This document shows, one piece after another, positions 1 to 64,000 of a stretch of 64,000 bases of DNA. Made by a program: the position numbers and the translations under genes. Within the stretch, counting starts at the first letter, position 1. Every line of letters starts with the position of its first letter. The stretch covers positions 1-64,000 of the forward strand of contig JAGKQI010000053.1 in assembly GCA_018806915.1 (NCBI GenBank). The letters run 5' to 3'. This DNA is from Phytophthora colocasiae. Taxonomy: Eukaryota > Oomycota > Peronosporomycetes > Peronosporales > Peronosporaceae. Under the pieces are notes generated by a model. The model searched no databases. It was not told the origin of the DNA and saw nothing but the letters and a program-made list of their open reading frames with translations.

Positions 1-520
1 CAGAACCTCAGGAATCCGTAGAGATCCCCTTACTGCGTCTGGTCGAGCGGCCGACCTACGTTACGCCGCGCGATCCATACTCCGCCGAGGTGGGACGACC
101 AAGACCGATCCTGATCCTGCGTCAATATCGACATTGAACCTCGATCACTCAACCGATGCGGCCGAAGTCAAGGTCGCATTCATCGATCCCCAATCGGATC
201 CTGCAGGGATACCCCACCGATTACGATCAGTTCCGACAAGACCCCGAGTGGCGAAGCTGGGGCGGTGAGACTGAGACGAATGGAGAGCTTGCACAGATCA
301 GGCCCCAGATCGGACAGATCTGACATGCGAAGAAGAGATCAGGAGGTAAAAACAGAAAAACCAGATTTTCAAATCGAGATCAAACATGTATCCGACGCGC
401 CGACGCCGGCCCCACGGTTGAGGACGCCCTGATCCTGACGGCACAAGTACGATAGACTTCGTGATCAATCAACGGATGAACCGGGATCCGACATCTTTTG
501 AAGGGATCGAGAACGCCGAT
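1..520 (+). pseudogene. Family A pol: protease-RT linker, decayed
   Basis: Collinear with the better preserved linker of copy A2 (27345-27700), including the stretch translating to RPTYVTPRS in A2. It is broken by frameshifts. About 165 bp here (roughly 350-520), ending in the HESGDFSAEDL stretch, are missing from A2, so A2 carries a deletion at that point. No catalytic function is expected of this segment; in the polyprotein it separates protease from reverse transcriptase. Confidence 0.7.
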
Positions 521-1980
521 CAGACCCACTTACACGAAAGCGGCGATTTTTCGGCCGAAGATCTGGCCGATAACCTCGCAGTAGTACTTGAGAAATCCAG
601 ATCTCCACCACCGAAGAAGCCAGGATCGAAGATCTGCAGGTAGGGAATCCGTGAGATCGGCTACCCCGGAGGAGATCGAGAAACTTCGACAGATTATTTG
701 GAAGAAGCGACATCTCCTGATCGGGAAAAGGAAACGCACTTCCTCCAGCGGCCAAGGGTGTTATATGCGATATCGACGGGTGATGCAAAGCCGATTGCAC
801 GAGTCCGAAAGGTGGCGCCACAGTTCCAGCAGAGAAAGTATCGGATCTTTATCAAAGCGACTCCTAGCTGCCAAGATCATCCGGCCGTCGACTCTCGCCA
901 TGGGCATTTCCGATCGTGGTGATCATCAAGAAGAACGGTGTAGACATCCGACTATGTATCGATTATCGGCTGGTGAACGGTCTCACAAGGCTGATGATCT
1001 ACCTGATGCCTTCTGATCAATGACCTGCTAGAAGATCTTGACAAGCGTTCTGTGGTATTGTTCGGTAGACAGATTCTGGGTCGTGAATCAATGACCGATC
1101 GAGCTTCGCGCGATCTCAGCTTTCATCACTCCATTTGGTCTTTTCGAGGTGGAATCGCATGCCGTTCCGGGCCTGAAGAACGCCCCTCAGATCTATCAAC
1201 GTCTTGTGAACAACGCTCTATATGGATTTTTGAAGATCTCCCGGAAGTCAGGGAATACATGGAAGACTCCGCAGATGTGTTTGAGATCAGAGGATCCCGG
1301 AGATCCTGATCGCCCGTCGGTTCTAGAGGCGGAGATCCACACATCGACGATATCTTGATCACGGCTGGATCCTGGGATCAAATGTGCGAACGAGTAGGAA
1401 GATCTGCTGGAAGGCCTGTGATAAATGGAATCTCTCCTCGATCAGTGTGGCAAAAGTGAGCTTCTGGGGCATGGATAAGGTGGAGATATCTCGGACATAA
1501 AGTGTCGATCGATGGATTGGAGAGCAAAACCCGAAGGGACTTGAAATCTCTGACGAGATCTACGCATTCCCTGGATCACTCTGATCCTATGCAATCGTTC
1601 CTAGGGAGTTTGAACTACTATAGTCGGTTCATCGAGGATTACAGCGATCTATGCATCGGTCCTGTATGAACTACGTGAAGTGGAGTTCGCGGAACTGGAA
1701 GAAACGACCAGACCTAACGAAAGATCATGGATAGAATGGGCCCGATCACTCAAGATCCCGTCGCGCTTAAGTCAAGTCGGGATAGATCACCTTCAGATAT
1801 CCCGGACTCCAAAGAAGCGATAGTACACCGGATCCTGACTTGGGGGCGATGTCTTCACCCTGTTCAAGCGAGATCGGAGCCAACCTGGGCCCCTAAAGAC
1901 TGGCATGACGAGAAGAGGGTGGGGTAGGGAGCATACAGGGCGTTTACAGCCTTGAAAGCTACAAGATCGCGTCGACCCCG
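521..1980 (+). pseudogene. Family A reverse transcriptase, decayed
   Basis: Aligns by eye over its length with the A2 RT (27700-29060). Visible blocks include the ESGDFSAEDLAD start, the IDYRLVN region near 960-975 and the polymerase active site near 1345, read as HIDDILIT, in which the usual Tyr of the YxDD box is His. Further along, fragments of the LGSLNYYSRFIE motif appear near 1600-1640. Small insertions (for example an extra base in the 1030-1100 and 1500-1560 stretches) shift the frame repeatedly. No long uninterrupted reading frame remains, so this RT cannot be made as a single protein. Confidence 0.85.
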
Positions 1981-2980
1981 ATCCTTCGTCACTTCGACAT
2001 GACGAAGTTACCCGTGGTGATCGTGTATGCTAGTGACTGGGCGATTTCCGCCTCACTAATGCAGGAACACGACCAGATCCTACCACCCGGTCGCGTTTGC
2101 TCACAGCCGAACACTTGGAAGACGAACGAAGCTGGAACTATAATGTTGCGCCGAAAAGGAGGTGTTGGCTCTACTTCGGATCTTGGATCTACACTACACA
2201 CCTCCTGTTGGTGGAGACGTCGGATCAAGGTCCTAACCCGACACTCCACGCTTCTGCCCCTGGCTGTTCAAGTCTGCCGGCCTTCCATAGGACGTCTGGG
2301 ACAATGGTCTGCTTCTTCTGTCCCCATGACACTCGAGATCACGAAGTGTACGGAAGGGGAGAGGATGAGATACTGGGGGCGATCGCTGCTAATATAACGC
2401 CTAGATCGGAGATCGACAGAAGCTCCTGATCGCGATCCGCCAACGAAAAGGAAAGCCAAAACGTCGGATCCAGATGCCGATCCCCACCGTAGACCCAGAT
2501 GAGGAGCGTGTGGGTTATAAGTTTCGACGGATCGGCACGCGTGAAACGAGGAGGCGCTTTCAGCGCGATCGTGTGGAGTTTGCCGGAGTGGAAAAGTGAC
2601 GCCCAAGGCTAGACTCAGACTGATGCGGAGAGCCTTACTGTCAATGAAGCGGAATACCGTGGACTCTTGCTAGGGTCTTGCGCCCATGATCGCACAGTTA
2701 GAACGCCACCGTCTAGTAGTTTGCGGCGGATTCGAACTCTCGTGATCCACGACAGAGTCCGGGGCGAGACAGATCGACTGTAAGGCGCCAGGATTGATGT
2801 TACTGGAAACAGAGAAGGTGCTGGATCACTTGCGTGAATTGGGGGAGATCGCATGAGCTTGTCCATGTGAAGTAGAGACTGGAGATGGGAGTGCAGATAG
2901 CTCTGGCGAGTGCCGCGCTGCAGCGAGGAAGCGGGATCGAGGTCCACGATGAGACGGATCGGTGCGATCTGATCACCCTG
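1981..2980 (+). pseudogene. Family A tandem RNase H domains (degenerate RNH1 plus plant/archaeal-like RNH2), decayed
   Basis: RNH1 spans about 1981-2400. It starts RHFDMTKLPVVIVYASDWAIS; at 2026-2028 the position normally holding the catalytic Asp of the 'DAS' motif is Tyr. RNH2 begins near 2520 with FDGSARVKRGGAFSAIVW and continues with TVNEAEYRGLLLG near 2635-2670. This is the pattern of the RVT_3/plant-archaeal RNase H family (first Asp in FDGSA, Glu in NEAEY). The second half, with the remaining Asp motifs, is scrambled by indels. A1 shows both domains more completely. Two RNase H domains with a catalytically dead first one recall retroviruses and plant Tat elements. That parallel is family knowledge, not shown here by function. 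Confidence 0.75.
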
Positions 2981-2989
2981 GAATCGGCT

Positions 2990-4380
2990 TAATGAGGTGT
3001 TGATCCCTTCGAGTTGAAGATCGAACTGTAGAAAGTGTCGGCCCAGTAGCCACGCAGTGCAGCCCGAAGCGCGACCTGGTGCCGCTGTCCTGCGAGAGGA
3101 ACCTGATCCGGGAGATGCGGGTTGATCCGGATCAGAGCGAGCCCAGTGACGAGAAGGTCTGGATCGCCGGATTCTAAAGAAGTACCTGGCTGGGCAGGAT
3201 CGCGGCTCGAGCCGAATCTGGATCCTACGCCAAGATCGCCTCCGAGTACGAGGTGTAGATGAACAGGATCTGTTGTTTTACTGACCCACCAGTGGCCGAG
3301 ACTCAAGTGGTGATCGCACGACCACCTGATGAGACCTTGTAGTTCCAGAAACGCTACAGCAGGATGTCCTCCACCACTACCATACGACTCTGGAAGAGGG
3401 GACATCAGGGGATCGGACGTACTTACTCAGCCCGAATCCGGAGATCATTTCCACTGGAGGGGATTATATCGTGGAGCGTGCAGCGATACGTAGGCGAGTG
3501 TGTAGACTGTGAGACTGGAAAAGGAGGCCCACGATCCGGGGACGAGTCGCCGGGGAATCTGCAAGCCGACATACCCATTCCAGATCGAGTATAGCGATGG
3601 ATCACATACCTTCTCTGCCCCAGATCCAACAAAGGCAATACCGAACTACTGATCTGGGTAGATCTGTTCACGGGATATGTGATCGCGAAGTCCAGTTCCT
3701 CCCGATCAGCCCAGACCGTCGCAGAATCCTATGAAGAATGCGTGTTCCGCAGATTTGGTGCTAGCGAGATGATCAGGCACGATCGGGAACCGGGTTTCGC
3801 GTCCGACTTCTTCAGATCGTTCAATAGGATCCTGGGGCAGCGACAACGGGCGACGATGGCCTACCGGCCACAAGCCAATGGGACTGCAGAACGGATGGTG
3901 CAAACGGCGACTAGGTCAATCAAGATGTACGTTCAAGATCTCGATCAGAAGGACTGGGATGAATATGCGGAGACTGACGTTCGCTATTAACACGGCTCAC
4001 GATCGGGTTCGGGGAGATACCCCTCACTATTTGGTACACGGATGGGATCCGAGATCGACGTTGGAAGCAACGATCCCGATCGGGTCGACGAGACGCCACG
4101 ATCGCGATCCAAGACGGTGGAGATATCGGGTTCAGAGATACTACCAGCAGTCGCGAGAACAGGTCAACGCTAGGCTACGAGAAGCGATCGCAGACCGAGC
4201 CGATCGGCACAATGAAGATGTCGATCCGCATCAAATCGAAGCTGGATCACGAGTTTGGCTGTATCTAGATCGTGTGAAGGAAGGATATGCGCGTAAACTC
4301 GCTCACCTTTGGCACGGCCCGTTCCGTGTTGCAGAGAAAATCAATGAATTCACGATCAAGCTGAGATCGCGGATCTGATT
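2990..4380 (+). pseudogene. Family A integrase, frameshifted
   Basis: The zinc-binding N-terminus is recognisable near 3480-3530 (CVDCETGKG). The core is open at 3679-3950, with SAQTVAESYEECVFRRFGA, the second catalytic Asp in IRHDREPGF and the Glu in NGTAERMVQ. Another open stretch (3970-4378) carries the C-terminal part with LWHGPFRVAEKINEF, the GPY/F-type module. Frameshifts at about 3965 and around 4375 separate the pieces. Compared with A1 (32164-31199) the order is the same and most residues agree. The break points make this copy non-functional. Confidence 0.85.
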
Positions 4381-4464
4381 ACCATATCTTCCCAGTGGTC
4401 CATGTTTCTAAGCTAAAGATGGTGCGGAATTTTTCGGATCGACCACGGATCGAGTTGACTGTGG

Positions 4465-4755
4465 ATGAAGCAGATCGGCTCGATTTCGATGAGATCCTTC
4501 CTTCCGGAGGACAGTTGGGTCCCAGATCTGGATGCCGATGAGTACGAGGTCGAACGGATCTCGGACATGCGAAGTGGGAAACGGACTCGCTACGGCCGGA
4601 TCTATCGTGAATTCCTGGTGCACTGGGTCGGTTATGATGAGCCGACTTGGGTCGACGATGCTGATCTTAACTGTGGAGCCATATTGTGCGCGTTCCTACG
4701 TGATCATGCTAACCGAAATCGGTTTGGCGTGATGCAGTCGCACGAGGAGGTGTAG
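4465..4755 (+). pseudogene. Family A pol C-terminal chromodomain
   Basis: An open stretch of 96 codons ending with TAG at 4755. It contains YEVERISDMR, then EFLVHWVGYDEPTW and a terminal helix, the standard chromodomain order. Aromatic positions Y, W and W are kept. In chromoviruses this tail of integrase steers insertion to chromatin marks. It is in a different frame from the integrase upstream, so it is cut off from the rest of pol. It matches the A1 chromodomain almost residue for residue, which supports this reading despite the broken gene. Confidence 0.85.
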
Positions 4756-5135
4756 ACGCGAAGAGGCGACGTGACCAGGTCACAACGCCGAGATCGCGAA
4801 TGCAGATCTGGATGTCTATCTGGATCGGATGTGAGATTTTATATATATTTTTTTCGTGGAGATTTTATATTTTTCTTTGTATATGCATGTGAAACCAGAG
4901 TGATTGGAAGGAAGATATGGAGATTTCGAAGGTGCTAAGTGGGGATCGAAACTGTGGAGCAAGTATGGAGATGAACGCTGATCTTTGAAGTTGAAGAAAA
5001 TTATGTGGGATTGAATGGAAGTTAAGCTGAATCGGGATTGCGCGATGAGGCACCGGATCGTGATGAAGAATATGTAGGCGTACTGATCGACTCCAGGTTC
5101 GGCTGATCACCTCCGGACTGGCCGAGATCGCGAGA
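4756..5135. other. Spacer between convergent pol and asORF of A0
   Basis: About 380 bp with no reading frame I trust. An AT-rich patch at 4830-4885 (TTTTATATATATTTTTTTC and TTTTATATTTTTCTTTG) is the most A+T-rich point nearby. The corresponding spacer of A1 (30137-30537) also holds ATATACACACATATAAAA. A shared 3' processing zone for two convergent transcripts is a reasonable inference. Confidence 0.5.
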
Positions 5136-7785
5136 TCAAGGAGTCCCGGAAGGTGTAGGCGGGGCCGGCGGGTTAAACTTGTTTTCGAGCCGTGGGATCT
5201 GCCGAGACGGGTGATCTGCCGGCCGATCGCGGTAATGGTTGCGCCAAAGGACCTCTTGATCGCATTCTGCCAACGCAGAGATCAGATCGGTGGGCTCCGG
5301 TCCGTTCAGAGTCGGCTGGTTCAGGTTAGCCGTTCGGGAGACCGATCCGGGATACCAGTGTACCCGATCACGGATAGTGGGGAAGTGCAGGAAGTAGGGA
5401 TCGAGCAGAAGATCGATGTCCGCCCACATCGCACGCAGTATGGGCAGGAATCGCTCCAACTGTTGCCGCCAACGTTCTCCGGTGCGGCTACGCCGTTGCC
5501 GACGTTCGAGGTAATACCGACGAAGATCAGGATCAGCTTCATACATCGCCTTCGTGATCTCGAGATAATGGGTCGATTCCCAGTAGGCCTGCAGGTGATC
5601 CGACTCGTAGGCGGCGTAGGCATCCGCGATCTGCCCCAGCGGAGTTCCAGCACGACGATGTAGACCGAGATCGAAGGTGAGGGGGGCCGGTCGGTTGCGG
5701 AGCACCTCCCAAGGTCGGGTAGCAAGTAGGGCCCGCACGTTGAGCCCAGTGATCAGGTTGGCCAACCAACCGACCCCAGCTTGGGGAGGTCGGTTAGCCG
5801 GAGATCTCGCTGGGTAGAGGAATCCGGGGGGGGTAGCAGCAACCTCTTGGTCAGTGTGGAGAGAATCATACCGACGATCGCCAAAGTTCCGACGAACATC
5901 GGATCCCACAGGAAGACATCACCAGCCGCGAACTGCCGGACGTTCGCATACCCGGGAATGGACAAGCGGATCGCGAACAGAGGAGGGTGCAGCTGGGGGC
6001 GCGGCGACCCACCGGGAGAGCCGCCACCCGGGGATCCCCCACCGGGAGGGCTCCCGCCGGCCGGACTACCCCTCGGGGATCCCTGAGGAGAGGTGATCGG
6101 AGTCTGTGGGGAACTGCCCTCCGGAGGTGTCGGCTGCGCCGGAGGCGTCGGAGGAGCAGACCCCCTTGATCACCGGATGCCGGAGGAGGAGGCGTCTGAG
6201 GAGCGGGGCTCCCTTGATCACCGGATGCCGGAGGAGGATTTCCATGCCGACGGTGCCACGACAGCGATCGGAGTATCATAGCCCGAAGAGCGTCGTCGGA
6301 TCCAGCGCCAGAATCCTCTTCGTCATCGTCATGCCCCGGATCGGGTTTGCGTTTGGACCGATTAGACCGATCCGAGCTACCCTTCTTCGGGGGAGGTGCT
6401 TCCACGGTCACTTGCGAGGTGGCCTGGGTGCGATCTGCTTCCTCCGCATCCGGCCCAGTCGGGATCACGGGTTCAGGACCCAGATCGAAGGGGTCTGGGC
6501 CTTCCTCGTGCTTTTTTTCGAGCTCGGTCGCCTGGGCCTGGCCACCAGGTTGGTCTCCAGCGGGAACGTCAGGTGTAGCCGCATCGTGATCGGTCGGGGG
6601 AGGCTCCGTCCGCGAAGCCTTGTGCGGGGGCGATGTAGCGGGAGATGGGGGCGGACTGAGAGCGCGTTTGACTCCCGTTCATCTTGGAGCAGCGCGGAGC
6701 CGAGACACCACTTTCGGTCAGGACGTTGGGAGTCGCCCATACGTTATCTTCCGCCTGATAGTAGTTCTCCTGCAATGCTTGAAGACTCGCTTCTAACTCC
6801 TGCACTTCGGCATGGGTACCGATCAGATCATCCTCTACAACGACAAACAGAATATGAGTGATCGTGGTCAGGTGGAGGGGGATCTAGCCTATATGCGTAC
6901 CTAGACGAGTGGATCGCTGTCGCTCGGTGCCGAGATCTGTCTGTGCCCTGTCGCGATCTGCAAACGCTTGGTCTCGTTCCACGAATAGGCGATCCCGCTC
7001 CGAAGTGACTCGGCTCAGTTCGGAGTTAGCGTGGGCGAGTTGATCGGTGATCAAGTCGCGTTCGGCAACGATGTTGGTCAGGGAAGCGGTCGCTCGGGCG
7101 AAGTCCGCCAAGGCTCGATCTCGCTCAGCCAGGGCCAATCGGGTGGGAGCCCCGGTCGAAGGCGTGGGGCTGGAATCCAGTTGGAGATGTGCAAGATCAG
7201 CTGAGATCCGGTTGTAGCTGGCCTTGGCGGTGACGGAGTCTTGCTTCGCCTCAGCCAGATCGCAAGCATGGATCCGGGCTTCCGCCTGGAGATCTTGGAT
7301 CTCGTTAGTGGCTTGTTCCACCTCGTCAGTCAAACGATCCCGGTCCTCTGTAGCTCGATCTAGGTCTGCCTGGGCGGAGTTGAGACGCCGCGCGAACTCG
7401 TCGCGTTCCGATCGGAGCTGGTGAACCTGCACGCGCAATCCATCGAGATCAGAGGCTTCCTCCGCGAGATCGCTGATCTCGCGCTCCAGACGCGCGATCT
7501 CGTTCTGCTGGTCCGCCCGGAACCGCTCCATGGCGTCGACATGCGCCCGAAGTTCCATGGCTTCACGACTTAGCTGATCGCGTTCGCGCACCAGGCGATC
7601 CCGCCCTGACTGCCCGGCATCGGCCCAGCCTCATCGGATGAGAGCGGGCGCGCGTGGTCTGGAGCCGGACCCGACGAACGTCGCGAGATGTCGGAGTGGG
7701 GAGATGGCGGACCGTCAGGAGATCTTGGGGAGTCGGGAGGTGTGGACAGATAATCGCTCCCCGGATCACTTCCTTGTTGACTCAT
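5136..7785 (-). pseudogene. Family A antisense ORF (asORF), copy A0, frameshifted
   Basis: Lies opposite to pol, reading from 7785 down to 5136. Order: Ser/Pro-rich N-terminus (starts MSQQGSDPGSD), a long charged coiled coil (about 7600-6770; heptad-like REIS..EEA..LDGLR..VHQLRSER), a basic then Gly/Pro-rich linker (about 6450-5990), and a C-terminal globular region of about 250 residues (5909-5136) rich in W and Y (GWLANLITGLNVR, DLLLDPYFLHFP, HWYPGSVSR). At least three frameshifts (near 7605, 6880 and 6450) break it. The same protein is recognisable in A1 at 17178-18605 plus 29116-30136, where W, Y and P positions are kept. No known family is recognised. No signal peptide or membrane span is evident, so it does not look like an env protein. 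Confidence 0.75.
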
Positions 7786-8597
7786 GTAGGCCGGAGAAAG
7801 TCGGATGATGGTGGTCGAGACGCTGTTGGGTAACTTGTGCCTTGGACAGAAGATTGGAGAATGAGACCTGAAGTGGACCGAGACGGACCAACTTGCAGGC
7901 TGGGGGCGGATGTGGTGAAGCGCGAATAAGAAATCCGAGAAAAGGCAACGTCAGGCCTAGAGAGAGTCGGATCAAGCGACAGGGGCCTCTGGCGTAGCAA
8001 GATACCGGTTGATGACCCCAGATTGCGCGAACGACGGCTGACGAATGGACCCGGATCGGTAATCGTCTTGATCTCTCCGCAAGTGGATGATGGATGGCGT
8101 CTTGGTCGAGTGAGACTAAGCGATCAGAGGGCCCCGCTGTAAGGTCTCACGTAGTGGCTCAGCACCGGGGAGAAGGAGACCAAAGCAGCGGCAGATCAGG
8201 ACAGGCACGATCTGCTGTGGATCGACAACGACCTGATCGTGAGATGCCGTCAAAGAAGGGGGCCGATATCCAACGATCAGTGTGAATTGCACAAGATCAG
8301 TGACGCTACACACCGTGTTAAGCCGAAGGAGATTCGAAGAGCACCCAAGGAAGCAGTCATGCAGAGGTCATCCCAAGAGGTGATTTCTGGTTCGGACGAT
8401 GGCGGCAGCATCAGTCGCGCGGGGGAGCGATGCTCAAGTGCAGGGAGATCGCGATCTTAAATATCGGTGACGCGGAGATACGAGATCAAGTGAGAAGATT
8501 GCCGATCAGGATCATTGTTCAAGCTGGCCGATCAAGGCTACGGTCAAGACTACTGTTCAGAGCAGCTGATCAAGACTGCCAATCGAGATCGAAGATC
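7786..8597 (-). promoter_or_regulatory. Promoter and leader region of the A0 asORF
   Basis: No convincing coding region. On the minus strand the block at 7868-7851 reads GTCTCATTCTCCAATCT. Its TCATTCTCCAATCT core fits the oomycete Inr+FPR consensus closely: about 14 of 16 positions by my count over the 16-mer ending there. It sits about 70 bp upstream of the first ATG of the asORF (7785). The region is repeated upstream of the other family A asORFs (16504-17177, 48665-49252, 62400-62600), which shows it is part of the element. Promoter activity is inferred. Confidence 0.55.
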
Positions 8598-8610
8598 GGA
8601 GGAGCAGCTG
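8598..8610 (+). other. Polypurine tract of A0
   Basis: GGAGGAGCAGCTG directly before the LTR start TGTAGCC. A matching purine-rich block (GGAAGGGCAGCTG, minus strand) precedes the LTR at 47968-48664. It primes plus-strand DNA synthesis in LTR elements; assigned by position and composition. Confidence 0.55.
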
Positions 8611-9309
8611 TGTAGCCGGATGTCAGGTGATCGTAGGATAGCGGATGAGGATGGGACTAGTAGACATAGGAATGACCATAAGGAGAATCGAATTTGCTCT
8701 GGACCTCACAAGTGCCTTCATTCAAGACTGGAACCGGGAATTACTTTGGCCCACCAGCACCAAGAAGGTAAGGAGTAGAGATCTAGTATAGAGGTTAATT
8801 CTGGATAATACATTGGCCAGTTTTACCCTATCTAGTGATCTATCCTTTTACGATGCGAACTACGGATCGGAAGGAATTGGCTGCTTGGCCTGACGATCCC
8901 GTCGACTCTCAACCCATCAAGACACCCGCTATAGGAAGCGGCAAGCATCGTAAAGCGAAGGGATCAGATCCCGAACATTGGACCCTTGGAAGACCTGGAT
9001 CGAAGCCCAGGCGACCGGATCGAGGCTCGAGAACTCGCCCACGACCCGGATCAACCCCTCCGAGGTAGAGTGAAGTATTCCCACGCTATCTCACACCCCT
9101 GCGTCACCCAAGACATTCTTCTCGTCCCAAGACATCTTCAGAAGTCACCTGGAAGAGCGTAACCCGCCTACCGACGGGTACACAAGGTGAACACTACACG
9201 CAGCAAGATCACGGATCATCGGGGGACCCCCTCCGTTAGTCGGTGTCTGGGCGCAAGTGGCGATCGCGATCGGCCTCAACCAGATTTTGGCCAGATCCGC
9301 TCCACCACA
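8611..9309 (+). repeat. LTR, family A (3' LTR of A0)
   Basis: 699 bp, starting TGTAGCCGG and ending CTCCACCACA. The limits come from comparison with the minus-strand copies at 15812-16503 and 47968-48664. All share the same start, and in the last one the end is followed at once by a primer-binding site. The right flank here (from 9310) is unrelated to the flanks of the other copies, as expected for a real 3' end. Sequence agreement between copies is high across the whole length. Confidence 0.85.
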
Positions 9310-9559
9310 CTACTGATAAGAAGAAGGGCGCAAGCAACAAGAAGCAGCAGCAACGTGTCTTACAAGACGAAAGAGGACTGCCTCATGGTGAAGGTGGTGC
9401 TCGGTGACAACGGGAAAGAGGAGGATCAAAACTGAGAGGTGGGTTGCCATTACGGACCGCGTGAAAGATGTCCTGGGCAAGGATGTAGAGCCCGAAAGTC
9501 GGTACGTCGAACTTCAGCTAAAGAAGCACTTCATAGCCTCTATCCGCAGCAAAAAATGA
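9310..9559 (+). pseudogene. Unrecognised coding remnant
   Basis: Following the LTR, a Lys/Gln-rich stretch (KKQQQ-like) leads, after one frameshift near 9432, into a coherent basic peptide with ERWVAITDRVKDVLGKDV and ELQLKKHFIASIRSKK that ends with TGA at 9557-9559. It looks like the last exon of a broken gene. I do not recognise the family. Its left part is cut by the A0 LTR. Confidence 0.4.
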
Positions 9560-9562
9560 GTT

Positions 9563-9600
9563 GTAACTCGTCTTGAGCAGCGTAACTCGTCTTGAGTAGC
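9563..9600 (+). repeat. Two 19-bp tandem repeats
   Basis: GTAACTCGTCTTGAGCAGC at 9563-9581 is followed directly by the same 19-mer with one change (C to T) at 9582-9600. No function assigned. Confidence 0.85.
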
Positions 9601-10140
9601 GTACAAATGCATTTTCTTTTCACGCGTTCTGATGTGTGCCCTGATTTCTAATTCCATTAAATTTACTCCGACTACTACAGTTCATCTTCGTGCGCTTAGA
9701 ACACCGCCTTGGAACAACTCCGACTTATTCCAGTTCCAGGACCAGCTCCGAAAACTAAAGTTCTCTATTATGGAGCCGTAACGGACAGCTCGTAGTTGCC
9801 GGCTCCTTTCAAAAGACGCCGTACTTTAGAGGTCGCCCAGTTCCATAATCATTTGATTTCATTGGCTGGCCAAACGACTAATCCATAGGGTCGCGACCTT
9901 CTAAATCGTCGCTTTGCCTGTCAGCATTGATTCGGTACACTGCTTCAACAGTGAGACCAGCGGGAGCTTTGTTCATTTCCTTTTATCCCTGCAACCCTCG
10001 CTACAACATCGAACTACGAACTTCTTTCAACAATGCTTCCTAACCACCAAGCATTGAGGCGGCCATCGACAGTTTTCAACCCCCTAGTGGATACGTAGTG
10101 GTGCCGCCTCGACGGAACGAGAACTCGTTGATATTCGAGT
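9601..10140. other. Intergenic sequence
   Basis: About 540 bp, less GC-rich than the retrotransposons. I see no reading frame, repeat or RNA gene I can support. It may hold the 5' end of the hAT element that follows, but I could not find a terminal inverted repeat. Confidence 0.4.
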
Positions 10141-12337
10141 TTGGCGTCCGAATTTCGGAAGCCCCTACTCCCCCTGCTACTTCAATTGCTCCGGGAGCAC
10201 CATATGTGTGGATGTGCTTAGCTGCGGATGCTTGAAGAGGGAAAAAAGATGTTTTTCTATCCGCTATCTGCTGGTAAAACTTCCAAGGCGACAAAACATC
10301 TACGCGAGGTCCACGGTATTGTTTCCAAAAAAGCTCAAGTAGAGGACGAGAAGAAGCGCTCCAGAGATGAGGAGCTTGACCGCGTTCGTATGTCACAGCT
10401 CTTTCGCACGGACCCTGGGCGTATGTACACGTTGCTGGAGACTTTACGCATCGTGAATAACAACCTCCCGTTCCGGTTGGCGGAATACGAAGAGTCTATA
10501 TCAATTAGAGAATTGGTAATAAAGGACTGCATCTACGCTTCGGTCAACGCCAAGGTGGTAGCCCATGCTATCGTGGAGTTATATTCAGCATCCAAGAAAT
10601 GTATTGTCGCTTTATTAGCCAAGAATCGCATTGGTACTGCCGCTTCGTTTACCGTTGTACTCGATTTTTGGAGTCCGAAAGCCAAAACAGCCAAGTTCCT
10701 CGGTCTTCGTCTGTACTTCATCGATGAAAGCTATACTCTCCGCTCTATCCTGCTTGGTGTTCGGCACTTCAATCCAAGATACAGCGAACGTGCAGGCGGC
10801 ATCCGTGGACCATTCATGCGTTGGGTTTATGAGCTTTTAACCGACTTCGGCTTGAGCACATCCGACTTATTTGGCTCAACGATGGCCCAGAATGGGATGC
10901 AGTTGAATTGGGAGTGGTGTATTCCCCACCTTACCAATGCAGCTACTAAGCGCGCATGTGGAATGGTCGGAACCTCAAGCTCGTCTAAAAATCCGCCGTT
11001 AACAGACGTATTGGGTCGTGTCGTCAAGACAATTTACCAGACCAAGCACGTTGAGGTAATGGGTTCGCTGTTTACAGAGTTGTGGCAAATGGGAAGCGAC
11101 GACTTTAAGCGCTGTCCACAACAACTCCTGGAGTATAAAGCTCACCGCTTTCTTGGACTTACTCGAGTCATCCGACGGATTTTGTGTCTCTAGTTGCGTG
11201 GTATGGAGAACGACTACCAAGGCTCAGCGTGAAGGCAAGGAACCTCCATCACCTTTTCCGCTCAGTAATGAACGCGACAGCCTCATGCAATTACTCTCAA
11301 TGCTAGAGCCAATAACAGTTCTCAATCGCAGAGCCCAAGGCGAAACAGCAAACCAAGTGGAGGTCCTTTTGACAATGTTTAAACTTCGGCTGACGACGTT
11401 AAATCTGACGAGTGCATTGCGAGACTACCGTTCGAGACCAGACAACAACATGTACTTCCGACCCGATCAGTTGACACCCGTTATGGCTAATACCCGTTCG
11501 CTTTTGAACGATGCATTCCAGCGAAACTTCTTTTCCCGCTACACCGACAGAAAAAAATGTTAAAGTGCTCGTTCATCTCCGAGATTCAGCTGTTCCTGCA
11601 TCCAAACTTTAAGCAGTTTGACGTTCGCAAGGACGTGATTCTCCTGTGTAGCACACAGCAAGGAGCCCCAAAGCCCACTGCAGAGCGCAACGTCGTAAAG
11701 GTGATAGATGCCGTGTATGACAAACTACGTGCTTTGATGAAGACGGTTGTCGTTAACGAAGTGGATTGTATGCCGAACATTTTCCCTGCCCCTCCCCCGG
11801 TAGTGTTTTCCGAAGACCTGGTGGAGTTATTTTCGGGTGCCACAAGTGAGCCGATCGCATCTGAACACCAGCAAGATATTAACGAGAGCAGAGTCGAAGA
11901 GGAACTGCAGCGTTGGCTGGTAACTCCTACCACATTGCGCAGGACCGATGAAGGAAAACCGGAATCTGTGCTTTCCTTTTTGAAGCGTCAACAAGAGAGC
12001 GGTACATTCAGGCTTCTACCTCTAGCTGCACGAATTATCTACGCGATGCCAGTCTCTTCAGCCTCAAATTGAGCGCGATTTTGGTGTTGCGGGACGAATG
12101 GTGACGCCTCAGAGGTCTTCGATTGCTCCTCACAACATTGACATGTCTATCTTCCTCAGTTGCAATCGAGAGTATGTCGATTTGACCCAGTGCGTAAAGA
12201 TCAGCACTGCTGATGCACGTTCACACATCCCAGGCCACGTAATGATCACAATGGATCCCGATGACAATGTGGATTACGAAGAGATGGTGAATGACTATTT
12301 TTCAGGTGACAGTGCAAACGAAGACGATGATAGCTAG
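10141..12337 (+). pseudogene. hAT-type transposase relic
   Basis: Four collinear pieces. First, a broken BED-finger-like start (YVWMCLAADA, then after a frameshift KTSKATKHLREVHGI, the usual C..C...H....H layout with damage). Second, an open frame 10228-11193 with a hAT catalytic-core block (TVVLDFWSPKAKTAKFLGLRLYF). Third, 11153-11563 and 11557-12072, shifted pieces of the central insertion and C-terminal region. Fourth, 12098-12337 with an acidic tail (DDNVDYEEMVNDYFSGD). Frameshifts near 10230, 11190, 11560 and 12075 make it non-functional. The family call rests on the BED-like start and the LDFW..KFLGLR block. Terminal repeats and an 8-bp target duplication were not found. Confidence 0.65.
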
Positions 12338-12966
12338 AGTGGGGCGCATTCATCAGCAGCTTTTCATATTTGAGAAACAATGCATTACCTTTGATTCAAT
12401 TGTATTTACTTAGTGCGTGATGCACGCCTGTTCCTTCTACATGTAATTGCTGGGGATGTACGCCTTCTCCAGCGAAACTGGACTTGGAGCAAATTGTGAA
12501 TGACAATTTCCGGTGGAGTAGTAACAGTTCCTCCTGGGCGACGTAGTCATGCTGCAGGAAACAAAAGACTCTATGCATTCCATAAGCTCTTCGTCACCTT
12601 CATATTACTCGTTTAGGTCTCCCGTACAGCTACAGAATCTGTAGCTGTGCGAAGAAGAAAGCCTTTTGCTTTGAATCATAAGATTCCCAATTCATTAATC
12701 ATTATCTAATTGGTTTGTTTACTTAATTATTACTGACAAAGGATGCTACTTGATGAACTAAAATGAATCGTACATTTGAAGACCAGGATGTCAGCTATGC
12801 TATGCATGTTGAAACTCTGTCATCGGCTTCTTATTGATGAAGAAGAAGCAAAAAGAAAAAAGTGGATCGCGCGGCAGACTGTTTTCCCGTCTAAACAAAA
12901 ATATAATAAATAATCAGATTTTACCGAAATACTAGTAGTTCTTCCCAAATCCTAGAAATTTTATAA
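12338..12966. other. Intergenic sequence with one strong hairpin
   Basis: AT-rich, no supported gene. A perfect 10-bp stem with a 3-nt loop (ACAGCTACAG / CTGTAGCTGT) lies at 12626-12648. It could be a terminal structure of the preceding hAT relic or a transcript end; neither can be decided. Confidence 0.45.
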
Positions 12967-13491
12967 GCGAGGGATAAACGAACGCCTGCAGGACATGTTC
13001 ATGCGGATCACCCACCGAGTTGGACGCAAAAGAATTTCATTCAAGTCACTGTCCCTCCGGGTTCTCTAGGTCTACATCTCTCTATGGAGATAGGGCAGCA
13101 CGCTGTGGTGAAGGGGTTCGCTGAGGACAGTAGCACAGGGACTTTGATCGCCTCCAAAGGAGTTCGTGCAGGTCACACTGTCACAGCCATCAACGGAGTG
13201 GGCGTGAGCTCACTGGAGCGTGATGCAGTATGCAGCGTGCTGGAAAATCTGCTGGGCCGCGAAAAAGAGATTACTTTCGCTGAGGGTTTCCGGGAAACGC
13301 TAGGTGTTGACACAACGAAGGTGGCAGACATCGAGCAGCCGCGGTTCTTAGTGTGTGCGTGCGGCTGGAAGATCCACGTCGTGCTGGCTACAGTTGGGAA
13401 ACGAGCTGCTGCTGCTTTGCATGCTCTGCAAGTGCTTGGCGCGTATGTATGGCAGCTCGAGGGTGTATTTCATCGGTTGGTACGAATCTAA
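12967..13491 (+). pseudogene. PDZ-domain protein fragment
   Basis: The frame is open from 12967, after a TAA at 12964-12966, to the stop at 13489-13491. The first ATG in it is 13084, but homology clearly starts before that. FIQVTVPPGSLGLHLSMEIG is the GLGF-type carboxylate-binding loop (here SLGL) of a PDZ domain. It is followed by VVKGF, GVRAGHTVTAINGVGV (the conserved GD/NGV strand) and LENLLGREKEITFAEG. So one PDZ domain covers roughly 13036-13310. The remaining 60 residues are not recognised. A frame lacking its own start suggests a truncated gene or a 3' exon. PDZ proteins bind C-terminal peptides; the partner is unknown. Confidence 0.55.
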
Positions 13492-13902
13492 GCCCCCCCC
13501 CCTGAATTTCACGCCGGAAAGCGTCGTCTTAGACGAAAGAACTCTGTACTTAGTAGCTGAAGTTCGAGCTCTACTGTTTCTCAAACGCATGCGAGCAAGA
13601 TGCAGGATTGCAGTGGAGCCTACCACCAGCAGCCAATCGTGAAAGAAATAAAAGAAATTCTGTTGTATTATGCTCGATAAAATTGTATGTATTCCGTCCG
13701 TCGAGATAGTAATCGCAGCCATTTGCTCGTGGGAGACCATTACCACTCTTTGTTGGCTGAACCCCAACGTGCGGCTTTTGCTTTCCGTTTTTCTCTGAGT
13801 TTCAATGCCATAACAACGCATTCCTTAGTCGAAGATCCTTTTTCTTCGGCAAAGAACTCGTGGACTTTGAATTAGAGGACCGACGAAGAGTCTTTGCTCG
13901 GC
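13492..13902. other. Intergenic sequence
   Basis: Begins with a run of ten C (13493-13502) right after the PDZ stop. No supported gene. The segment separates two convergent gene remnants. Confidence 0.4.
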
Positions 13903-15283
13903 TCAAAGCACGAGCCATAACCTTCTGTTGTTCTGAAATGACAACTTGGTGGTACCGCTGCGGAGGTGTACGGATTTCAGTAGTACTGTTTTGAACTTGA
14001 TTTGACGCTGGAACAACGACAGCTGTAAATTTGCCAATAGCATTCGGTACGTCGAGGATCGATAGCTTTCATCATCGTCACTGAGAAACACATCCTCCGT
14101 CAGATTTACAGGAGGGCTTGATGTGGGTTGTTCAGTCACTCGTGACACGATTGAAGAAGCTACATCTGACGAGGTAATTCCAAGCGTTGCGGCATCTTGA
14201 AGCTGTCTCGTCACCAATCCGTCAACAAGAGTCTTTGCACTATTCTGGGACCTTCGTACAGCCCGCTCTTCGCTGTCTGCTATTGCTTGAAGTAGCTTTT
14301 GCTCCAACTCATTTAATCCATGGTTCTCATGCGCGAGATGGCGGCGGACGGCTGCACGTGCCCTTTTCTCGGATAACTTTGCTGAATTCTCCATGTGTGT
14401 CGTTACTCGACTTTCAAGAGCAGCGATATGATCCCCTAGTATTTGAGCTGTCTGGCGCACTTCTGCTCCGATAGCAACTTTGGTCTATGCGGCATGATGC
14501 TTGAAGTTTACGCCCAACAGCTTCTTTGTTCGTTGTTCAGAGCTGGATATTGCCGCCGTTTGAGCCTGTTGTAAAGCTGCTGTCAGCCTCGTTTCCATCG
14601 CCTTCTGCGCTGTTAACTGCTGCTCTGAAGCAGTCCCAAACTGGGTCAAAGCTGCCTCTACAGTAGTTACTCGTGCCGTCAATGATTGATTCGCTTGCAT
14701 TTGTTCCTCAGACGCAAGCTGAATGTGAGCAACTGATTCAGATACCGCATTGAGCTTGTGGGCCAAGGATATTTGCTCGGGATTGGTGTTCAGATGAAGC
14801 TTGTATTTGTGTTAGTGCGTGGCCAATGTCAGTAATCTTTGACTCCACGCCCAACTGTAGTCTGGCTTGAAGCTGGGAAGTAGCCTCATCTCGAGTTGCT
14901 GTCTCGTTGCGTGTCTCCTCCATCGCCGCCCGGATTCTAGCGGTAATATGATGGTCAATTTGAGTGGGATTTACCTGGTTTTGCTGTATGAAGTGTGAGT
15001 TCAAGGCTTCTTGCGTTTGCTTCAGCTCTGGCTTGCTCAACTCGTGCCTCAACATATTGCTGTTGTTGGAACATTTGATGGCTCTGCCGATACTGTAGAT
15101 GATATTGAGCATCCGCAAGTGTTGTGGCTTGTGCGGACACATGCGTAATCGCCATGCCGAGCGTATGGGGGTGAATATGACTTTGAACATCAATCCATTT
15201 GAAAATGGTTCTAGAGCGACTATCTCCGTCGATCCTTCGATGTACTCCGCATACAGAGACTCCACTTCGACGATTGGCTCCAT
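13903..15283 (-). pseudogene. Coiled-coil protein, frameshifted; family unknown
   Basis: Reads from 15283 (MEPIVEVESLYAEYIEG) through four open pieces. The start is followed by a frameshift near 15150 into a Gln/Ala-rich helix (AITHVSAQATTLADAQYH). Then comes a long heptad region (ITARIRAAMEETRNETATRD), a second frameshift near 14770, more heptads (LTARVTTVEAALTQFG), a third near 14490, and a C-terminal piece with AALESRVTTHMENSAKLSEK and an acidic TEDVFLSDDDES tract. Nearly all of it is predicted helix. I do not recognise a family. The breaks show it is dead. Like the asORFs it is coiled coil, but I see no alignment to them. Confidence 0.5.
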
Positions 15284-15811
15284 GCGATCTTTATGAAGCG
15301 TAATTTGTAGTGAGACCTGTAAAACTGAGCCTCAATTCTACTGGCGATAATGCTAACCAATGGTCGTGTGCGAGTGGGAGCTGCTCGAAACCACCGCCTC
15401 GGCTAGGTGCGGTTCCAGGGAGTTTTATGGAACCACTAACTGCCGTGGAACCAGGTTCCCCCTCTTAGTTCGTCTCCCTTTTTTCGGGGGAGACCGTCTC
15501 TGGTTCGTCTCGTCCGAGGGGTGGATAATTGTAAGAGACACTTCCAAACAGGAGCCTCTAATAATTAATGGCGGCTGCATGGATGATGTTGCCGACAAAT
15601 TTATACTGGTTTGAATATTGTCCAAACACAATTAGGGGTAGGGTAATATGTTAATGTAGGCACGAGGGGGGAATATGTTTTGGGTCTATACGATCCACCT
15701 GTTCAGTTCATATCACTCGAATATTTTCCTTTCTGCCAACAGAAGACTAAGAAACAGTATAAGCCTCCCAGACCACACACCAGTCAATTGCCAGCACGCT
15801 CTACAGACGGC
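15284..15811. other. Non-coding segment ending in a repeated flank
   Basis: 15284-15640 holds nothing I can name. At 15661-15680 GGCACGAGGGGGGAATATG looks like a copia polypurine tract. The last 60-70 bp (from about 15750) are nearly the same as 61515-61581, which also abuts a family A LTR. The likely content is the remnant of another LTR (possibly copia) into which the family A LTR inserted. Confidence 0.4.
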
Positions 15812-16503
15812 TGTGGCGAAGCGGATCTGCCAAAATCTCGTTGAGGCCGATCGCGATCGCCTCTTGCGCCCAGACACCGACTAACGGAGGGGGTCCCCCG
15901 ATGATCCGTGATCTTGCTGCGTGTAGTGTTCACCTTGTGTACCCGTCGGTAGGCGGGTTACGCTCTTCCAGGTGACTTCTGAAGATGTCTTGGGACGAGA
16001 AGAATGTCTTGGGTGACGCAGGGGTGTGAGATAGCGTGGGAGTACTTCACTCTACCTCGGAGGGGTTGATCCGGGTCACATGCGAGTTCTCGGTCTTGAT
16101 CCGGTCGCCTGGTCTTCGATCCAGGACTTCCAAAGGTCCAATGTTGGGGATCTGATCCCTTCCTTTACGATGCTTGCCGCTTCCTATAGCGGGGTCTTGA
16201 TGGGTTGAGAGTCAACGGGATCGTCCAGCCAAGCAGCCAATTCCTTCCGATCCGTAATAAGCATTTGAAGGATAGATCACTAGATAGGATAAAACTGGCC
16301 AATATATTACCCAGTTATAACCTCTATGCTAGCTATCTTCTCCTTACCTTCTTGATGCTGGTGGGCCAATGTAGTTCCCTATTCCGGGCTTGAGTGAAGG
16401 CACTTGTGAGGTCCAGAGCAAATTCGATTCTGTTTATGGTTATTCCTATGCCTACTAGTCCCATCCTGATTTACCATCCTACGATCACACGACAGTGGCT
16501 ACA
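15812..16503 (-). repeat. LTR, family A (3' LTR of A1, minus orientation)
   Basis: 692 bp. On the minus strand it starts TGTAGCC (ending at 16503) and ends CGCCACA (15812). It aligns over its full length with 8611-9309 reversed. The A1 asORF leader follows on the right, as expected for the 3' LTR of a minus-strand element. Small indels give the length difference. Confidence 0.85.
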
Positions 16504-17177
16504 TAGGTGATCCCTAGCTTGGTTCCCCTAACCCTGATCGGGAGCTGATCTCGCGCTTAACCGGGATGTGATCTCGCACTTCACTGGGAGGTGATCGTTG
16601 CGTGATCCCACTTGGTCATCGCCTGAGGAACCCGGATCAAGCCGGTAGAAGTGTCCACGCCAAGTCTGGGGCTGAGCTCGATCCGATGTTGATCTCGTAC
16701 TTAAACGGGAGAGGATCACAACGTGATCCTGCTTTGTCGCCGCCCGAGAATCGGGATCAGGTTATTAGAAGGTTCCGGGGCGCCGGGGTGAGCCGTGAGC
16801 CAAGATCGTGCCCACTTAGGACCCGCCATCGCCGATCGCGCGAGAACACCCTTGATCTCCTTACTCTTCCACCCGGTAGAACTCCGATCGCCAACGAACA
16901 CCGCTCCACGTCCCTCGCTTCCGCAGGTGTCTCCGTTGCCTGTTCCCGGGCGGGACCCATCATACCTTCGTCTGATTCGACTCAGATCTGGGTATCACAA
17001 ATCCCCCTGTCGCTTGTTCCGGCTCTCTTCAGCTTCGTGGCTGGCACTGCCTTTCCGGGAAATATTCTCGTTCGCTCTACCACATCCGCCCCCAGCACGT
17101 AAGTTGGGCTGACGCAGCTCACTTCGCGCTCATTTCCATACTCGTACAAGTCGTTCAAGCACCGTCACCCCTCCACA
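16504..17177 (+). promoter_or_regulatory. Promoter and leader of the A1 asORF
   Basis: Corresponds to 7786-8610 of A0 in the opposite direction and shares blocks such as CCACATCCGCCCCCAGC (17083-17099). GCTCATTTCC at about 17128-17137 matches the oomycete initiator (GCTCATTYY) about 40 bp upstream of the asORF ATG (17178). No long reading frame is supported. Promoter role inferred. Confidence 0.55.
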
Positions 17178-18605
17178 ATGTCTGATCCGCCTCCGCCTCC
17201 CCGCTCTCCCTCGACGCCGAGAACGCCCTCGAGCGAACGCTCGCTCCGATCAGCTCAATCCGCTGCCTCACACTTCTCCACTCCCGGTGTAAGCTCTGAG
17301 CTGGTCACCTTACGGGCGAGATTAGCCCATAGTCAACGGATGCGTGAGACCCTGGGTCGTGATCGGGATCACTTGGATGGAACCGTCCGCCGGTTGCGGT
17401 CTGAGATTGAGGACATGGAGCACTTCCGGGACGACCAGGCAGAGGAGATCCTGCGTCTGAACACTGAACTTGCTCGTCTGCGGTCGAGAATGGGAGGTGC
17501 CGTCAGTGGGGACGCAATCGCCGCCTTGCAAGCTCAGCGAACCCAGCACGGAGCCGAGCGACGGGATTCCGAGCAGCGAATGGTTCGGATCCAGGTGCAG
17601 CTAGACTCTGCGCTTGGGGATCTCGACTCCCTACTGGCCGAACTCCGCGAGGCAGGGGAGGCCGAGATCGAACTCCGGGACAAACTCCAGGATCGCGAAC
17701 GGGAACTCGCCGCAGTGCGCTACGATCTCGTTCTCGCTCAGCGTAGCCTCGATCGCCGGCAGAGGGATGATTCTCTCCCAGGTCAGCAGGCTGCTATGGC
17801 CGCGCCTTGCAGTCAGGCGCACGCCTCTACAGGGGAAGCCCGGTTGAGGTTGGCAGGACCCAAGCGGAATTACTCGCAGCTCAAGCTGAGGTCACGTATT
17901 TGGAACGCGAGGCTGAGGATCGTAAGGCTGAGCTGGCTCGGGCACATCTCGCTCTGGAGGATGCGCCTGCATCGGGTCCCCCCGTTCCGTCCTCAGACGC
18001 GGCTGCCGATACCGCCGCCTTCTCCAGTTTAGAGCAAGATCTGGCGGATGCCTTGGGGAACCTGGAGATTGTCCAGTACGACCGGGATCAACTCTCCGTC
18101 AAGCATCGTTCAGGCTGTCACTGACCGGGATCAGGCCCGCTTCGACCGGGATCAAGCGATGCGCGATCTCGATCGGGTTACAGCGGATCGGGATCGGATC
18201 CAGGCCGACCTGGACGCTGCCGCCCAAGACCGCTTAACAGGTCTCGCGGACTGCGAAGTAGCTCGCTCTGCTCGGGACGCGGCCACACAGGAGCTCAACC
18301 AACTCCAGCAGCAGAACACCGAGCTCCGACAGGCTCACCAGGAGCTGGACGCCGATTATGCGGAAGCTGAACAGCAACTGCATCATGCCGAAGACTCTTC
18401 TGCTCGGTTGTCCTCGTGGATTGCGGACCGGCGGATGACCCGTGCTACCAAAAGATCCCGAAGCGGCTCCGTTTCCCCCGCTGTCCCTCCTTCGGCGCGT
18501 AAGCGTCCGGTTCGGAGTTCTTCGGCCCCCCGTGCTCCAGGTGCCGCTGCCAGCGGAGCTGCCGGGTCAGCCAAACCCGCCCCACCCGCAACACCAGCTC
18601 CTGCA
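17178..18605 (+). pseudogene. Family A asORF, N-terminal part, copy A1 (interrupted)
   Basis: Starts MSDPPPPPRSPSTPRTPSSE (Ser/Pro-rich, as in A0), followed by a long coiled coil with heptads such as EDMEHFRDDQAEEILRLNTEL. Near 17815 and 18105 two frameshifts move the reading frame out and back. The coil then continues (DRDQARFDRDQAMRDLDRV) and ends in a basic and Ala/Pro-rich linker (KRSRSGSVSPAVPPSARK). The frame is cut at 18605 by the B1 LTR. The C-terminal half of the protein is at 29116-30136, on the same strand and 10.5 kb away. The layout matches A0. Function unknown. Confidence 0.75.
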
Positions 18606-19066
18606 TGTAACGGGGTTACACGTACAAGTGGTTGTACCACTTGTAACTCTAACAGTTAGGATAACTGTTAGAGGTTGAAATGGGCTCAGACCTTGGTGTG
18701 CTGTACACACCAAAGGATACATGGGCGAACCACATTATTGGATGGTTCGTGTGCATTTGTGTGCATATTATTGGTAGAAAGTAACGGATTTCTACCAATC
18801 ACTGAGCAGAGTTTCTGCCAACCACACGTTGGCAGACCCTTTAGAAATAGATAAAAAACAGTTTTAGGAGGTCCATAATTGGCTTATGCCAAATTCAATA
18901 ACAGTTCTCATTTTACGGTATTTTTGCAGTTTAATTTAGTTATATTTGATTTAATTATACTTATTTAAATAAGTATACTTAAATTAAGTCTATTCTAATT
19001 GCACGCTTCCTCATACACGTAAGCGCACGTGTACGCCACCTAATAGGTCTAGGTAGACCCATTACA
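18606..19066 (+). repeat. LTR, family B (5' LTR of B1)
   Basis: 461 bp, TGTAACGGGG to CCCATTACA; the ends are an imperfect inverted repeat. It holds several perfect hairpins, for example 18624-18644 and 18647-18673 (12-bp stem, 3-nt loop). It also holds the 20-bp palindrome ATACTTATTTAAATAAGTAT at 18957-18976. TCTCATTTTACGGTAT at 18906-18921 fits the oomycete initiator and would start sense transcription about 160 bp before the LTR end. TGG two bases after the LTR (19069) may open the primer-binding site, but the tRNA match is not convincing. Confidence 0.92.
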
Positions 19067-19115
19067 CCTGGTAGCACTTTGTAGTCCGTCCCACGACCGA
19101 CTGCTGTTCGTTCGT

Positions 19116-20510
19116 ATGGAGTCATACGAACGCGGGGTAGAGAACTCCCCAATGGATGAGGGATCCACTGGGACCCCTCACATGTCCGTGACGCGCACGG
19201 ACTGTGCCCACCTGTCAGATCCAGAGTGGGAAGCTCTCCAAAGACTTTCACAAGTCATTGGAGAGGCAGCGGTAGCGACGATGCTTCGTACGCTATCGCC
19301 GACAGAGCAACACGGTGTTGCTCTGGGGTACATTGTTAAGGAGCAACGAGATGTTGCTGCCTCGGTGGCTTCCCCTAAGCCACGCGTGGAGTCGTTGAAA
19401 CTCCACGTGAGTACCTACACGGGGAAGGAGGACGAGACCCTCCTTCGGTGGCTTGTCGAACTCGACACAGCCGTTGCGGCTCGACGTATCGTCGATCCGA
19501 TGTCGAAGGTCGCGTTCGCCATGTCATGTCTTGGCGGACGTGCGAGGAGTTGGGCCTATGGGCGCCGACTCTCGGATCCTACGTGCTTCAGCACGTACGA
19601 GGTGTTCAAGGAGGAACTCAAGCTTGCGTTTGAGCCTCCGAAGAACGAGTTCAGATCGAGAGCAGAGTTTCTCGATCTGCAACAGGGCAAGGATGATGTT
19701 CACACCTTTGCCCAGCGTGCTCGATACTTGGTATCGAACATAGTGGCCAACCCGATCGACGAGGCGACCAAGGTCGTCACGTTCATGAAGGGACTAAGAG
19801 ATGGTCCCGTCAAAACATATCTCTTCCGAGAGTATCCGAATACTCTCGAGGAGGCGATCAGCCTTGCAATGCAAGAGGAGTTTAGCCGGCGTCAAGCTAA
19901 ACTCCATGCGAACGCGCCGAAGCCGGCGCGTCCTGTTGTGAAGACGGGAGGTCCGGAACCTATGGACCTCTCGAGTGCTACGACTGCTGGTCAACAGCAC
20001 CCTAGAAAACGCCAGGTTCGATTTTACAAGTGTAGTAACATCGGTCACTATGCACGCGACAGCACAGCGGGCGGGCGTTCAAAACGCCAAGGACCAGTAG
20101 GCGCGGGGCGTCCTGCTGGTGATGCAGTCTCGCGTGTCGAGCTTGGACACGCGACGATGAGGACTGCTGCCCCCAGCGAGAAGGTTTCTCGCTGTAAGCT
20201 GCAAGATGACAAGCCAAACCTTGTCATCCTGAACGTGATGTCGAAGAGAGCGAACTCTCTTCGTGCCCTAGTGGACTCGGGCGCGTCGAACAACTTTGTT
20301 CGACAGGGAAGTCTTCGAAGGCTTGACTTCGAAGAGGCCGACACGCCTCGCGGCGTGTTGGAGGTGCGGTTGGCAACAGGTGCCACCGTGAGAACTGAAG
20401 CGCGTAGTCCGTGTGCGCTTCTCTTACAAACGAAGGACGTTTGTAGAAGATCTTATCGTCTTGGATCTAGACGATAAGTTCGACTTGTATTAGGCATGCC
20501 GTGGCTTGCA
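19116..20510 (+). pseudogene. Family B gag and protease, copy B1
   Basis: One frame of 453 codons from ATG 19116. Residues about 100-260 are the retrotransposon gag region (MSKVAFAMSCLGGRARSWA, FRSRAEFLDLQQGKDDVHTF). A zinc knuckle follows, reading FYKCSNIGHYARDS: the first and last Cys of CCHC are replaced here, whereas B3 keeps CYKCSNIGHYAREC. Then comes an aspartic protease with LVDSGASNNFVRQ. Compared with B3, a two-base deletion near 20399 shifts the frame before the second protease motif (LVLGMPWL), and another single-base loss lies near 20487. Gag packages the RNA and protease cuts the polyprotein. This copy can make gag but not a full protease. Confidence 0.88.
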
Positions 20511-21602
20511 CGGCATGACCCGGTGATCAACTGGGAGAAGCGTACACTCGTACGCTTCAACGACACATGCGCGACAGAGAGCGATGGCCCTGTCAGTGCT
20601 GCACATGCACCGGCCGGTGCATGTGGATCCCCAGTTGAGGCAGCAGCGGCCGCCGCTGCCTCCGATCGCCGCCGGCGACCATCAACGACTCCGGGAGTCG
20701 TTGTGAGAAAATGTGTGTCGACTCAGAAATCTGAGCCGAAGGGTCGCGGTCACATGAGTGATGGTCAGGTGAATGTGAATCACCTGACGCGTAAACATCT
20801 GAATGATGTTTGTCACATGAGTGATGGTCAGGTGAATGCGATTCACCTGAGAGAAGGTAAAATACCGGTATTACCGGTATCCTTGGAGGTACTTCAAGCC
20901 CCCAAGGGTCGCGCCGACGACGTCGCGTCAACTCTGGGAGTTGACGAAGAAAATAAAATTCGGGGAACCGAAAGACGTGCGTCAGCTCTGGGAGCTGACG
21001 CCACTGGCGCTTCGCTGCTAGTTCCGGGAACTATGATCGGTCATCAGCTCCGGGAGCTGATGAGACGTGTATAGGCGAACAGTCGCTGCTAGTTCCGGGA
21101 ACTAGCGATCGTACATCCGCTCTGGGAACGGATGATATGTGTACAGCGAACACTCGCCAGCGCAGGAAGTTAGCGAGAGCACGTCGACTCCGGGAGTCGA
21201 CGATGCGGGTGCTTCATCCGCTCCGGGAGCGGATGGAGGCGCAGCGGTTCAGGGAACCGACTGCGCGGCAGGAGGTGCTGGCGGTTGCAAACGCCCAGCA
21301 CCCGAACAACCTGCGTGCTCACGTGCAGCAGCGCTGCACGCGATGAGCGGCACTCAAGCCGGGCTTGATAGTGCGAGTCAGCGGAAGGAATCCGCTGACG
21401 ATAGCGATAACGTCCCGTCCAAGGTGCGATGCCTTGGACGTGGAGCACCTGGAGCCGGGCTCCATGGTAGACCTTCGCGGCGCAAGCTCAGGGAGCTGCG
21501 CGAGTCTCAGTCCGGGACTGAGACGGGTGTGTCTGCAGTGCAGACACCGAGTGTCGAGACGTTGAACGTCTTGACACTCGTACTGGGTTACAGTACCAGA
21601 GG
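20511..21602 (+). repeat. Protease-RT spacer of family B with serial CCGGG-centred hairpins
   Basis: Between 20926 and 21259 about ten near-perfect palindromes follow each other: 20926-20946, 20979-21001, 21019-21033, 21041-21063, 21088-21106, 21114-21134 (one arm mutated), 21182-21202, 21215-21235 and 21245-21259. Stems are 6-10 bp, and the centre is usually CTCCGGGAG or TTCCGGGAA. The stretch stays largely open (20496-21074 and 21139-21642), so it can be translated as a low-complexity linker with repeated PG-type turns. B3 lacks about 490 bp of it (join near 44663). B4 begins inside it. Confidence 0.85.
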
Positions 21603-22694
21603 ATGCGGTTGGAGAATCCGCCGACGAGTGCGTCGGCGTTGACCGCACTTCCAACGATGAGTTGGAAGCGCTTCGCACGAGACTTGTACGATGGACGCAT
21701 CGAACAATTTTGCATTCTCTCGGATATCGAGAGAGTGGAGCGCGAGGCCGAAGAGCTGAAGCAGCTCGTCGTCGATGGGATCACTGAGGGTGATGACTCC
21801 CTCAGTGCGAAGACTAAGAAGCAGCGCTTCGAGGAGCAGAGTTGGGACTCGTTGAGGTCGTGTCCCTACTACGAAGTTCTGCGGGAGTACAAGGATGTAC
21901 TCCCGGACGAGATTCCTTCGGAGCTTCCGAAGGATAAGGGCGTACAGCACGAGATTGATCTCGTGCCGGGCACGAAGTACTGTGTTACACGGCAGTGGCC
22001 ACTGCCGCGTGAACAAGTGCAAGCGATCGACGACTTCTTTGAAAGTCGTCGTCTTGCAGGTCAAGTGCGGGAGTCAAAGTCCCCGCACAGTGCCCCAACG
22101 TTCTGTGTTAAGAAACCACAGGGCGGCTGGCGCATCGTTCATGCGTACAACAAGTTGAACGATGCGACGATACCGGCGCAGACGCCGATACCGCGAAAAG
22201 ATGTTATCATCGATTCGATGGCCTTGAGCACTATCTTCAGTGCTCTAGATCTGCGTGATGGATTCTATCAGATCCTCATGCGTGAGAGGGACATCCCTCT
22301 CACTGCGGTAAGCACTCCAAGCGGTATGCTTTGGGAGTGGCTCGTCATGCCGCAGGGGCTTAAGAACGCCCCTGCGACGTTCAATAGATGCGTGACACAT
22401 CTATTGCGCTCGGTGCGCGACTTCGCACCGAGCTACTTCGACGACGTGTTCGTCCACAGCCGGGCTGTGAACGGGAAGACGGACATTGAGATGCACAAGG
22501 TGCATCTCCGGAAGCTGCTAGAGCTTATGAGGAAACATAAGCTCTATGCGAACCTGAAGAAGTGTATCTTCGGGGCGAGCGAGATACCCGTGCTGGGGTG
22601 TCTCGTGGGGAAAGACGGCGTGCGCCCTGACCCAGAGAAGGTCAGAGTGATCAATGAATGGCCCACGCCATCCAATGTGAAGGAACTGAGGCAG
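21603..22694 (+). pseudogene. Family B reverse transcriptase, copy B1
   Basis: Opens MRLENPPTSASALTALP and carries the full RT set: VRESKSPHSAPTFCVKKP, GGWRIVHAYNKLN, the catalytic Asp in FSALDLRDGFYQI, MPQGLKNAPATF, the YFDDVFVHS active site (near 22435) and VLGCLVGKDGVRPDPEK. The frame runs on past 22694, but in the wrong phase. Ten bases present in B4 (in CAGTTCCTTGGGCTTGCC) are missing after 22696, cutting RT from RNase H. Through this stretch the DNA is lined with perfect hairpins (see findings). Confidence 0.92.
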
Positions 22695-23605
22695 TTGCCA
22701 CGTACTTATGCAAGTACGTGGAAAACTACGCGGGCAAGATTCGCCCATTGTCACAGCTTCTTAAGAAAGAAGCTGAGTGGATTTGGACGACCGAGTGCGA
22801 GGAGGCATTCGGTGCAGTCAAGCAGGGCTTGACTGAAGCGCCGATCTTGGCCGTGGCGGACCAAGATCGTCCATTCCACGTAGTGTGCGATGCATCCGAC
22901 TTTGCAATCGGATGTGCATTGATGCAACACGATCACGAAGGGCGTGATCGTGTAGTCTACTATCAATCGCGTCAGCTGAAGCCAGCTGAGCGTAACTATC
23001 CCGTACATGACAAGGAGCTCCTTGCCATGAAGTATGCACTCGCAAAGTTCCGAGTGTATCTACTTGGGAGTAGACCGTTCGTGGTCTATACAGACCACGC
23101 ATCATTGCGTACGGCGATTAAGTCGCCGCACATCTCGCAACGTATGGCGAGATGGTTGTCCTTCTTCGCGGAGTACAACTTCCGGGTGGAGTACAAACCC
23201 GGAAGACTCAATGTAGTGGCCGACGCGCTATCGCGTCGACCTGACTATGCGGAGACGGTCGACGCCAACGCTGTTGGCGTCGTGAGGACAAGTGTGCCGT
23301 CGTCAACGCTGATTGACGACGTGAAGAACGCGTATGCAAGGGATGCAGACGCGAAGGGGCTGCTGGAGTTCCTCGCAGCACCTTCCGACGTGGCACGTCG
23401 GAAGCTAACCCCTCATCTTCGAGCTCGTGTACACCGCTATCGTGTACACGAAGGCCTACTGTTGTACAGTGCAGTAGACGACAATGCGGATCGCATTGTC
23501 GTTCCGAATGATCATGACCTCCGGTTGAGGATCATGTTCGAGTATCACGATGCCCCCACGGCAGGGCATCCGGGTCGAGACGACATACACTCTTCTCACG
23601 CGTGA
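22695..23605 (+). pseudogene. Family B RNase H and integrase N-terminus, copy B1
   Basis: RNase H: FHVVCDASDFAIGCALMQ (catalytic Asp present, unlike family A), YYQSRQLKPAERNYPVHDKELL, VYTDHASLRTAI and NVVADALSRRPDY. It is followed by the integrase amino end up to HDAPTAGHPGRD, where two bases are lost relative to B4 near 23579 and the frame ends at 23605. The loss also breaks the 9-bp hairpin that other copies have there. Confidence 0.9.
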
Positions 23606-25245
23606 CTTCTACTGGCACCACCAGTACAAGTGGGTGCGCAAGTACGTACGTGCTTGCGAGGTTTGTCAACGCGTGAAGCCTGCGCAGTTCTCGCAGGCTC
23701 CTCTTCAATCACTACCGACTCCGTCGGAGTGTTGGCAGTCCATGTCCATGGACTTTGTCTTCGGTCTTCCGCTTGACAGCAAGCGGAGGACGGGCATCGT
23801 TGTCTTTGTGGACCGATTCAGCAAGATGGTTCATCTTGCTGCCGTCCCGGCTACTGTTACAGCCGCGCAGACTGCGCGACTGTTTGTTGACATGGTGTTC
23901 AAACACCATGGCATGCCGCTCGACATTGTGTCGGACCGTGATCCACGCTTCACAGCGCGGTTCTGGCAAGAAGTGTTTACACTTCTTGGTTCACAGTTAT
24001 CAATGTCGACTGCGGATCATCCGCAGACGGACGGACAGACCGAACGTGTCAACCGTGTATTGGGTGACACGTTGAAGAGCTACGCTCACTCGTTCCCGCA
24101 TTGGAGCGAGTGCTTGCCGATGGCAGAGTTTGCCATCAACAACTCGGTGCATGCCTCGACAGGGCATACACCGTTCTACGTGAACGCCATGAGGCATCCA
24201 CGATTGCCGAGCATGCTCGGCAGGGTAGCTTCCTCCTTAAGTGGGGGAGGATCTACGGTTGCGTCCGAACAACCGCAGAATGCAACTGATAGCAGCACAC
24301 TATCAGCTGCGGTGACGCGTGCGACGTCTCGTTCGAGCAGGAACGAGCGCGCGATGTCTGTGCCGGGCACAGACATGAGAGATGATAGCGAGCAGGCAGG
24401 GCCTGCTGCTGACAAGGGCGACAAGCTGAAAGAATTCAGCTCGGGTGCGCTAGACTTTGTCCAGCGAAGACAAGCCGTCATACGGTTTGTCCAGGATGCT
24501 ATCGCAGCTTCTGTCGATCGACAGAAGCTGAACGCAGATAATGTTGGTAGGGGCAACATAAATGAATTCAAATTGGGTTCATTGGTTTTGTTAGCTACGC
24601 AAAACCTACCTAAACATGCAGTGTCTGACTTTGGAGCAAGCAAGCTTGCTCCAAGATTCATTGGGCCGTTCAAAGTACTTGAACGGCACGGCAACGCGTA
24701 CCGGCTGGACATACCGTCCAGCATGAGGATCCACCCGACCTTCTACGTCGGGCGGTTGAAGCCGTACGTGCAGCACGGGCTACCTATGGCTGGTAGTCCG
24801 GCTGAGCAGTGCGAGAGGTCGATCAACCGGCTCACTCTTGTCCCAAGATCGGACGAGAGGTTCGAGGCAGTCTGAGCTGCCTCGCAGACCTCAGCACGGA
24901 GGACACGAACCTCCTGCTTCAGAGCCGCTATCTCAGCGCTCTGTGTCTGCTCCAGCGCAGCAACTCGATCGTGCAGGGCACGATCGTCATGGTCATAGCG
25001 TTGACCACGCGGAGGGAGTGTTCCCACCCCCTCCGCCGCCGTTGCGCGACGCGCGTGGAGCGATCCGCTGGATTGTTGAGCGGATCGTGGCTCATAAGAG
25101 AACGAACTCTCAAGGGGTTCGTTTTCGTATTCGTTGGAGAGGATTTCCTCCCCATCGAGATACGTGGGAGCCGCGGAACGTCCTGATGGAGGACGTTCCG
25201 GAAATGGTGAGGGCGTACGAAGCCCACCATAACTTGCAGGGGTAA
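23550..25245 (+). pseudogene. Family B integrase core, GPF module and chromodomain, copy B1
   Basis: Zinc-finger end CEVCQRVK. Catalytic Asp in SMDFVFGLP, Asp in DIVSDRDPRF and Glu in QTDGQTERVNRV make the DDE triad. The GPF-type module is RFIGPFKVLERHGNAYRLD with FYVGRLKPYV. Near 24830 a deletion relative to B4 changes frame. The tail (24838-25245) then gives a Pro-rich linker and the chromodomain (AIRWIVERIVAHKRTNSQG, FRIRWRGFPPHRDTWEPRN). The last 500 bp are also read on the other strand as the asORF. Confidence 0.88.
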
Positions 25246-25510
25246 GCCCTGCACGAGGAGTGCTGCGGTTAACCACAGCACTCGGAGCCTCGCGTGGCAC
25301 AATACGACCACGGAGCTCCTTGATGTGATCGGGTACACGGACGACCGTGTACTCCAGGAGATCACTTTCGGTGAGACGTGTTGCCAAAGGTTGGCAACAC
25401 GGACAGGGTGTGCCAAAGGGAACGGCACATGGGATCCCCGCTTCCATGGACTGATCATGGAGGCGTTCACACTTACCACGCGTAGTGTAAGTGTAGTAGC
25501 GATCGCGAGC
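24743..25510 (-). pseudogene. Family B asORF, C-terminal fragment, copy B1
   Basis: The minus-strand reading frame covers the DRYYTYTTRGKCERLHDQ region to the C-terminal coiled coil (AALEQTQSAEIAALKQEVRV). The N-terminal 260 residues are gone because family A sequence replaces them at about 25510. The codon that is TAG in B3 and B4 is a Gln codon here. The last residues differ from B2 because of a deletion shared with B3 (near 24827). Confidence 0.85.
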
Positions 25511-26383
25511 CGCGCTAAGTCGGACGACGAAAACCAAGTGGGCGGATCTGTTGGACAGTTTCCAGACCCAATATTGTGGATTGGGTACGTCGGTTGTGTG
25601 GCAATATTACCATGCCCGCAAACGGTCCGAAGAAACCCCTCTTGATTACCTTTATCGGCTCAAAACTCAAGATCAAGGACGGGAGCCCCAAGGCTCGTCG
25701 GGAACACGTCGATCATTATATCGAGACATTGGGTGATCCCGAACTAGTCGATCGGCTGACCTTGCTTCGGCTCACGGATGTCGAGGATCTGGAGGAAGTG
25801 CTTCGCACGCGAGAGAGAGCAAAAAGCAGACAGCGTAAGTCCGCATTCGGCTCGAAATATCGGCAGAAGATACCCGCTAGCGCCTCAACAGCGCCAGCTC
25901 GGGCTGTGGTGCGCGCGATTCAGGCCCATGATCCAAGTTCAGAGTCAGAAGAAGTCTCAGGATCGGACGGATCCGACTCCGAAGGCGATCTCCGGAGGAT
26001 ATATCTCGCTGCGGCAGATGACAAGTCAACCGGTACTGGGGGCGTTCCCCACCAGGCGGATCAACCACAATCTCACGCGAACACGCACGATCGGAGCCGG
26101 ATCTCGGATCGTCGCAGCTCGCCGGATCGATCGGAGCCGCTGTTCGCACTGCGGGTCCCGGAAACACACAGATCTGGACTGTTGGAGGCGTCTAACCTGT
26201 GATAAGTGCGGGAAAAGGGGTCACCCAACGGATCGCTGCCTATATACCAGCCGTGGTTGTGGGGAGATCCATGAAGCTGGAGAATGCCCCATGGAGGAAT
26301 TCTACAACCAGATCCGCAAGTGGTACGACCCGACCCGACATGCCGGATTGTTCCCCGAGAAGGTGGAAAAGATGTTAAACTAG
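25511..26383 (+). pseudogene. Family A gag (C-terminal half), copy A2
   Basis: Matches A3 gag from its SFQTQYCGLG region on. Visible are HVDHYIETLGDPEL, an acidic Ser-rich stretch (SSESEEVSGSDGSDSEGD) and three zinc knuckles: CSHCGSRKHTDLDC, CDKCGKRGHPTDRC and a third reading SRGCGEIHEAGEC. In the third, the first Cys found in A3 is Ser. The frame shifts near 25640 and 26100. The last codons are ATG TTA AAC TAG. Confidence 0.85.
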
Positions 26384-26420
26384 GACGCTCGCCGGTTTGG
26401 AAACCGGTACGAGCCGAGCG
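26374..26420 (+). promoter_or_regulatory. Candidate -1 ribosomal frameshift signal, gag/protease junction (A2)
   Basis: GTTAAAC (26374-26380) directly precedes the gag TAG (26381-26383). After 5 nt comes a hairpin: CGCTCG (26386-26391), CCGGTTT (26392-26398), GG, AAACCGG (26401-26407), a 7-nt bulge and CGAGCG (26415-26420). The protease frame is -1 relative to gag and is already open at 26284. GTTAAAC is a known slippery heptamer in arteriviruses. The same arrangement is at 45601-45647. Confidence 0.7.
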
Positions 26421-27691
26421 TTCTGAGTACTGCATCTATGCATATGTGAACAAGAAATCGAAAGATCAAGATAGGGAGAATTCGGATCTGCGCGGTAATA
26501 CATGTAAGTTGCATTCGTATACTGCTAAGATCGCGAGCCTTCCCCAGGTCGATGAGTTCTCTCGATCTGGTGCGGAGGTGGCCTTGGATCTCAAGGAAGG
26601 AGAATCCAGGGGGTATTGGAAATATCACGCACCAGGAAAATGGTTCCGCCAAGCCAAGATCTCAGGCAAGATCAATCATGAAAGAGCAATCTTGCTTCTG
26701 GACACTGGCGCCGAGGTATCCATCTTGGATACCGCCTTTGCTCGTAAGGTTGGGTGCCACTTTGACAGTAGTCAGAGACAGGAGTGTGTTGGGATCGGGG
26801 ATAATGTGTACACCACCGAAGGGAGAACGAGGATCAAGATCACGCTTGCGGGATACTTGGTCTACTTTTTCGATATTTGGATCGGGGATCTATCCGGACA
26901 AGATGCGATCCTGGGCATGGATTTCATGATCCTGGCTGGGGTCTGGATGGATCTAGCGAAGGGATCGATGTGCTTCTGGGGATTCCACTTAGTGGTCGTA
27001 AGAGGTTGTATGGGGAGAAGGTGAGATCAGTCAAACTGGAGGAAGACCTGCATATCCCAGTCGGGGCATCCGAGAAGATCGCATCGAGAGTGAAACTATC
27101 GGCAACGGAGAAGTTGTGGGTAATCAAAGGCGATCGATGGGTACCTACTGTGGTAGAAGGCCCCGGTAGGGCTCGGTACTTGAGGATCACGAATCTTGGG
27201 GAAAACCCCTGCGACTGGATCACCGATTACATGTCGGAATGGTACTTGACCAAGAAAAAGTGCCTCAATCCCCCGGGTTTGTGTCGATCGGATCCCGACG
27301 CTACAGGGAATGGCAGAATCTAGCTCTGGAAGTGACTGTGGACGCAAGACCAGAACCTCAGGAATCTGTGGAGACCCCCTTACCGTCGGTCGAACGGCCG
27401 ACCTACGTTACGCCGCGATCCATACTCCGTCGAGGTAGGACGACCAAAACCAATCTTGATCCTGCACCGATATCGACATTGGAACTACGATCACCAACCC
27501 GATCGACCGATGCAGCCGAAGTCAAGGTCGCTTTCCTCGAACCCAAACAGGATCCCATGGACACCCCACCGATTACGATCTGTTCCGACAGGACCCCGAG
27601 TGGCGAAGCTGGGGGCGGTGAGACGGATGTGAGCTTGCCAGATCAGGCCCCAGATCGGACAGACCAGACATGTGAAGAGGAGATTGGGTAA
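26384..27691 (+). pseudogene. Family A protease and protease-RT linker, copy A2
   Basis: The frame, open since 26284, holds the retropepsin motif LLLDTGAEVSILD (near 26695-26735) and the second motif DAILGMDFM near 26905-26930. So it is a full-length protease fold, normally acting as a dimer. A frameshift near 26970 leads to a second frame (to 27323) and another near 27250 to a third (to 27691), which holds the Pro/Thr-rich linker. The last ends in CEEEIG. About 165 bp of linker present in A0 are missing. Confidence 0.82.
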
Positions 27692-29115
27692 AAGCAGAAA
27701 GTGGCGATTTTTCAGCCGAGGATCTAGCCGATAGCCTCGCAGTAGTACCAGAGATCCAGATCTCCACCACCAAAGAAGTCAGGATTGAAGATCTGCAAGT
27801 AGGAAATCCGGGATCGGCTACCCCGGAGGAGATCGAGAAACTTCGACAGATCATTTGGAAGAAACGACATCTCCTGATCGGGAGAGGAAACGCACTTCCT
27901 CCGGCGGCTAAGGGTGTTATATGTGACATCGACGTGGGAGACGCAAGGCCGATTGCACAACGAGTCCGGAAGGTGGCACCACAATTCCGCGAAAAAGTAT
28001 CAGATCTTATTAAAGGACTCCTAGCCGCCAAAATCATCCGGCCTTCGACCTCGCCATGGGCATCTCCGATCGTGGTGATCATCAAGAAGAATGGTGTAGA
28101 CATTCGGTTATGCATCGATTATCGGCTGGTGAACAGCCTCACGAGACTGATGATCTACCCGATGCCCTTGATCAATGACCTGCTGGAGGATCTCGACAAG
28201 GTTCTGTGGTATTGTTCGCTGGACATGACCAGCGGATTCTGGGTCGTGTCTATGACTGACCGAGCTCGCGCGATCTCGGTTTTCATCACCCCATTCGGCC
28301 TCTTCGAGAGGAATCGCATGCCCTTCGGATTGAAGAACGCTCCCCAGATCTACCAACGTCTCGTAGACAATGCTCTGTATGGATTTCTGAAGATCTCCCA
28401 GTCGGGAGATGCGGAAGGCTCTGCAGATGTGTTCGAATCAGGGATACAGGAGAATCCTGGTCGCCCGTCGGTGCTGGGACGAAGATCATACATCGACGAC
28501 ATCTTGATCACATCGAGATCGTGGGATCAGATGTGCGAACGAGTAGAAGATCTGCTGGAGGCCCGTGATAAGTGGAACCTCTCGATTAGTGTGGCAAAAA
28601 GCTTCTGGGGCATGGATAAGGTGGAATTTCTTGGGCATAAGGTATCGATCGATGGACGGGAGGCAAACCCGAAGGACCTGAAATCCCTGACGGATCTACC
28701 GTTCCCAGGGTCGCTCCGATCTATGCAGTCCTTCTTGGGGAGCCTGAACTACTATAGTCGGTTCATCGAAAATTATGCGATCCACGCATCGGTTCTGTAT
28801 GAACTACGTGAAGTGGAGTTCGCAGAGCTGAGGAGGCGACCGGATCTACAGAAGATCATGGATAGGAAGGACCCGATCTCCCGCGACCCTATTAAGCTAA
28901 GGTCCGATCAGGATGGATTGCGAGACATCTCGGCTAAAGAAAGCGATAGTGCCCCGGACCCAAACCTGGGGGTCATGTCTTCCTCCGGATCAAGCGAAAT
29001 TAGGGTTACCACGGGACCCAAGACGGATGATGAGAGGTGGAGTAGAGCACCTGCGGGTCCCACGGTTCGACGTCCGCAGCCGCCAAGGTACGCTGCCGAT
29101 CGTAACCTGGGATGA
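27676..29115 (+). pseudogene. Family A reverse transcriptase, copy A2 (longest intact A RT)
   Basis: Open from 27676 for about 480 codons without a clear ATG near the start, as expected for an internal pol domain. Motifs: EIEKLRQIIWKKRHLL, RLCIDYRLVN, CSLDMTSGFW (catalytic Asp), MPFGLKNAPQIY, YIDDILITS (28489-28515) and FLGSLNYYSRFIE. Between GFLKIS and YIDD is an unusual insertion of about 35 residues (28395-28488). A0 has a related insertion. The end (from about 29000) diverges and may belong to the junction with A1. The fold is complete, but flanking frameshifts isolate it. Confidence 0.88.
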
Positions 29116-30136
29116 AAGAGGCGACCGGGAACAGAGGTGGTTGGAGCCCGAGAGGAGGCGACGGCGGTGACGGGGAACCCGGGGGCGATCCCGGAGACGA
29201 CGGGTCCGGTCCATCCGGAGATGGGCTTGATCCGTCCGGAGACTCCGATCCACGAGCGCCAGAAGATCTTCCTCTCGGAACCTGGCCGGATTCCCTTCGA
29301 GCCGACGAAATAGACCGTTGACGAGCCATGCGTAGGGCATCCTCATCCTACGCGATCTTAGCCTTTAGGGCAATGAACGCCTCGTCCGATCGGGCAGTAT
29401 TCGATTGTGGGCCTGATTGCCAACTCTTTGGCCAAACAGTTGTTGATCCCCTCGGGTTGGCTGTTCCCTTCTCGGATGCAGGCTGGGCTCGCACCGACTC
29501 CCGGCACCGACTATCTCAACGAGTTGATCACGGGCGTAAACGTGCTCGATCTGATGGCCCGGGAACCATGGAGCGACTTCACGAATCCGGGGCCCCTCAC
29601 GTTCAACCTCGATCTACACGAGAGGGAGAGAACACCCCTCGCGGCCTTAGCTACCACTTATCGCGTCTTGGAAGAACGGCACCGTCAGGCGTTTTGGGGG
29701 CCACCCACAATCTCGAAATCACCTCTGCCATGCAAGTCGCGGATCTCGAACTGCAGCAGTACTACGCTGCTCGCAAGGCCAGACGGAGTCGCGCGGGTCC
29801 GCTTGGCGTCAATTCCTCGCCTCCTTCCCCGCCATGATGCGCAATCAGTGGTTTGACCTCGACATCTTACTGGATCCGTTCTTCCTTCACCTCCCCATCC
29901 CCACAGTGGATGCTGTTCGTTGGTATCCCGGTGTGGTCTCTCGGCGTGCCAACCGGGCGGATCCCAACGCGAACGTTCCAGAGCCAGCGAACCTGATCGA
30001 GGCTCTGGAGGAGAGTGATGAGGCGGATCCGTGGCGTAACCAGTATCGGAGTGACCCAGTCAACCATCCTGCTACCAGGATTCCCCGCCTTCTCGGTCAG
30101 TTCGATCCTCCTCCTGCTGGGGCAGCCTCCCCGTAA
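29116..30136 (+). pseudogene. Family A asORF, C-terminal part, copy A1
   Basis: Starts in a Gly/Asp/Pro-rich linker (GDGGDGEPGGDPGDDGSG). The globular domain follows, matching A0 5909-5136 read on the other strand: LIANSLAKQLLIPSGW, LNELITGVNVLDLM, FDLDILLDPFFLHLP, VRWYPGVVSRRANR and RIPRLLGQFDPPP. Two frameshifts (near 29700 and 29810) and one upstream of 29407 break it. It stops at 30136, convergent with pol and not overlapping it. Conservation of W, Y and P between A0 and A1 suggests it was a real protein. Confidence 0.7.
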
Positions 30137-30537
30137 GTCGTGCTTAGACTTCTAACTGCCGGAACCGCGATCGCCTGCAACAAGGCACGAGGTTTCCCCC
30201 TGGTCCGGACCCGGAACCCCCCAGCTAGGGCTGTTCAGCATACTTCACATTTCCATTCGTAATTCTCGTAATCCGTTCGTGATTCTCGTAATCTCCATTC
30301 CCACAGTCATTCCCATCCTACTCCATCGTTTTGAGAACGTGATCCTCCTTCATCTCCATCTCGACATTCAGGATCACCTTTCTCCGACGTCAAATTCCCT
30401 GCTCACATGCATATACACACATATAAAATTCTCGCCCTGATCTGGGTTTTACTCCACATCAGCTTCCTCGATCACGGTGAGGCAACCCTGTTGTCTCACC
30501 CGACATCAACCTACATCTCTTCATGTGACTGCATCAC
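30137..30537. other. Spacer between A1 asORF and pol
   Basis: About 400 bp between the two stop codons. It contains the near-repeat CATTCGTAATTCTCGTAATC / CGTTCGTGATTCTCGTAATC (about 30254-30293) and an AT-rich patch ATATACACACATATAAAA near 30410-30428. No gene seen. Probably the 3' end zone of both transcripts. Confidence 0.45.
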
Positions 30538-31198
30538 TTAAAACCGGTTCCGGTTCACATGATTCCGCAGGAACGCACTTAATATAGCTCCACAGGTGAG
30601 ATCAGCTTCATCGACCCAAGTCGGTTCGTCGTAGCCGACCCAATGCACCAGAAACTCCCGGTAGATTCTGCCATAGCGGGTCCTTTTCCCGCACCGCATA
30701 TCGGAAATTCGCTCGACCTCATACTCATCAGCCTCTAGATCTGGGGTCCAACTATCATCTGGTAGTAGGGTCTCGTCGAAATCCAGGCGATCGGCCTCGT
30801 CTACCGTCAGCTCAACTCGGGGTCGGTCGGGGAAACTCCGCACCAGCTTCAGCTTCAAGACATGAACTATCGGGAATATGGGGTATCCCGATCCCGCAAT
30901 CTCCAGCTTGATCGTGAACTCATTAATCTTCTCTGCTACTCGGAACGGGCCATGACAAGGTGTGCCAAGTTGCGCGCGTAACCCATCCAGGTAGCCAAAC
31001 CCGGGATCCGGCTTCGATTCGGTGAGGATCAATCCCCTCATTATTCTGGTCCGCTCGGTCAGCGATCGCTTCCCGCAATCGGGCATTGACTTGTTCCCGT
31101 GACTGCTGATAGTACCTTTGGACCCTATATCGCCATCGGCGAGGATCGCGATCGTGATGCCTGGTAGACCCAACTGGGATCGTCGCCCCCAACGCCGA
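30538..31198 (-). pseudogene. Family A integrase C-terminus and chromodomain, copy A1
   Basis: The frame reads in from 31272 and stops at 30538. It contains PCHGPFRVAEKINEFTIKLE (GPY/F-like module), then DEYEVERISDMRCGKRTRYG and EFLVHWVGYDEPTWVDEADL (chromodomain). A frameshift near 31195 separates it from the catalytic core, and another lies near 30960. The chromodomain itself is complete and is the last part of pol. Confidence 0.85.
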
Positions 31199-32164
31199 TC
31201 ACGGATCCCAACCGTGTACCAAATAGTGAGGGGTATCTCCCCGTATCTGGTCGTAGGCGGTGTTGATCGCAAACGTTAGCCGCTCTGCGTACTCATCCCA
31301 GTCCTTCTGATCGAGATCTTGGACATACATCTTAATCGTTCTCGTTGCCGTCTGTACCATTCGTTCTGCTGTCCCATTGGCTTGGAGGCGATATGACATC
31401 GTCGCTCGCTGCCGTTGTCCTAATATCCTGTTGAAGGATCGGAAGAAGTCGGACATGAATCCCGGTTCTCGATCGTGTCGGATGATCTCGCTGGCACCAA
31501 ACCTTCGGAACACGCACTCCTCATAGGATTCCGCAACTGTCTGGGCGGATCGGGAGGAACTGGCCTTGGCGACCACATATCCTGTAAACAGATCAACCCA
31601 GATCAGCAACTCAGTGTTGCCCTTATCGGATCTAGGCAAGGACGGTATATGATCCATCGCTATAATCTGAAACGGGAAAGCCGCTTGCAAATTTCCTGGG
31701 GATTCGCCTTGGATAGTAGGTCTACCTTTTCCCGTCTCGCAATCCACACATTCCCCCACATACCTCTGTACGCTCCGATAAAGTCCTCTCCAGTGGAAGT
31801 GACTCCGGATCCGTTGGTAGGTACGTCCGATTCCCTGGTGTCCGCCTTCGAGAGTCATAAGATAATGGTGCTGGACATCCTGTTGTAGCGTCTCTGGGAT
31901 CACCAGCTTCATCAGTCGGTCCCGATCGACGTCCGACCTCGGCGTTGGAGGACAGTAGAAAAGCAGATCGTGTTCGTCCACCTCGTAGTCGGACGCGATC
32001 TTGCTATAGGATCGCAATTCCGCTTGGGTGAGGTCCGTGATCGGCCCGATCAGGTATTTCTTCAATCCCACAATCCAAGTTTCTTCAAACTGCGCTCGCT
32101 TGATCCGATCGATCCTCATCTCTCGGATCAGTTCCTCTTGTAGGACGGCAGCATCCAACCTCAT
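31199..32164 (-). pseudogene. Family A integrase catalytic core, copy A1
   Basis: An open frame of 321 codons. Zinc module: HHYLMTLEGGHQGIGRTY with YVGECVDCETGKG (HHCC). Catalytic residues: Asp in IIAMDHIPSLP, Asp in IIRHDREPGF and Glu in QANGTAERMVQ. It is the best preserved integrase core of family A here. It inserts element cDNA into DNA, but the copy as a whole lacks RT and is cut at both ends. Confidence 0.9.
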
Positions 32165-32181
32165 TCGAGCGGCCCGCGTAG

Positions 32182-32670
32182 TTACTGACCACCAGGTCTT
32201 CGGTCTTGGGGATCAGGATCTCGTCTAGTCGATTTAAAAGTGACTAGATCCCGCTGATCTTCCTCGCCGCGAGCCTCTATCCCGCTTTGGTGTTGTAGAG
32301 CGGCGCTTGCCAGGCGGTCTGCACTCCCGTTCCAGTCTCTCTTCACATGAACCAGCTCGTGATCGCTCCATCCCTTCCGACAATCTAGTGTCCTCTGTTT
32401 CAATATCGTTAATCCTGGCGACTTGCAATCGATCTCGCCACGAACTTGACGGATCACGAGATTTGAGTCACCACAGATCACCAGGCGACGGCGATCTCGA
32501 TCCGCGAGCATATCGAGCCCTAAGAGGAGCCCGTTATATTCTGCCTCGTTAACCGTGAGACCTTCGGCATAACCGGATCTAGCCTCAGTTATCTCCCAAC
32601 CAGGTAGTCTCCACACAATCGCGCTGAACGCGCCCCCACCTCATTTGACCCGAGCTGATCCCTCAAAGCT
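32182..32670 (-). pseudogene. Family A second RNase H (plant/archaeal-like), copy A1
   Basis: Begins WVLSFEGSARVK (A0 has FDGSA, so the first catalytic Asp is Glu here), then an in-frame TGA (A0 has CGA at that place). After it come GGGAFSAIVWRLPGWEI, VNEAEYNGLLLGLDML (catalytic Glu), VICGDSNLVIRQVRGEID (Asp) and RDWNGSADRLASAAL (last Asp). This order fits the RVT_3 family. Together with RNH1 it gives the dual RNase H layout reported for oomycete Ty3/gypsy groups. Confidence 0.82.
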
Positions 32671-33453
32671 TAACACCCACAACTCTTCATCTTGACCCAC
32701 CGTGGGCACTGGGGCTTGGATCCGGCGCTTGGGTTCCTTAAGGGGTGCGATCGCGATCAGGGCGTCGTCGACCTTCGTTCTGGGCGTCACGCTGGCCGCG
32801 ATCACCCCCAGTATCTCATTTTCCCCTTTCGTACATTTCGTGATATTAAGCGACCATGGGGATAGGAGCGCGGACCACTGACCCAGGCGTCCCTGCAGAC
32901 CGGCGGACTTGAACAACCATGCCAGGGTAGAATACCGGGTCAAGACCTTGATCCGGCGTCCCATCAGCATGGTGTAGTACAGGTCCAGGATCCGCAGCAG
33001 AGCTAGCACTTCCTTTTCTGCGACATTGTAATTCAACGCGTTCGCCTTCAGGGTTCGGCTGGCGAACGCGACCAGGTGGTAGATCTGATCGTGTTCTTGC
33101 GTTAGCGCGGCGGAGATTGCCCAATTGCTGGCATACACGGTCACCACCGGCAATTTCGTCGTATCGAAGTGACGCAGGACCGGGGTGATTCCTCCGCTTC
33201 ACTGGGATGTCCCGATCCAGCCTCCGGACTTGTTCCATTGCCACGGTCAAGGCTCTCTTCCTCTTCGGACGGCGACGAGAACGGGTGGTCGGGACTTCTT
33301 CGTCCTGAAGATCACCGCCAGGTGGACCCGATCCTGGCTGATCAGCCGGCACCGGGGTCTGATCGGGGATCGAAATGTCGGTTTCCTCCTCCCCGGTCTG
33401 CCCGGAAGCTTGATCCGCCAACAGATCCAGAGGGCTCGTCGTTGATCCTGCAG
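32671..33453 (-). pseudogene. Family A linker fused to degenerate first RNase H, copy A1
   Basis: 33453-33191 is the protease-RT linker (GEEETDISIPDQTP). It joins directly at about 33190-33180 to PVLRHFDTTKLPVVTVYASN, the start of RNH1, so the whole RT is deleted. RNH1 keeps HLVAFASRTLKANALNYNVA but has Tyr in place of the catalytic Asp (33133-33135), as in A0. It therefore resembles the inactive connection/tether RNase H of dual-RNH elements. Confidence 0.8.
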
Positions 33454-33926
33454 TGTAATGGGTCTACCTAGACCTATTAGGTGGCGTACACGTGCGCTTA
33501 CGTGTATGAGGAAGCGTGCAATTAGAATAGACTTAATTTAAGTATACTTATTTAAATAAGTATAATTAAATCAAATATAACTAAATTAAACTGCAAAATA
33601 CCGTAAAATGAGAACTGTTATTGAATTTGGCATAAGCCAATTATGGACCTCCTAAAACTGTTTGTAATCTATTTCTAAAGGGTCTGCCAACGTGTGGTTG
33701 GCAGAAACTCTGCTCAGTGATTGGTAGAAATCCGTTACTTTCTACCAATAATATGCACAAATGCACACGAACCATCCAATAATGTGGTTCGCCCATGTAT
33801 CCTTTGGTGTGTACAGCACACCAAGGTCTGAGGCCCATTTCCAACCTCTAACAGTTATCCTAACTGTTAGAGTTACAAGTGGTACAACCACTTGTACGTG
33901 TAACCCCGTTACACCATCCCCCCGTT
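33454..33926 (-). repeat. LTR, family B (3' LTR of B2) with polypurine tract
   Basis: LTR 33454-33913 (460 bp), minus-strand TGTAACGGGG to CCCATTACA. On its internal side is the polypurine tract AACGGGGGGATGG (minus strand, 33926-33914), where plus-strand cDNA synthesis would start. Confidence 0.92.
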
Positions 33927-34002
33927 AAGATTCGACGTATCGGTCTCGATACGTCAATCAACAGAACTTGACAAGACCGTCAAGTTCCCAAGAGAAATCC
34001 GA

Positions 34003-34018
34003 GTTCATTTCGCAATGG
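34003..34018 (+). promoter_or_regulatory. Oomycete-type initiator of the B2 asORF
   Basis: GTTCATTTCGCAATGG matches GCTCATTYYNCAWTTT at 13 of 16 positions and overlaps the ATG (34015). Two perfect 8-bp hairpins (GACGTATC/GATACGTC near 33937-33958 and AACTTGAC/GTCAAGTT near 33965-33986) lie just upstream. Present unchanged in B3 and B4. Confidence 0.55.
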
Positions 34019-35562
34019 ACTCGCCAACGCCCACGTCTCCGTCCGCTACTGCGGACGCGCAAGCCTCACCTGCTGCCTCTGCAGCAGGAGCAACGACCTC
34101 AGCAGTGCTCACTAGCACTGCTGCTTCCAGCGGTTCGACAGAGAAGCTCTCTGTCACCAAGTACCATGCTCTCCATAAGGAGAAGCATGAGAAGAAGAAG
34201 AAGTCTTCTTCTCTAGCAGAGATTAAGAATCCTGCTGTCCCTCTCAAAGAACTCTTTGGAGAGGACTACGAAGACATCCTCGACTACGAGGAGGATGTCG
34301 GGGAGGGGGAGGTTGATGTCAAGGCTCCCGCTCCCGTGTCTTCGTCCGAAGACACGTCAGACCCACCCGTGGGATCTCGACGACCTCGTTATGAGGCCTC
34401 GGACGCTTCAAGCTCGAAGCGTCCGCGCAGTGATGGTGAAGCGTCCCCCATGTCGAGGGCGCTCACTACTCCACGCACTGATCCTCCAGTGCGTGCACCA
34501 TGGATGCCTACTGAGGCAGAAATCCATGACCGGTTCGGTGCTAGTTCACCACCGAACCCGATACTGTTGTACTCATGCAACAGTATCAACGACGACGACG
34601 TCGCCGCTAAGGTTGTCTTTGAGTCCGAGACTCAAAGACGCGACTACTATATCGGGCTCTTCCATGAGCTCCGATACTATGCAGCGAAGAAGACTTCGCG
34701 CAAGAGCAAAGTGCCCGAGTGGCAGGCACTTTGTCAGTCGTGGAACGCCTTTGTTGATAACTTCAACAAAGACCCGAAGGCATATCGCGAGCGCGTTGCT
34801 GCGGCTCGCGATCGCTACTACACTTACACTACACGTGGTAAGTGTGAACGCCTCCATGATCAGTCCATGGAAGCGGGGATCCCATGTGCCGTTCCCTTTG
34901 GCACACCCTGTCCGTGTTGCCCACCCTTGGCAACACGCCTTACCGAAAGTGATATCCTGGGGTACACGGTCGTCCGTGTACCCGATCACATCAAGGAGCT
35001 CCGTGGTCGTATTGTGCCACGCGAAGCTCCGAGTGCTGTGGCTGACCGCAGCACTCCTCGTGCAGGGTTTAACCCTGCAAGTTATGGTGGGCTTCGTACG
35101 CCCTCACCATTTCCGGAACGTCCTCCATCAGGACGTTCCGCGGCTCCCATGTATCTCGATGGGGAGGAAATCCTCTCCAACGAATACGAAAACGAACCCC
35201 TTGAGAGTTCGTTCTCTTATGAGCCACGATCCGCTCCACAATCCAGCGGATCGCTCCACGCGCGTCGCGCAACGGCGGCGGAGGGGGTGGGAACACTCCC
35301 TCCGCATGGTCAACGCTATGACCATGACGATCGTGCCCTGCACGATCGAGTTGCTGCGCTGGAGCAGACACAGAGCGCTGAGATAGCGGCTCTGAAGCAG
35401 GAGGTTCGTGTCCTCCGTGCTGAGGTCTGCGAGGAAGCTCAGACTGCCTCGAACCTCTCGTCCGGTCTTGGGACGAGAGTGAACCGGTTGATCGACCGTG
35501 TCGACGGTCTCGAGAAGGCCTTCCAGGCCTCTCGCACTCCTCAGTCGGACTACCAGCCATAG
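34015..35562 (+). CDS. Family B asORF, intact (515 aa), antisense to pol
   Basis: ATG 34015, stop 35562. Residues 1-50 are Ala/Ser/Thr-rich; 52-66 a Lys cluster (KEKHEKKKKSSS); 79-101 acidic; about 118-140 Ser/Arg with an NLS-like SKRPRSDG. Residues 160-283 form a compact region rich in Y and W (DYYIGLFHELRYYAAKK, WQALCQSWNAF, DRYYTYTTRGKCERL). A Cys cluster TPCPCC follows near 295. 320-430 is Pro/Ser-rich and about 438-508 a coiled coil (DRVAALEQTQSAEIAALKQE). The last 164 codons overlap the 3' end of pol in antisense. No family recognised, no signal peptide, no membrane span. The NLS-like run and coiled coil suggest a nuclear, self-associating protein; that is inference. Confidence 0.75.
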   Translation: MDSPTPTSPSATADAQASPAASAAGATTSAVLTSTAASSGSTEKLSVTKYHALHKEKHEKKKKSSSLAEIKNPAVPLKELFGEDYEDILDYEEDVGEGEVDVKAPAPVSSSEDTSDPPVGSRRPRYEASDASSSKRPRSDGEASPMSRALTTPRTDPPVRAPWMPTEAEIHDRFGASSPPNPILLYSCNSINDDDVAAKVVFESETQRRDYYIGLFHELRYYAAKKTSRKSKVPEWQALCQSWNAFVDNFNKDPKAYRERVAAARDRYYTYTTRGKCERLHDQSMEAGIPCAVPFGTPCPCCPPLATRLTESDILGYTVVRVPDHIKELRGRIVPREAPSAVADRSTPRAGFNPASYGGLRTPSPFPERPPSGRSAAPMYLDGEEILSNEYENEPLESSFSYEPRSAPQSSGSLHARRATAAEGVGTLPPHGQRYDHDDRALHDRVAALEQTQSAEIAALKQEVRVLRAEVCEEAQTASNLSSGLGTRVNRLIDRVDGLEKAFQASRTPQSDYQP

Positions 35563-37039
35563 GTAGCCCGTGCTGCACGTACGGCTTCAACCGCCCGACG
35601 TAGAAGGTCGGGTGGATCCTCATGCTGGACGGTATGTCCAGCCGGTACGCGTTGCCGTGCCGTTCAAGTACTTTGAACGGCCCAATGAATCTTGGAGCAA
35701 GCTTGCTTGCTCCAAAGTCAGACACTGCATGTTTAGGTAGGTTTTGCGTAGCTAACAAAACCAATGAACCCAATTTGAATTCATTTATGTTGCCCCTACC
35801 AACATTATCTGCGTTCAGCTTCTGTCGATCGACAGAAGCTGCGATAGCATCCTGGACAAACCGTATGACGGCTTGTCTTCGCTGGACAAAGTCTAGCGCA
35901 CCCGAGCTGAATTCTTTCAGCTTGTCGCCCTTGTCAGCAGCAGGCCCTGCCTGCTCGCTATCATCTCTCATGTCTGTGCCCGGCACAGACATCGCGCGCT
36001 CGTTCCTGCTCGAACGAGACGTCGCACGCGTCACCGCAGCTGATAGTGTGCTGCTATCAGTTGCATTCTGCGGTTGTTCGGACGCAACCGTAGATCCTCC
36101 CCCACTTAAGGAGGAAGCTACCCCGCCGAGCATGCTTGGCAATCGTGGATGCCTCATGGCGTTCACGTAGAACGGTGTATGCCCTGTCGAGGCATGCACC
36201 GACTTGTTGATGGCAAACTCTGCCATCGGCAAGCACTCGCTCCAATGCGGGAACGAGTGAGCGTGGCTCTTCAACGTGTCACTCAGTACACGGTTGACAC
36301 GTTCGGTCTGCCCGTCCGTCTGCGGATGATCCGCAGTCGACATTGATAATTGTGAGCCAAGAAGTGTAAACACTTCTTGCCAGAACCGCGCTGTGAAGCG
36401 TGGATCACGGTCCGACACAATGTCGAGCGGCATGCCATGGTGTTTGAACACCATGTCAACAAACAGTCGCGCAGTCTGCGCGGCTGTAACAGTAGCCGGG
36501 ACGGCAGCAAGATGAACCATCTTGCTGAATCGGTCCACAAAGACAACGATGCCCGTCCTCCGCTTGCTGTCAGGCGGAAGACCGAAGACAAAGTCCATGG
36601 ACATGGACTGCCAACACTCCGACGGAGTCGGTAGTGATTGAAGAGGAGCCTGCGAGAACTGCGCAGGCTTCACGCGTTGACAAACCTCGCAAGCACGTAC
36701 GTACTTGCGCACCCACTTGTACTGGTGGTGCCAGTAGAAATCACGCGTGAGAAGAGTGTATGTCTTCTCACGACCCGGATGCCCTGCCGTGGGGGCATCG
36801 TGATACTCGAACATGATCCTCAACCGGAGGTCATGATCATTCGGAACGACAATGCGATCCGCATTGTCGTCTACTGCACTGTACAACAGTAGGCCTTCGT
36901 GTACACGATAGCGGTGTACACGAGCTCGAAGATGAGGGGTTAGCTTCCGACGTGCCACGTCGGAAGGTGCTGCGAGGAACTCCAGCAGCCCCTTCGTGTC
37001 TGCATCCCTTGCATACGCGTTCTTCACGTCGTCAATCAA
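35069..37039 (-). CDS. Family B integrase with chromodomain, copy B2 (part of pol)
   Basis: 656 codons. Starts in the integrase N-terminus (MIDDVKNAYARDADTKG). Zinc module HDAPTAGHPGREKTY and CEVCQRVKPAQF. Catalytic Asp in SMDFVFGLPPDS, Asp in IVSDRDPRF, Glu in QTDGQTERVNRV. GPF module RFIGPFKVLERHGNAY. Then a Pro-rich linker and chromodomain (WIVERIVAHKRTN, FRIRWRGFPPHRDTWEPRN). The chromodomain and linker are opposite the asORF. It is the longest intact integrase in the window. A frameshift near 37037 separates it from RNase H, so it is not joined to RT unless translation shifts. Confidence 0.9.
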   Translation of the reverse strand: MIDDVKNAYARDADTKGLLEFLAAPSDVARRKLTPHLRARVHRYRVHEGLLLYSAVDDNADRIVVPNDHDLRLRIMFEYHDAPTAGHPGREKTYTLLTRDFYWHHQYKWVRKYVRACEVCQRVKPAQFSQAPLQSLPTPSECWQSMSMDFVFGLPPDSKRRTGIVVFVDRFSKMVHLAAVPATVTAAQTARLFVDMVFKHHGMPLDIVSDRDPRFTARFWQEVFTLLGSQLSMSTADHPQTDGQTERVNRVLSDTLKSHAHSFPHWSECLPMAEFAINKSVHASTGHTPFYVNAMRHPRLPSMLGGVASSLSGGGSTVASEQPQNATDSSTLSAAVTRATSRSSRNERAMSVPGTDMRDDSEQAGPAADKGDKLKEFSSGALDFVQRRQAVIRFVQDAIAASVDRQKLNADNVGRGNINEFKLGSLVLLATQNLPKHAVSDFGASKLAPRFIGPFKVLERHGNAYRLDIPSSMRIHPTFYVGRLKPYVQHGLPMAGSPTEECERPGRPSRDRRHGRSTGSLSSQDRTRGSRQSELPRRPQHGGHEPPASEPLSQRSVSAPAQQLDRAGHDRHGHSVDHAEGVFPPPPPPLRDARGAIRWIVERIVAHKRTNSQGVRFRIRWRGFPPHRDTWEPRNVLMEDVPEMVRAYEAHHNLQG

Positions 37040-38754
37040 CGTTCGACGTCGCCACTTGTCCTCACGACGCCAACGCAGTTGGCGTCGACCGTCTCCGCGT
37101 AGTCAGGTTGACGCGATAACGCGTCGGCCACTACATTGAGTCTTCCGGGTTTGTACTCCACCCGGAAGTTGTACTCCGCGAAGAAGGACAACCATCTCGC
37201 CATACGTTGCGAGATGTGCGGCGATTTAATCGCCGTACGCAATGATGCGTGGTCTGTATAGACCACGAACGGTCTACTCCCAAGTAGATACACTCGGAAC
37301 TTTGCGAGTGCATACTTCATGGCAAGGAGCTCCTTGTCATGTACGGGATAGTTACGCTCAGCTGGCTTCAGCTGACGCGATTGATAGTAGACTACACGAT
37401 CACGCCCTTCGTGATCGTGTTGCATCAATGCACATCCGATTGCAAAGTCGGATGCATCGCACACTACGTGGAATGGACGATCTTGGTCCGCCACGGCCAA
37501 GATCGGCGCTTCAGTCAAGCCCTGCTTGACTGCACCGAATGCCTCCTCGCACTCGGTCGTCCAAATCCACTTAGCTTCTTTCTTAAGAAGCTGTGACAAC
37601 GGGCGAATCTTGCCCGCATAGTTCTCCACGTACTTGCACAAGTACGTGGCAAGCCCAAGGAACTGCCTCAGTTCCTTCACATTGGATGGCGTGGGCCATT
37701 CATTGATCACTCTGACCTTCTCTGGGTCAGGGCGCACGCCGTCTTTCCCCACGAGACACCCCAGCACGGGTATCTCGCTCGCCCCGAAGATACACTTCTT
37801 CAGGTTCGCATAGAGCTTATGTTTCCTCATAAGCTCTAGCAGCTTCCGGAGATGCACCTTGTGCATCTCAATGTCCGTCTTCCCGTTCACAACCCGGCTG
37901 TGGACGAACACGTCGTCGAAGTAGCTCGGTGCGAAGTCGCGCACCGAGCGCAATAGATGTGTCACGCATCTATTGAACGTCGCAGGGGCGTTCTTAAGCC
38001 GCTGTGGCATGACGAGCCACTCCCAAAGCATACCGCTTGGAGTGCTTACCGCAGTGAGAGGGATGTCCCTCTCACGCATGAGGATCTGATAGAATCCATC
38101 ACGCAGATCTAGAGCACTGAAGATAGTGCTCAAGGCCATCGAATCGATGATAACATCTTTTCGCGGTATCTGCGTCTGCGCCGGTATCGTCGCATCGTTC
38201 AACTTGTTGTACGCATGAACGATGCGCCAGCCGCCCTGTGGTTTCTTAACACAGAACGTTGGGGCACCGTGCGGGGACTTTGACTCCCGCACTTGACCTG
38301 CAAGACGACGACTTTCAAAGAAGTCGTCGATCGCTTGCACTTGTTCACGCGGCAGTGGCCACTGCCGTGTAACACAGTACTTCGTGCCCGGCACGAGATC
38401 AATCTCGTGCTGTACGCCCTTATCCTTCGGAAGCTCCGAAGGAATCTCGTCCGGGAGTACATCCTTGTACTCCCGCAGAACTTCGTAGTAGGGACTCGAC
38501 CTCAACGAGTCCCAACTCTGCTCCTCGAAGCGCTGCTTCTTAGTCTTCGCACTGAGGGAGTCATCACCCTCAGTGATCCCATCGACGACGAGCTGCTTCA
38601 GCTCTTCGGCCTCGCGCTCCACTCTCTCGATATCCGAGAGAATGCAAAATTGTTCGATGCGTCCATCGTACAAGTCTCGTGCGAAGCGCTTCCAACTCAT
38701 CGTTGGAAGTGCGGTCAACGCCGACGCACTCGTCGGCGGATTCTCCAACCGCAT
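37036..38754 (-). pseudogene. Family B reverse transcriptase and RNase H, copy B2
   Basis: 572 codons open, from MRLENPPTSASAL to VVRTSGDVER. Full RT with FSALDLRDGFYQI, YFDDVFVHS and FLGLATYLCKYVENY. Full RNase H with VVCDASDFAIG, DKELLAMKYALA, YTDHASL and NVVADALSR. It ends in a short frameshifted tail (SGDVER and stop) where B1 and B4 read through into SVPSSTLIDDV. B3 has the same tail, so B2 and B3 share this indel. Gag and protease are missing because B3 follows at 38811. Confidence 0.92.
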
Positions 38755-38810
38755 CCTCTGGTACTGTAACCCAGTACGAGTGTCAAGACGTTCAACGTCT
38801 CGACACTCGG

Positions 38811-39283
38811 TGTAATGGGTCTACCTAGACCTATTAGGTGGCGTACACGTGCGCTTACGTGTATGAGGAAGCGTGCAATTAGAATAGACTTAATTTAAGT
38901 ATACTTATTTAAATAAGTATAATTAAATCAAATATAACTAAATTAAACTGCAAAATACCGTAAAATGAGAACTGTTATTGAATTTGGCATAAGCCAATTA
39001 TGGACCTCCTAAAACTGTTTGTTATCTATTTCTAAAGGGTCTGCCAACGTGTGGTTGGCAGAAACTCTGCTCAGTGATTGGTAGAAATCCGTTACTTTCT
39101 ACCAATAATATGCACAAATGCACACGAACCATCCAATAATGTGGTTCGCCCATGTATCCATTGGTGTGTACAGCACACCAAGGTCTGAGGCCCATTTCCA
39201 ACCTCTAACAGTTATCCTAACTGTTAGAGTTACAAGTGGTACAACCACTTGTACGTGTAACCCCGTTACACCATCCCCCCGTT
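38811..39283 (-). repeat. LTR, family B (3' LTR of B3) with polypurine tract
   Basis: LTR 38811-39270, 460 bp, nearly identical to 33454-33913 (few differences, for example the base at 39161). Polypurine tract AACGGGGGGATGG on the minus strand at 39283-39271. Confidence 0.92.
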
Positions 39284-39371
39284 AAGATTCGACGTATCGG
39301 TCTCGATACGTCAATCAACAGAACTTGACAAGACCGTCAAGTTCCCAAGAGAAATCCGAGTTCATTTCGCA

Positions 39372-40922
39372 ATGGACTCGCTAACGCCCACGTCTCCGTC
39401 CGCTACTGCGGACGCGCAAGCCTCACCTGCTGCCTCTGCAGCAGGAACAACGACCTCAGCAGTGCTCACTAGCACTGCTGCTTCCAGCGGTCCGACATCG
39501 AAGCTCTCTGTCACCAAGTACCATGCTCTCCATAAGAAGCATGAGAAGAAGAAGAAGTCTTCTTCTCTAGCAGAGATTAAGAATCCTGCTTTCCCTCTCA
39601 AAGAACTCTTTGGAGAGGACTACGAAGACATCCTCGACTACGAGGAGGATGTCGAGGAGGGGGAGGTTGATGTCAAGGCTCCCGCTCCCGTGTCTTCGTC
39701 CGAAGACACGTCAGACCCACCCGTGGGATCTCGACGACCTCGTGATGAGGCCTCGGACGCTTCAAGCTCGAAGCGTCCGCGCAGTGATGATGAAGCGTCC
39801 CCCATGTCGAGGGCGCTCACTGCCCCGCGCACTGATCCGCCAGTGCGCACACCATGGATGCCTACTGAGGCAGAAATCCATGACCGGTTCGGTGCTAGTT
39901 CACCACCGAACCCGATACTGTTGTACTCATGCAACAGTATCAACGACGACGACGTCGCCGCTAAGGTTGTCTTTGAGTCCGAGACTCAAAGACGCGACTA
40001 CTATATCGGGCTCTTCCATGAGCTCCGATACTATGCAGCGAAGAAGACTTCGCGCAAGAGCAAAGTGCCCGAGTGGCAGGCACTTTGTCAGTCGTGGAAC
40101 GCCTTTGTTGATAACTTCAACAAAGACCCGAAGGCATATCGCGAGCGCGTTGCTGCGGCTCGCGATCGCTACTACACTTACACTACACGTGGTAAGTGTG
40201 AACGCCTCCATGATTAGTCCATGGAAGCGGGGATCCCATGTGCCGTTCCCTTTGGCACACCCTGTCCGTGTTGCCCACCCTTGGCAACACGCCTCACCGA
40301 AAGTGATCTTCTGGGGTACACGGTCGTCCGTGTACCCGATCACATCAAGGAGCTCCGTGGTCGTATTGTGCCACGCGAAGCTCCGTGTGCTGTGGCTGAC
40401 CGCAGCACTCCTCGTGCAGGGTTTAACCCTGCAAGTTATGGTGGGCTTCGTACGCCTCACCATTTCCGAACGTCCTCCATCAGGACGTTCCGCGGCTCCA
40501 CGTATCTCGATGGGGAGGAAATCCTCTCCAACGAATACGAAAACGAACCCCTTGAGAGTTCGTTCTCTTATGAGCCACGATCCGCTCCACAATCCAGCGG
40601 ATCGCTCCACGCGCGTCGCGCAACGGCGGCGGAGGGGGTGGGAACACTCCCTCCGCATGGTCAACGCTATGACCATGACGATCGTGCCCTGCACGATCGA
40701 GTTGCTGCGCTGGAGCAGACACAGAGCGCTGAGATAGCGGCTCTGAAGCAGGAGGTTCGTGTCCTCCGTGCTGAGGTCTGCGAGGCAGCTCAGACTGCCT
40801 CGAACCTCTCGTCCGGCCTTGGGACGAGAGTGAGCCGGTTGATCGACCTCTCGCACTGCTCAGCCGGACTACCAGCCATAGGTAGCCCGTGCTGCACGTA
40901 CGGCTTCAACCGCCCGACGTAG
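39372..40922 (+). pseudogene. Family B asORF, copy B3 (one TAG and a small indel)
   Basis: Starts like B2 (MDSLTPTSPSATADAQASP). After ERLHD the Gln codon of B2 is TAG (40215-40217). Downstream the frame continues to 40922. One base is missing near 40456, so the LRTPSPFPERPP segment reads differently until a compensating change near 40497. The C-terminus differs from B2 because of a deletion near 40846. The same TAG is in B4. Confidence 0.85.
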
Positions 40923-42358
40923 AAGGTCGGGTGGATCCTCATGCTGGACGGTATGTCCAGCCGGTACGCGTTACCATGCCGTTCAAGTACTTTGAACGGC
41001 CCAATGAATCTTGGAGCAAGCTTGCTTGCTCCAAAGTCAGACACTGCATGTTTAGGCAGGTTTTGTGTAGCTAACAAAACTAATGAACCCACTTTGAATT
41101 CATTTATGTTGCCCCTACCAACATTATCAGCGTTCAGCTTCTGTCGATCGACAGAAGCTGCGATAGCATCCTGGACAAACCGTATGACGGCTTGTCTTCG
41201 CTGGACAAAGTCTAGCGCACCCGAGCTGAATCCATTCAGCTTGTCGCCCTTGTCAGCAGCAGGCCCTGCCTGCTCGCTATCATCTCTCATGTCTGTGCCC
41301 GGCACAGACATCGCGCGCTCGTTCCTGCTCGAACGAGACGTCGCACGCGTCACCGCAGCTGATAGTGTGCTGCTATCAGTTGCATTCTGCGGTTGTTCGG
41401 ACGCAACCGTAGATCCTCCCCCACTTAAGGAGGAAGCTACCCCGCCGAGCATGCTCGGCAATCGTGGATGCCTCATGGCGTTCACGTAGAACGGTGTATG
41501 CCCTGTCGAGGCATGCACCGACTTGTTGATGGCAAACTCTGCCATCGGCAAGCACTCGCTCCAATGCGGGAACGAGTGAGCGTAGCTCTTCAACGTGTCA
41601 CCCAGTACACGGTTGACACGTTCGGTCTGCCCGTCCGTCTGCGGATGATCCGCAGTCGACATTGATAATTGTGAGCCAAGAAGTGTAAACACTTCTTGCC
41701 AGAACCGCGCTGTGAAGCGTGGATCACGGTCCGACACAATGTCGAGCGGCATGCCATGGTGTTTGAACACCATGTCAACAAACAGTCGCGCAGTCTGCGC
41801 GGCTGTAACAGTAGCCGGGACGGCAGCAAGATGAACCATCTTGCTGAATCGGTCCACAAAGACAACGATGCCCGTCCTCCGCTTGCTGTCAGGCGGAAGA
41901 CCGAAGACAAAGTCCATGGACATGGACTGCCAACACTCCGACGGAGTCGGTAGTGATTGAAGAGGAGCCTGCGAGAACTGCGCAGGCTTCACGCGTTGAC
42001 AAACCTCGCAAGCACGTACGTACTTGCGCACCCACTTGTACTGGTGGTGCCAGTAGAAATCACGCGTGAGAAGAGTGTATGTCTTCTCACGACCCGGATG
42101 CCCTGCCGTGGGGGCATCGTGATACTCGAACATGATCCTCAACCGGAGGTCATGATCATTCGGAACGACAATGCGATCCGCATTGTCGTCTACTGCACTG
42201 TACAACAGTAGGCCTTCGTGTACACGATAGCGGTGTACACGAGCTCGAAGATGAGGGGTTAGCTTCCGACGTGCCACGTCGGAAGGTGCTGCGAGGAACT
42301 CCAGCAGCCCCTTCGTGTCTGCATCCCTTGCATACGCGTTCTTCACGTCGTCAATCAA
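40480..42358 (-). pseudogene. Family B integrase, copy B3 (chromodomain out of frame)
   Basis: The 522-codon frame 42358-40790 has the zinc module, full DDE triad and GPF module as in B2. It then runs out of phase at the deletion near 40846 (ends RPDERFEAV). The chromodomain (40722-40480: AIRWIVERIVAHK, FRIRWRGFPPHRDTW) is present in another frame and is broken at its end (SRGTS) by the indel near 40497. Confidence 0.88.
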
Positions 42359-44540
42359 CGTTCGACGTCGCCACTTGTCCTCACGACGCCAACGCAGTTG
42401 GCGTCGACCGTCTCCGCGTAGTCAGGTTGACGCGATAACGCGTCGGCCACTACATTGAGTCTTCCGGGTTTGTACTCTACCCGGAAGTTGTACTCCGCGA
42501 AGAAGGACAACCATCTCGCCATACGTTGCGAGATGTGTGGCGACTTAATCGCCGTACGCAATGATGCGTGGTCTGTATAGACCACGAACGGTCTACTCCC
42601 AAGTAGATACACTCGGAACTTTGCGAGTGCATACTTCATGGCAAGGAGCTCCTTGTCATGTACGGGATAGTTACGCTCAGCTGGCTTCAGCTGACGCGAT
42701 TGATAGTAGACTACACGATCACGCCCTTCGTGATCGTGTTGCATCAATGCACATCCGATTGCAAAGTCGGATGCATCGCACACTACGTGGAATGGACGAT
42801 CTTGGTCCGCCACGGCCAAGATCGGCGCTTCAGTCAAGCCCTGCTTGACTGCACCGAATGCCTCCTCGCACTCGGTCGTCCAAATCCACTCAGCTTCTTT
42901 CTTAAGAAGCTGTGACAACGGGCGAATCTTGCCCGCATAGTTCTCCACGTACTTGCACAATTACGTGGCAAGCCCAAGGAACTGCCTCAGTTCCTTCACA
43001 TTGGATGGCGTGGGCCATTCATTGATCACTCTGACCTTCTCTGGGTCAGGGCGCACGCCGTCTTTCCCCACGAGACACCCCAGCACGGGTATCTCGCTCG
43101 CCCCGAAGATACACTTCTTCAGGTTCGCATAGAGCTTATGTTTCCTCATAAGCTCTAGCAGCTTCCGGAGATGCACCTTGTGCATCTCAATGTCCGTCTT
43201 CCCGTTCACAACCCGGCTGTGGACGAACACGTCGTCGAAGTAGCTCGGTGCGAAGTCGCGCACCGAGCGCAATAGATGTGTCACGCATCTATTGAACGTC
43301 GCAGGGGCGTTCTTAAGCCGCTGTGGCATGACGAGCCACTCCCAAAGCATACCGCTTGGAGTGCTTACCGCAGTGAGAGGGATGTCCCTCTCACGCATGA
43401 GGATCTGATAGAATCCATCACGCAGATCTAGAGCACTGAAGATAGTGCTCAAGGCCATCGAATCGATGATGACATCTTTTCGCGGTATCGGCGTCTGCGC
43501 CGGTATCGTCGCATCATTCAACTTGTTGTACGCATGAACGATGCGCCAGCCGCCCTGTGGTTTCTTAACACAGAACGTTGGGGCACCGTGCGGGGACTTT
43601 GACTCCCGCACTTGACCTGCAAGACGACGACTTTCAAAGAAGTCGTCGATCGCTTGCACTTGTTCACGCGGCAGTGGCCACTGCCGTGTAACACAGTACT
43701 TCGTGCCCGGCACGAGATCAATCTCGTGCTGTACGCCCTTATCCTTCGGAAGCTCCGAAGGAATCTCGTCCGGGAGTACATCCTTGTACTCCCGCAGAAC
43801 TTCGTAGTAGGGACTCGACCTCAACGAGTCCCAACTCTGCTCCTCGAAGCGCTGTTTAGTCTTCGCACTGAGGAGTCATCACCCTCAGTGATCCCATCGA
43901 CGACGAGCTGCTTCAGCTCTTCGGCTTCGCGATCCACTCTCTCGATATCCGAGAGAATGCAAATTTGTTCGATGCGTCCAACGTACAAGTCCCGCGCGAA
44001 GCGCTTCCAACTCATCGTTGGAAGTGCGGTCAACGCCGACGCACACGTCGGCGGATTCTCCAACCGCATCCTCTGGTACTGTAACCCAGTACCAGTACGT
44101 GTCAAGACGTTCAACGTCTCGACACTCGGTGTCTGCACTGCAGATACACCCGTCTCAGTCCCGGACTGAGACTCGCGCAGCTCCCTGAGCTTGCGCCGCG
44201 AAGATCTACCATGGAGCCCGGCTCCAGGTGCTCCACGTCCAAGGCATCGCACCTTGGACGGGACGTTATCGCAATCGTCAGCGGATTCCTTCCGCTGACT
44301 CGCACTATCAAGCCCGGCTTGAGTGCCGCTCATCGCGTGCAGCGCTGCTGCACGTGAGCACACAGGTTGTTCGGGTGCTGGGCGTTTGCAACCGCCAGCA
44401 CCTCCTGCCGCGCAGTCGGTTCCCTGAACCGCTGCGCCTCCATCCGCTCCCGGAGCGGATGAAGCAACCGCATCGTCGACTCCCGGAGTCGACGTGCTCT
44501 CGCTAGCATCCTGCGCTAGCGAGTGTTCGCTTGTACACAT
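42355..44540 (-). pseudogene. Family B pre-RT, RT and RNase H, copy B3
   Basis: Three collinear pieces. 44540-43821 is the spacer tail and pre-RT (TSTPGVDD, METLN-type region), shifted by losses near 43855 and 43874. 43824-42961 is RT with FSALDLRDGFYQI and YFDDVFVHS, ending where TTGTGCAA reads TTGTGCAATTA (a G to T change near 42961 makes a stop). 42960-42355 is RNase H with VVCDASDFAIG, ending in the SGDVER tail shared with B2. Confidence 0.9.
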
Positions 44541-44616
44541 ATCATCCGTTCCTAGAGCGGATGTACGATCGCTAGTTCCCGGAACTAGCAGCGACTGTTC
44601 GCCTATACACGTCTCA

Positions 44617-45737
44617 TCAGCTCCCGGAGCTAGTTCCCGGAACTAGCAGCGAAGCGCCAGTGGCATGCCGTGCAAGCCACGGCATGCCTAATACCAAGTC
44701 GAACTTATCGTCTAGATCCAAGACGATAAGATCTTCTACAAACATCCTTCGTTTGTAAGAGAAGCGCACACGGACTACGCGCTTCTCAGTCCTCACGGTA
44801 GCACCTGTTGCCAACCGCACCTCCAACACGCCGCGAGGTGTGTCGGCCTCTTCGAAGTCAAACCTTCGAAGACTTCCCTGTCGAACAAAGTTGTTCGACG
44901 CGCCCGAGTCCACTAGGGCACGAAGAGAGTTTACTCTCTTCGACATCACGTTCAGGATGACAAGGCCTGGCTTGTCATCTTGCATCTCGCAGCGAGAAAT
45001 CTTCTCGCTGGGGGCAGCAGCCTTCAACGTCGCGTGTCCGAGTTCGACACGCGAGACTGCATCACCAGTAGGACGCCCCGCGCCTACTGGTCCTTGGCGT
45101 TTTTTGAACGCCCGCCCGCTGTGCACTCGCGTGCATAGTGACCGATGTTACTACACTTGTAACATCGAACCTTGCCGTATCTACGCTGCTGTTGACCAGC
45201 AGTCGTAGCACTCGAGAGGTCCATAGGTTCCGGACCTCCCGTCTTCACAACAGGACGCGCCGGCTTCGGCGCGTTCGCATGGAGTTTAGCTTGACGCCGG
45301 CTAAACTCCTCTTGCATTGCAAGGCTGATCGCCTCCTCGAGAGTATTCGGATACTCTCGGAAGAGATATGTTTTGACGGGACCATCTCGTAGTCCCTTCA
45401 TGAACGTGACGACCTTGGTCGCCTCGTCGATCGGGTTGGCCACTATGTTCGATACCAAGTATCGAGCACGCTGGGCAAAGGTGTGAACATCATCCTTGCC
45501 CTGTTGCAGATCGAGAAACTCTGCTCTCGATCTGAACTCGTTCTTCGGATCTTGATCTCTCGATTTCTTGTTCACATATGCATAGATGCAGTACTCAGAA
45601 CGCTCGGCTCGTACCGGTTTCCAAACCGGCGAGCGTCCTAGTTTAACATCTTTTCCACCTTCTCGGGGAACAATCCGGCATGTCGGGTCGGGTCGTACCA
45701 CTTGCGGATCTGGTTGTAGAATTCTTCCATGGGGCAT
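44617..45737 (-). pseudogene. Chimeric frame: family A protease N-terminus fused to family B gag, then family B protease
   Basis: From 45737 to 45550 it reads the family A protease-frame leader (MPHGRILQPDPQVVRPD, then YCIYAYVNKKSRDQD). From 45549 it continues without a break in family B gag (PKNEFRSRAEFLDLQQ) through an intact zinc knuckle CYKCSNIGHYAREC. After a one-base shift near 45100 comes family B protease (45126-44617) with LVDSGASNNFVRQ and LVLGMPWL. The last codons (ATGASLLVPG) result from the spacer deletion. The fusion needs the family A frameshift signal to be read from gag. Confidence 0.85.
45601..45647 (-). promoter_or_regulatory. Candidate -1 ribosomal frameshift signal, gag/protease junction (A3)
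   Basis: On the minus strand GTTAAAC (45647-45641), TAG (45640-45638), then a hairpin from CGCTCG (45635-45630) to CGAGCG (45606-45601) with the inner 7-bp stem CCGGTTT/AAACCGG. Identical in plan to 26374-26420. Confidence 0.7.
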
Positions 45738-47967
45738 TCTCCAGCTTCATGGATCTCCCCACAACCACGGCAGGTATACAGACAGCGATCCGTTGGGTGA
45801 CCCCTCTTCCCGCACTTTTCACAAGTTAGACGTCTCCAGCAGTCCAGATCCGTATGCTTCCGCGATCCACAGTGTGAACAGCGACCTCGATCGTGGTCTG
45901 ACGTACCCCTGCGATCCGCGATCCGGCCTCGATCTTGCGCGTTCACCTGCGATCGCGACTGATCCTGTTGGTGGGGAACGCCCCCAGTGCCGATCTGCTT
46001 GTCTTCCGACGCGGCAAGATATATCCTCCGGAGATCGCCTTCAGAATCGGATCCGTCCGATCCGGATACTTCCTCTGATTCCGAGCTCGGATCTTGGGCT
46101 TGGATCGCCCGTACCACCGCTCGGGTGGGTGCCGCCGGGGCACTGGCCGGTGCCTTTTGTCTGTACTTCGATCCGAACGCAGATTTACGTTGTTCGCTTT
46201 TCGCCCGTTCCCGGGCACGAAGTACCTCCTCCAGTTCATCGACGTCGCTCAGTCGGAGTAGGGTCAGCCGATCAGCTAACTCCGGATCTCCCAATGTCTC
46301 GATGTAGTGGTCTACATGTTCCCGGCGGGCCTTAGGGCTCCCATCCTTGATCTTCAGTCTAGCACGTAAAGCCGCCACGTTGAGCCGGTAGAGGTAATCA
46401 AGGGAGTTTCTTCCGATCGCTTGCGAGCGTGATAGTATTGCCACGCGACCGACATACCCAACCCACAATACTGGGTCTGGAAACTGTCCAGCAGATCCGC
46501 CCACTTGGTTTTCGTCGTTCGACTGAGCTGCCTGTACCAGTTCTTTGCCGGTCCCACCATCAGATCTGCAAATGTGAGGCATTTTTCTTCTTCCGTAGCC
46601 TGATCGCGCTGAAATGCTGACTTGACTTTACTGATCCAGGCCCGAGCGCGATCTTCGTCCAGATCTTTACCCGCAAAATCTTTCAGATCCGAGATCGCTG
46701 AGATCCGGATCCGCTGGATCATTGACGATCCTCCTTGACCGATCGCCGCGGATGCGATCGCTGCTCGGCTCGACGTCTGTCCACCGGAACTTGGTATGCC
46801 CAGATCGTCCGGATCGTATTCCCACGCATCCGGATCCGAGGCCGTAACGGACTCCATTTCAACATCCAACTCCCCTTTGATCGGCGATCGCGGTGTCGCG
46901 AGATTCCGTTCTTTTAAGAAACGATCCATCGCCATTTGAAAGTAGTCGTCCAGCTTGTTGCTCGATCCCGTGGAATTAGTCGTCGGCGCGGTCTGGTCTG
47001 TCCGGGTCCGGCGATTTTCTTGCTGATCAGGTGTCTTAGCCTCCAGTTTCGTGGCCATCGATCGTGTATCTTGTTTCTTCATACGCGATTTCAGGAATTT
47101 GGCACCGGAGGGGCCTAACGACATGCGTTGCAGCCTTCTCGGGCTGTCGGAATCTGGTTCCGAGGTCGCTGACGCGTAGCATGACGATCCAGTCTGATAA
47201 CCTAGATCGGGCGTCAGTGGGCGTTCGCCGACCAAGACTTTGAGAGAGTTGAATAGGTCATGGGTCGCAGATTGAATCGCTTCCAGTTCCAGATCAAATA
47301 GAGAGTTCGGGTCGAATTCTCCAGCCACTAAACCAGCCTCTTGGAGCAGATCAAGTAGAATCTTCACCGCGTTCAGGCGGTCCGAGCTAGTCCGGGGTTT
47401 CGACACTGGGCCGGTGAGGTTACCGATCTGGCGGACTTGTATGATCGTAAGAACGGGGTCGTTAAGCAAGGTCTCGCTTAGCATCTTCCTGTAATAGGCC
47501 TGCTCGATCGCGTCCTTGGTAATCGTCGATCCCGGGCTGATCATGTCTTCTGGCTCTGAGTCTGGAGCTTTCAATTTCGTCCGGGTGCTCTTGATCTTCT
47601 TTTTCTTGGTCGATCTTGAGGCAACAGTGGACTTGGTGAGCAGATTAGGTTTCAGCTTTGCTGATTCCTTATCGCTCGTGTGCGGATCTCGATTCTCATC
47701 GAGATCCGCGGTGGCCCTCGAAGGGGCCTTGGGAGGAATTCGAGGTTTTTCTTCAAGATCTGGATTGCGATCCAGGTCTGCCTCGTGCCTGTCAGTAGAG
47801 ATCCTCCCAGAACTCTGCTGATCTGTGGATCTTTCCGTTTTCAGTGGTGCCTCCGCCGATCCAACATTCGTAGGCACTTCTTCCCCTTGTTCTTCCTTAA
47901 TCTTGACATCTTCTTGGGACTCACGGTGATATCCGAAGTCACCAGAAGATCCGGGCACGCGCACCAT
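45638..47967 (-). pseudogene. Family A gag, copy A3 (nearly full length)
   Basis: ATG 47967-47965 directly follows the LTR and overlaps the primer-binding site (MVRVPGSSGDFGYHRES). An N-terminal charged, disordered stretch with a Lys-rich block (STKKKKIKSTRTKLK) comes first. The helical capsid part follows, with LDDYFQMAMDRFLKER, ISDLKDFAGKDLDEDRARAW, GPAKNWYRQLS and SFQTQYCGLG. Near 46405 one frameshift leads to the second frame (HVDHYIETLGDPEL), which ends in three zinc knuckles: CSHCGSRKHTDLDC, CEKCGKRGHPTDRC and CRGCGEIHEAGEC (the third one residue short). About 770 residues if read through. It coats and packages element RNA. Confidence 0.88.
47950..47966 (-). other. Primer-binding site, family A
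   Basis: TGGTGCGCGTGCCCGGA on the minus strand, one base after the LTR end. Its complement ends CACGCGCACCA, as a tRNA 3' end would (7-nt acceptor strand, discriminator A, CCA), preceded by CCGGG as a T-stem. The tRNA cannot be named without a tRNA set. Confidence 0.65.
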
Positions 47968-48664
47968 TGTGGTGGAGCGGATCTGGCCAAAATCTGGTTG
48001 AGGCCGATCGCGATCGCCACTTGCGCCCAGACACCGACTAACGGAGGGGGTCCCCCGATGATCCGTGATCTTGCTGCGTGTAGTGCTCACCTTGTGTACC
48101 CGTCGGTAGGCGGGTTACGCTCTTCCAGGTGACTTCTGAAGATGTCTTGGGACGAGAAGAATGTCTTGGGTGACGTAGGGGGTGTGAGATAGCGTGGGAA
48201 TACTTCACTCTACCTCGGAGGGGTTGATCCGGGTCACAGGCGAGTTCTCGAGCCTTGATCCGGTCACCTGGTCTTCGATCCAGGTCTTCCAAAGGTCCAA
48301 TGTTGGGGATCTGATCCCTTCCTTTACGATGCTTGCCGCTTCCTATAGCGGGTGTCTTGATGGGTTGAGAGTCGACGAGATCGTCAGGCCAAGCAGCCAA
48401 TTCCTTCCGATCCGTAGTTCGCACGTAAAGGATAGATCACTAGATAGGGTAAAACTGGCCAATGTATTATCCAGAATTAACCTCTATGCTAGATCTCTTC
48501 TCCTTACCTTCTTGATGCCGGGGGGCCAATGTAATTCCCAGTTCCGGTCTTGAACGAAGGCACTTGTGATGTCCAGAGCAAATTCGATTCTGTTTATGGT
48601 TATTCCTATGTCTACTAGCCCCATCCTCATCTGCTATCCTACGATTACCTGACATCCGGCTACA
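47968..48664 (-). repeat. LTR, family A (shared: 5' LTR for A3, 3' LTR for the element to its right)
   Basis: 697 bp, minus-strand TGTAGCCGG (48664) to ACCACA (47968). PBS and gag lie on its left. On its right are the polypurine tract and the asORF leader (48665 on) of another minus-oriented copy. So it joins two elements head to tail. Confidence 0.85.
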
Positions 48665-49252
48665 CAGCTGCCCTTCCGATCTTCGATCTTGATCTCACCT
48701 AACCCCTGATCGCGATCTCGATCAACCATCTCGGTCATCGATCTTGGTCCACCGTCTTGAACAAAGATCCCGATCAGCAGCCTTCATACTTGATCTCGCG
48801 TGCCTGCGTCGTCGACATTCCAGGTCTTGAGCTTCCCAGACTTGATCACCACTCCCCACGCGACTAACACTGCCATCAGGTCCCCTCGGCAGCATCTCAC
48901 GGTTATGTTATCACCGGCCCACCATAGATCACACCGATCCCGACCCTCTGCCGCCTTGATCTCCTTCTCATGCGACCTCAGGCAAGGCGCCCTTTTCTCC
49001 TCCGACCCTGAGCCGCCACGCGGGACCGCACGACGGGTTCTCCAATCACTTAGTCTCACTTGACCAAGACGCCATCCATTCATCGCTGGCGAGATCCAGA
49101 CGAACATCGATCTGGATCCATTCGTCAGCCATCGTTCGCGCAATCTGGGGTCATCAACTGACATCTTGCTTCGCCAGAGACCCTGTCGCTTGATCCGACT
49201 CTCTTAGGGCCTGACGTTGCCTTTTCTCGGATTTCTTATTCGCGCTTCACCA
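48665..49252 (+). promoter_or_regulatory. Family A polypurine tract and asORF leader (truncated)
   Basis: Matches 8610-7900 of A0 reversed, beginning CAGCTGCCCTTCCGATCTTC and ending CGCTTCACCACA, where B4 begins. The asORF itself is lost. No other gene seen. Confidence 0.65.
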
Positions 49253-49659
49253 CAGATGCGGTTGCTTCATCCGCTCCGGGAGCGGATGGAGGCGCAGCGG
49301 TTCAGGGAACCGACTGCGCGGCAGGAGGTGCTGGCGGTTGCAAACGCCCAGCACCCGAACAACCTGTGTGCTCACGTGCAGCAGCGCTGCACGCGATGAG
49401 CGGCACTCAAGCCGGGCTTGATAGTGCGAGTCAGCGGAAGGAATCCGCTGACGATTGCGATAACGTCCTGCCCAAGGTGCGATGCCTTGGACGTGGAGCA
49501 CCTGGAGCCGGGCTCCATGGTAGACCTTCGCGGCGCAAGCTCAGGGAGCTGCGCGAGTCTCAGTCCGGGACTGAGACGGGTGTATCTGCAGTGCAGACAC
49601 CGAGTGTCGAGACGTTGAACGTCTTGACACGTACTGGTACTGGGTTACAGTACCAGAGG
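49253..49659 (+). repeat. Protease-RT spacer of family B (B4 portion)
   Basis: Starts in GATGCGGTTGCTTCATCCGC. Contains the hairpins CATCCGCTC/GAGCGGATG (about 49268-49288) and CGGTTC/GAACCG (about 49298-49312), GAGTCTCAGTCC and others seen in B1 21203-21600. The frame 49366 onward (SRAAALHAMSGTQAG) stays open into RT, showing the spacer is translated as part of pol. Confidence 0.8.
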
Positions 49660-52327
49660 ATGCGGTTGGAGAATCCGCCGACGAGTGCGTCGGCGTTGAC
49701 CGCACTTCCAACGATGAGTTGGAAGCGCTTCGCACGAGACTTGTACGATGGACGCATCGAACAAATTTGCATTCTCTCGGATATCGAGAGAGTGGAGCGC
49801 GAGGCCGAAGAGCTGAAGCAGCTCGTCGTTGATGGGATCACTGAGGGTGATGACTCCCTCAGTGCGAAGACTAAGAAGCAGCGCTTCGAGGAGCAGAGTT
49901 GGGACTCGTTGAGGTCGAGTCCCTACTACGAAGTTCTGCGGGAGTACAAGGATGTACTCCCGGACGAGATTCCTTCGGAGCTTCCGAAGGATAAGGGCGT
50001 ACAGCACGAGATTGATCTCGTGCCGGGCACGAAGTACTGTGTTACACGGCAGTGGCCACTGCCGCGTGAACAAGTGCAAGCGATCGACGACTTCTTTGAA
50101 AGTCGTCGTCTTGCAGGTCAAGTGCGGGAGTCAAAGTCCCCGCACGGTGCCCCAACGTTCTGTGTTAAGAAACCACAGGGCGGCTGGCGCATCGTTCATG
50201 CGTACAACAAGTTGAACGATGCGACGATACCGGCGCAGACGCAGATACCGCGAAAAGATGTTATCATCGATTCGATGGCCTTGAGCACTATCTTCAGTGC
50301 TCTAGATCTGCGTGATGGATTCTATCAGATCCTCATGCGTGAGAGGGACATCCCTCTCACTGCGGTAAGCACTCCAAGCGGTATGCTTTGGGAGTGGCTC
50401 GTCATGCCACAGGGGCTTAAGAACGCCCCTGCGACGTTCAATAGATGCGTGGCACATCTATTGCGCTCGGTGCGCGACTTCGCACCGAGCTACTTCGACG
50501 ACGTGTTCGTCCACAGCCGGGCTGTGAACGGGAAGACGGACATTGAGATGCACAAGGTGCATCTCCGGAAGCTGCCAGGAGCTTATGAGGAAACATAAGC
50601 TCTATGCGAACCTGAAGAAGTGTATCTTCGAGGCGAGCGAGATACCCGTGCTGGGGTGTCTCGTGGGGAAAGACGGCGTGCGCCCTGACCCAGAGAAGGT
50701 CAGAGTGATCAATGAATGGCCCACGCCATCCAATGTGAAGGAACTGAGGCAGTTCCTTGGGCTTGCCACGTACTTGTGCAAGTACGTGGAGAACTATGCG
50801 GGCAAGATTCGCCCGTTGTCACAGCTTCCTAAGAAAGAAGCTGAGTGGATTTGGACGACCGAGTGCGAGGAGGCATTCGGTGCAGTCAAGCAGGGCTTGA
50901 CTGAAGCGCCGATCTTGGCCGTGGCGGACCAAGATCGTCCATTCCACGTAGTGTGCGATGCATCCGACTTTGCAATCGGATGTGCATTGATGCAACACGA
51001 TCACGAAGGGCGTGATCGTGTAGTCTACTATCAATCGCGTCAGCTGAAGCCAGCTGAGCGTAACTATCCCGTACATGACAAGGAGCTCCTTGCCATGAAG
51101 TATGCACTCGCAAAGTTCCGAGTGTATCTACTTGGGAGTAGACCGTTCGTGGTCTATACAGACCACGCATCATTGCGTACGGCGATTAAGTCGCCGCACA
51201 TCTCGCAACGTATGGCGAGATGGTTGTCCTTCTTCGCGGAGTACAACTTCCGGGTAGAGTACAAACCCGGAAGACTCAATGTAGTGGCCGACGCGTTATC
51301 GCGTCGACCTGACTATGTCGTGAGGACAAGTGTGCCGTCGTCAACGTTGATTGACGACGTGAAGAACGCGTATGCAAGGGATGCAGACACGAAGGGGCTG
51401 CTGGAGTTCCTCGCAGCACCTTCCGACGTGCCACGTCGGAAGCTAACCCCTCATCTTCGAGCTCGTGTACATCGCTATCGTGTACACGAAGGCCTACTGT
51501 TGTACAGTGCAGTAGACGACAATGCGGATCGCATTGTCGTTCCGAATGATCATGACCTCCGGTTGAGGATCATGTTCGAGTATCACGATGCCTCCACGGC
51601 AGGGCATCCGGGTCGTGAGAAGACATACACTCTTCTCACGCGTGACTTCTACTGGCACCACCAGTACAAGTGGGTGCGCAAGTACGTACGTGCTTGCGAG
51701 GTTTGTCAACGCGTGAAGCCTGCGCAGTTCTCGCAGGCTCCTCTTCAATCACTACCGACTCCGTCGGAGTGTTGGCAGTCCATGTCCATGGACTTTGTCT
51801 TCGGTCTTCCGCCTGACAGCAAGCGGAGGACGGGCATCGTTGTCTTTGTGGACCGATTCAGCAAGATGGTTCATCTTGCTGCCGTCCCGGCTACTGTTAC
51901 AGCCGCGCAGACTGCGCGACTGTTTGTTGACATGGTGTTCAAACACCATGGCATGCCGCTCGACATTGTGTCGGACCGTGATCCACGCTTCACAGCGCGG
52001 TTCTGGCAAGAAGTGTTTACACTTCTTGGTTCACAGCTATCAATGTCGACTGCGGATCATCCGCAGACGGACGGACAGACCGAACGTGTCAACCGTGTAC
52101 TGGGTGACACGCTGAAGAGCTACGCTCACTCGTTCCCGCACTGGAGCGAGTGCTTGCCGATGGCAGAGTTTGCCATCAACAACTCGGTGCATGCCTCGAC
52201 AGGGCATGCACCGTTCTACGTGAACGCCATGAGGCATCCACGATTGCCGAGCATGCTCGGCGGGGTAGCTTCCTCCTTAAGTGGGAGGATCTACGGTTGC
52301 GTCCGAACAACCGCAGAATGCAACTGA
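49660..52327 (+). pseudogene. Family B RT, RNase H and integrase core, copy B4
   Basis: RT from MRLENPPTSAS with FSALDLRDGFYQI and YFDDVFVHS to about 50575. There an extra base plus changes (GCTGCCAGGAGC for GCTGCTAGAGC) shift the frame. The second frame continues to 52327 with FLGLATYLCKYVENY, VVCDASDFAIG, YTDHASL, an integrase zinc module and the DDE triad (SMDFVFGLPPDS, IVSDRDPRF, QTDGQTERVNRV). Near 51318 about 24 bases are deleted compared with B1. At about 52285 one G of a GGGGG run is lost, ending the frame. Confidence 0.9.
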
Positions 52328-53315
52328 TAGCAGCACACTATCAGCTGCGGTGACGCGTGCGACGTCTCGTTCGAGCAGGAACGAGCGCGCGATGTCTGTG
52401 CCGGGCACAGACATGAGAGATGATAGCGAGCAGGCAGGGCCTGCTGCTGACAAGGGCGACAAGCTGAAAGGATTCAGCTCGGGTGCGCTAGACTTTGTCC
52501 AGCGAAGACAAGCCGTCATACGGTTTGTCCAGGATGCTATCGCAGCTTCTGTCGATCGACAGAAGCTGAACGCTGATACTGTTGGTAGAGGCAACACAAA
52601 TGAACTCGAAAAGGGTTCATTAGTTTTGTTAGCTACACAAAACCTACCTAGACATGCAGTGTCTGACTTTGGAGCAAGCAAGCTTGCTCCAAGATTCATT
52701 GGGCCGTTCAAAGTACTTGAACGGCATGGTAACGCGTACCGGCTGGACATACCGTCCAGCATGAGGCTCCACCCGACCTTCTACGTCGGGCGGTTGAAGC
52801 CGTACGTGCAGCACGGACTACCTAGGGCTGGTAGTCCGACTGAGGAGTGCGAGAGGCCTGGAAGGCCTTCTCGAGACCGTCGACACGGTCGATCAACCGG
52901 TTCACTCTCGTCCCAAGACCGGACGAGAGGTTCGAGGCAGTCTGAGCTGCCTCGCAGACCTCAGCACGGAGGACACGAACCTCCTGCTTCAGAGCCGCTA
53001 TCTCAGCGCTCTGTGTCTGCTCCAGCGCAGCAACTCGATCGTGCAGGGCACGATCGTCATGGTCATAGCGTTGACCATGCGGAGGGAGTGTTCCCACCCC
53101 CTCCGCCGCCGTTGCGCGACGCGCGTGGAGCGATCCGCTGGTTTGTTGAGTGGATTGTGGCTCATAAGAGAACGAACTCTCAAGGGGTTCGTTTTCGTAT
53201 TCGTTGGAGAGGATTTCCTCCCCATCGAGATACGTGGGAGCCGCGGAACGTCCTGATGGAGGACGTTCCGGAAATGGTGAGGGCGTACGAAGCCCACCAT
53301 AACTTGCAGGGTTAA
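52281..53315 (+). pseudogene. Family B integrase C-terminus and chromodomain, copy B4
   Basis: 344 codons in the third frame: RFIGPFKVLERHGNAYRLD, FYVGRLKPYVQHGLP, a Pro-rich linker and a complete chromodomain (AIRWFVEWIVAHKRT, FRIRWRGFPPHRDTWEPRN, EMVRAYEAHHNLQG). The stop at 53315 is at the same place as in B2. Overlaps the asORF on the other strand for 494 bp. Confidence 0.88.
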
Positions 53316-54369
53316 ACCCTGCACGAGGAGTGCTGCGGTCAGCCACAGCACACGGAGCTTCGCGTGGCACAATACGACCACGGAGCTCCTTGATGTGATC
53401 GGGTACACGGACGACCGTGTACCCCAGAAGATCACTTTCGGTGAGGCGTGTTGCCAAGGGTGGGCAACACGGACAGGGTGTGCCAAAGGGAACGGCACAT
53501 GGGATCCCCGCTTCCATGGACTAATCATGGAGGCGTTCACACTTACCACGTGTAGTGTAAGTGTAGTAGCGATCGCGAGCCGCAGCAACGCGCTCGCGAT
53601 ATGCCTTCGGGTCTTTGTTGAAGTTTTCAACAAAGGCGTTCCACGACTGACAAAGTGCCTGCCACTCGGGCACTTTGCTCTTGCGCGAAGTCTTCTTCGC
53701 TGCATAGTATCGGAGCTCGTGGAAGAGCCCGATATAGTAGTCGCGTCTTTGAGTCTCGGACTCAAAGACAACCTTAGCGGCGACGTCGTCGTCGTTGATA
53801 CTGTTGCATGAGTACAACAGTATCGGGTTCGGTGGTGAACTAGCACCGAACCGGTCATGGATTTCTGCCTCAGTAGGCATCCATGGTGTGCGCACTCGCG
53901 GATCAGTGCGCGGGGCAGTGAGCGCCCTCGACATGGGGGACGCTTCATCATCACTGCGCGGACGCTTCGAGCTTGAAGCGTCCGAGGCCTCATGACGAGG
54001 TCGTCGAGATCCCACGGGTGGGTCTGACGTGTCTTCGGACGAAGACACGGGAGCGGGAGCCTTGACATCAACCTCCCCCTCCTCGACATCCTCCTCGTAG
54101 TCGAGGATGTCTTCGTAGTCCTCTCCAAAGAGTTCTTTGAGAGGGACAGCAGGATTCTTAATCTCTGCTAGAGAAGAAGACTTCTTCTTATTCTCATGCT
54201 TCTCCTTATGGAGAGCGTGGTACTTGGTGACAGAGAGCTTCTCTGTCGGACCGCTGGAAGCAGCAGTGCTAGTGAGCACTGCTGGGGTCGTTGTTCCTGC
54301 TGCAGAGGCAGCAGGTGAGGCTTGCGCGTCCGCAGTAGCGGACGGAGACGTGGGCGTTGGCGAGTCCAT
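52822..54369 (-). pseudogene. Family B asORF, copy B4 (single TAG)
   Basis: ATG at 54369, with the same initiator motif as B2. Opens for 282 codons, then TAG (53523-53521) at the Gln-283 codon of B2. Downstream the same frame continues without another stop to 52822, through the Cys cluster (TPCPCC) and the coiled coil (AALEQTQSAEIAALKQE), and ends QSDYQP as in B2. So one point change is the only interruption. Confidence 0.88.
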
Positions 54370-54455
54370 TGCGAAATGAACTCGGATTTCTCTTGGGAAC
54401 TTGACGGTCTTGTCAAGTTCTGTTGATTGACGTATCGAGACCGATACGTCGAATC

Positions 54456-54928
54456 TTAACGGGGATGGTGTAACGGGTTACACGTACAAGTGGTTGTACC
54501 ACTTGTAACTCTAACAGTTAGGATAACTGTTAGAGGTTGGAAATGGGCCTCAGACCTTGGTGTGCTGTACACACCAATGGATACATGGGCGAACCACATT
54601 ATTGGATGGTTCGTGTGCATTTGTGCATATTATTGGTAGAAAGTAACGGATTTCTACCAATCACTGAGCAGAGTTTCTGCCAACCACACGTTGGCAGACC
54701 CTTTAGAAATAGATAACAAACAGTTTTAGGAGGTCCATAATTGGCTTATGCCAAATTCAATAACAGTTCTCATTTTACGGTATTTTTGCAGTTTAATTTA
54801 GTTATATTTGATTTAATTATACTTATTTAAATAAGTATACTTAAATTAAGTCTATTCTAATTGCACGCTTCCTCATACACGTAAGCGCACGTGTACGCCA
54901 TCTAATAGGTCTAGGTAGACCCATTACA
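54456..54928 (+). repeat. LTR, family B (3' LTR of B4) with polypurine tract
   Basis: LTR 54469-54928, 460 bp, TGTAACGGG to CCCATTACA, in plus orientation. Polypurine tract TTAACGGGGATGG at 54456-54468, two G shorter than in B2 and B3. Right flank starts CTCGG in family C. Confidence 0.92.
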
Positions 54929-56133
54929 CTCGGAGCATCGTAGGGGCCTCGTCGCGGCGCGACTACGGCTTCGAGCCTCGTGATCCTGCCGAGCAGGTGA
55001 AGCAGTTGATGGCACAGCCAAATCGGCACGGTTACGCCATAGGCGCTCCACCTCGCACGGTGGCTGAGACTCAGCAACGGCAGGGGCTCCATAAGCGTTT
55101 CCTGACCCCGCAGGTGTGCACACTCGCCGAGTATCGGCAACGCTTAGATAAGCAACGGCGACGAGAGTCTGTACCTCAGATGAGGACTTATCCACTCCTT
55201 CTCCAAACGGGAGAGACTACCCGGGACTACATGGTCCATGTGGCCACCTGGGCCGAAGCTTCACGGAAGCTCGCGTCGTTCGATCGGCTCATGGAGAGCT
55301 GCACCGAGGTGGACGTTCGCCTCGCTCGAGGTCTACTCTTCCAGTACGCGAAGCTACGCGTGCGGCCCGGCCGCTTTCCTCGTCACACGACGGCGGCGGC
55401 TCCCGCCTCTTAGGCCACTATCCCAGCTTCGCAGGACGCTCCTCTAGTCTCCGAAGGAGACTCACTGGCTATGCCAGCCACGGACCAGAGCCTGAGCTCG
55501 GCTGCTAGTCCGTCAGCTTCTCACACTAGTGGTGAGAAGTGGGTGTCGACCGAGTGGACGACCTCGAGCCCTTCGGGCGCCTCCGACCTTCGCGATCAAA
55601 AGCGTCCACGACGTCAGGGCAGTCCTGCCTCAGGGGCCCTTCAAACTCCCACGAGTTTTGGGAATGAGGATATCCACGCCACTTCACCAGATACTGGTGG
55701 CGACGCCGCGCCATCAGGCGCTCCACGTGGTAATGGGGAGTCCCCTGCTCATCGAGCAACGGCGGAGGAGGCCGATTCGCTGCGGAACGCAATACTCGAT
55801 GAGTGTGATGAGCGCTATTTGTCGCAGCGCGCCTGGTATCAACTCGATCGCTCGATCGGTACTCTCCAGAGTCAGACTCAGTCTCTTCAGGGGAACCTGG
55901 AGAGCGTTTGGCATTCGCATGCCCGTCTCGCTCATGACATGGAGGAGATTGAAAGCCGGATGGCTTGGCTCGAAGGGCCTCAGTCCCTGACTGCTCGCCT
56001 GCATCAGCAGGAGCTTCAGCTCGCTGAGCTGCGGGGCCAGGTGACGATGCTGCTGCAGATGACGCAGCCTGGGCACGTGTCGTCGGTGCCAGCGCCCCCG
56101 CGCTCACCCCCGCGGGGTCCCGATATGGCTTAA
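54929..56133 (+). pseudogene. Family C asORF, antisense to pol (start lost, one stop)
   Basis: Two collinear plus-strand pieces. The first (to 55413, inside which an ATG is at 55006) has TLAEYRQRLDKQRRRES and TYPLLLQTGETTRDYMVHVA, with W and Y positions suggesting a fold. It ends in TAG at 55411-55413. The second (55471-56133, same frame) is Ser/Pro-rich with DQKRPRRQGSP, then a helical part with coiled coil (RLHQQELQLAELRGQVTMLL). The beginning is missing because of B4. Layout (folded region, Ser/Pro linker with basic run, C-terminal coil) matches the B asORF, but I see no direct sequence match. Overlaps pol from 55526. Confidence 0.65.
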
Positions 56134-56272
56134 GCAAGCCGACGTAGAACACCGGGTGTGTTCGCATCCGCTTTGGCAAGTCAAGCGTGTATGCCAGGCC
56201 CTTCTTGGCCACGACCGTAAATGGTCCGATGAAACGCGGACGCAATTTCGTCTTAAAGACACTCGACTGCAT
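55526..56272 (-). pseudogene. Family C integrase C-terminus and chromodomain
   Basis: Open 248 codons: RPRFIGPFTVVAKKGLAYTL, HPVFYVGLLKPY, an Ala/Pro-rich linker, then a chromodomain (HYHVERLMARRRHQYLVKWR, SWEFEGPLRQDCPDVVDAF). A frameshift of one position near 56265 separates it from the integrase core. It lies opposite the asORF. Confidence 0.85.
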
Positions 56273-58891
56273 GTGTAGGTAGGTTCTTAGCGTTTAATAA
56301 AACTTGGTCACCGACCTTAAATTCCCATACATTGCTTCTACCTTTTGCATCAGCTTGTTCGTTCTGAACGTCTTGGCTTTCAGCCATCGCGTCACGCACA
56401 CGGCGTAATACGCTCAATCTCACCGAGAGAAAGTCATCGACTTGTTTACGTACAGCAGAAGGGCTGATATCAGCAAGATCGGCGTCGAGCGACGGCACAG
56501 CCTCTCCCCCACCAAGCCCAAGGCTACCGCGTGGCGGAGTGAGCGGGACGCGCGGATGCGCAAGGCCGTTCACGTAGAACGGGGTGAAGCCTGTCGAGGC
56601 ATGCACCGCATTGTTCATTGAGAGCTCAACGAGAGGGAGCATAGCGCTCCAACGCTTTGGCGTTTCAGCGCATACGCTGCGGAGGATGTCCTCCAGGACG
56701 CGATTCACCCGTTCAGTCTGACCGTCGGTCTGCGGATGATCCGCCGTGGACATGTCCAGTCGAGTGCCAAGCACTTTGAAGACGGACGTCCAGAAGTGAC
56801 CCGTGAAACGGGGGTCTCGATCCGAGACAATGGCCTCTGGCAGCCCATGCTGACGGAAGACCCGATCGATAAAGATCGTCGCTGTACCAGCGCCATCGAC
56901 GGTGTCCGGCACAGCCGCTAGGTGAGCCATCTTGCTCAGACGGTCAACGAAGACCACAACGCCCGTGTTGCCTGCCGTATCCTTCGGCAGGCCAAACACG
57001 AAGTCCATACTCATGGACTGCCAACACCCAGAGGGTACAGGCAAGCTCGCCAAAGGCACTGCCGCGTGTGGTGAGGGTTTAACCCGCTGACACGTCTCGC
57101 ACGTGCGCACGTATGTGCTGACCCACTTGTACATCTTCGGCCACCAGTACATGGAGTTTACCGAGCCGTAGGTCTTCTCGCGACCGAGGTGGCCGCTTGT
57201 GGGCGTGTCGTGGGCCTCATAGAGGATACGATACTTCAGGTCCTCATCGTGAGGAACCACCACACGTGGTGGGTCATCCTGACCCGTGCTGTAGTACAGC
57301 AGACCGCCGTCCAGGCTATAGCGTTGGAGTCTCGCCTTTAGGCGTCGTGACAGAGTCACCTTCGAGTCCTTAAACTCATCGCTCCCTAGAGCTTGAAGCA
57401 GCGCGACACAAGAGTCGTCCTGAGCGTACGCTGCTCGAACCATGTCCGTCACGGACGACGTCACCGAGGTGACATGAGATAACTCATAGTCCGGGCGACG
57501 TGATAACGCGTCAGCGAGGACGTTCTGCCTGCCAGGCTTGTACTTCACCTCGAAGTTATACTCCGCAAAGAAGGAGAGCCATTGGGCCATCCTCTGCGAG
57601 AGGTGAGGCGACTGCGTCGCTGTGCGTAGTGACGCATGATCCGTGTAGATCACAAACGGCTTGGAGCCGAGCAGGTGAACCCTGAATTTGACGAGAGCGT
57701 ACTTCATCGCAAGTAGCTCCTTGTCATGAACTGGATAGTTCTTCTCAGCAGCCTTGAGCTGCCGAGACTCAAACGCAATGACGCGTTCGCGCCCTTCGGC
57801 GTCCGCTTGTAGCAAAGCACTGCCGATGGCAAAGTCCGAGGCGTCACAGACGACGATGAACGGATGATCGGGGTCTGGCAACGCCAGTATCGGTGCCTGA
57901 AGCAGGCTATCCTTAATACGAGTGAACGCACTCTCGTGCTCAGCACGCCATACCCATTCGGTATCCTTCTTAAGGAGATCCAACAGTGGCCGAGCCAACT
58001 CAGCGTAGTTCTCGCTGTACTTGTGTAAGTAGTTGGCCAAGCCCAGCCACTTACGCAAGTCCTTCTGGTTCAAGGGAACCGGCCAGTCCACAATGGCCTT
58101 GACTTTTGCTGGATCAGCACGAAGGCCATGCTTCCCAATGAAGCACCCTAGGAAAGAGATTTCTTCCGCGCCAAAGACGCACTTGTCCGCGTTGGCGTAC
58201 AACTTGTTGGTGCGCATGCACTCGAGCACAGCTCTCACGTGTTCCACGTGCACCTCGACGTCAGTCTTGACGTGTTCGGCCTGGCTGTGGACGAACACGT
58301 CGTCAAAGTACGTCTGTGCGAATGCCCGTAGGGGCCTGAACAACTGCGTCACTAGACGATTGCAGGCGCATTCGACAGCCCTTGGGGCATGACGAGCCAC
58401 TCCCAGAGCATACCGCTCGAGGTGCTCACCGCTGTAAGCGGAATGTCACTAACTCGCATGAGCAGCTGATAGTAGCCATCGACTAAGTCGAGCGCACTAT
58501 ACATGGTGCAACCCAACATGTTGTTCTGAAGAACATCCTTCCTAGGAATCGGCGTCTGCGCCGGAATTGTGGCAGCGTTGAGCTTGTTAAAAGCGTGAAC
58601 GATACGCCACTTGCCATTCGGCTTTCTGACACAGAACGTTGGCGCGGAGTGCGGAGACTTGCTCTCGCGCACGAGACCCGCCGCGTGCTTCGCACAGAAG
58701 AAGGCGTCAATGACGTCGCATTGCTCTTTAGGAAGAGGCCACTGTCGGTTCACACAGTATTTAATTCCGGGAACTAAGTCAATCTCATGACGAACGCCTC
58801 GGTCAGGAGGCAGACCACTCGGTGGTTCCTTCGAGACAACGAAGATCAAGAAGGTGTTGATCGCCAGGAGTGGATCGGAGATCCTTAACAA
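56253..58891 (-). pseudogene. Family C RT, RNase H and integrase
   Basis: 58891-58352 gives the first half of RT (VRESKSPHSAPTFCVRKPNG, YSALDLVDGYYQLLMR). A deletion at about 58362, in NAPA, shifts the frame. 58400-56253 (715 codons) continues with TYFDDVFVHSQ, WLGLANYLHKYSENY, RNase H (VVCDASDFAIGSALLQ, YTDHASLRTA, NVLADALSRR) and integrase (zinc module with CETCQRVK, SMDFVFGLPKDT, IVSDRDPRFT, QTDGQTERVNRV). All catalytic Asp/Glu residues I looked for are present. Confidence 0.9.
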
Positions 58892-60104
58892 TCGCTCGGA
58901 TCCCTTCTACTCCTTGCTGAAGGAATATAGAGACGGACTCGTCAACGAGGGACGACGAGTTTAACTCCTCTTCAGGTCGGTCGATAACCACCTCGGCGAG
59001 TTCGCCAGCCTTGAAGGCACCGCCAAAGTCGGCGAACGACATCTCTTCTAGCTCAAGGAGCTTGTCAACACTTGGCAAGTCGTCCAGCCGGACACTGCCT
59101 TCGGCACTACCGCCCACTCCATCAACCAGAGTGTATAGCTGCCCACAGCCCTCCGGTGCGTCGGCACTTGACGTCACGGATGACTCAGACGCAGAGCGTC
59201 TCGCCCGAAGGGCCTTACGACGTCTTCGCCTAGCCGAAGATCGTCTACTCGACGGAGTACGTGCCGTCGCACAAGTTTCGGCCTCTCTCGGCCCAGTGTC
59301 AGGGACACTCAGCGATCCACTCGGTCGACGACCGATGCCGCTCAGCGGAGTACGTGCCGCTGCACAATCAATGACCGTAACAGGTCCAGTGTCAGAGACA
59401 CTCAGCGATCGACTTGGTCCACGACCAGTATCACTCGACGGAGCACGTGCCGCCCCACAGGGGTTACGTGGGCCTTGCCCACACGTTGACTCACTGTCAA
59501 CCAGCGCTATGCGCTCAACAGGACTGCGGTCCTCACACTCGGTGCTGTCCACTAACTCGGACACGCCGACTTCCAGCATCATAGCCGACTCGGCTCGATG
59601 CTCGCGCCAGTAGCGCTTCTGCATCCTAGCAGAGGTGGGTTCATGACTCGCCAAAGCTCCACTAGGAGAGAAGTGCGTAGCACCTAAGGTCTTTGACCTC
59701 CAATCAATCCATGGCTCGTGGCGCTCCAGCCACGCCATACCAAGGATGAGGTCGTACCTCGAATCCAGGTCCAGGACCAAGCAGCGTTCTACGCTATCGA
59801 AGTCCAAGAACTTCAGCCGCAGGTCCATGGGGACCTTGGCCACCGTGACACGGACGCCTGTCGCTAGACGGACTGTGACGGTGTCACCTCTTCGCGCTCG
59901 AAGCGCCCCAGCATATTGCTGACTACCCTCAACGGTGGAGCGTCTGACATAGTTGCCAGACGCTTCCGAATCGATCAACACGATCCACGGCTTCTCGAAG
60001 CCCTTAACGTCCACATCGACTACCAGCAAGCCCTGCTTGCTCACACGTTCCGTGTTCAAGAGCACGGAGCTCTTCGGGGCTGAGCCCCAGTGCCTCTCAC
60101 GCAC
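58892..60104 (-). pseudogene. Family C protease and protease-RT linker
   Basis: Open 433 codons. The protease is recognisable by LLVVDVDVKGFEKPWIVLID, continuing SEASGNYVRRS: the usual DSGAS active site reads DSEAS, so Gly is replaced by Glu. Second motif DLILGMAWLERHEPWIDWR. Then a Ser/Arg-rich linker with tandem 31-residue repeats and an acidic end (LELEEMSFADFGGAF). The active-site change suggests a dead enzyme. Confidence 0.82.
59254..59470 (-). repeat. 93-bp tandem repeats in the family C linker
   Basis: Two full units (59254-59346 and 59347-59439) and the start of a third, each beginning GGAGTACGTGCCG or GGAGCACGTGCCG on the plus strand. They encode 31-residue repeats with SGSLSVPDTGP-type cores. 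A related unit is found again at 61140-61240. Confidence 0.75.
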
Positions 60105-60233
60105 TGCAGAACTCAGTTCTTCCCCAGTAGACCGCCACGCGTCTACTGGGAGCCGGCGTTTCCCTGGGCAGAGCCCAAAGCGGGACCCGCGGCAGGGTTG
60201 CGGCCATTTTGGCCGGTGCGCTCCGGTTGGGCC

Positions 60234-61093
60234 TCAGGTGTGAGAGATTTTATAGCACCGGCGGGTGCTCATACGCTGCACCGCACCTCGTAGCTTAGCT
60301 ACCTCATCTTCAGCATAGCTGAGGTCCGTGGGCTCGGGTCCACCGGACCCTGTGCTGTTAGCACCGACCCTTGACAGCTTAAAGTTGTGTTCGGCATTCA
60401 ATGCCACGCTGACAGCATCTTCGAAGCTGCGAGGATTCTGACGGAACGCTTCCGTCCTGGCCACGCCGGATCGTAAACCTTCCATGAAGATGGTCACGGT
60501 GACCACTTCAGGTAGAGGATCGGCAGCCATGCCGGCAATGAGCGTGCGCAGTTCTTGGAAAAGTCCACTAGGTCCTTCTTGCCCTGGCGACAAGCAAGGA
60601 AGCGTGACCGCACGCGATACGCCTGGTTAGGCGGAGCAAACACTTGCGTCAGCTTGGCCTTAAGCTCACTCCAAATGGGGAAGGCCATTTCTACCGACGT
60701 CCCAGACGTCAAGGCCCATTCTCGTGCTCGCCCTTCAAGCTTAGAAACGGCGAAGGCCACGCGTTGGCCTTCCAACTGGAGCATAGCGGCCCCCATGGCC
60801 ATTTCGACCTCTCAAGTCCACAACAGAAAGGTTCTCTCCTTCGTGCCCGTGAAAGGTCTTCACGCTGAGCGTGACGGGCTTAGCTCTCGGAGCGGGGTTA
60901 ACCCCTTTTACATTCCGTTGGATGTGCTCAACGAGAGCGTTTCGTACGAGGCAAATGCCTCCAGGCGCGCGTTAACGGCCTCCGGTCCTTGTGACGCGAG
61001 GTGCGCCATACCTTCAGGGCCTAGCAAGGATGTAAGCTTGTTAAGCGTATCCCGCTGACTCGGAGTCAAGTCAGCGTATGCTTCTGGCTCCAT
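60234..61093 (-). pseudogene. Family C gag, frameshifted
   Basis: ATG 61093 (MEPEAYADLTPSQRDTLNKL), then a stop-rich gap at 60905-60805. It continues 60802-60494 (AVSKLEGRAREWALTSG, FAPPNQAYRVRSRFLACRQG) and, after a shift near 60560, to 60234 (FMEGLRSGVARTEAF, GGPEPTDLSYAEDEV). The zinc knuckle begins RRCYK but is lost. The core motifs match retrotransposon gag, as in B (GGRARSWA, FMKGLRDGPV). Confidence 0.8.
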
Positions 61094-61332
61094 TCTCACA
61101 GAGAAACAGTCTTCAACTTAGGAGTTGGATTGACTACTAGTGCTTCCAGATGCAGCGGGGCTCGGCGCTGTGCGACTGAGCCGAGAGAGGCCGAAACTTG
61201 TGCGGCGGCACGTACTCCGTCAAGTGGACGTTCCTCGGCTAGAAGACGACGTCGTTGACCACCACCCTCCTGTGCGTCGACACTCGACGTCACGGATGAC
61301 TCAGACGCAGAGGTATACACCGGCCAGGTCAC
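61094..61332 (-). pseudogene. Displaced copy of family C linker upstream of gag
   Basis: Contains SASESSVTSSVDAQEGGGQ and LDGVRAAAQVSASLG, which repeat the linker at 59150-59300. It ends KTVSL and a stop just before the gag ATG. This is not the expected place for it, so a rearrangement or template switch put it here. Confidence 0.6.
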
Positions 61333-61581
61333 ACGTCACAGATCTGTGTATGAGACATCGTATCATGTACCCATGTGAGGGGGGGGATTGGCTGAGAGCC
61401 ACACATTACATTTTGATTAGGATTTAGTATGCTAGATACTAAATCCATTACATTTAGGAATAGGGCTATAAAAGTCAATATAATTCAGCAACTTCCTCTG
61501 TGCCGTGCACACCTACGCAAGAAAAAGTATAAGCTTCCAAGACCACACACCAGTCAATTGCTAGCGCGCTCTACAGACGGC
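61333..61581 (+). repeat. Probable LTR remnant (possibly copia) used as insertion site
   Basis: A G-run (GTGAGGGGGGGGAT near 61374-61388) resembles a polypurine tract. An 11-bp perfect stem, GGATTTAGTAT/ATACTAAATCC, lies at about 61421-61447, and GCTATAAAAGTC near 61463 looks like a TATA box. The last 60-70 bp match 15745-15811. No coding potential. Confidence 0.4.
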
Positions 61582-62357
61582 TGTGGTGAAGCGGATCTGG
61601 CCAAAATCTCGTTGAGGCTAATCACGCTCGCCAGTTGCGCCCAGACACCGACTAACGGAGGGGGTCCCACGATGATCCGTGATCTAGCTGTGTGTAATTT
61701 CACCTTGTGTACTCGTCGGTAGGTGGGTTACGCTCTTCCAGGTGACTTCTGAAGATGTCTTGAAGGTCGGAAGAATGTCCTGTAGGACACAGGGGTTTGA
61801 GGTAGCGCGCTAAAGAAAGCGGAAAACAACAGAAAGGAAGGGATTGAATCCTGAATGGTGGACTATTGGAAGACCTGGATCAAGGACCAGGCACCCGGAT
61901 CAAGGCTCGAGAACTCGCCTACGACCGGGATCAAGTACTCCGAGATGGAGTGAAGAACTTCCATCTTTACCTTGCTTGCGTAGGCCACCGGTTGTATACT
62001 GCTTCCGCAGTCCTGCATTAGACACGCACCAAGCCTACCTTGCATCGGTCACCACCTGGAAAGGTCTCCAGAAATCCGGTTCATCGAGGATTACGCGATC
62101 TAGGGGTCTTGAGGATGTGAGATTCGTCAAGACTAAACAACCAATTCCTTTCGATCCGATCTATGCACTTAAACGATACCTCACTAGATAGCGCAAAGCT
62201 GGCCAATATATTATCCAGTCTTAACCGCTATACTAGGTCACGTTTCCTTAACTTCCAGACGCTTGTAGGGCCAATGTAGTTTCCAGTTCCAGGCATGGCA
62301 AAGGCACTTAAGTAGATTAGGGCAAATTCGATTCTATTCATGATTATTCCTAGATGT
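61582..62357 (-). repeat. LTR, family A, rearranged copy with internal inversion
   Basis: 61582-61800 and about 62085-62350 align with the minus-oriented LTRs. The piece between about 61845 and 61965 (GGAAGACCTGGATCAAGG..., CCGAGATGGAGTGAAG) is in plus orientation. The outer end (TGTAGCC side) is eroded. Confidence 0.65.
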
Positions 62358-62899
62358 GTCAATATTTAGACAACATAGAGAACGTAACGTCAACGCTCAA
62401 AATTCGGACGCTATGCTGTTGTGGTAAAGTGGATAAGAAGATTCTCCGGAAAGGTGATTGCAGCCATGAAACCCAGAGAGCCGGAGCAAGCGACAGGGGG
62501 CGACCTGTGATGCCCCGATCTGGGGCGAACTAGATGAGGGGACGATGGATCCCTTTCGGGAACGGGCCCTGGAGACACCCGCGGCGGGTCGCTGAATCCG
62601 GAAACGGAAGGGATCGCCAGTAGAATGGTCCCATGAAACCCAAGCAAGAGCCATTCATTATCGAGAGAGTGAGTGCGGTCAGGATGATCTTTGCTGAAGG
62701 GTGTAGGCTTCTGGTGTTCGTGTGTGATGACAGTGAAAGGGCGGTCGGCGCTGATCAAGTTATACGGAGGGAGCGACAGAACGATCAAGGGTGGCCACGT
62801 GTGATCGGCGACAACATGACCCCGAGTGGATACGATTTTAGCGTACGGCACGACCTGACACCTTAGGTCCCTCCGACAGTGTGATCCAAGCTCGCCGGA
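62358..62899 (-). promoter_or_regulatory. Family A asORF leader fragment, wrong orientation for its LTR
   Basis: The reverse complement of about 62600-62420 matches 16930-17090 (CCCCTGTCGCTTG.TCCGGCTCTC, CCTTTCCGG). Next to a minus LTR this leader should run in plus direction, so the two pieces were joined by rearrangement. 62600-62899 holds nothing else I can name. Confidence 0.5.
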
Positions 62900-63626
62900 G
62901 GTTGACCAAGCGGGGTTGCTAGAGAATTTGACCCAAATTCTTTATTTGACTTGGAGCTGGGGCCGATTCCGTCGGCGACCCAAGACCTATTTGATTCCCT
63001 TAAGATCTTGGCTGGTGAACGCCTACATACCCCGGAGCTAGGCTATCAAACCGGATCGTCGCACTATGCGGCGGCTACCTCAGAACTGGACTTCGACAGC
63101 CCGAAAGGGCCGCACCACATGTTGTTGGGTCCCTCTGGCGCCAAATTCCTGAAATCACGTGTGTAAAAGCAAGATACCAGGTCGGTGGCAGTGAAGTCAG
63201 AGGCCAAGACACCCGACCAGCTAAAAGATTGCCGGATCCTAGCAGAGCAGGCCACCTCGACAGCTAATTCCACAAGATCGAGTAGCAAGCTGGACGACTA
63301 CTTTCAGATGGCGATAAATCGTTTTTTTAAGGAGCGGAGTCTCGTAGCCCCCCTCCCCTGATCACCGATGAAGGTAACGTCGGATGTTGAAATGGAGTCC
63401 GTCGCGACCCCAAACCCTGACTCCTTGGAATATGATTCCGATGATCTAGGCATACCGAGCTCAAGTGGGCAAGTATCAGGTCGAGCAGCGATTGCATCTG
63501 CAGCAGTCGACCAAGGGGGATCGTCAGTAATCTATCAAGTACGGATCTCCGCGATCTCGGATCTGAAAGAGTTTGCGGGTAAGGAACTCGACGAAGATCA
63601 CGCTCGGGCTTGGATCAGTAAGGTCA
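62900..63626 (+). pseudogene. Family A gag fragment
   Basis: Matches A3 gag from EFDPNSLFDLELE to RARAWISKV: LGYQTGSSHYAAATSELDFD, SSKLDDYFQMAINRFFKERS, YDSDDLGIPSSSGQVSGRA and ISDLKEFAGKELDEDHARAW. TAA (near 63165) and TGA (near 63360) stops and a frameshift break it. Cut at 63626 by a copia LTR. Confidence 0.82.
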
Positions 63627-63824
63627 TGTTGCAGGTGATCCAATACGATCCCGCAATGATTACGGTAAGATGTTTACGCCACCGATGATTAGACGAGTAG
63701 GATGATTGGACGAGTACAGAATGTTGGTGATTGGATGCACCAAATGATTGGATGCAGACCAGGTAGAGAAAATAGTGTAAGCTCATATCAATCAATCACT
63801 TCTGAATTTCCATTCTACCCATCA
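63627..63824 (+). repeat. Probable Ty1/copia 5' LTR
   Basis: Family A gag stops abruptly at GGTCA (63622-63626). The next block runs from TGTTGCAGGTGATCC to CTACCCATCA (198 bp) and is followed after a short leader by a copia gag start. The short period-like GATTGGA/GATGATT motifs at 63686-63755 are internal. The limits are set by TG...CA and position only; the 3' LTR is outside the window. Confidence 0.55.
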
Positions 63825-63912
63825 AGTGACTTCCCTCGCCTCGGCCTCCTCGCCCCAAGCTTCGGCAGTCCTCCCCTCGCAAGACAATCTCTACCACGAC
63901 CTTCTTCAGGTT

Positions 63913-64000
63913 ATGAGCCCAAGCACGATGTCATCTGTCCAAGATACCAAGATCTCCATCGACAAGTTCAACGGCGAGAACTACGCCACGTGGAACCGTT
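63913..64000 (+). CDS. Ty1/copia gag, N-terminus (runs off the window)
   Basis: ATG 63913, 29 codons seen: MSPSTMSSVQDTKISIDKFN, then GENYATWNR. The K-F-N-G-E-N-Y-A-T-W pattern is the usual start of copia-type gag polyproteins. A second ATG at 63928 could also serve. Nothing more can be said because the window ends. Confidence 0.8.
   Translation, partial: MSPSTMSSVQDTKISIDKFNGENYATWNR

Follow-up and report, generated by a model that had tools for sequence, protein, structure and literature searches.

A family of Ty3/gypsy chromoviruses in a Phytophthora genome is lined with short perfect hairpins, apparently held by selection

Several described systems bear a likeness to the mobile element analyzed here. 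Ty3/gypsy chromoviruses of oomycetes share its order of gag, reverse transcriptase (RT), RNase H, integrase and chromodomain. As far as the matched portions of the sources describe them, maize Sireviruses carry palindrome clusters in the long terminal repeats (LTR) of a retrotransposon (PMC10760457), plant elements such as Retand carry antisense open-reading frames (ORF) between pol and the 3′ LTR, the same place as in our element (PMC11963269), and yeast genes record template switching at short inverted repeats, with inverted loops (spacers) between arms of more than 9 bp (PMC8604942). Some RNA viruses are likewise described, in the portions matched, as folding beyond codon-shuffled sequence over whole coding regions (GORS) or as bearing many stem-loops along the genome as dispersed packaging signals (PMC6281560). 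Among the literature matches listed, none describes a hairpin lining of the kind reported below.

The window, that is, the whole stretch of 64,000 nucleotides of contig JAGKQI010000053.1 (GCA_018806915.1), contains four copies of an element, family B, that is by its sequence a Ty3/gypsy chromovirus of a Phytophthora-like genome, and a related Ty3/gypsy element, family C. Pfam matches give the domain order of B as gag, RT, RNase H and integrase, with a chromodomain (PF00385, residues 599–650) C-terminal in the integrase ORF of copy 2. Copy 1 (18606..25513, forward strand) comprises a non-coding 5′ LTR (18606..19068), gag, a linker between the gag and RT ORFs (20478..21602), RT, RNase H and integrase, and lacks a 3′ LTR; its ORF at 20496–21074 has no Pfam match. 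Copy 2 (33453..39270, reverse strand) has LTRs at both ends (33453–33913 and 38809–39270), an RT/RNase H ORF (37036–38754) and the integrase and chromodomain ORF (35069–37039), and carries on the forward strand an antisense ORF (asORF; 34015..35562, 515 aa) whose predicted structure model has a mean pLDDT of 52.5. Copy 3 (39271..45549, reverse strand) adjoins the LTR at 38809–39270 and copy 4 (49255..54929, forward strand) ends in an LTR at 54469–54929; both are truncated at their 5′ ends. Protein matches place relatives of the B RT in several Phytophthora species, Globisporangium and Peronospora, with protein relatives in other Phytophthora at 79–86%; the asORF likewise has relatives there. 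The viral contigs searched yielded no relatives outside the source genome. A record labeled as a bacterial MAG (L079) contains one element at 35% identity, which is unlined.

Copy 1 of B contains 127 non-overlapping perfect stems of at least 7 bp in 6.9 kb, or about one perfect hairpin per 54 nt, with no regularity in their spacing (CV of 0.56, against 0.58 ± 0.05 at random). The original prediction had listed eight inverted repeats in the RT stretch (22282..22721, forward strand). All eight are present, with small corrections to coordinates and stems: the repeat at 22382–22406 has 9 bp, that at 22455–22469 has 7 bp and a loop of 1, that at 22519–22546 has 11 bp, and the last spans 22698–22721. 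The hairpins named in the LTR (18623–18645, 10 bp; 18647–18673, 12 bp) and in the asORF (34560–34587, 10 bp, loop of 8) were also found, as were hairpins at synonymous sites in all four copies. The LTR of copy 1 holds 8 hairpins with a mean stem of 9.4 bp, while the linker, with 25, is the most densely lined part of B; it consists in part of tandem repeats, and many of its hairpins have a CC-g-GG core.

The excess over chance is large. Bins of 1 kb lying wholly or partly in B contain 6–20 stems of at least 8 bp with loops of at most 12, and every other bin contains 0–2. Protein-preserving codon shuffles (200 per ORF), proposed earlier as a check, leave B far above expectation: seven B ORFs (three from the second copy; two overlapping each other) have 12–27 stems of at least 8 bp, against shuffle means of 0.39–1.05 and a maximum of 5, the top count being that of the copy 2 asORF, with 27 against a mean of 1.05. 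The chance figure first put forward, 0.05 per 440 nt, was somewhat low, since shuffles of the RT ORF (1230 nt) average 0.54, or about 0.19 per 440 nt. Codon and dinucleotide shuffles together rule out chance, composition and codon use, and the hairpin lining of B is real and well beyond chance expectation. A host-wide mutational habit is ruled out by the 139 kb of non-B sequence examined, which contains 43 stems of at least 8 bp (0.31 per kb), against 9.19 per kb in B-like sequence, a value diluted by C homology. Proliferation of one hairpin is ruled out as well, since hairpin sequences differ across B.

Hairpin size is specific to the family. In B, stems measure 7–11 bp and pairing stops about 11 nt from the hairpin center, within a tight span and with the same reach in LTR, genes and linker. 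Family C (54930..61500, ends approximate, reverse strand) is lined along 55–61 kb with short hairpins (stems of 4–6 bp, loops of 3–6, these loops being favored) and lacks long stems. The claim that C pol (56253–58891, reverse strand) lacks the pattern stands for stems of at least 7 bp, which number 4 against 2.05 in codon shuffles and are at shuffle level, and fails for shorter ones: stems of at least 5 bp with loops of 3–6 number 48–51 per 2.2 kb (five rows), against 11.2–13.1 in codon shuffles, and the hairpin excess also stands against dinucleotide shuffles. Of the 43 mapped C hairpins, 5 already have dyads in common with B. Family A, as predicted, is without lining in the three ORFs tested, and none of five A and C ORFs contains more than one stem of at least 8 bp. 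One genome thus presents long hairpins in B, short ones in C and none in A; the typical stem is about 9 bp in B and about 5 bp in C, at similar hairpin density.

Variation among copies indicates how the stems persist. In RT and integrase, with copies L043 and L055 left out, synonymous changes private to one copy strike stems as often as other sites (30/53), whereas shared ones seldom do (6/69; p=2e-5), a contrast robust to thresholds and to CpG removal. Stem-breaking synonymous changes in B RT and integrase are about sixfold depleted in lineages still transposing. Among all variants outside the tandem-repeat part (alignment columns before 467 left out) that are common to at least three copies, 5 of 43 break stems, against 38.9% expected, and in four LTRs none of 9 variable events lies in the stems, which occupy 150 of 465 columns. 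The contrast is suggestive in integrase alone and in C (p=0.09 in each), and is not seen in the asORF-only part (4/27 vs 5/29). Variants found in two copies at first seemed rich in hairpin gains, but this came from misalignment of the tandem-repeat part in L043 and L055. Protein divergence shows neither an excess in stems nor an asymmetry between 5′ and 3′ arms, and the hairpins of coding DNA lie at synonymous sites. Because private changes strike stems freely and shared ones avoid them, stems decay after insertion and persist in transposing lineages, and purifying selection on the element is the simplest reading. Selection, offered at the outset as one possible cause, is thus supported by the private and shared contrast, yet not in the form of ordinary sense-RNA structure, for G-U changes are avoided too.

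What is selected appears to be folding of both strands. Sense folding energy exceeds that of codon shuffles by 30–38% in gag, RT and integrase of B (z of −15.5 to −18.1; −19.1 in the asORF) and by 15% in C pol, and the excess is alike on both strands, the antisense folding about as strongly as the sense. Our main reading, to which we assign a probability of about 0.38, is a selected, strand-symmetric hairpin lining that perhaps acts against sense-antisense annealing and silencing. Perfect Watson-Crick hairpins of family-specific size, tiled over B and C, including the LTR of B, the genes, the linker and the antisense gene of B, would keep either strand, when single, paired with itself over short local stretches, each shorter than the double-stranded RNA (dsRNA) used by silencing enzymes; sense and antisense transcripts would then anneal poorly, and dsRNA-triggered silencing would fall. 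The antisense gene of B is conserved, in keeping with this reading, and Phytophthora LTR elements are reported, in the portions matched, to yield small RNAs from both strands (PMC3522703, PMC3804510). Against it stand C, which is lined yet has no relative of that gene that we could find, and the single compensatory change within the family. Reports in matched portions that inverted repeats are the most potent small-RNA sources in P. infestans (PMC3804510) and that Sirevirus palindromes attract small RNAs (PMC10760457) also speak against protective hairpins, though those structures may be longer. Folding of individual small RNAs onto themselves was rejected as an explanation: averaged over 25-nt windows, B has no stability advantage over C (−4.88 vs −4.80), although 10.3% of its windows reach −10 kcal/mol against 2.0% in C, and below 25 nt B is less stable on average. 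The lining thus does not serve to inactivate small RNAs one by one. A broader proposition, tentative and rather doubtful, is that of a clade of oomycete retrotransposons with a family-tuned hairpin code, in which perfect hairpins of set size along the whole element, selected for folding of both strands whatever the protein or sequence motif, would block strand pairing and escape dsRNA-triggered silencing, with stem length as a quantitative trait.

The alternative that survives best, though we consider it unlikely, is a fold-back ratchet, in which the RT of the element often doubles the growing strand back on itself, uses one arm as template for the other and then returns, turning near-palindromes into perfect ones; protein-changing events would be removed, and the enzyme of each family would set stem and loop size. 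Template switching had been proposed originally, and it does occur at hairpins: among 1467 loop comparisons, reference rows included, there are three spacer inversions between arms of 10–11 bp, each private to a single copy, two of them exact (L044 and L041) and one with two changes (L072). All five clean runs of at least three changed bases in B, three identified by script class and two by eye in hairpins with stems of 5–6 bp, lie in hairpin loops, and C has none. Pairing that is Watson-Crick only and a size specific to the family would also fit, as would pairs restored at majority-mismatched positions common to 7 copies (one or few sites) and 2 more. Private hairpin gains nominally exceeded chance at first (21/259 against 5.1%, p=0.034); removal of six consecutive columns shifted by an indel in copy 3 left 15/253. 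Maintenance of perfect stems by this route is another matter. At mismatched pairs, private changes brought pairing back in 4 cells but failed to do so in 8 (for shared cells the counts were 9 and 6), 25 of the 26 listed shared stem changes remain mismatched, the other being compensatory, and stems show no extra protein divergence. Moreover, arm copying frequent enough to purge shared stem variants should have removed the many one-mismatch stems common to all four B copies. Across the alignments of 27 and 22 copies, restored pairs and the paired compensatory changes for which the earlier checks had proposed to test are so scarce that template switching is unlikely to be what maintains the stems. 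Coding constraint masks part of the expected compensation, so fold-back keeps some probability, most of all for hairpin origin; here we read template switching as a by-product.

Returning to selection on folding, the pairing rules indicate which molecule matters. G-U wobble is not favored on either strand, which points to a fold common to both strands, or one of DNA, and away from an ordinary sense-RNA structure. Quite unlikely, in our estimate, is that the hairpins organize or protect single-stranded reverse-transcription cDNA, as structure or as landing sites for a family-specific element protein; the low wobble tolerance on either strand and the lining of all parts, LTR included, at a family-specific size agree with it. 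However, the slight surplus of A-C over G-U near-stems (44 vs 26, arm 8) is close to that of private mutations (93 vs 68), for which reason we also set it aside as a sign of minus-strand wobble, and we know of no protein or step that needs a hairpin lining. Genome-wide ordered structure of the sense RNA, or dispersed packaging stem-loops like those of some RNA viruses, is less likely still: the folding energy and the loops favored in C fit it, but the antisense folds about equally, G-U changes are avoided in stems (7 shared/46 private vs 177/332 outside, p=0.001) as other stem changes are, G-U near-stems, no commoner than A-C ones, show no special excess, and loop base frequencies, a crude test, reveal no loop motif. 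Chance, codon usage or assembly artefact is contradicted by both kinds of shuffle and by 30 further B fragments from many contigs with 10.7–14.7 stems of at least 8 bp per kb, and its probability is negligible.

These results outline a hidden layer of information at silent codon positions, apparently held by selection. Selection for a short, strand-symmetric fold of fixed size over a whole mobile element, involving hundreds of synonymous sites, is undescribed among the literature matches listed and, if true, would represent a new constraint on coding sequence, perhaps a new contest between element and host, and a general means for a mobile element to prevent pairing of its own two strands. Should the lining instead be a fold-back footprint, it would be the work of an enzyme that inscribes palindromes in the very genome encoding it. 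Public genomes and small-RNA data of Phytophthora allow both readings to be tested.

The known systems differ from B in several ways. Its relatives among oomycete chromoviruses were compared as proteins alone, and B is hairpin-lined. GORS, in the portions of the sources matched, differs from the perfect, short, fixed-size stems of B, which show no G-U preference and equal folding of the strands; the G-U tolerance in sense stems that we took to mark GORS is absent. Dispersed packaging signals (PMC6281560, matched portion) differ in that B has no loop motif by our crude test and no G-U preference. Retand-type antisense ORFs are mostly TRP28, for which the asORF has no Pfam match at E≤0.01, and the matched portion of their description mentions no hairpin lining (PMC11963269). 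Template switching in yeast, in the portion matched, consists of rare single events in 39 genes (PMC8604942), whereas B is lined over the whole element with little ongoing arm conversion. Sireviruses, as the matched portion presents them, cluster palindromic motifs with an abundant consensus in an LTR cis-region (PMC10760457), whereas B carries hairpins of differing sequence over the entire element.

The four family B elements (B1, 18606-25513, +; B2, 33453-39270, -; B3, 39271-45549, -; B4, 49255-54929, +) lie in an assembly of 92.5 Mb and 105 contigs and constitute a single family of Ty3/gypsy chromoviruses, with bodies 96-98% alike. Their LTRs (~463 bp) are located at 18606-19068, 33453-33913, 38809-39270 and 54469-54929, the third being apparently common to B2 and B3 in head-to-tail arrangement, and their Pfam domains comprise Retrotrans_gag/Ty3_capsid, RVT_1, RNase H, integrase (H2C2, rve, SH3_Tf2-1) and a chromodomain. 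The reverse transcriptase (RT) protein has 2008 relatives at E<=1e-20; among the best 120 of these, the named organisms are all oomycetes, mostly Phytophthora, with the top identity in P. citrophthora (95% over 72% of the query), which suggests a host that belongs to Phytophthora or is closely related to it. The 3′ end of B1 (25513/25514) and the 5′ end of B3 (45549/45541) are both cut off against relatives of one sequence (25514-26480 and 45541-46528, 82% alike).

Perfect short hairpins line these elements. Non-overlapping perfect stems of at least 7 bp with loops of up to 20 nt number 127 in B1, 103 in B2, 115 in B3 and 107 in B4, covering 32-33% of bases; in B1, 32, 24, 36, 19, 13, 2 and 1 of them have lengths of 7 to 13 bp, respectively. 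The eight inverted repeats of the original prediction are all present, with slightly different extents, as are the hairpins it named in the LTR and the antisense ORF (asORF). The codon-shuffle comparison it proposed (200 shuffles per ORF) bears it out: stems of at least 8 bp number 16, 16, 13, 12, 20, 25 and 27 in seven B ORFs, against shuffle means of 0.39-1.05 and a maximum of 5 in any single shuffle, so the hairpins are not due to chance. Thirty B fragments other than B1 carry 10.7-14.7 such stems per kb, the poorest (L054, 10.7 per kb) being also the most diverged pol copy (94.7%). The LTR start (18606-18620) forms its own small hairpin, TGTAAC-GGG-GTTACA, as read off the alignment. At 20683-21524 the hairpins form tandem-like units around a CC-g-GG core, the outer arms varying from unit to unit in paired fashion; having been picked as palindromes, these units were not counted as evidence.

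Pairing in B1 goes from a fraction of 0.30 at 1 nt from the hairpin centre to 0.98 at 7 nt, and then to 0.66 at 11 nt, 0.41 at 12 nt and 0.26 at 14 nt. Hairpin span is 22.4 ± 3.9 nt, tighter than random (standard deviation 3.91 vs 4.52 after re-dealing loops among stems, P=0.001), and hairpin spacing is random (CV 0.56 vs 0.58 ± 0.05). Mean span is 21.0-24.2 nt across LTR, gag, the linker between gag and RT ORFs (20478-21602 in B1), RT-RNase H, integrase (INT) and 3′ part, so hairpin size is not set by coding constraint. The hairpins are carried by silent sites. Codons diverged from relatives (50% level) are no more frequent in stem arms (15/61 and 9/56) than among unpaired codons (45/244); hairpins of the RT ORF favour codon registers adjustable via wobble positions (17, 11, 4). 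Protein sequence permits comparable numbers of potential stems of at least 9 bp in B (80-126 per ORF) and in the pol of the related family C (104), of which 15/91, 22/80 and 21/126 are realised in B and 0/104 in C.

Families C (54930-61500, -, ends approximate; pol 56253-58891) and A had been predicted to lack the lining. For long stems this holds, since five A and C ORFs have 0 or 1 stems of at least 8 bp; in 30 C loci the density of such stems is 0.39-2.35 per kb, and the richest locus (L017) contains an old B gag fragment. For short stems it does not, C being lined with smaller hairpins, as seen in stem-count excess over shuffles. C pol has 52 maximal stems of 5 bp, against 20.9 in codon shuffles, and 16 of 6 bp, against 7.0, with loops of 3-6 favoured. 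In the six of 30 C copies submitted to shuffling, stems of at least 5 bp with loops of 3-6 number 48-51 per 2.2 kb in five and 30 in the sixth (1.4 kb), against 6.6-13.1 in shuffles. Relative to dinucleotide shuffles, 1-kb bins reach z 7.3-15.9 in C (55-61 kb) and 3.9-15.7 in full B bins; bins elsewhere lie between -1.9 and 2.5, apart from those at 46-47 kb (5.6) and at 61-62 kb, on the C edge (4.1). C thus carries the same lining trait as B at smaller size. A_RT and A_INT show neither hairpin nor folding-energy excess over codon shuffles, and A_pr shows no clear hairpin excess and a modest folding-energy excess (z -4.4 sense, -2.4 antisense). At 46000-46750, short hairpins (stem at least 5, loop 3-6) are in excess, at 14 against 3.6 per kb, and long stems are lacking; the 82% relative at 25514-26480 has no short-hairpin excess. 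No lining was seen in L079 (PAFA01000096.1), a retrieved locus with a gypsy-type RT at 35% identity, whose record is filed as a Phycisphaerae MAG and is probably a eukaryotic contaminant. Among 43 C hairpins mappable onto B pol, five coincide with a B hairpin dyad (RT 3/23, shifted mean 0.25, highest 2; INT 2/20, shifted mean 0.20, highest 1), two with paired B-C changes (TGATC/GATCA vs TGGTC/GACCA; GCGAC/GTCGC vs GCGAT/ATCGC). This sharing may partly be plain inheritance.

Upkeep of the stems was assessed on two alignments, one of a 2.4-kb pol fragment in 27 copies (B1 plus all but four of 30 others, those four falling outside the length filter) and one of integrase/asORF in 22 copies (B2 plus 21 of 23 others, one being unmatched and one too short), with copies L043 and L055 omitted from the RT synonymous test. 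Private synonymous variants in RT and INT fall 30 in stems and 53 outside (site equivalents 232 and 433), whereas those common to at least two copies fall 6 and 69 (p=2e-5). By region, stem/outside counts are 23/38 private and 3/45 shared in RT, and 7/15 and 3/24 in INT. The contrast persists when the stem threshold is changed, longer stems are used, CpG sites are removed or sharing by three copies is required (p 2e-5 to 0.003). It is absent from the asORF-only part (4/27, 5/29), and C has the same direction without significance (20/77, 14/105, p=0.09; two other stem definitions, p=0.21 and 0.54). Considering any variant, stems are broken by 5/43 of those in at least three copies, 5/30 two-copy and 92/259 private ones (expected, 38.9%), and 0/9 variable events in the four LTRs lie inside stems. 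The B stems in RT and INT are kept in transposing lineages, shared breaking changes being depleted.

Fold-back template switching, proposed in the original prediction, does operate on these hairpins. Among 1467 loop comparisons, those of the reference rows counted in, there are three loop inversions: exact ones in copies L044 (5 bases) and L041 (3 bases), and in L072 a loop that can be read as inverted with two changes, all between 10-11-bp arms; in yeast, PMC8604942 ties loop flips to template switching at arms >9 bp. The five clean runs of at least three changed bases in B are all in hairpin loops (three by script class; the other two, whose hairpins have 5-6-bp stems, by eye), and 30 C copies have none. 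In the pol and integrase/asORF fragments, many small deletions and duplications private to single B copies also lie in or close to hairpins: blocks of at least three rare differences number 71 in 115 kb of B, against 6 for the 66 kb of C. In both comparisons the B and C copies were chosen by different searches. Switching is insufficient for upkeep, as homogenisation able to purge the shared variants from stems would be expected to remove the many one-mismatch stems of B copies as well. Majority-mismatched pairs are restored in 4 private cells and not in 8, and in 9 shared cells and not in 6; among the 26 shared stem changes listed, in which a few columns count twice, one is compensatory and 25 stay mismatched. 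Private hairpin gains amount to 21/259 (5.1% expected, p=0.034), or 15/253 without a single indel-shifted run in B3 contributing six. Given few restored or compensatory pairs and persisting one-mismatch stems, we read switching as a by-product as regards maintenance; in hairpin origin it may have played a role.

A requirement for sense-RNA folding should make G-U pairs tolerated, even welcome. In all four B copies, near-stems whose single mismatch is G-U are about as numerous as those in which it is A-C; across B1 (arm 8) there are 44 A-C and 26 G-U (shuffle expectation 3.0 and 3.4), a surplus due in large part to the private mutation spectrum (93 A-C-making vs 68 G-U-making). In C pol (arm 5), G-U near-stems (52 vs 44.1 ± 6.4 expected) and A-C ones (41 vs 37.1 ± 5.0) are unlike perfect stems, which lie far above expectation. 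Shared/private stem changes in B copies are 7/46 for G-U and 13/57 for A-C, against 177/332 when every variant outside stems is taken (p=0.001, 0.006), stem and outside counts coming from slightly different column sets. Folding-energy z-scores (40 codon shuffles, 150-nt windows; sense/antisense) are -16.1/-12.0 in gag, -18.1/-16.1 in RT, -15.5/-15.1 in INT, -19.1/-14.3 in asORF and -6.3/-6.5 in C pol. G-U is not preferred in B or C stems, and the lining is strand-symmetric.

Perfect hairpins of fixed size thus run across whole elements, at silent sites and strand-symmetrically, with shared breaking changes depleted in RT and INT. Such a pattern would fit a need for single strands to self-fold, whichever strand is made. 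The reading we favour is that the lining would hinder pairing of sense with antisense RNA, each stem staying short. Passages of PMC3804510 and PMC3522703 describe mainly 24-30-nt small RNAs from P. infestans retrotransposons, sense and antisense, with no clear strand bias. Against a protective lining, inverted repeats are described as potent small-RNA sources in P. infestans (PMC3804510), and palindromes as attracting small RNAs in maize (PMC10760457).

The asORF (34015-35562, +, 515 aa) is present in all four B copies, partially in B1, with homologous stretches at 24818-25522 (-), 39501-40847 (+) and 52825-54243 (-); the remainder of the window and 30 C loci of ~5.1 kb gave no match. This conserved antisense gene has 495 relatives at E<=1e-5, and among the 120 of these that were listed the named organisms are all Phytophthora (43-87% identical). 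No Pfam family scores above cut-off, and the product is predicted, with low confidence, to consist mainly of helices and to have a coiled stretch at its C-terminus. Nonsynonymous and synonymous changes are about equal among shared variants (37 and 34), so the protein is no more than weakly constrained, or is partly decayed. In its antisense ORF between pol and 3′ LTR, family B resembles the plant Retand elements, as these are described in passages of PMC11963269.
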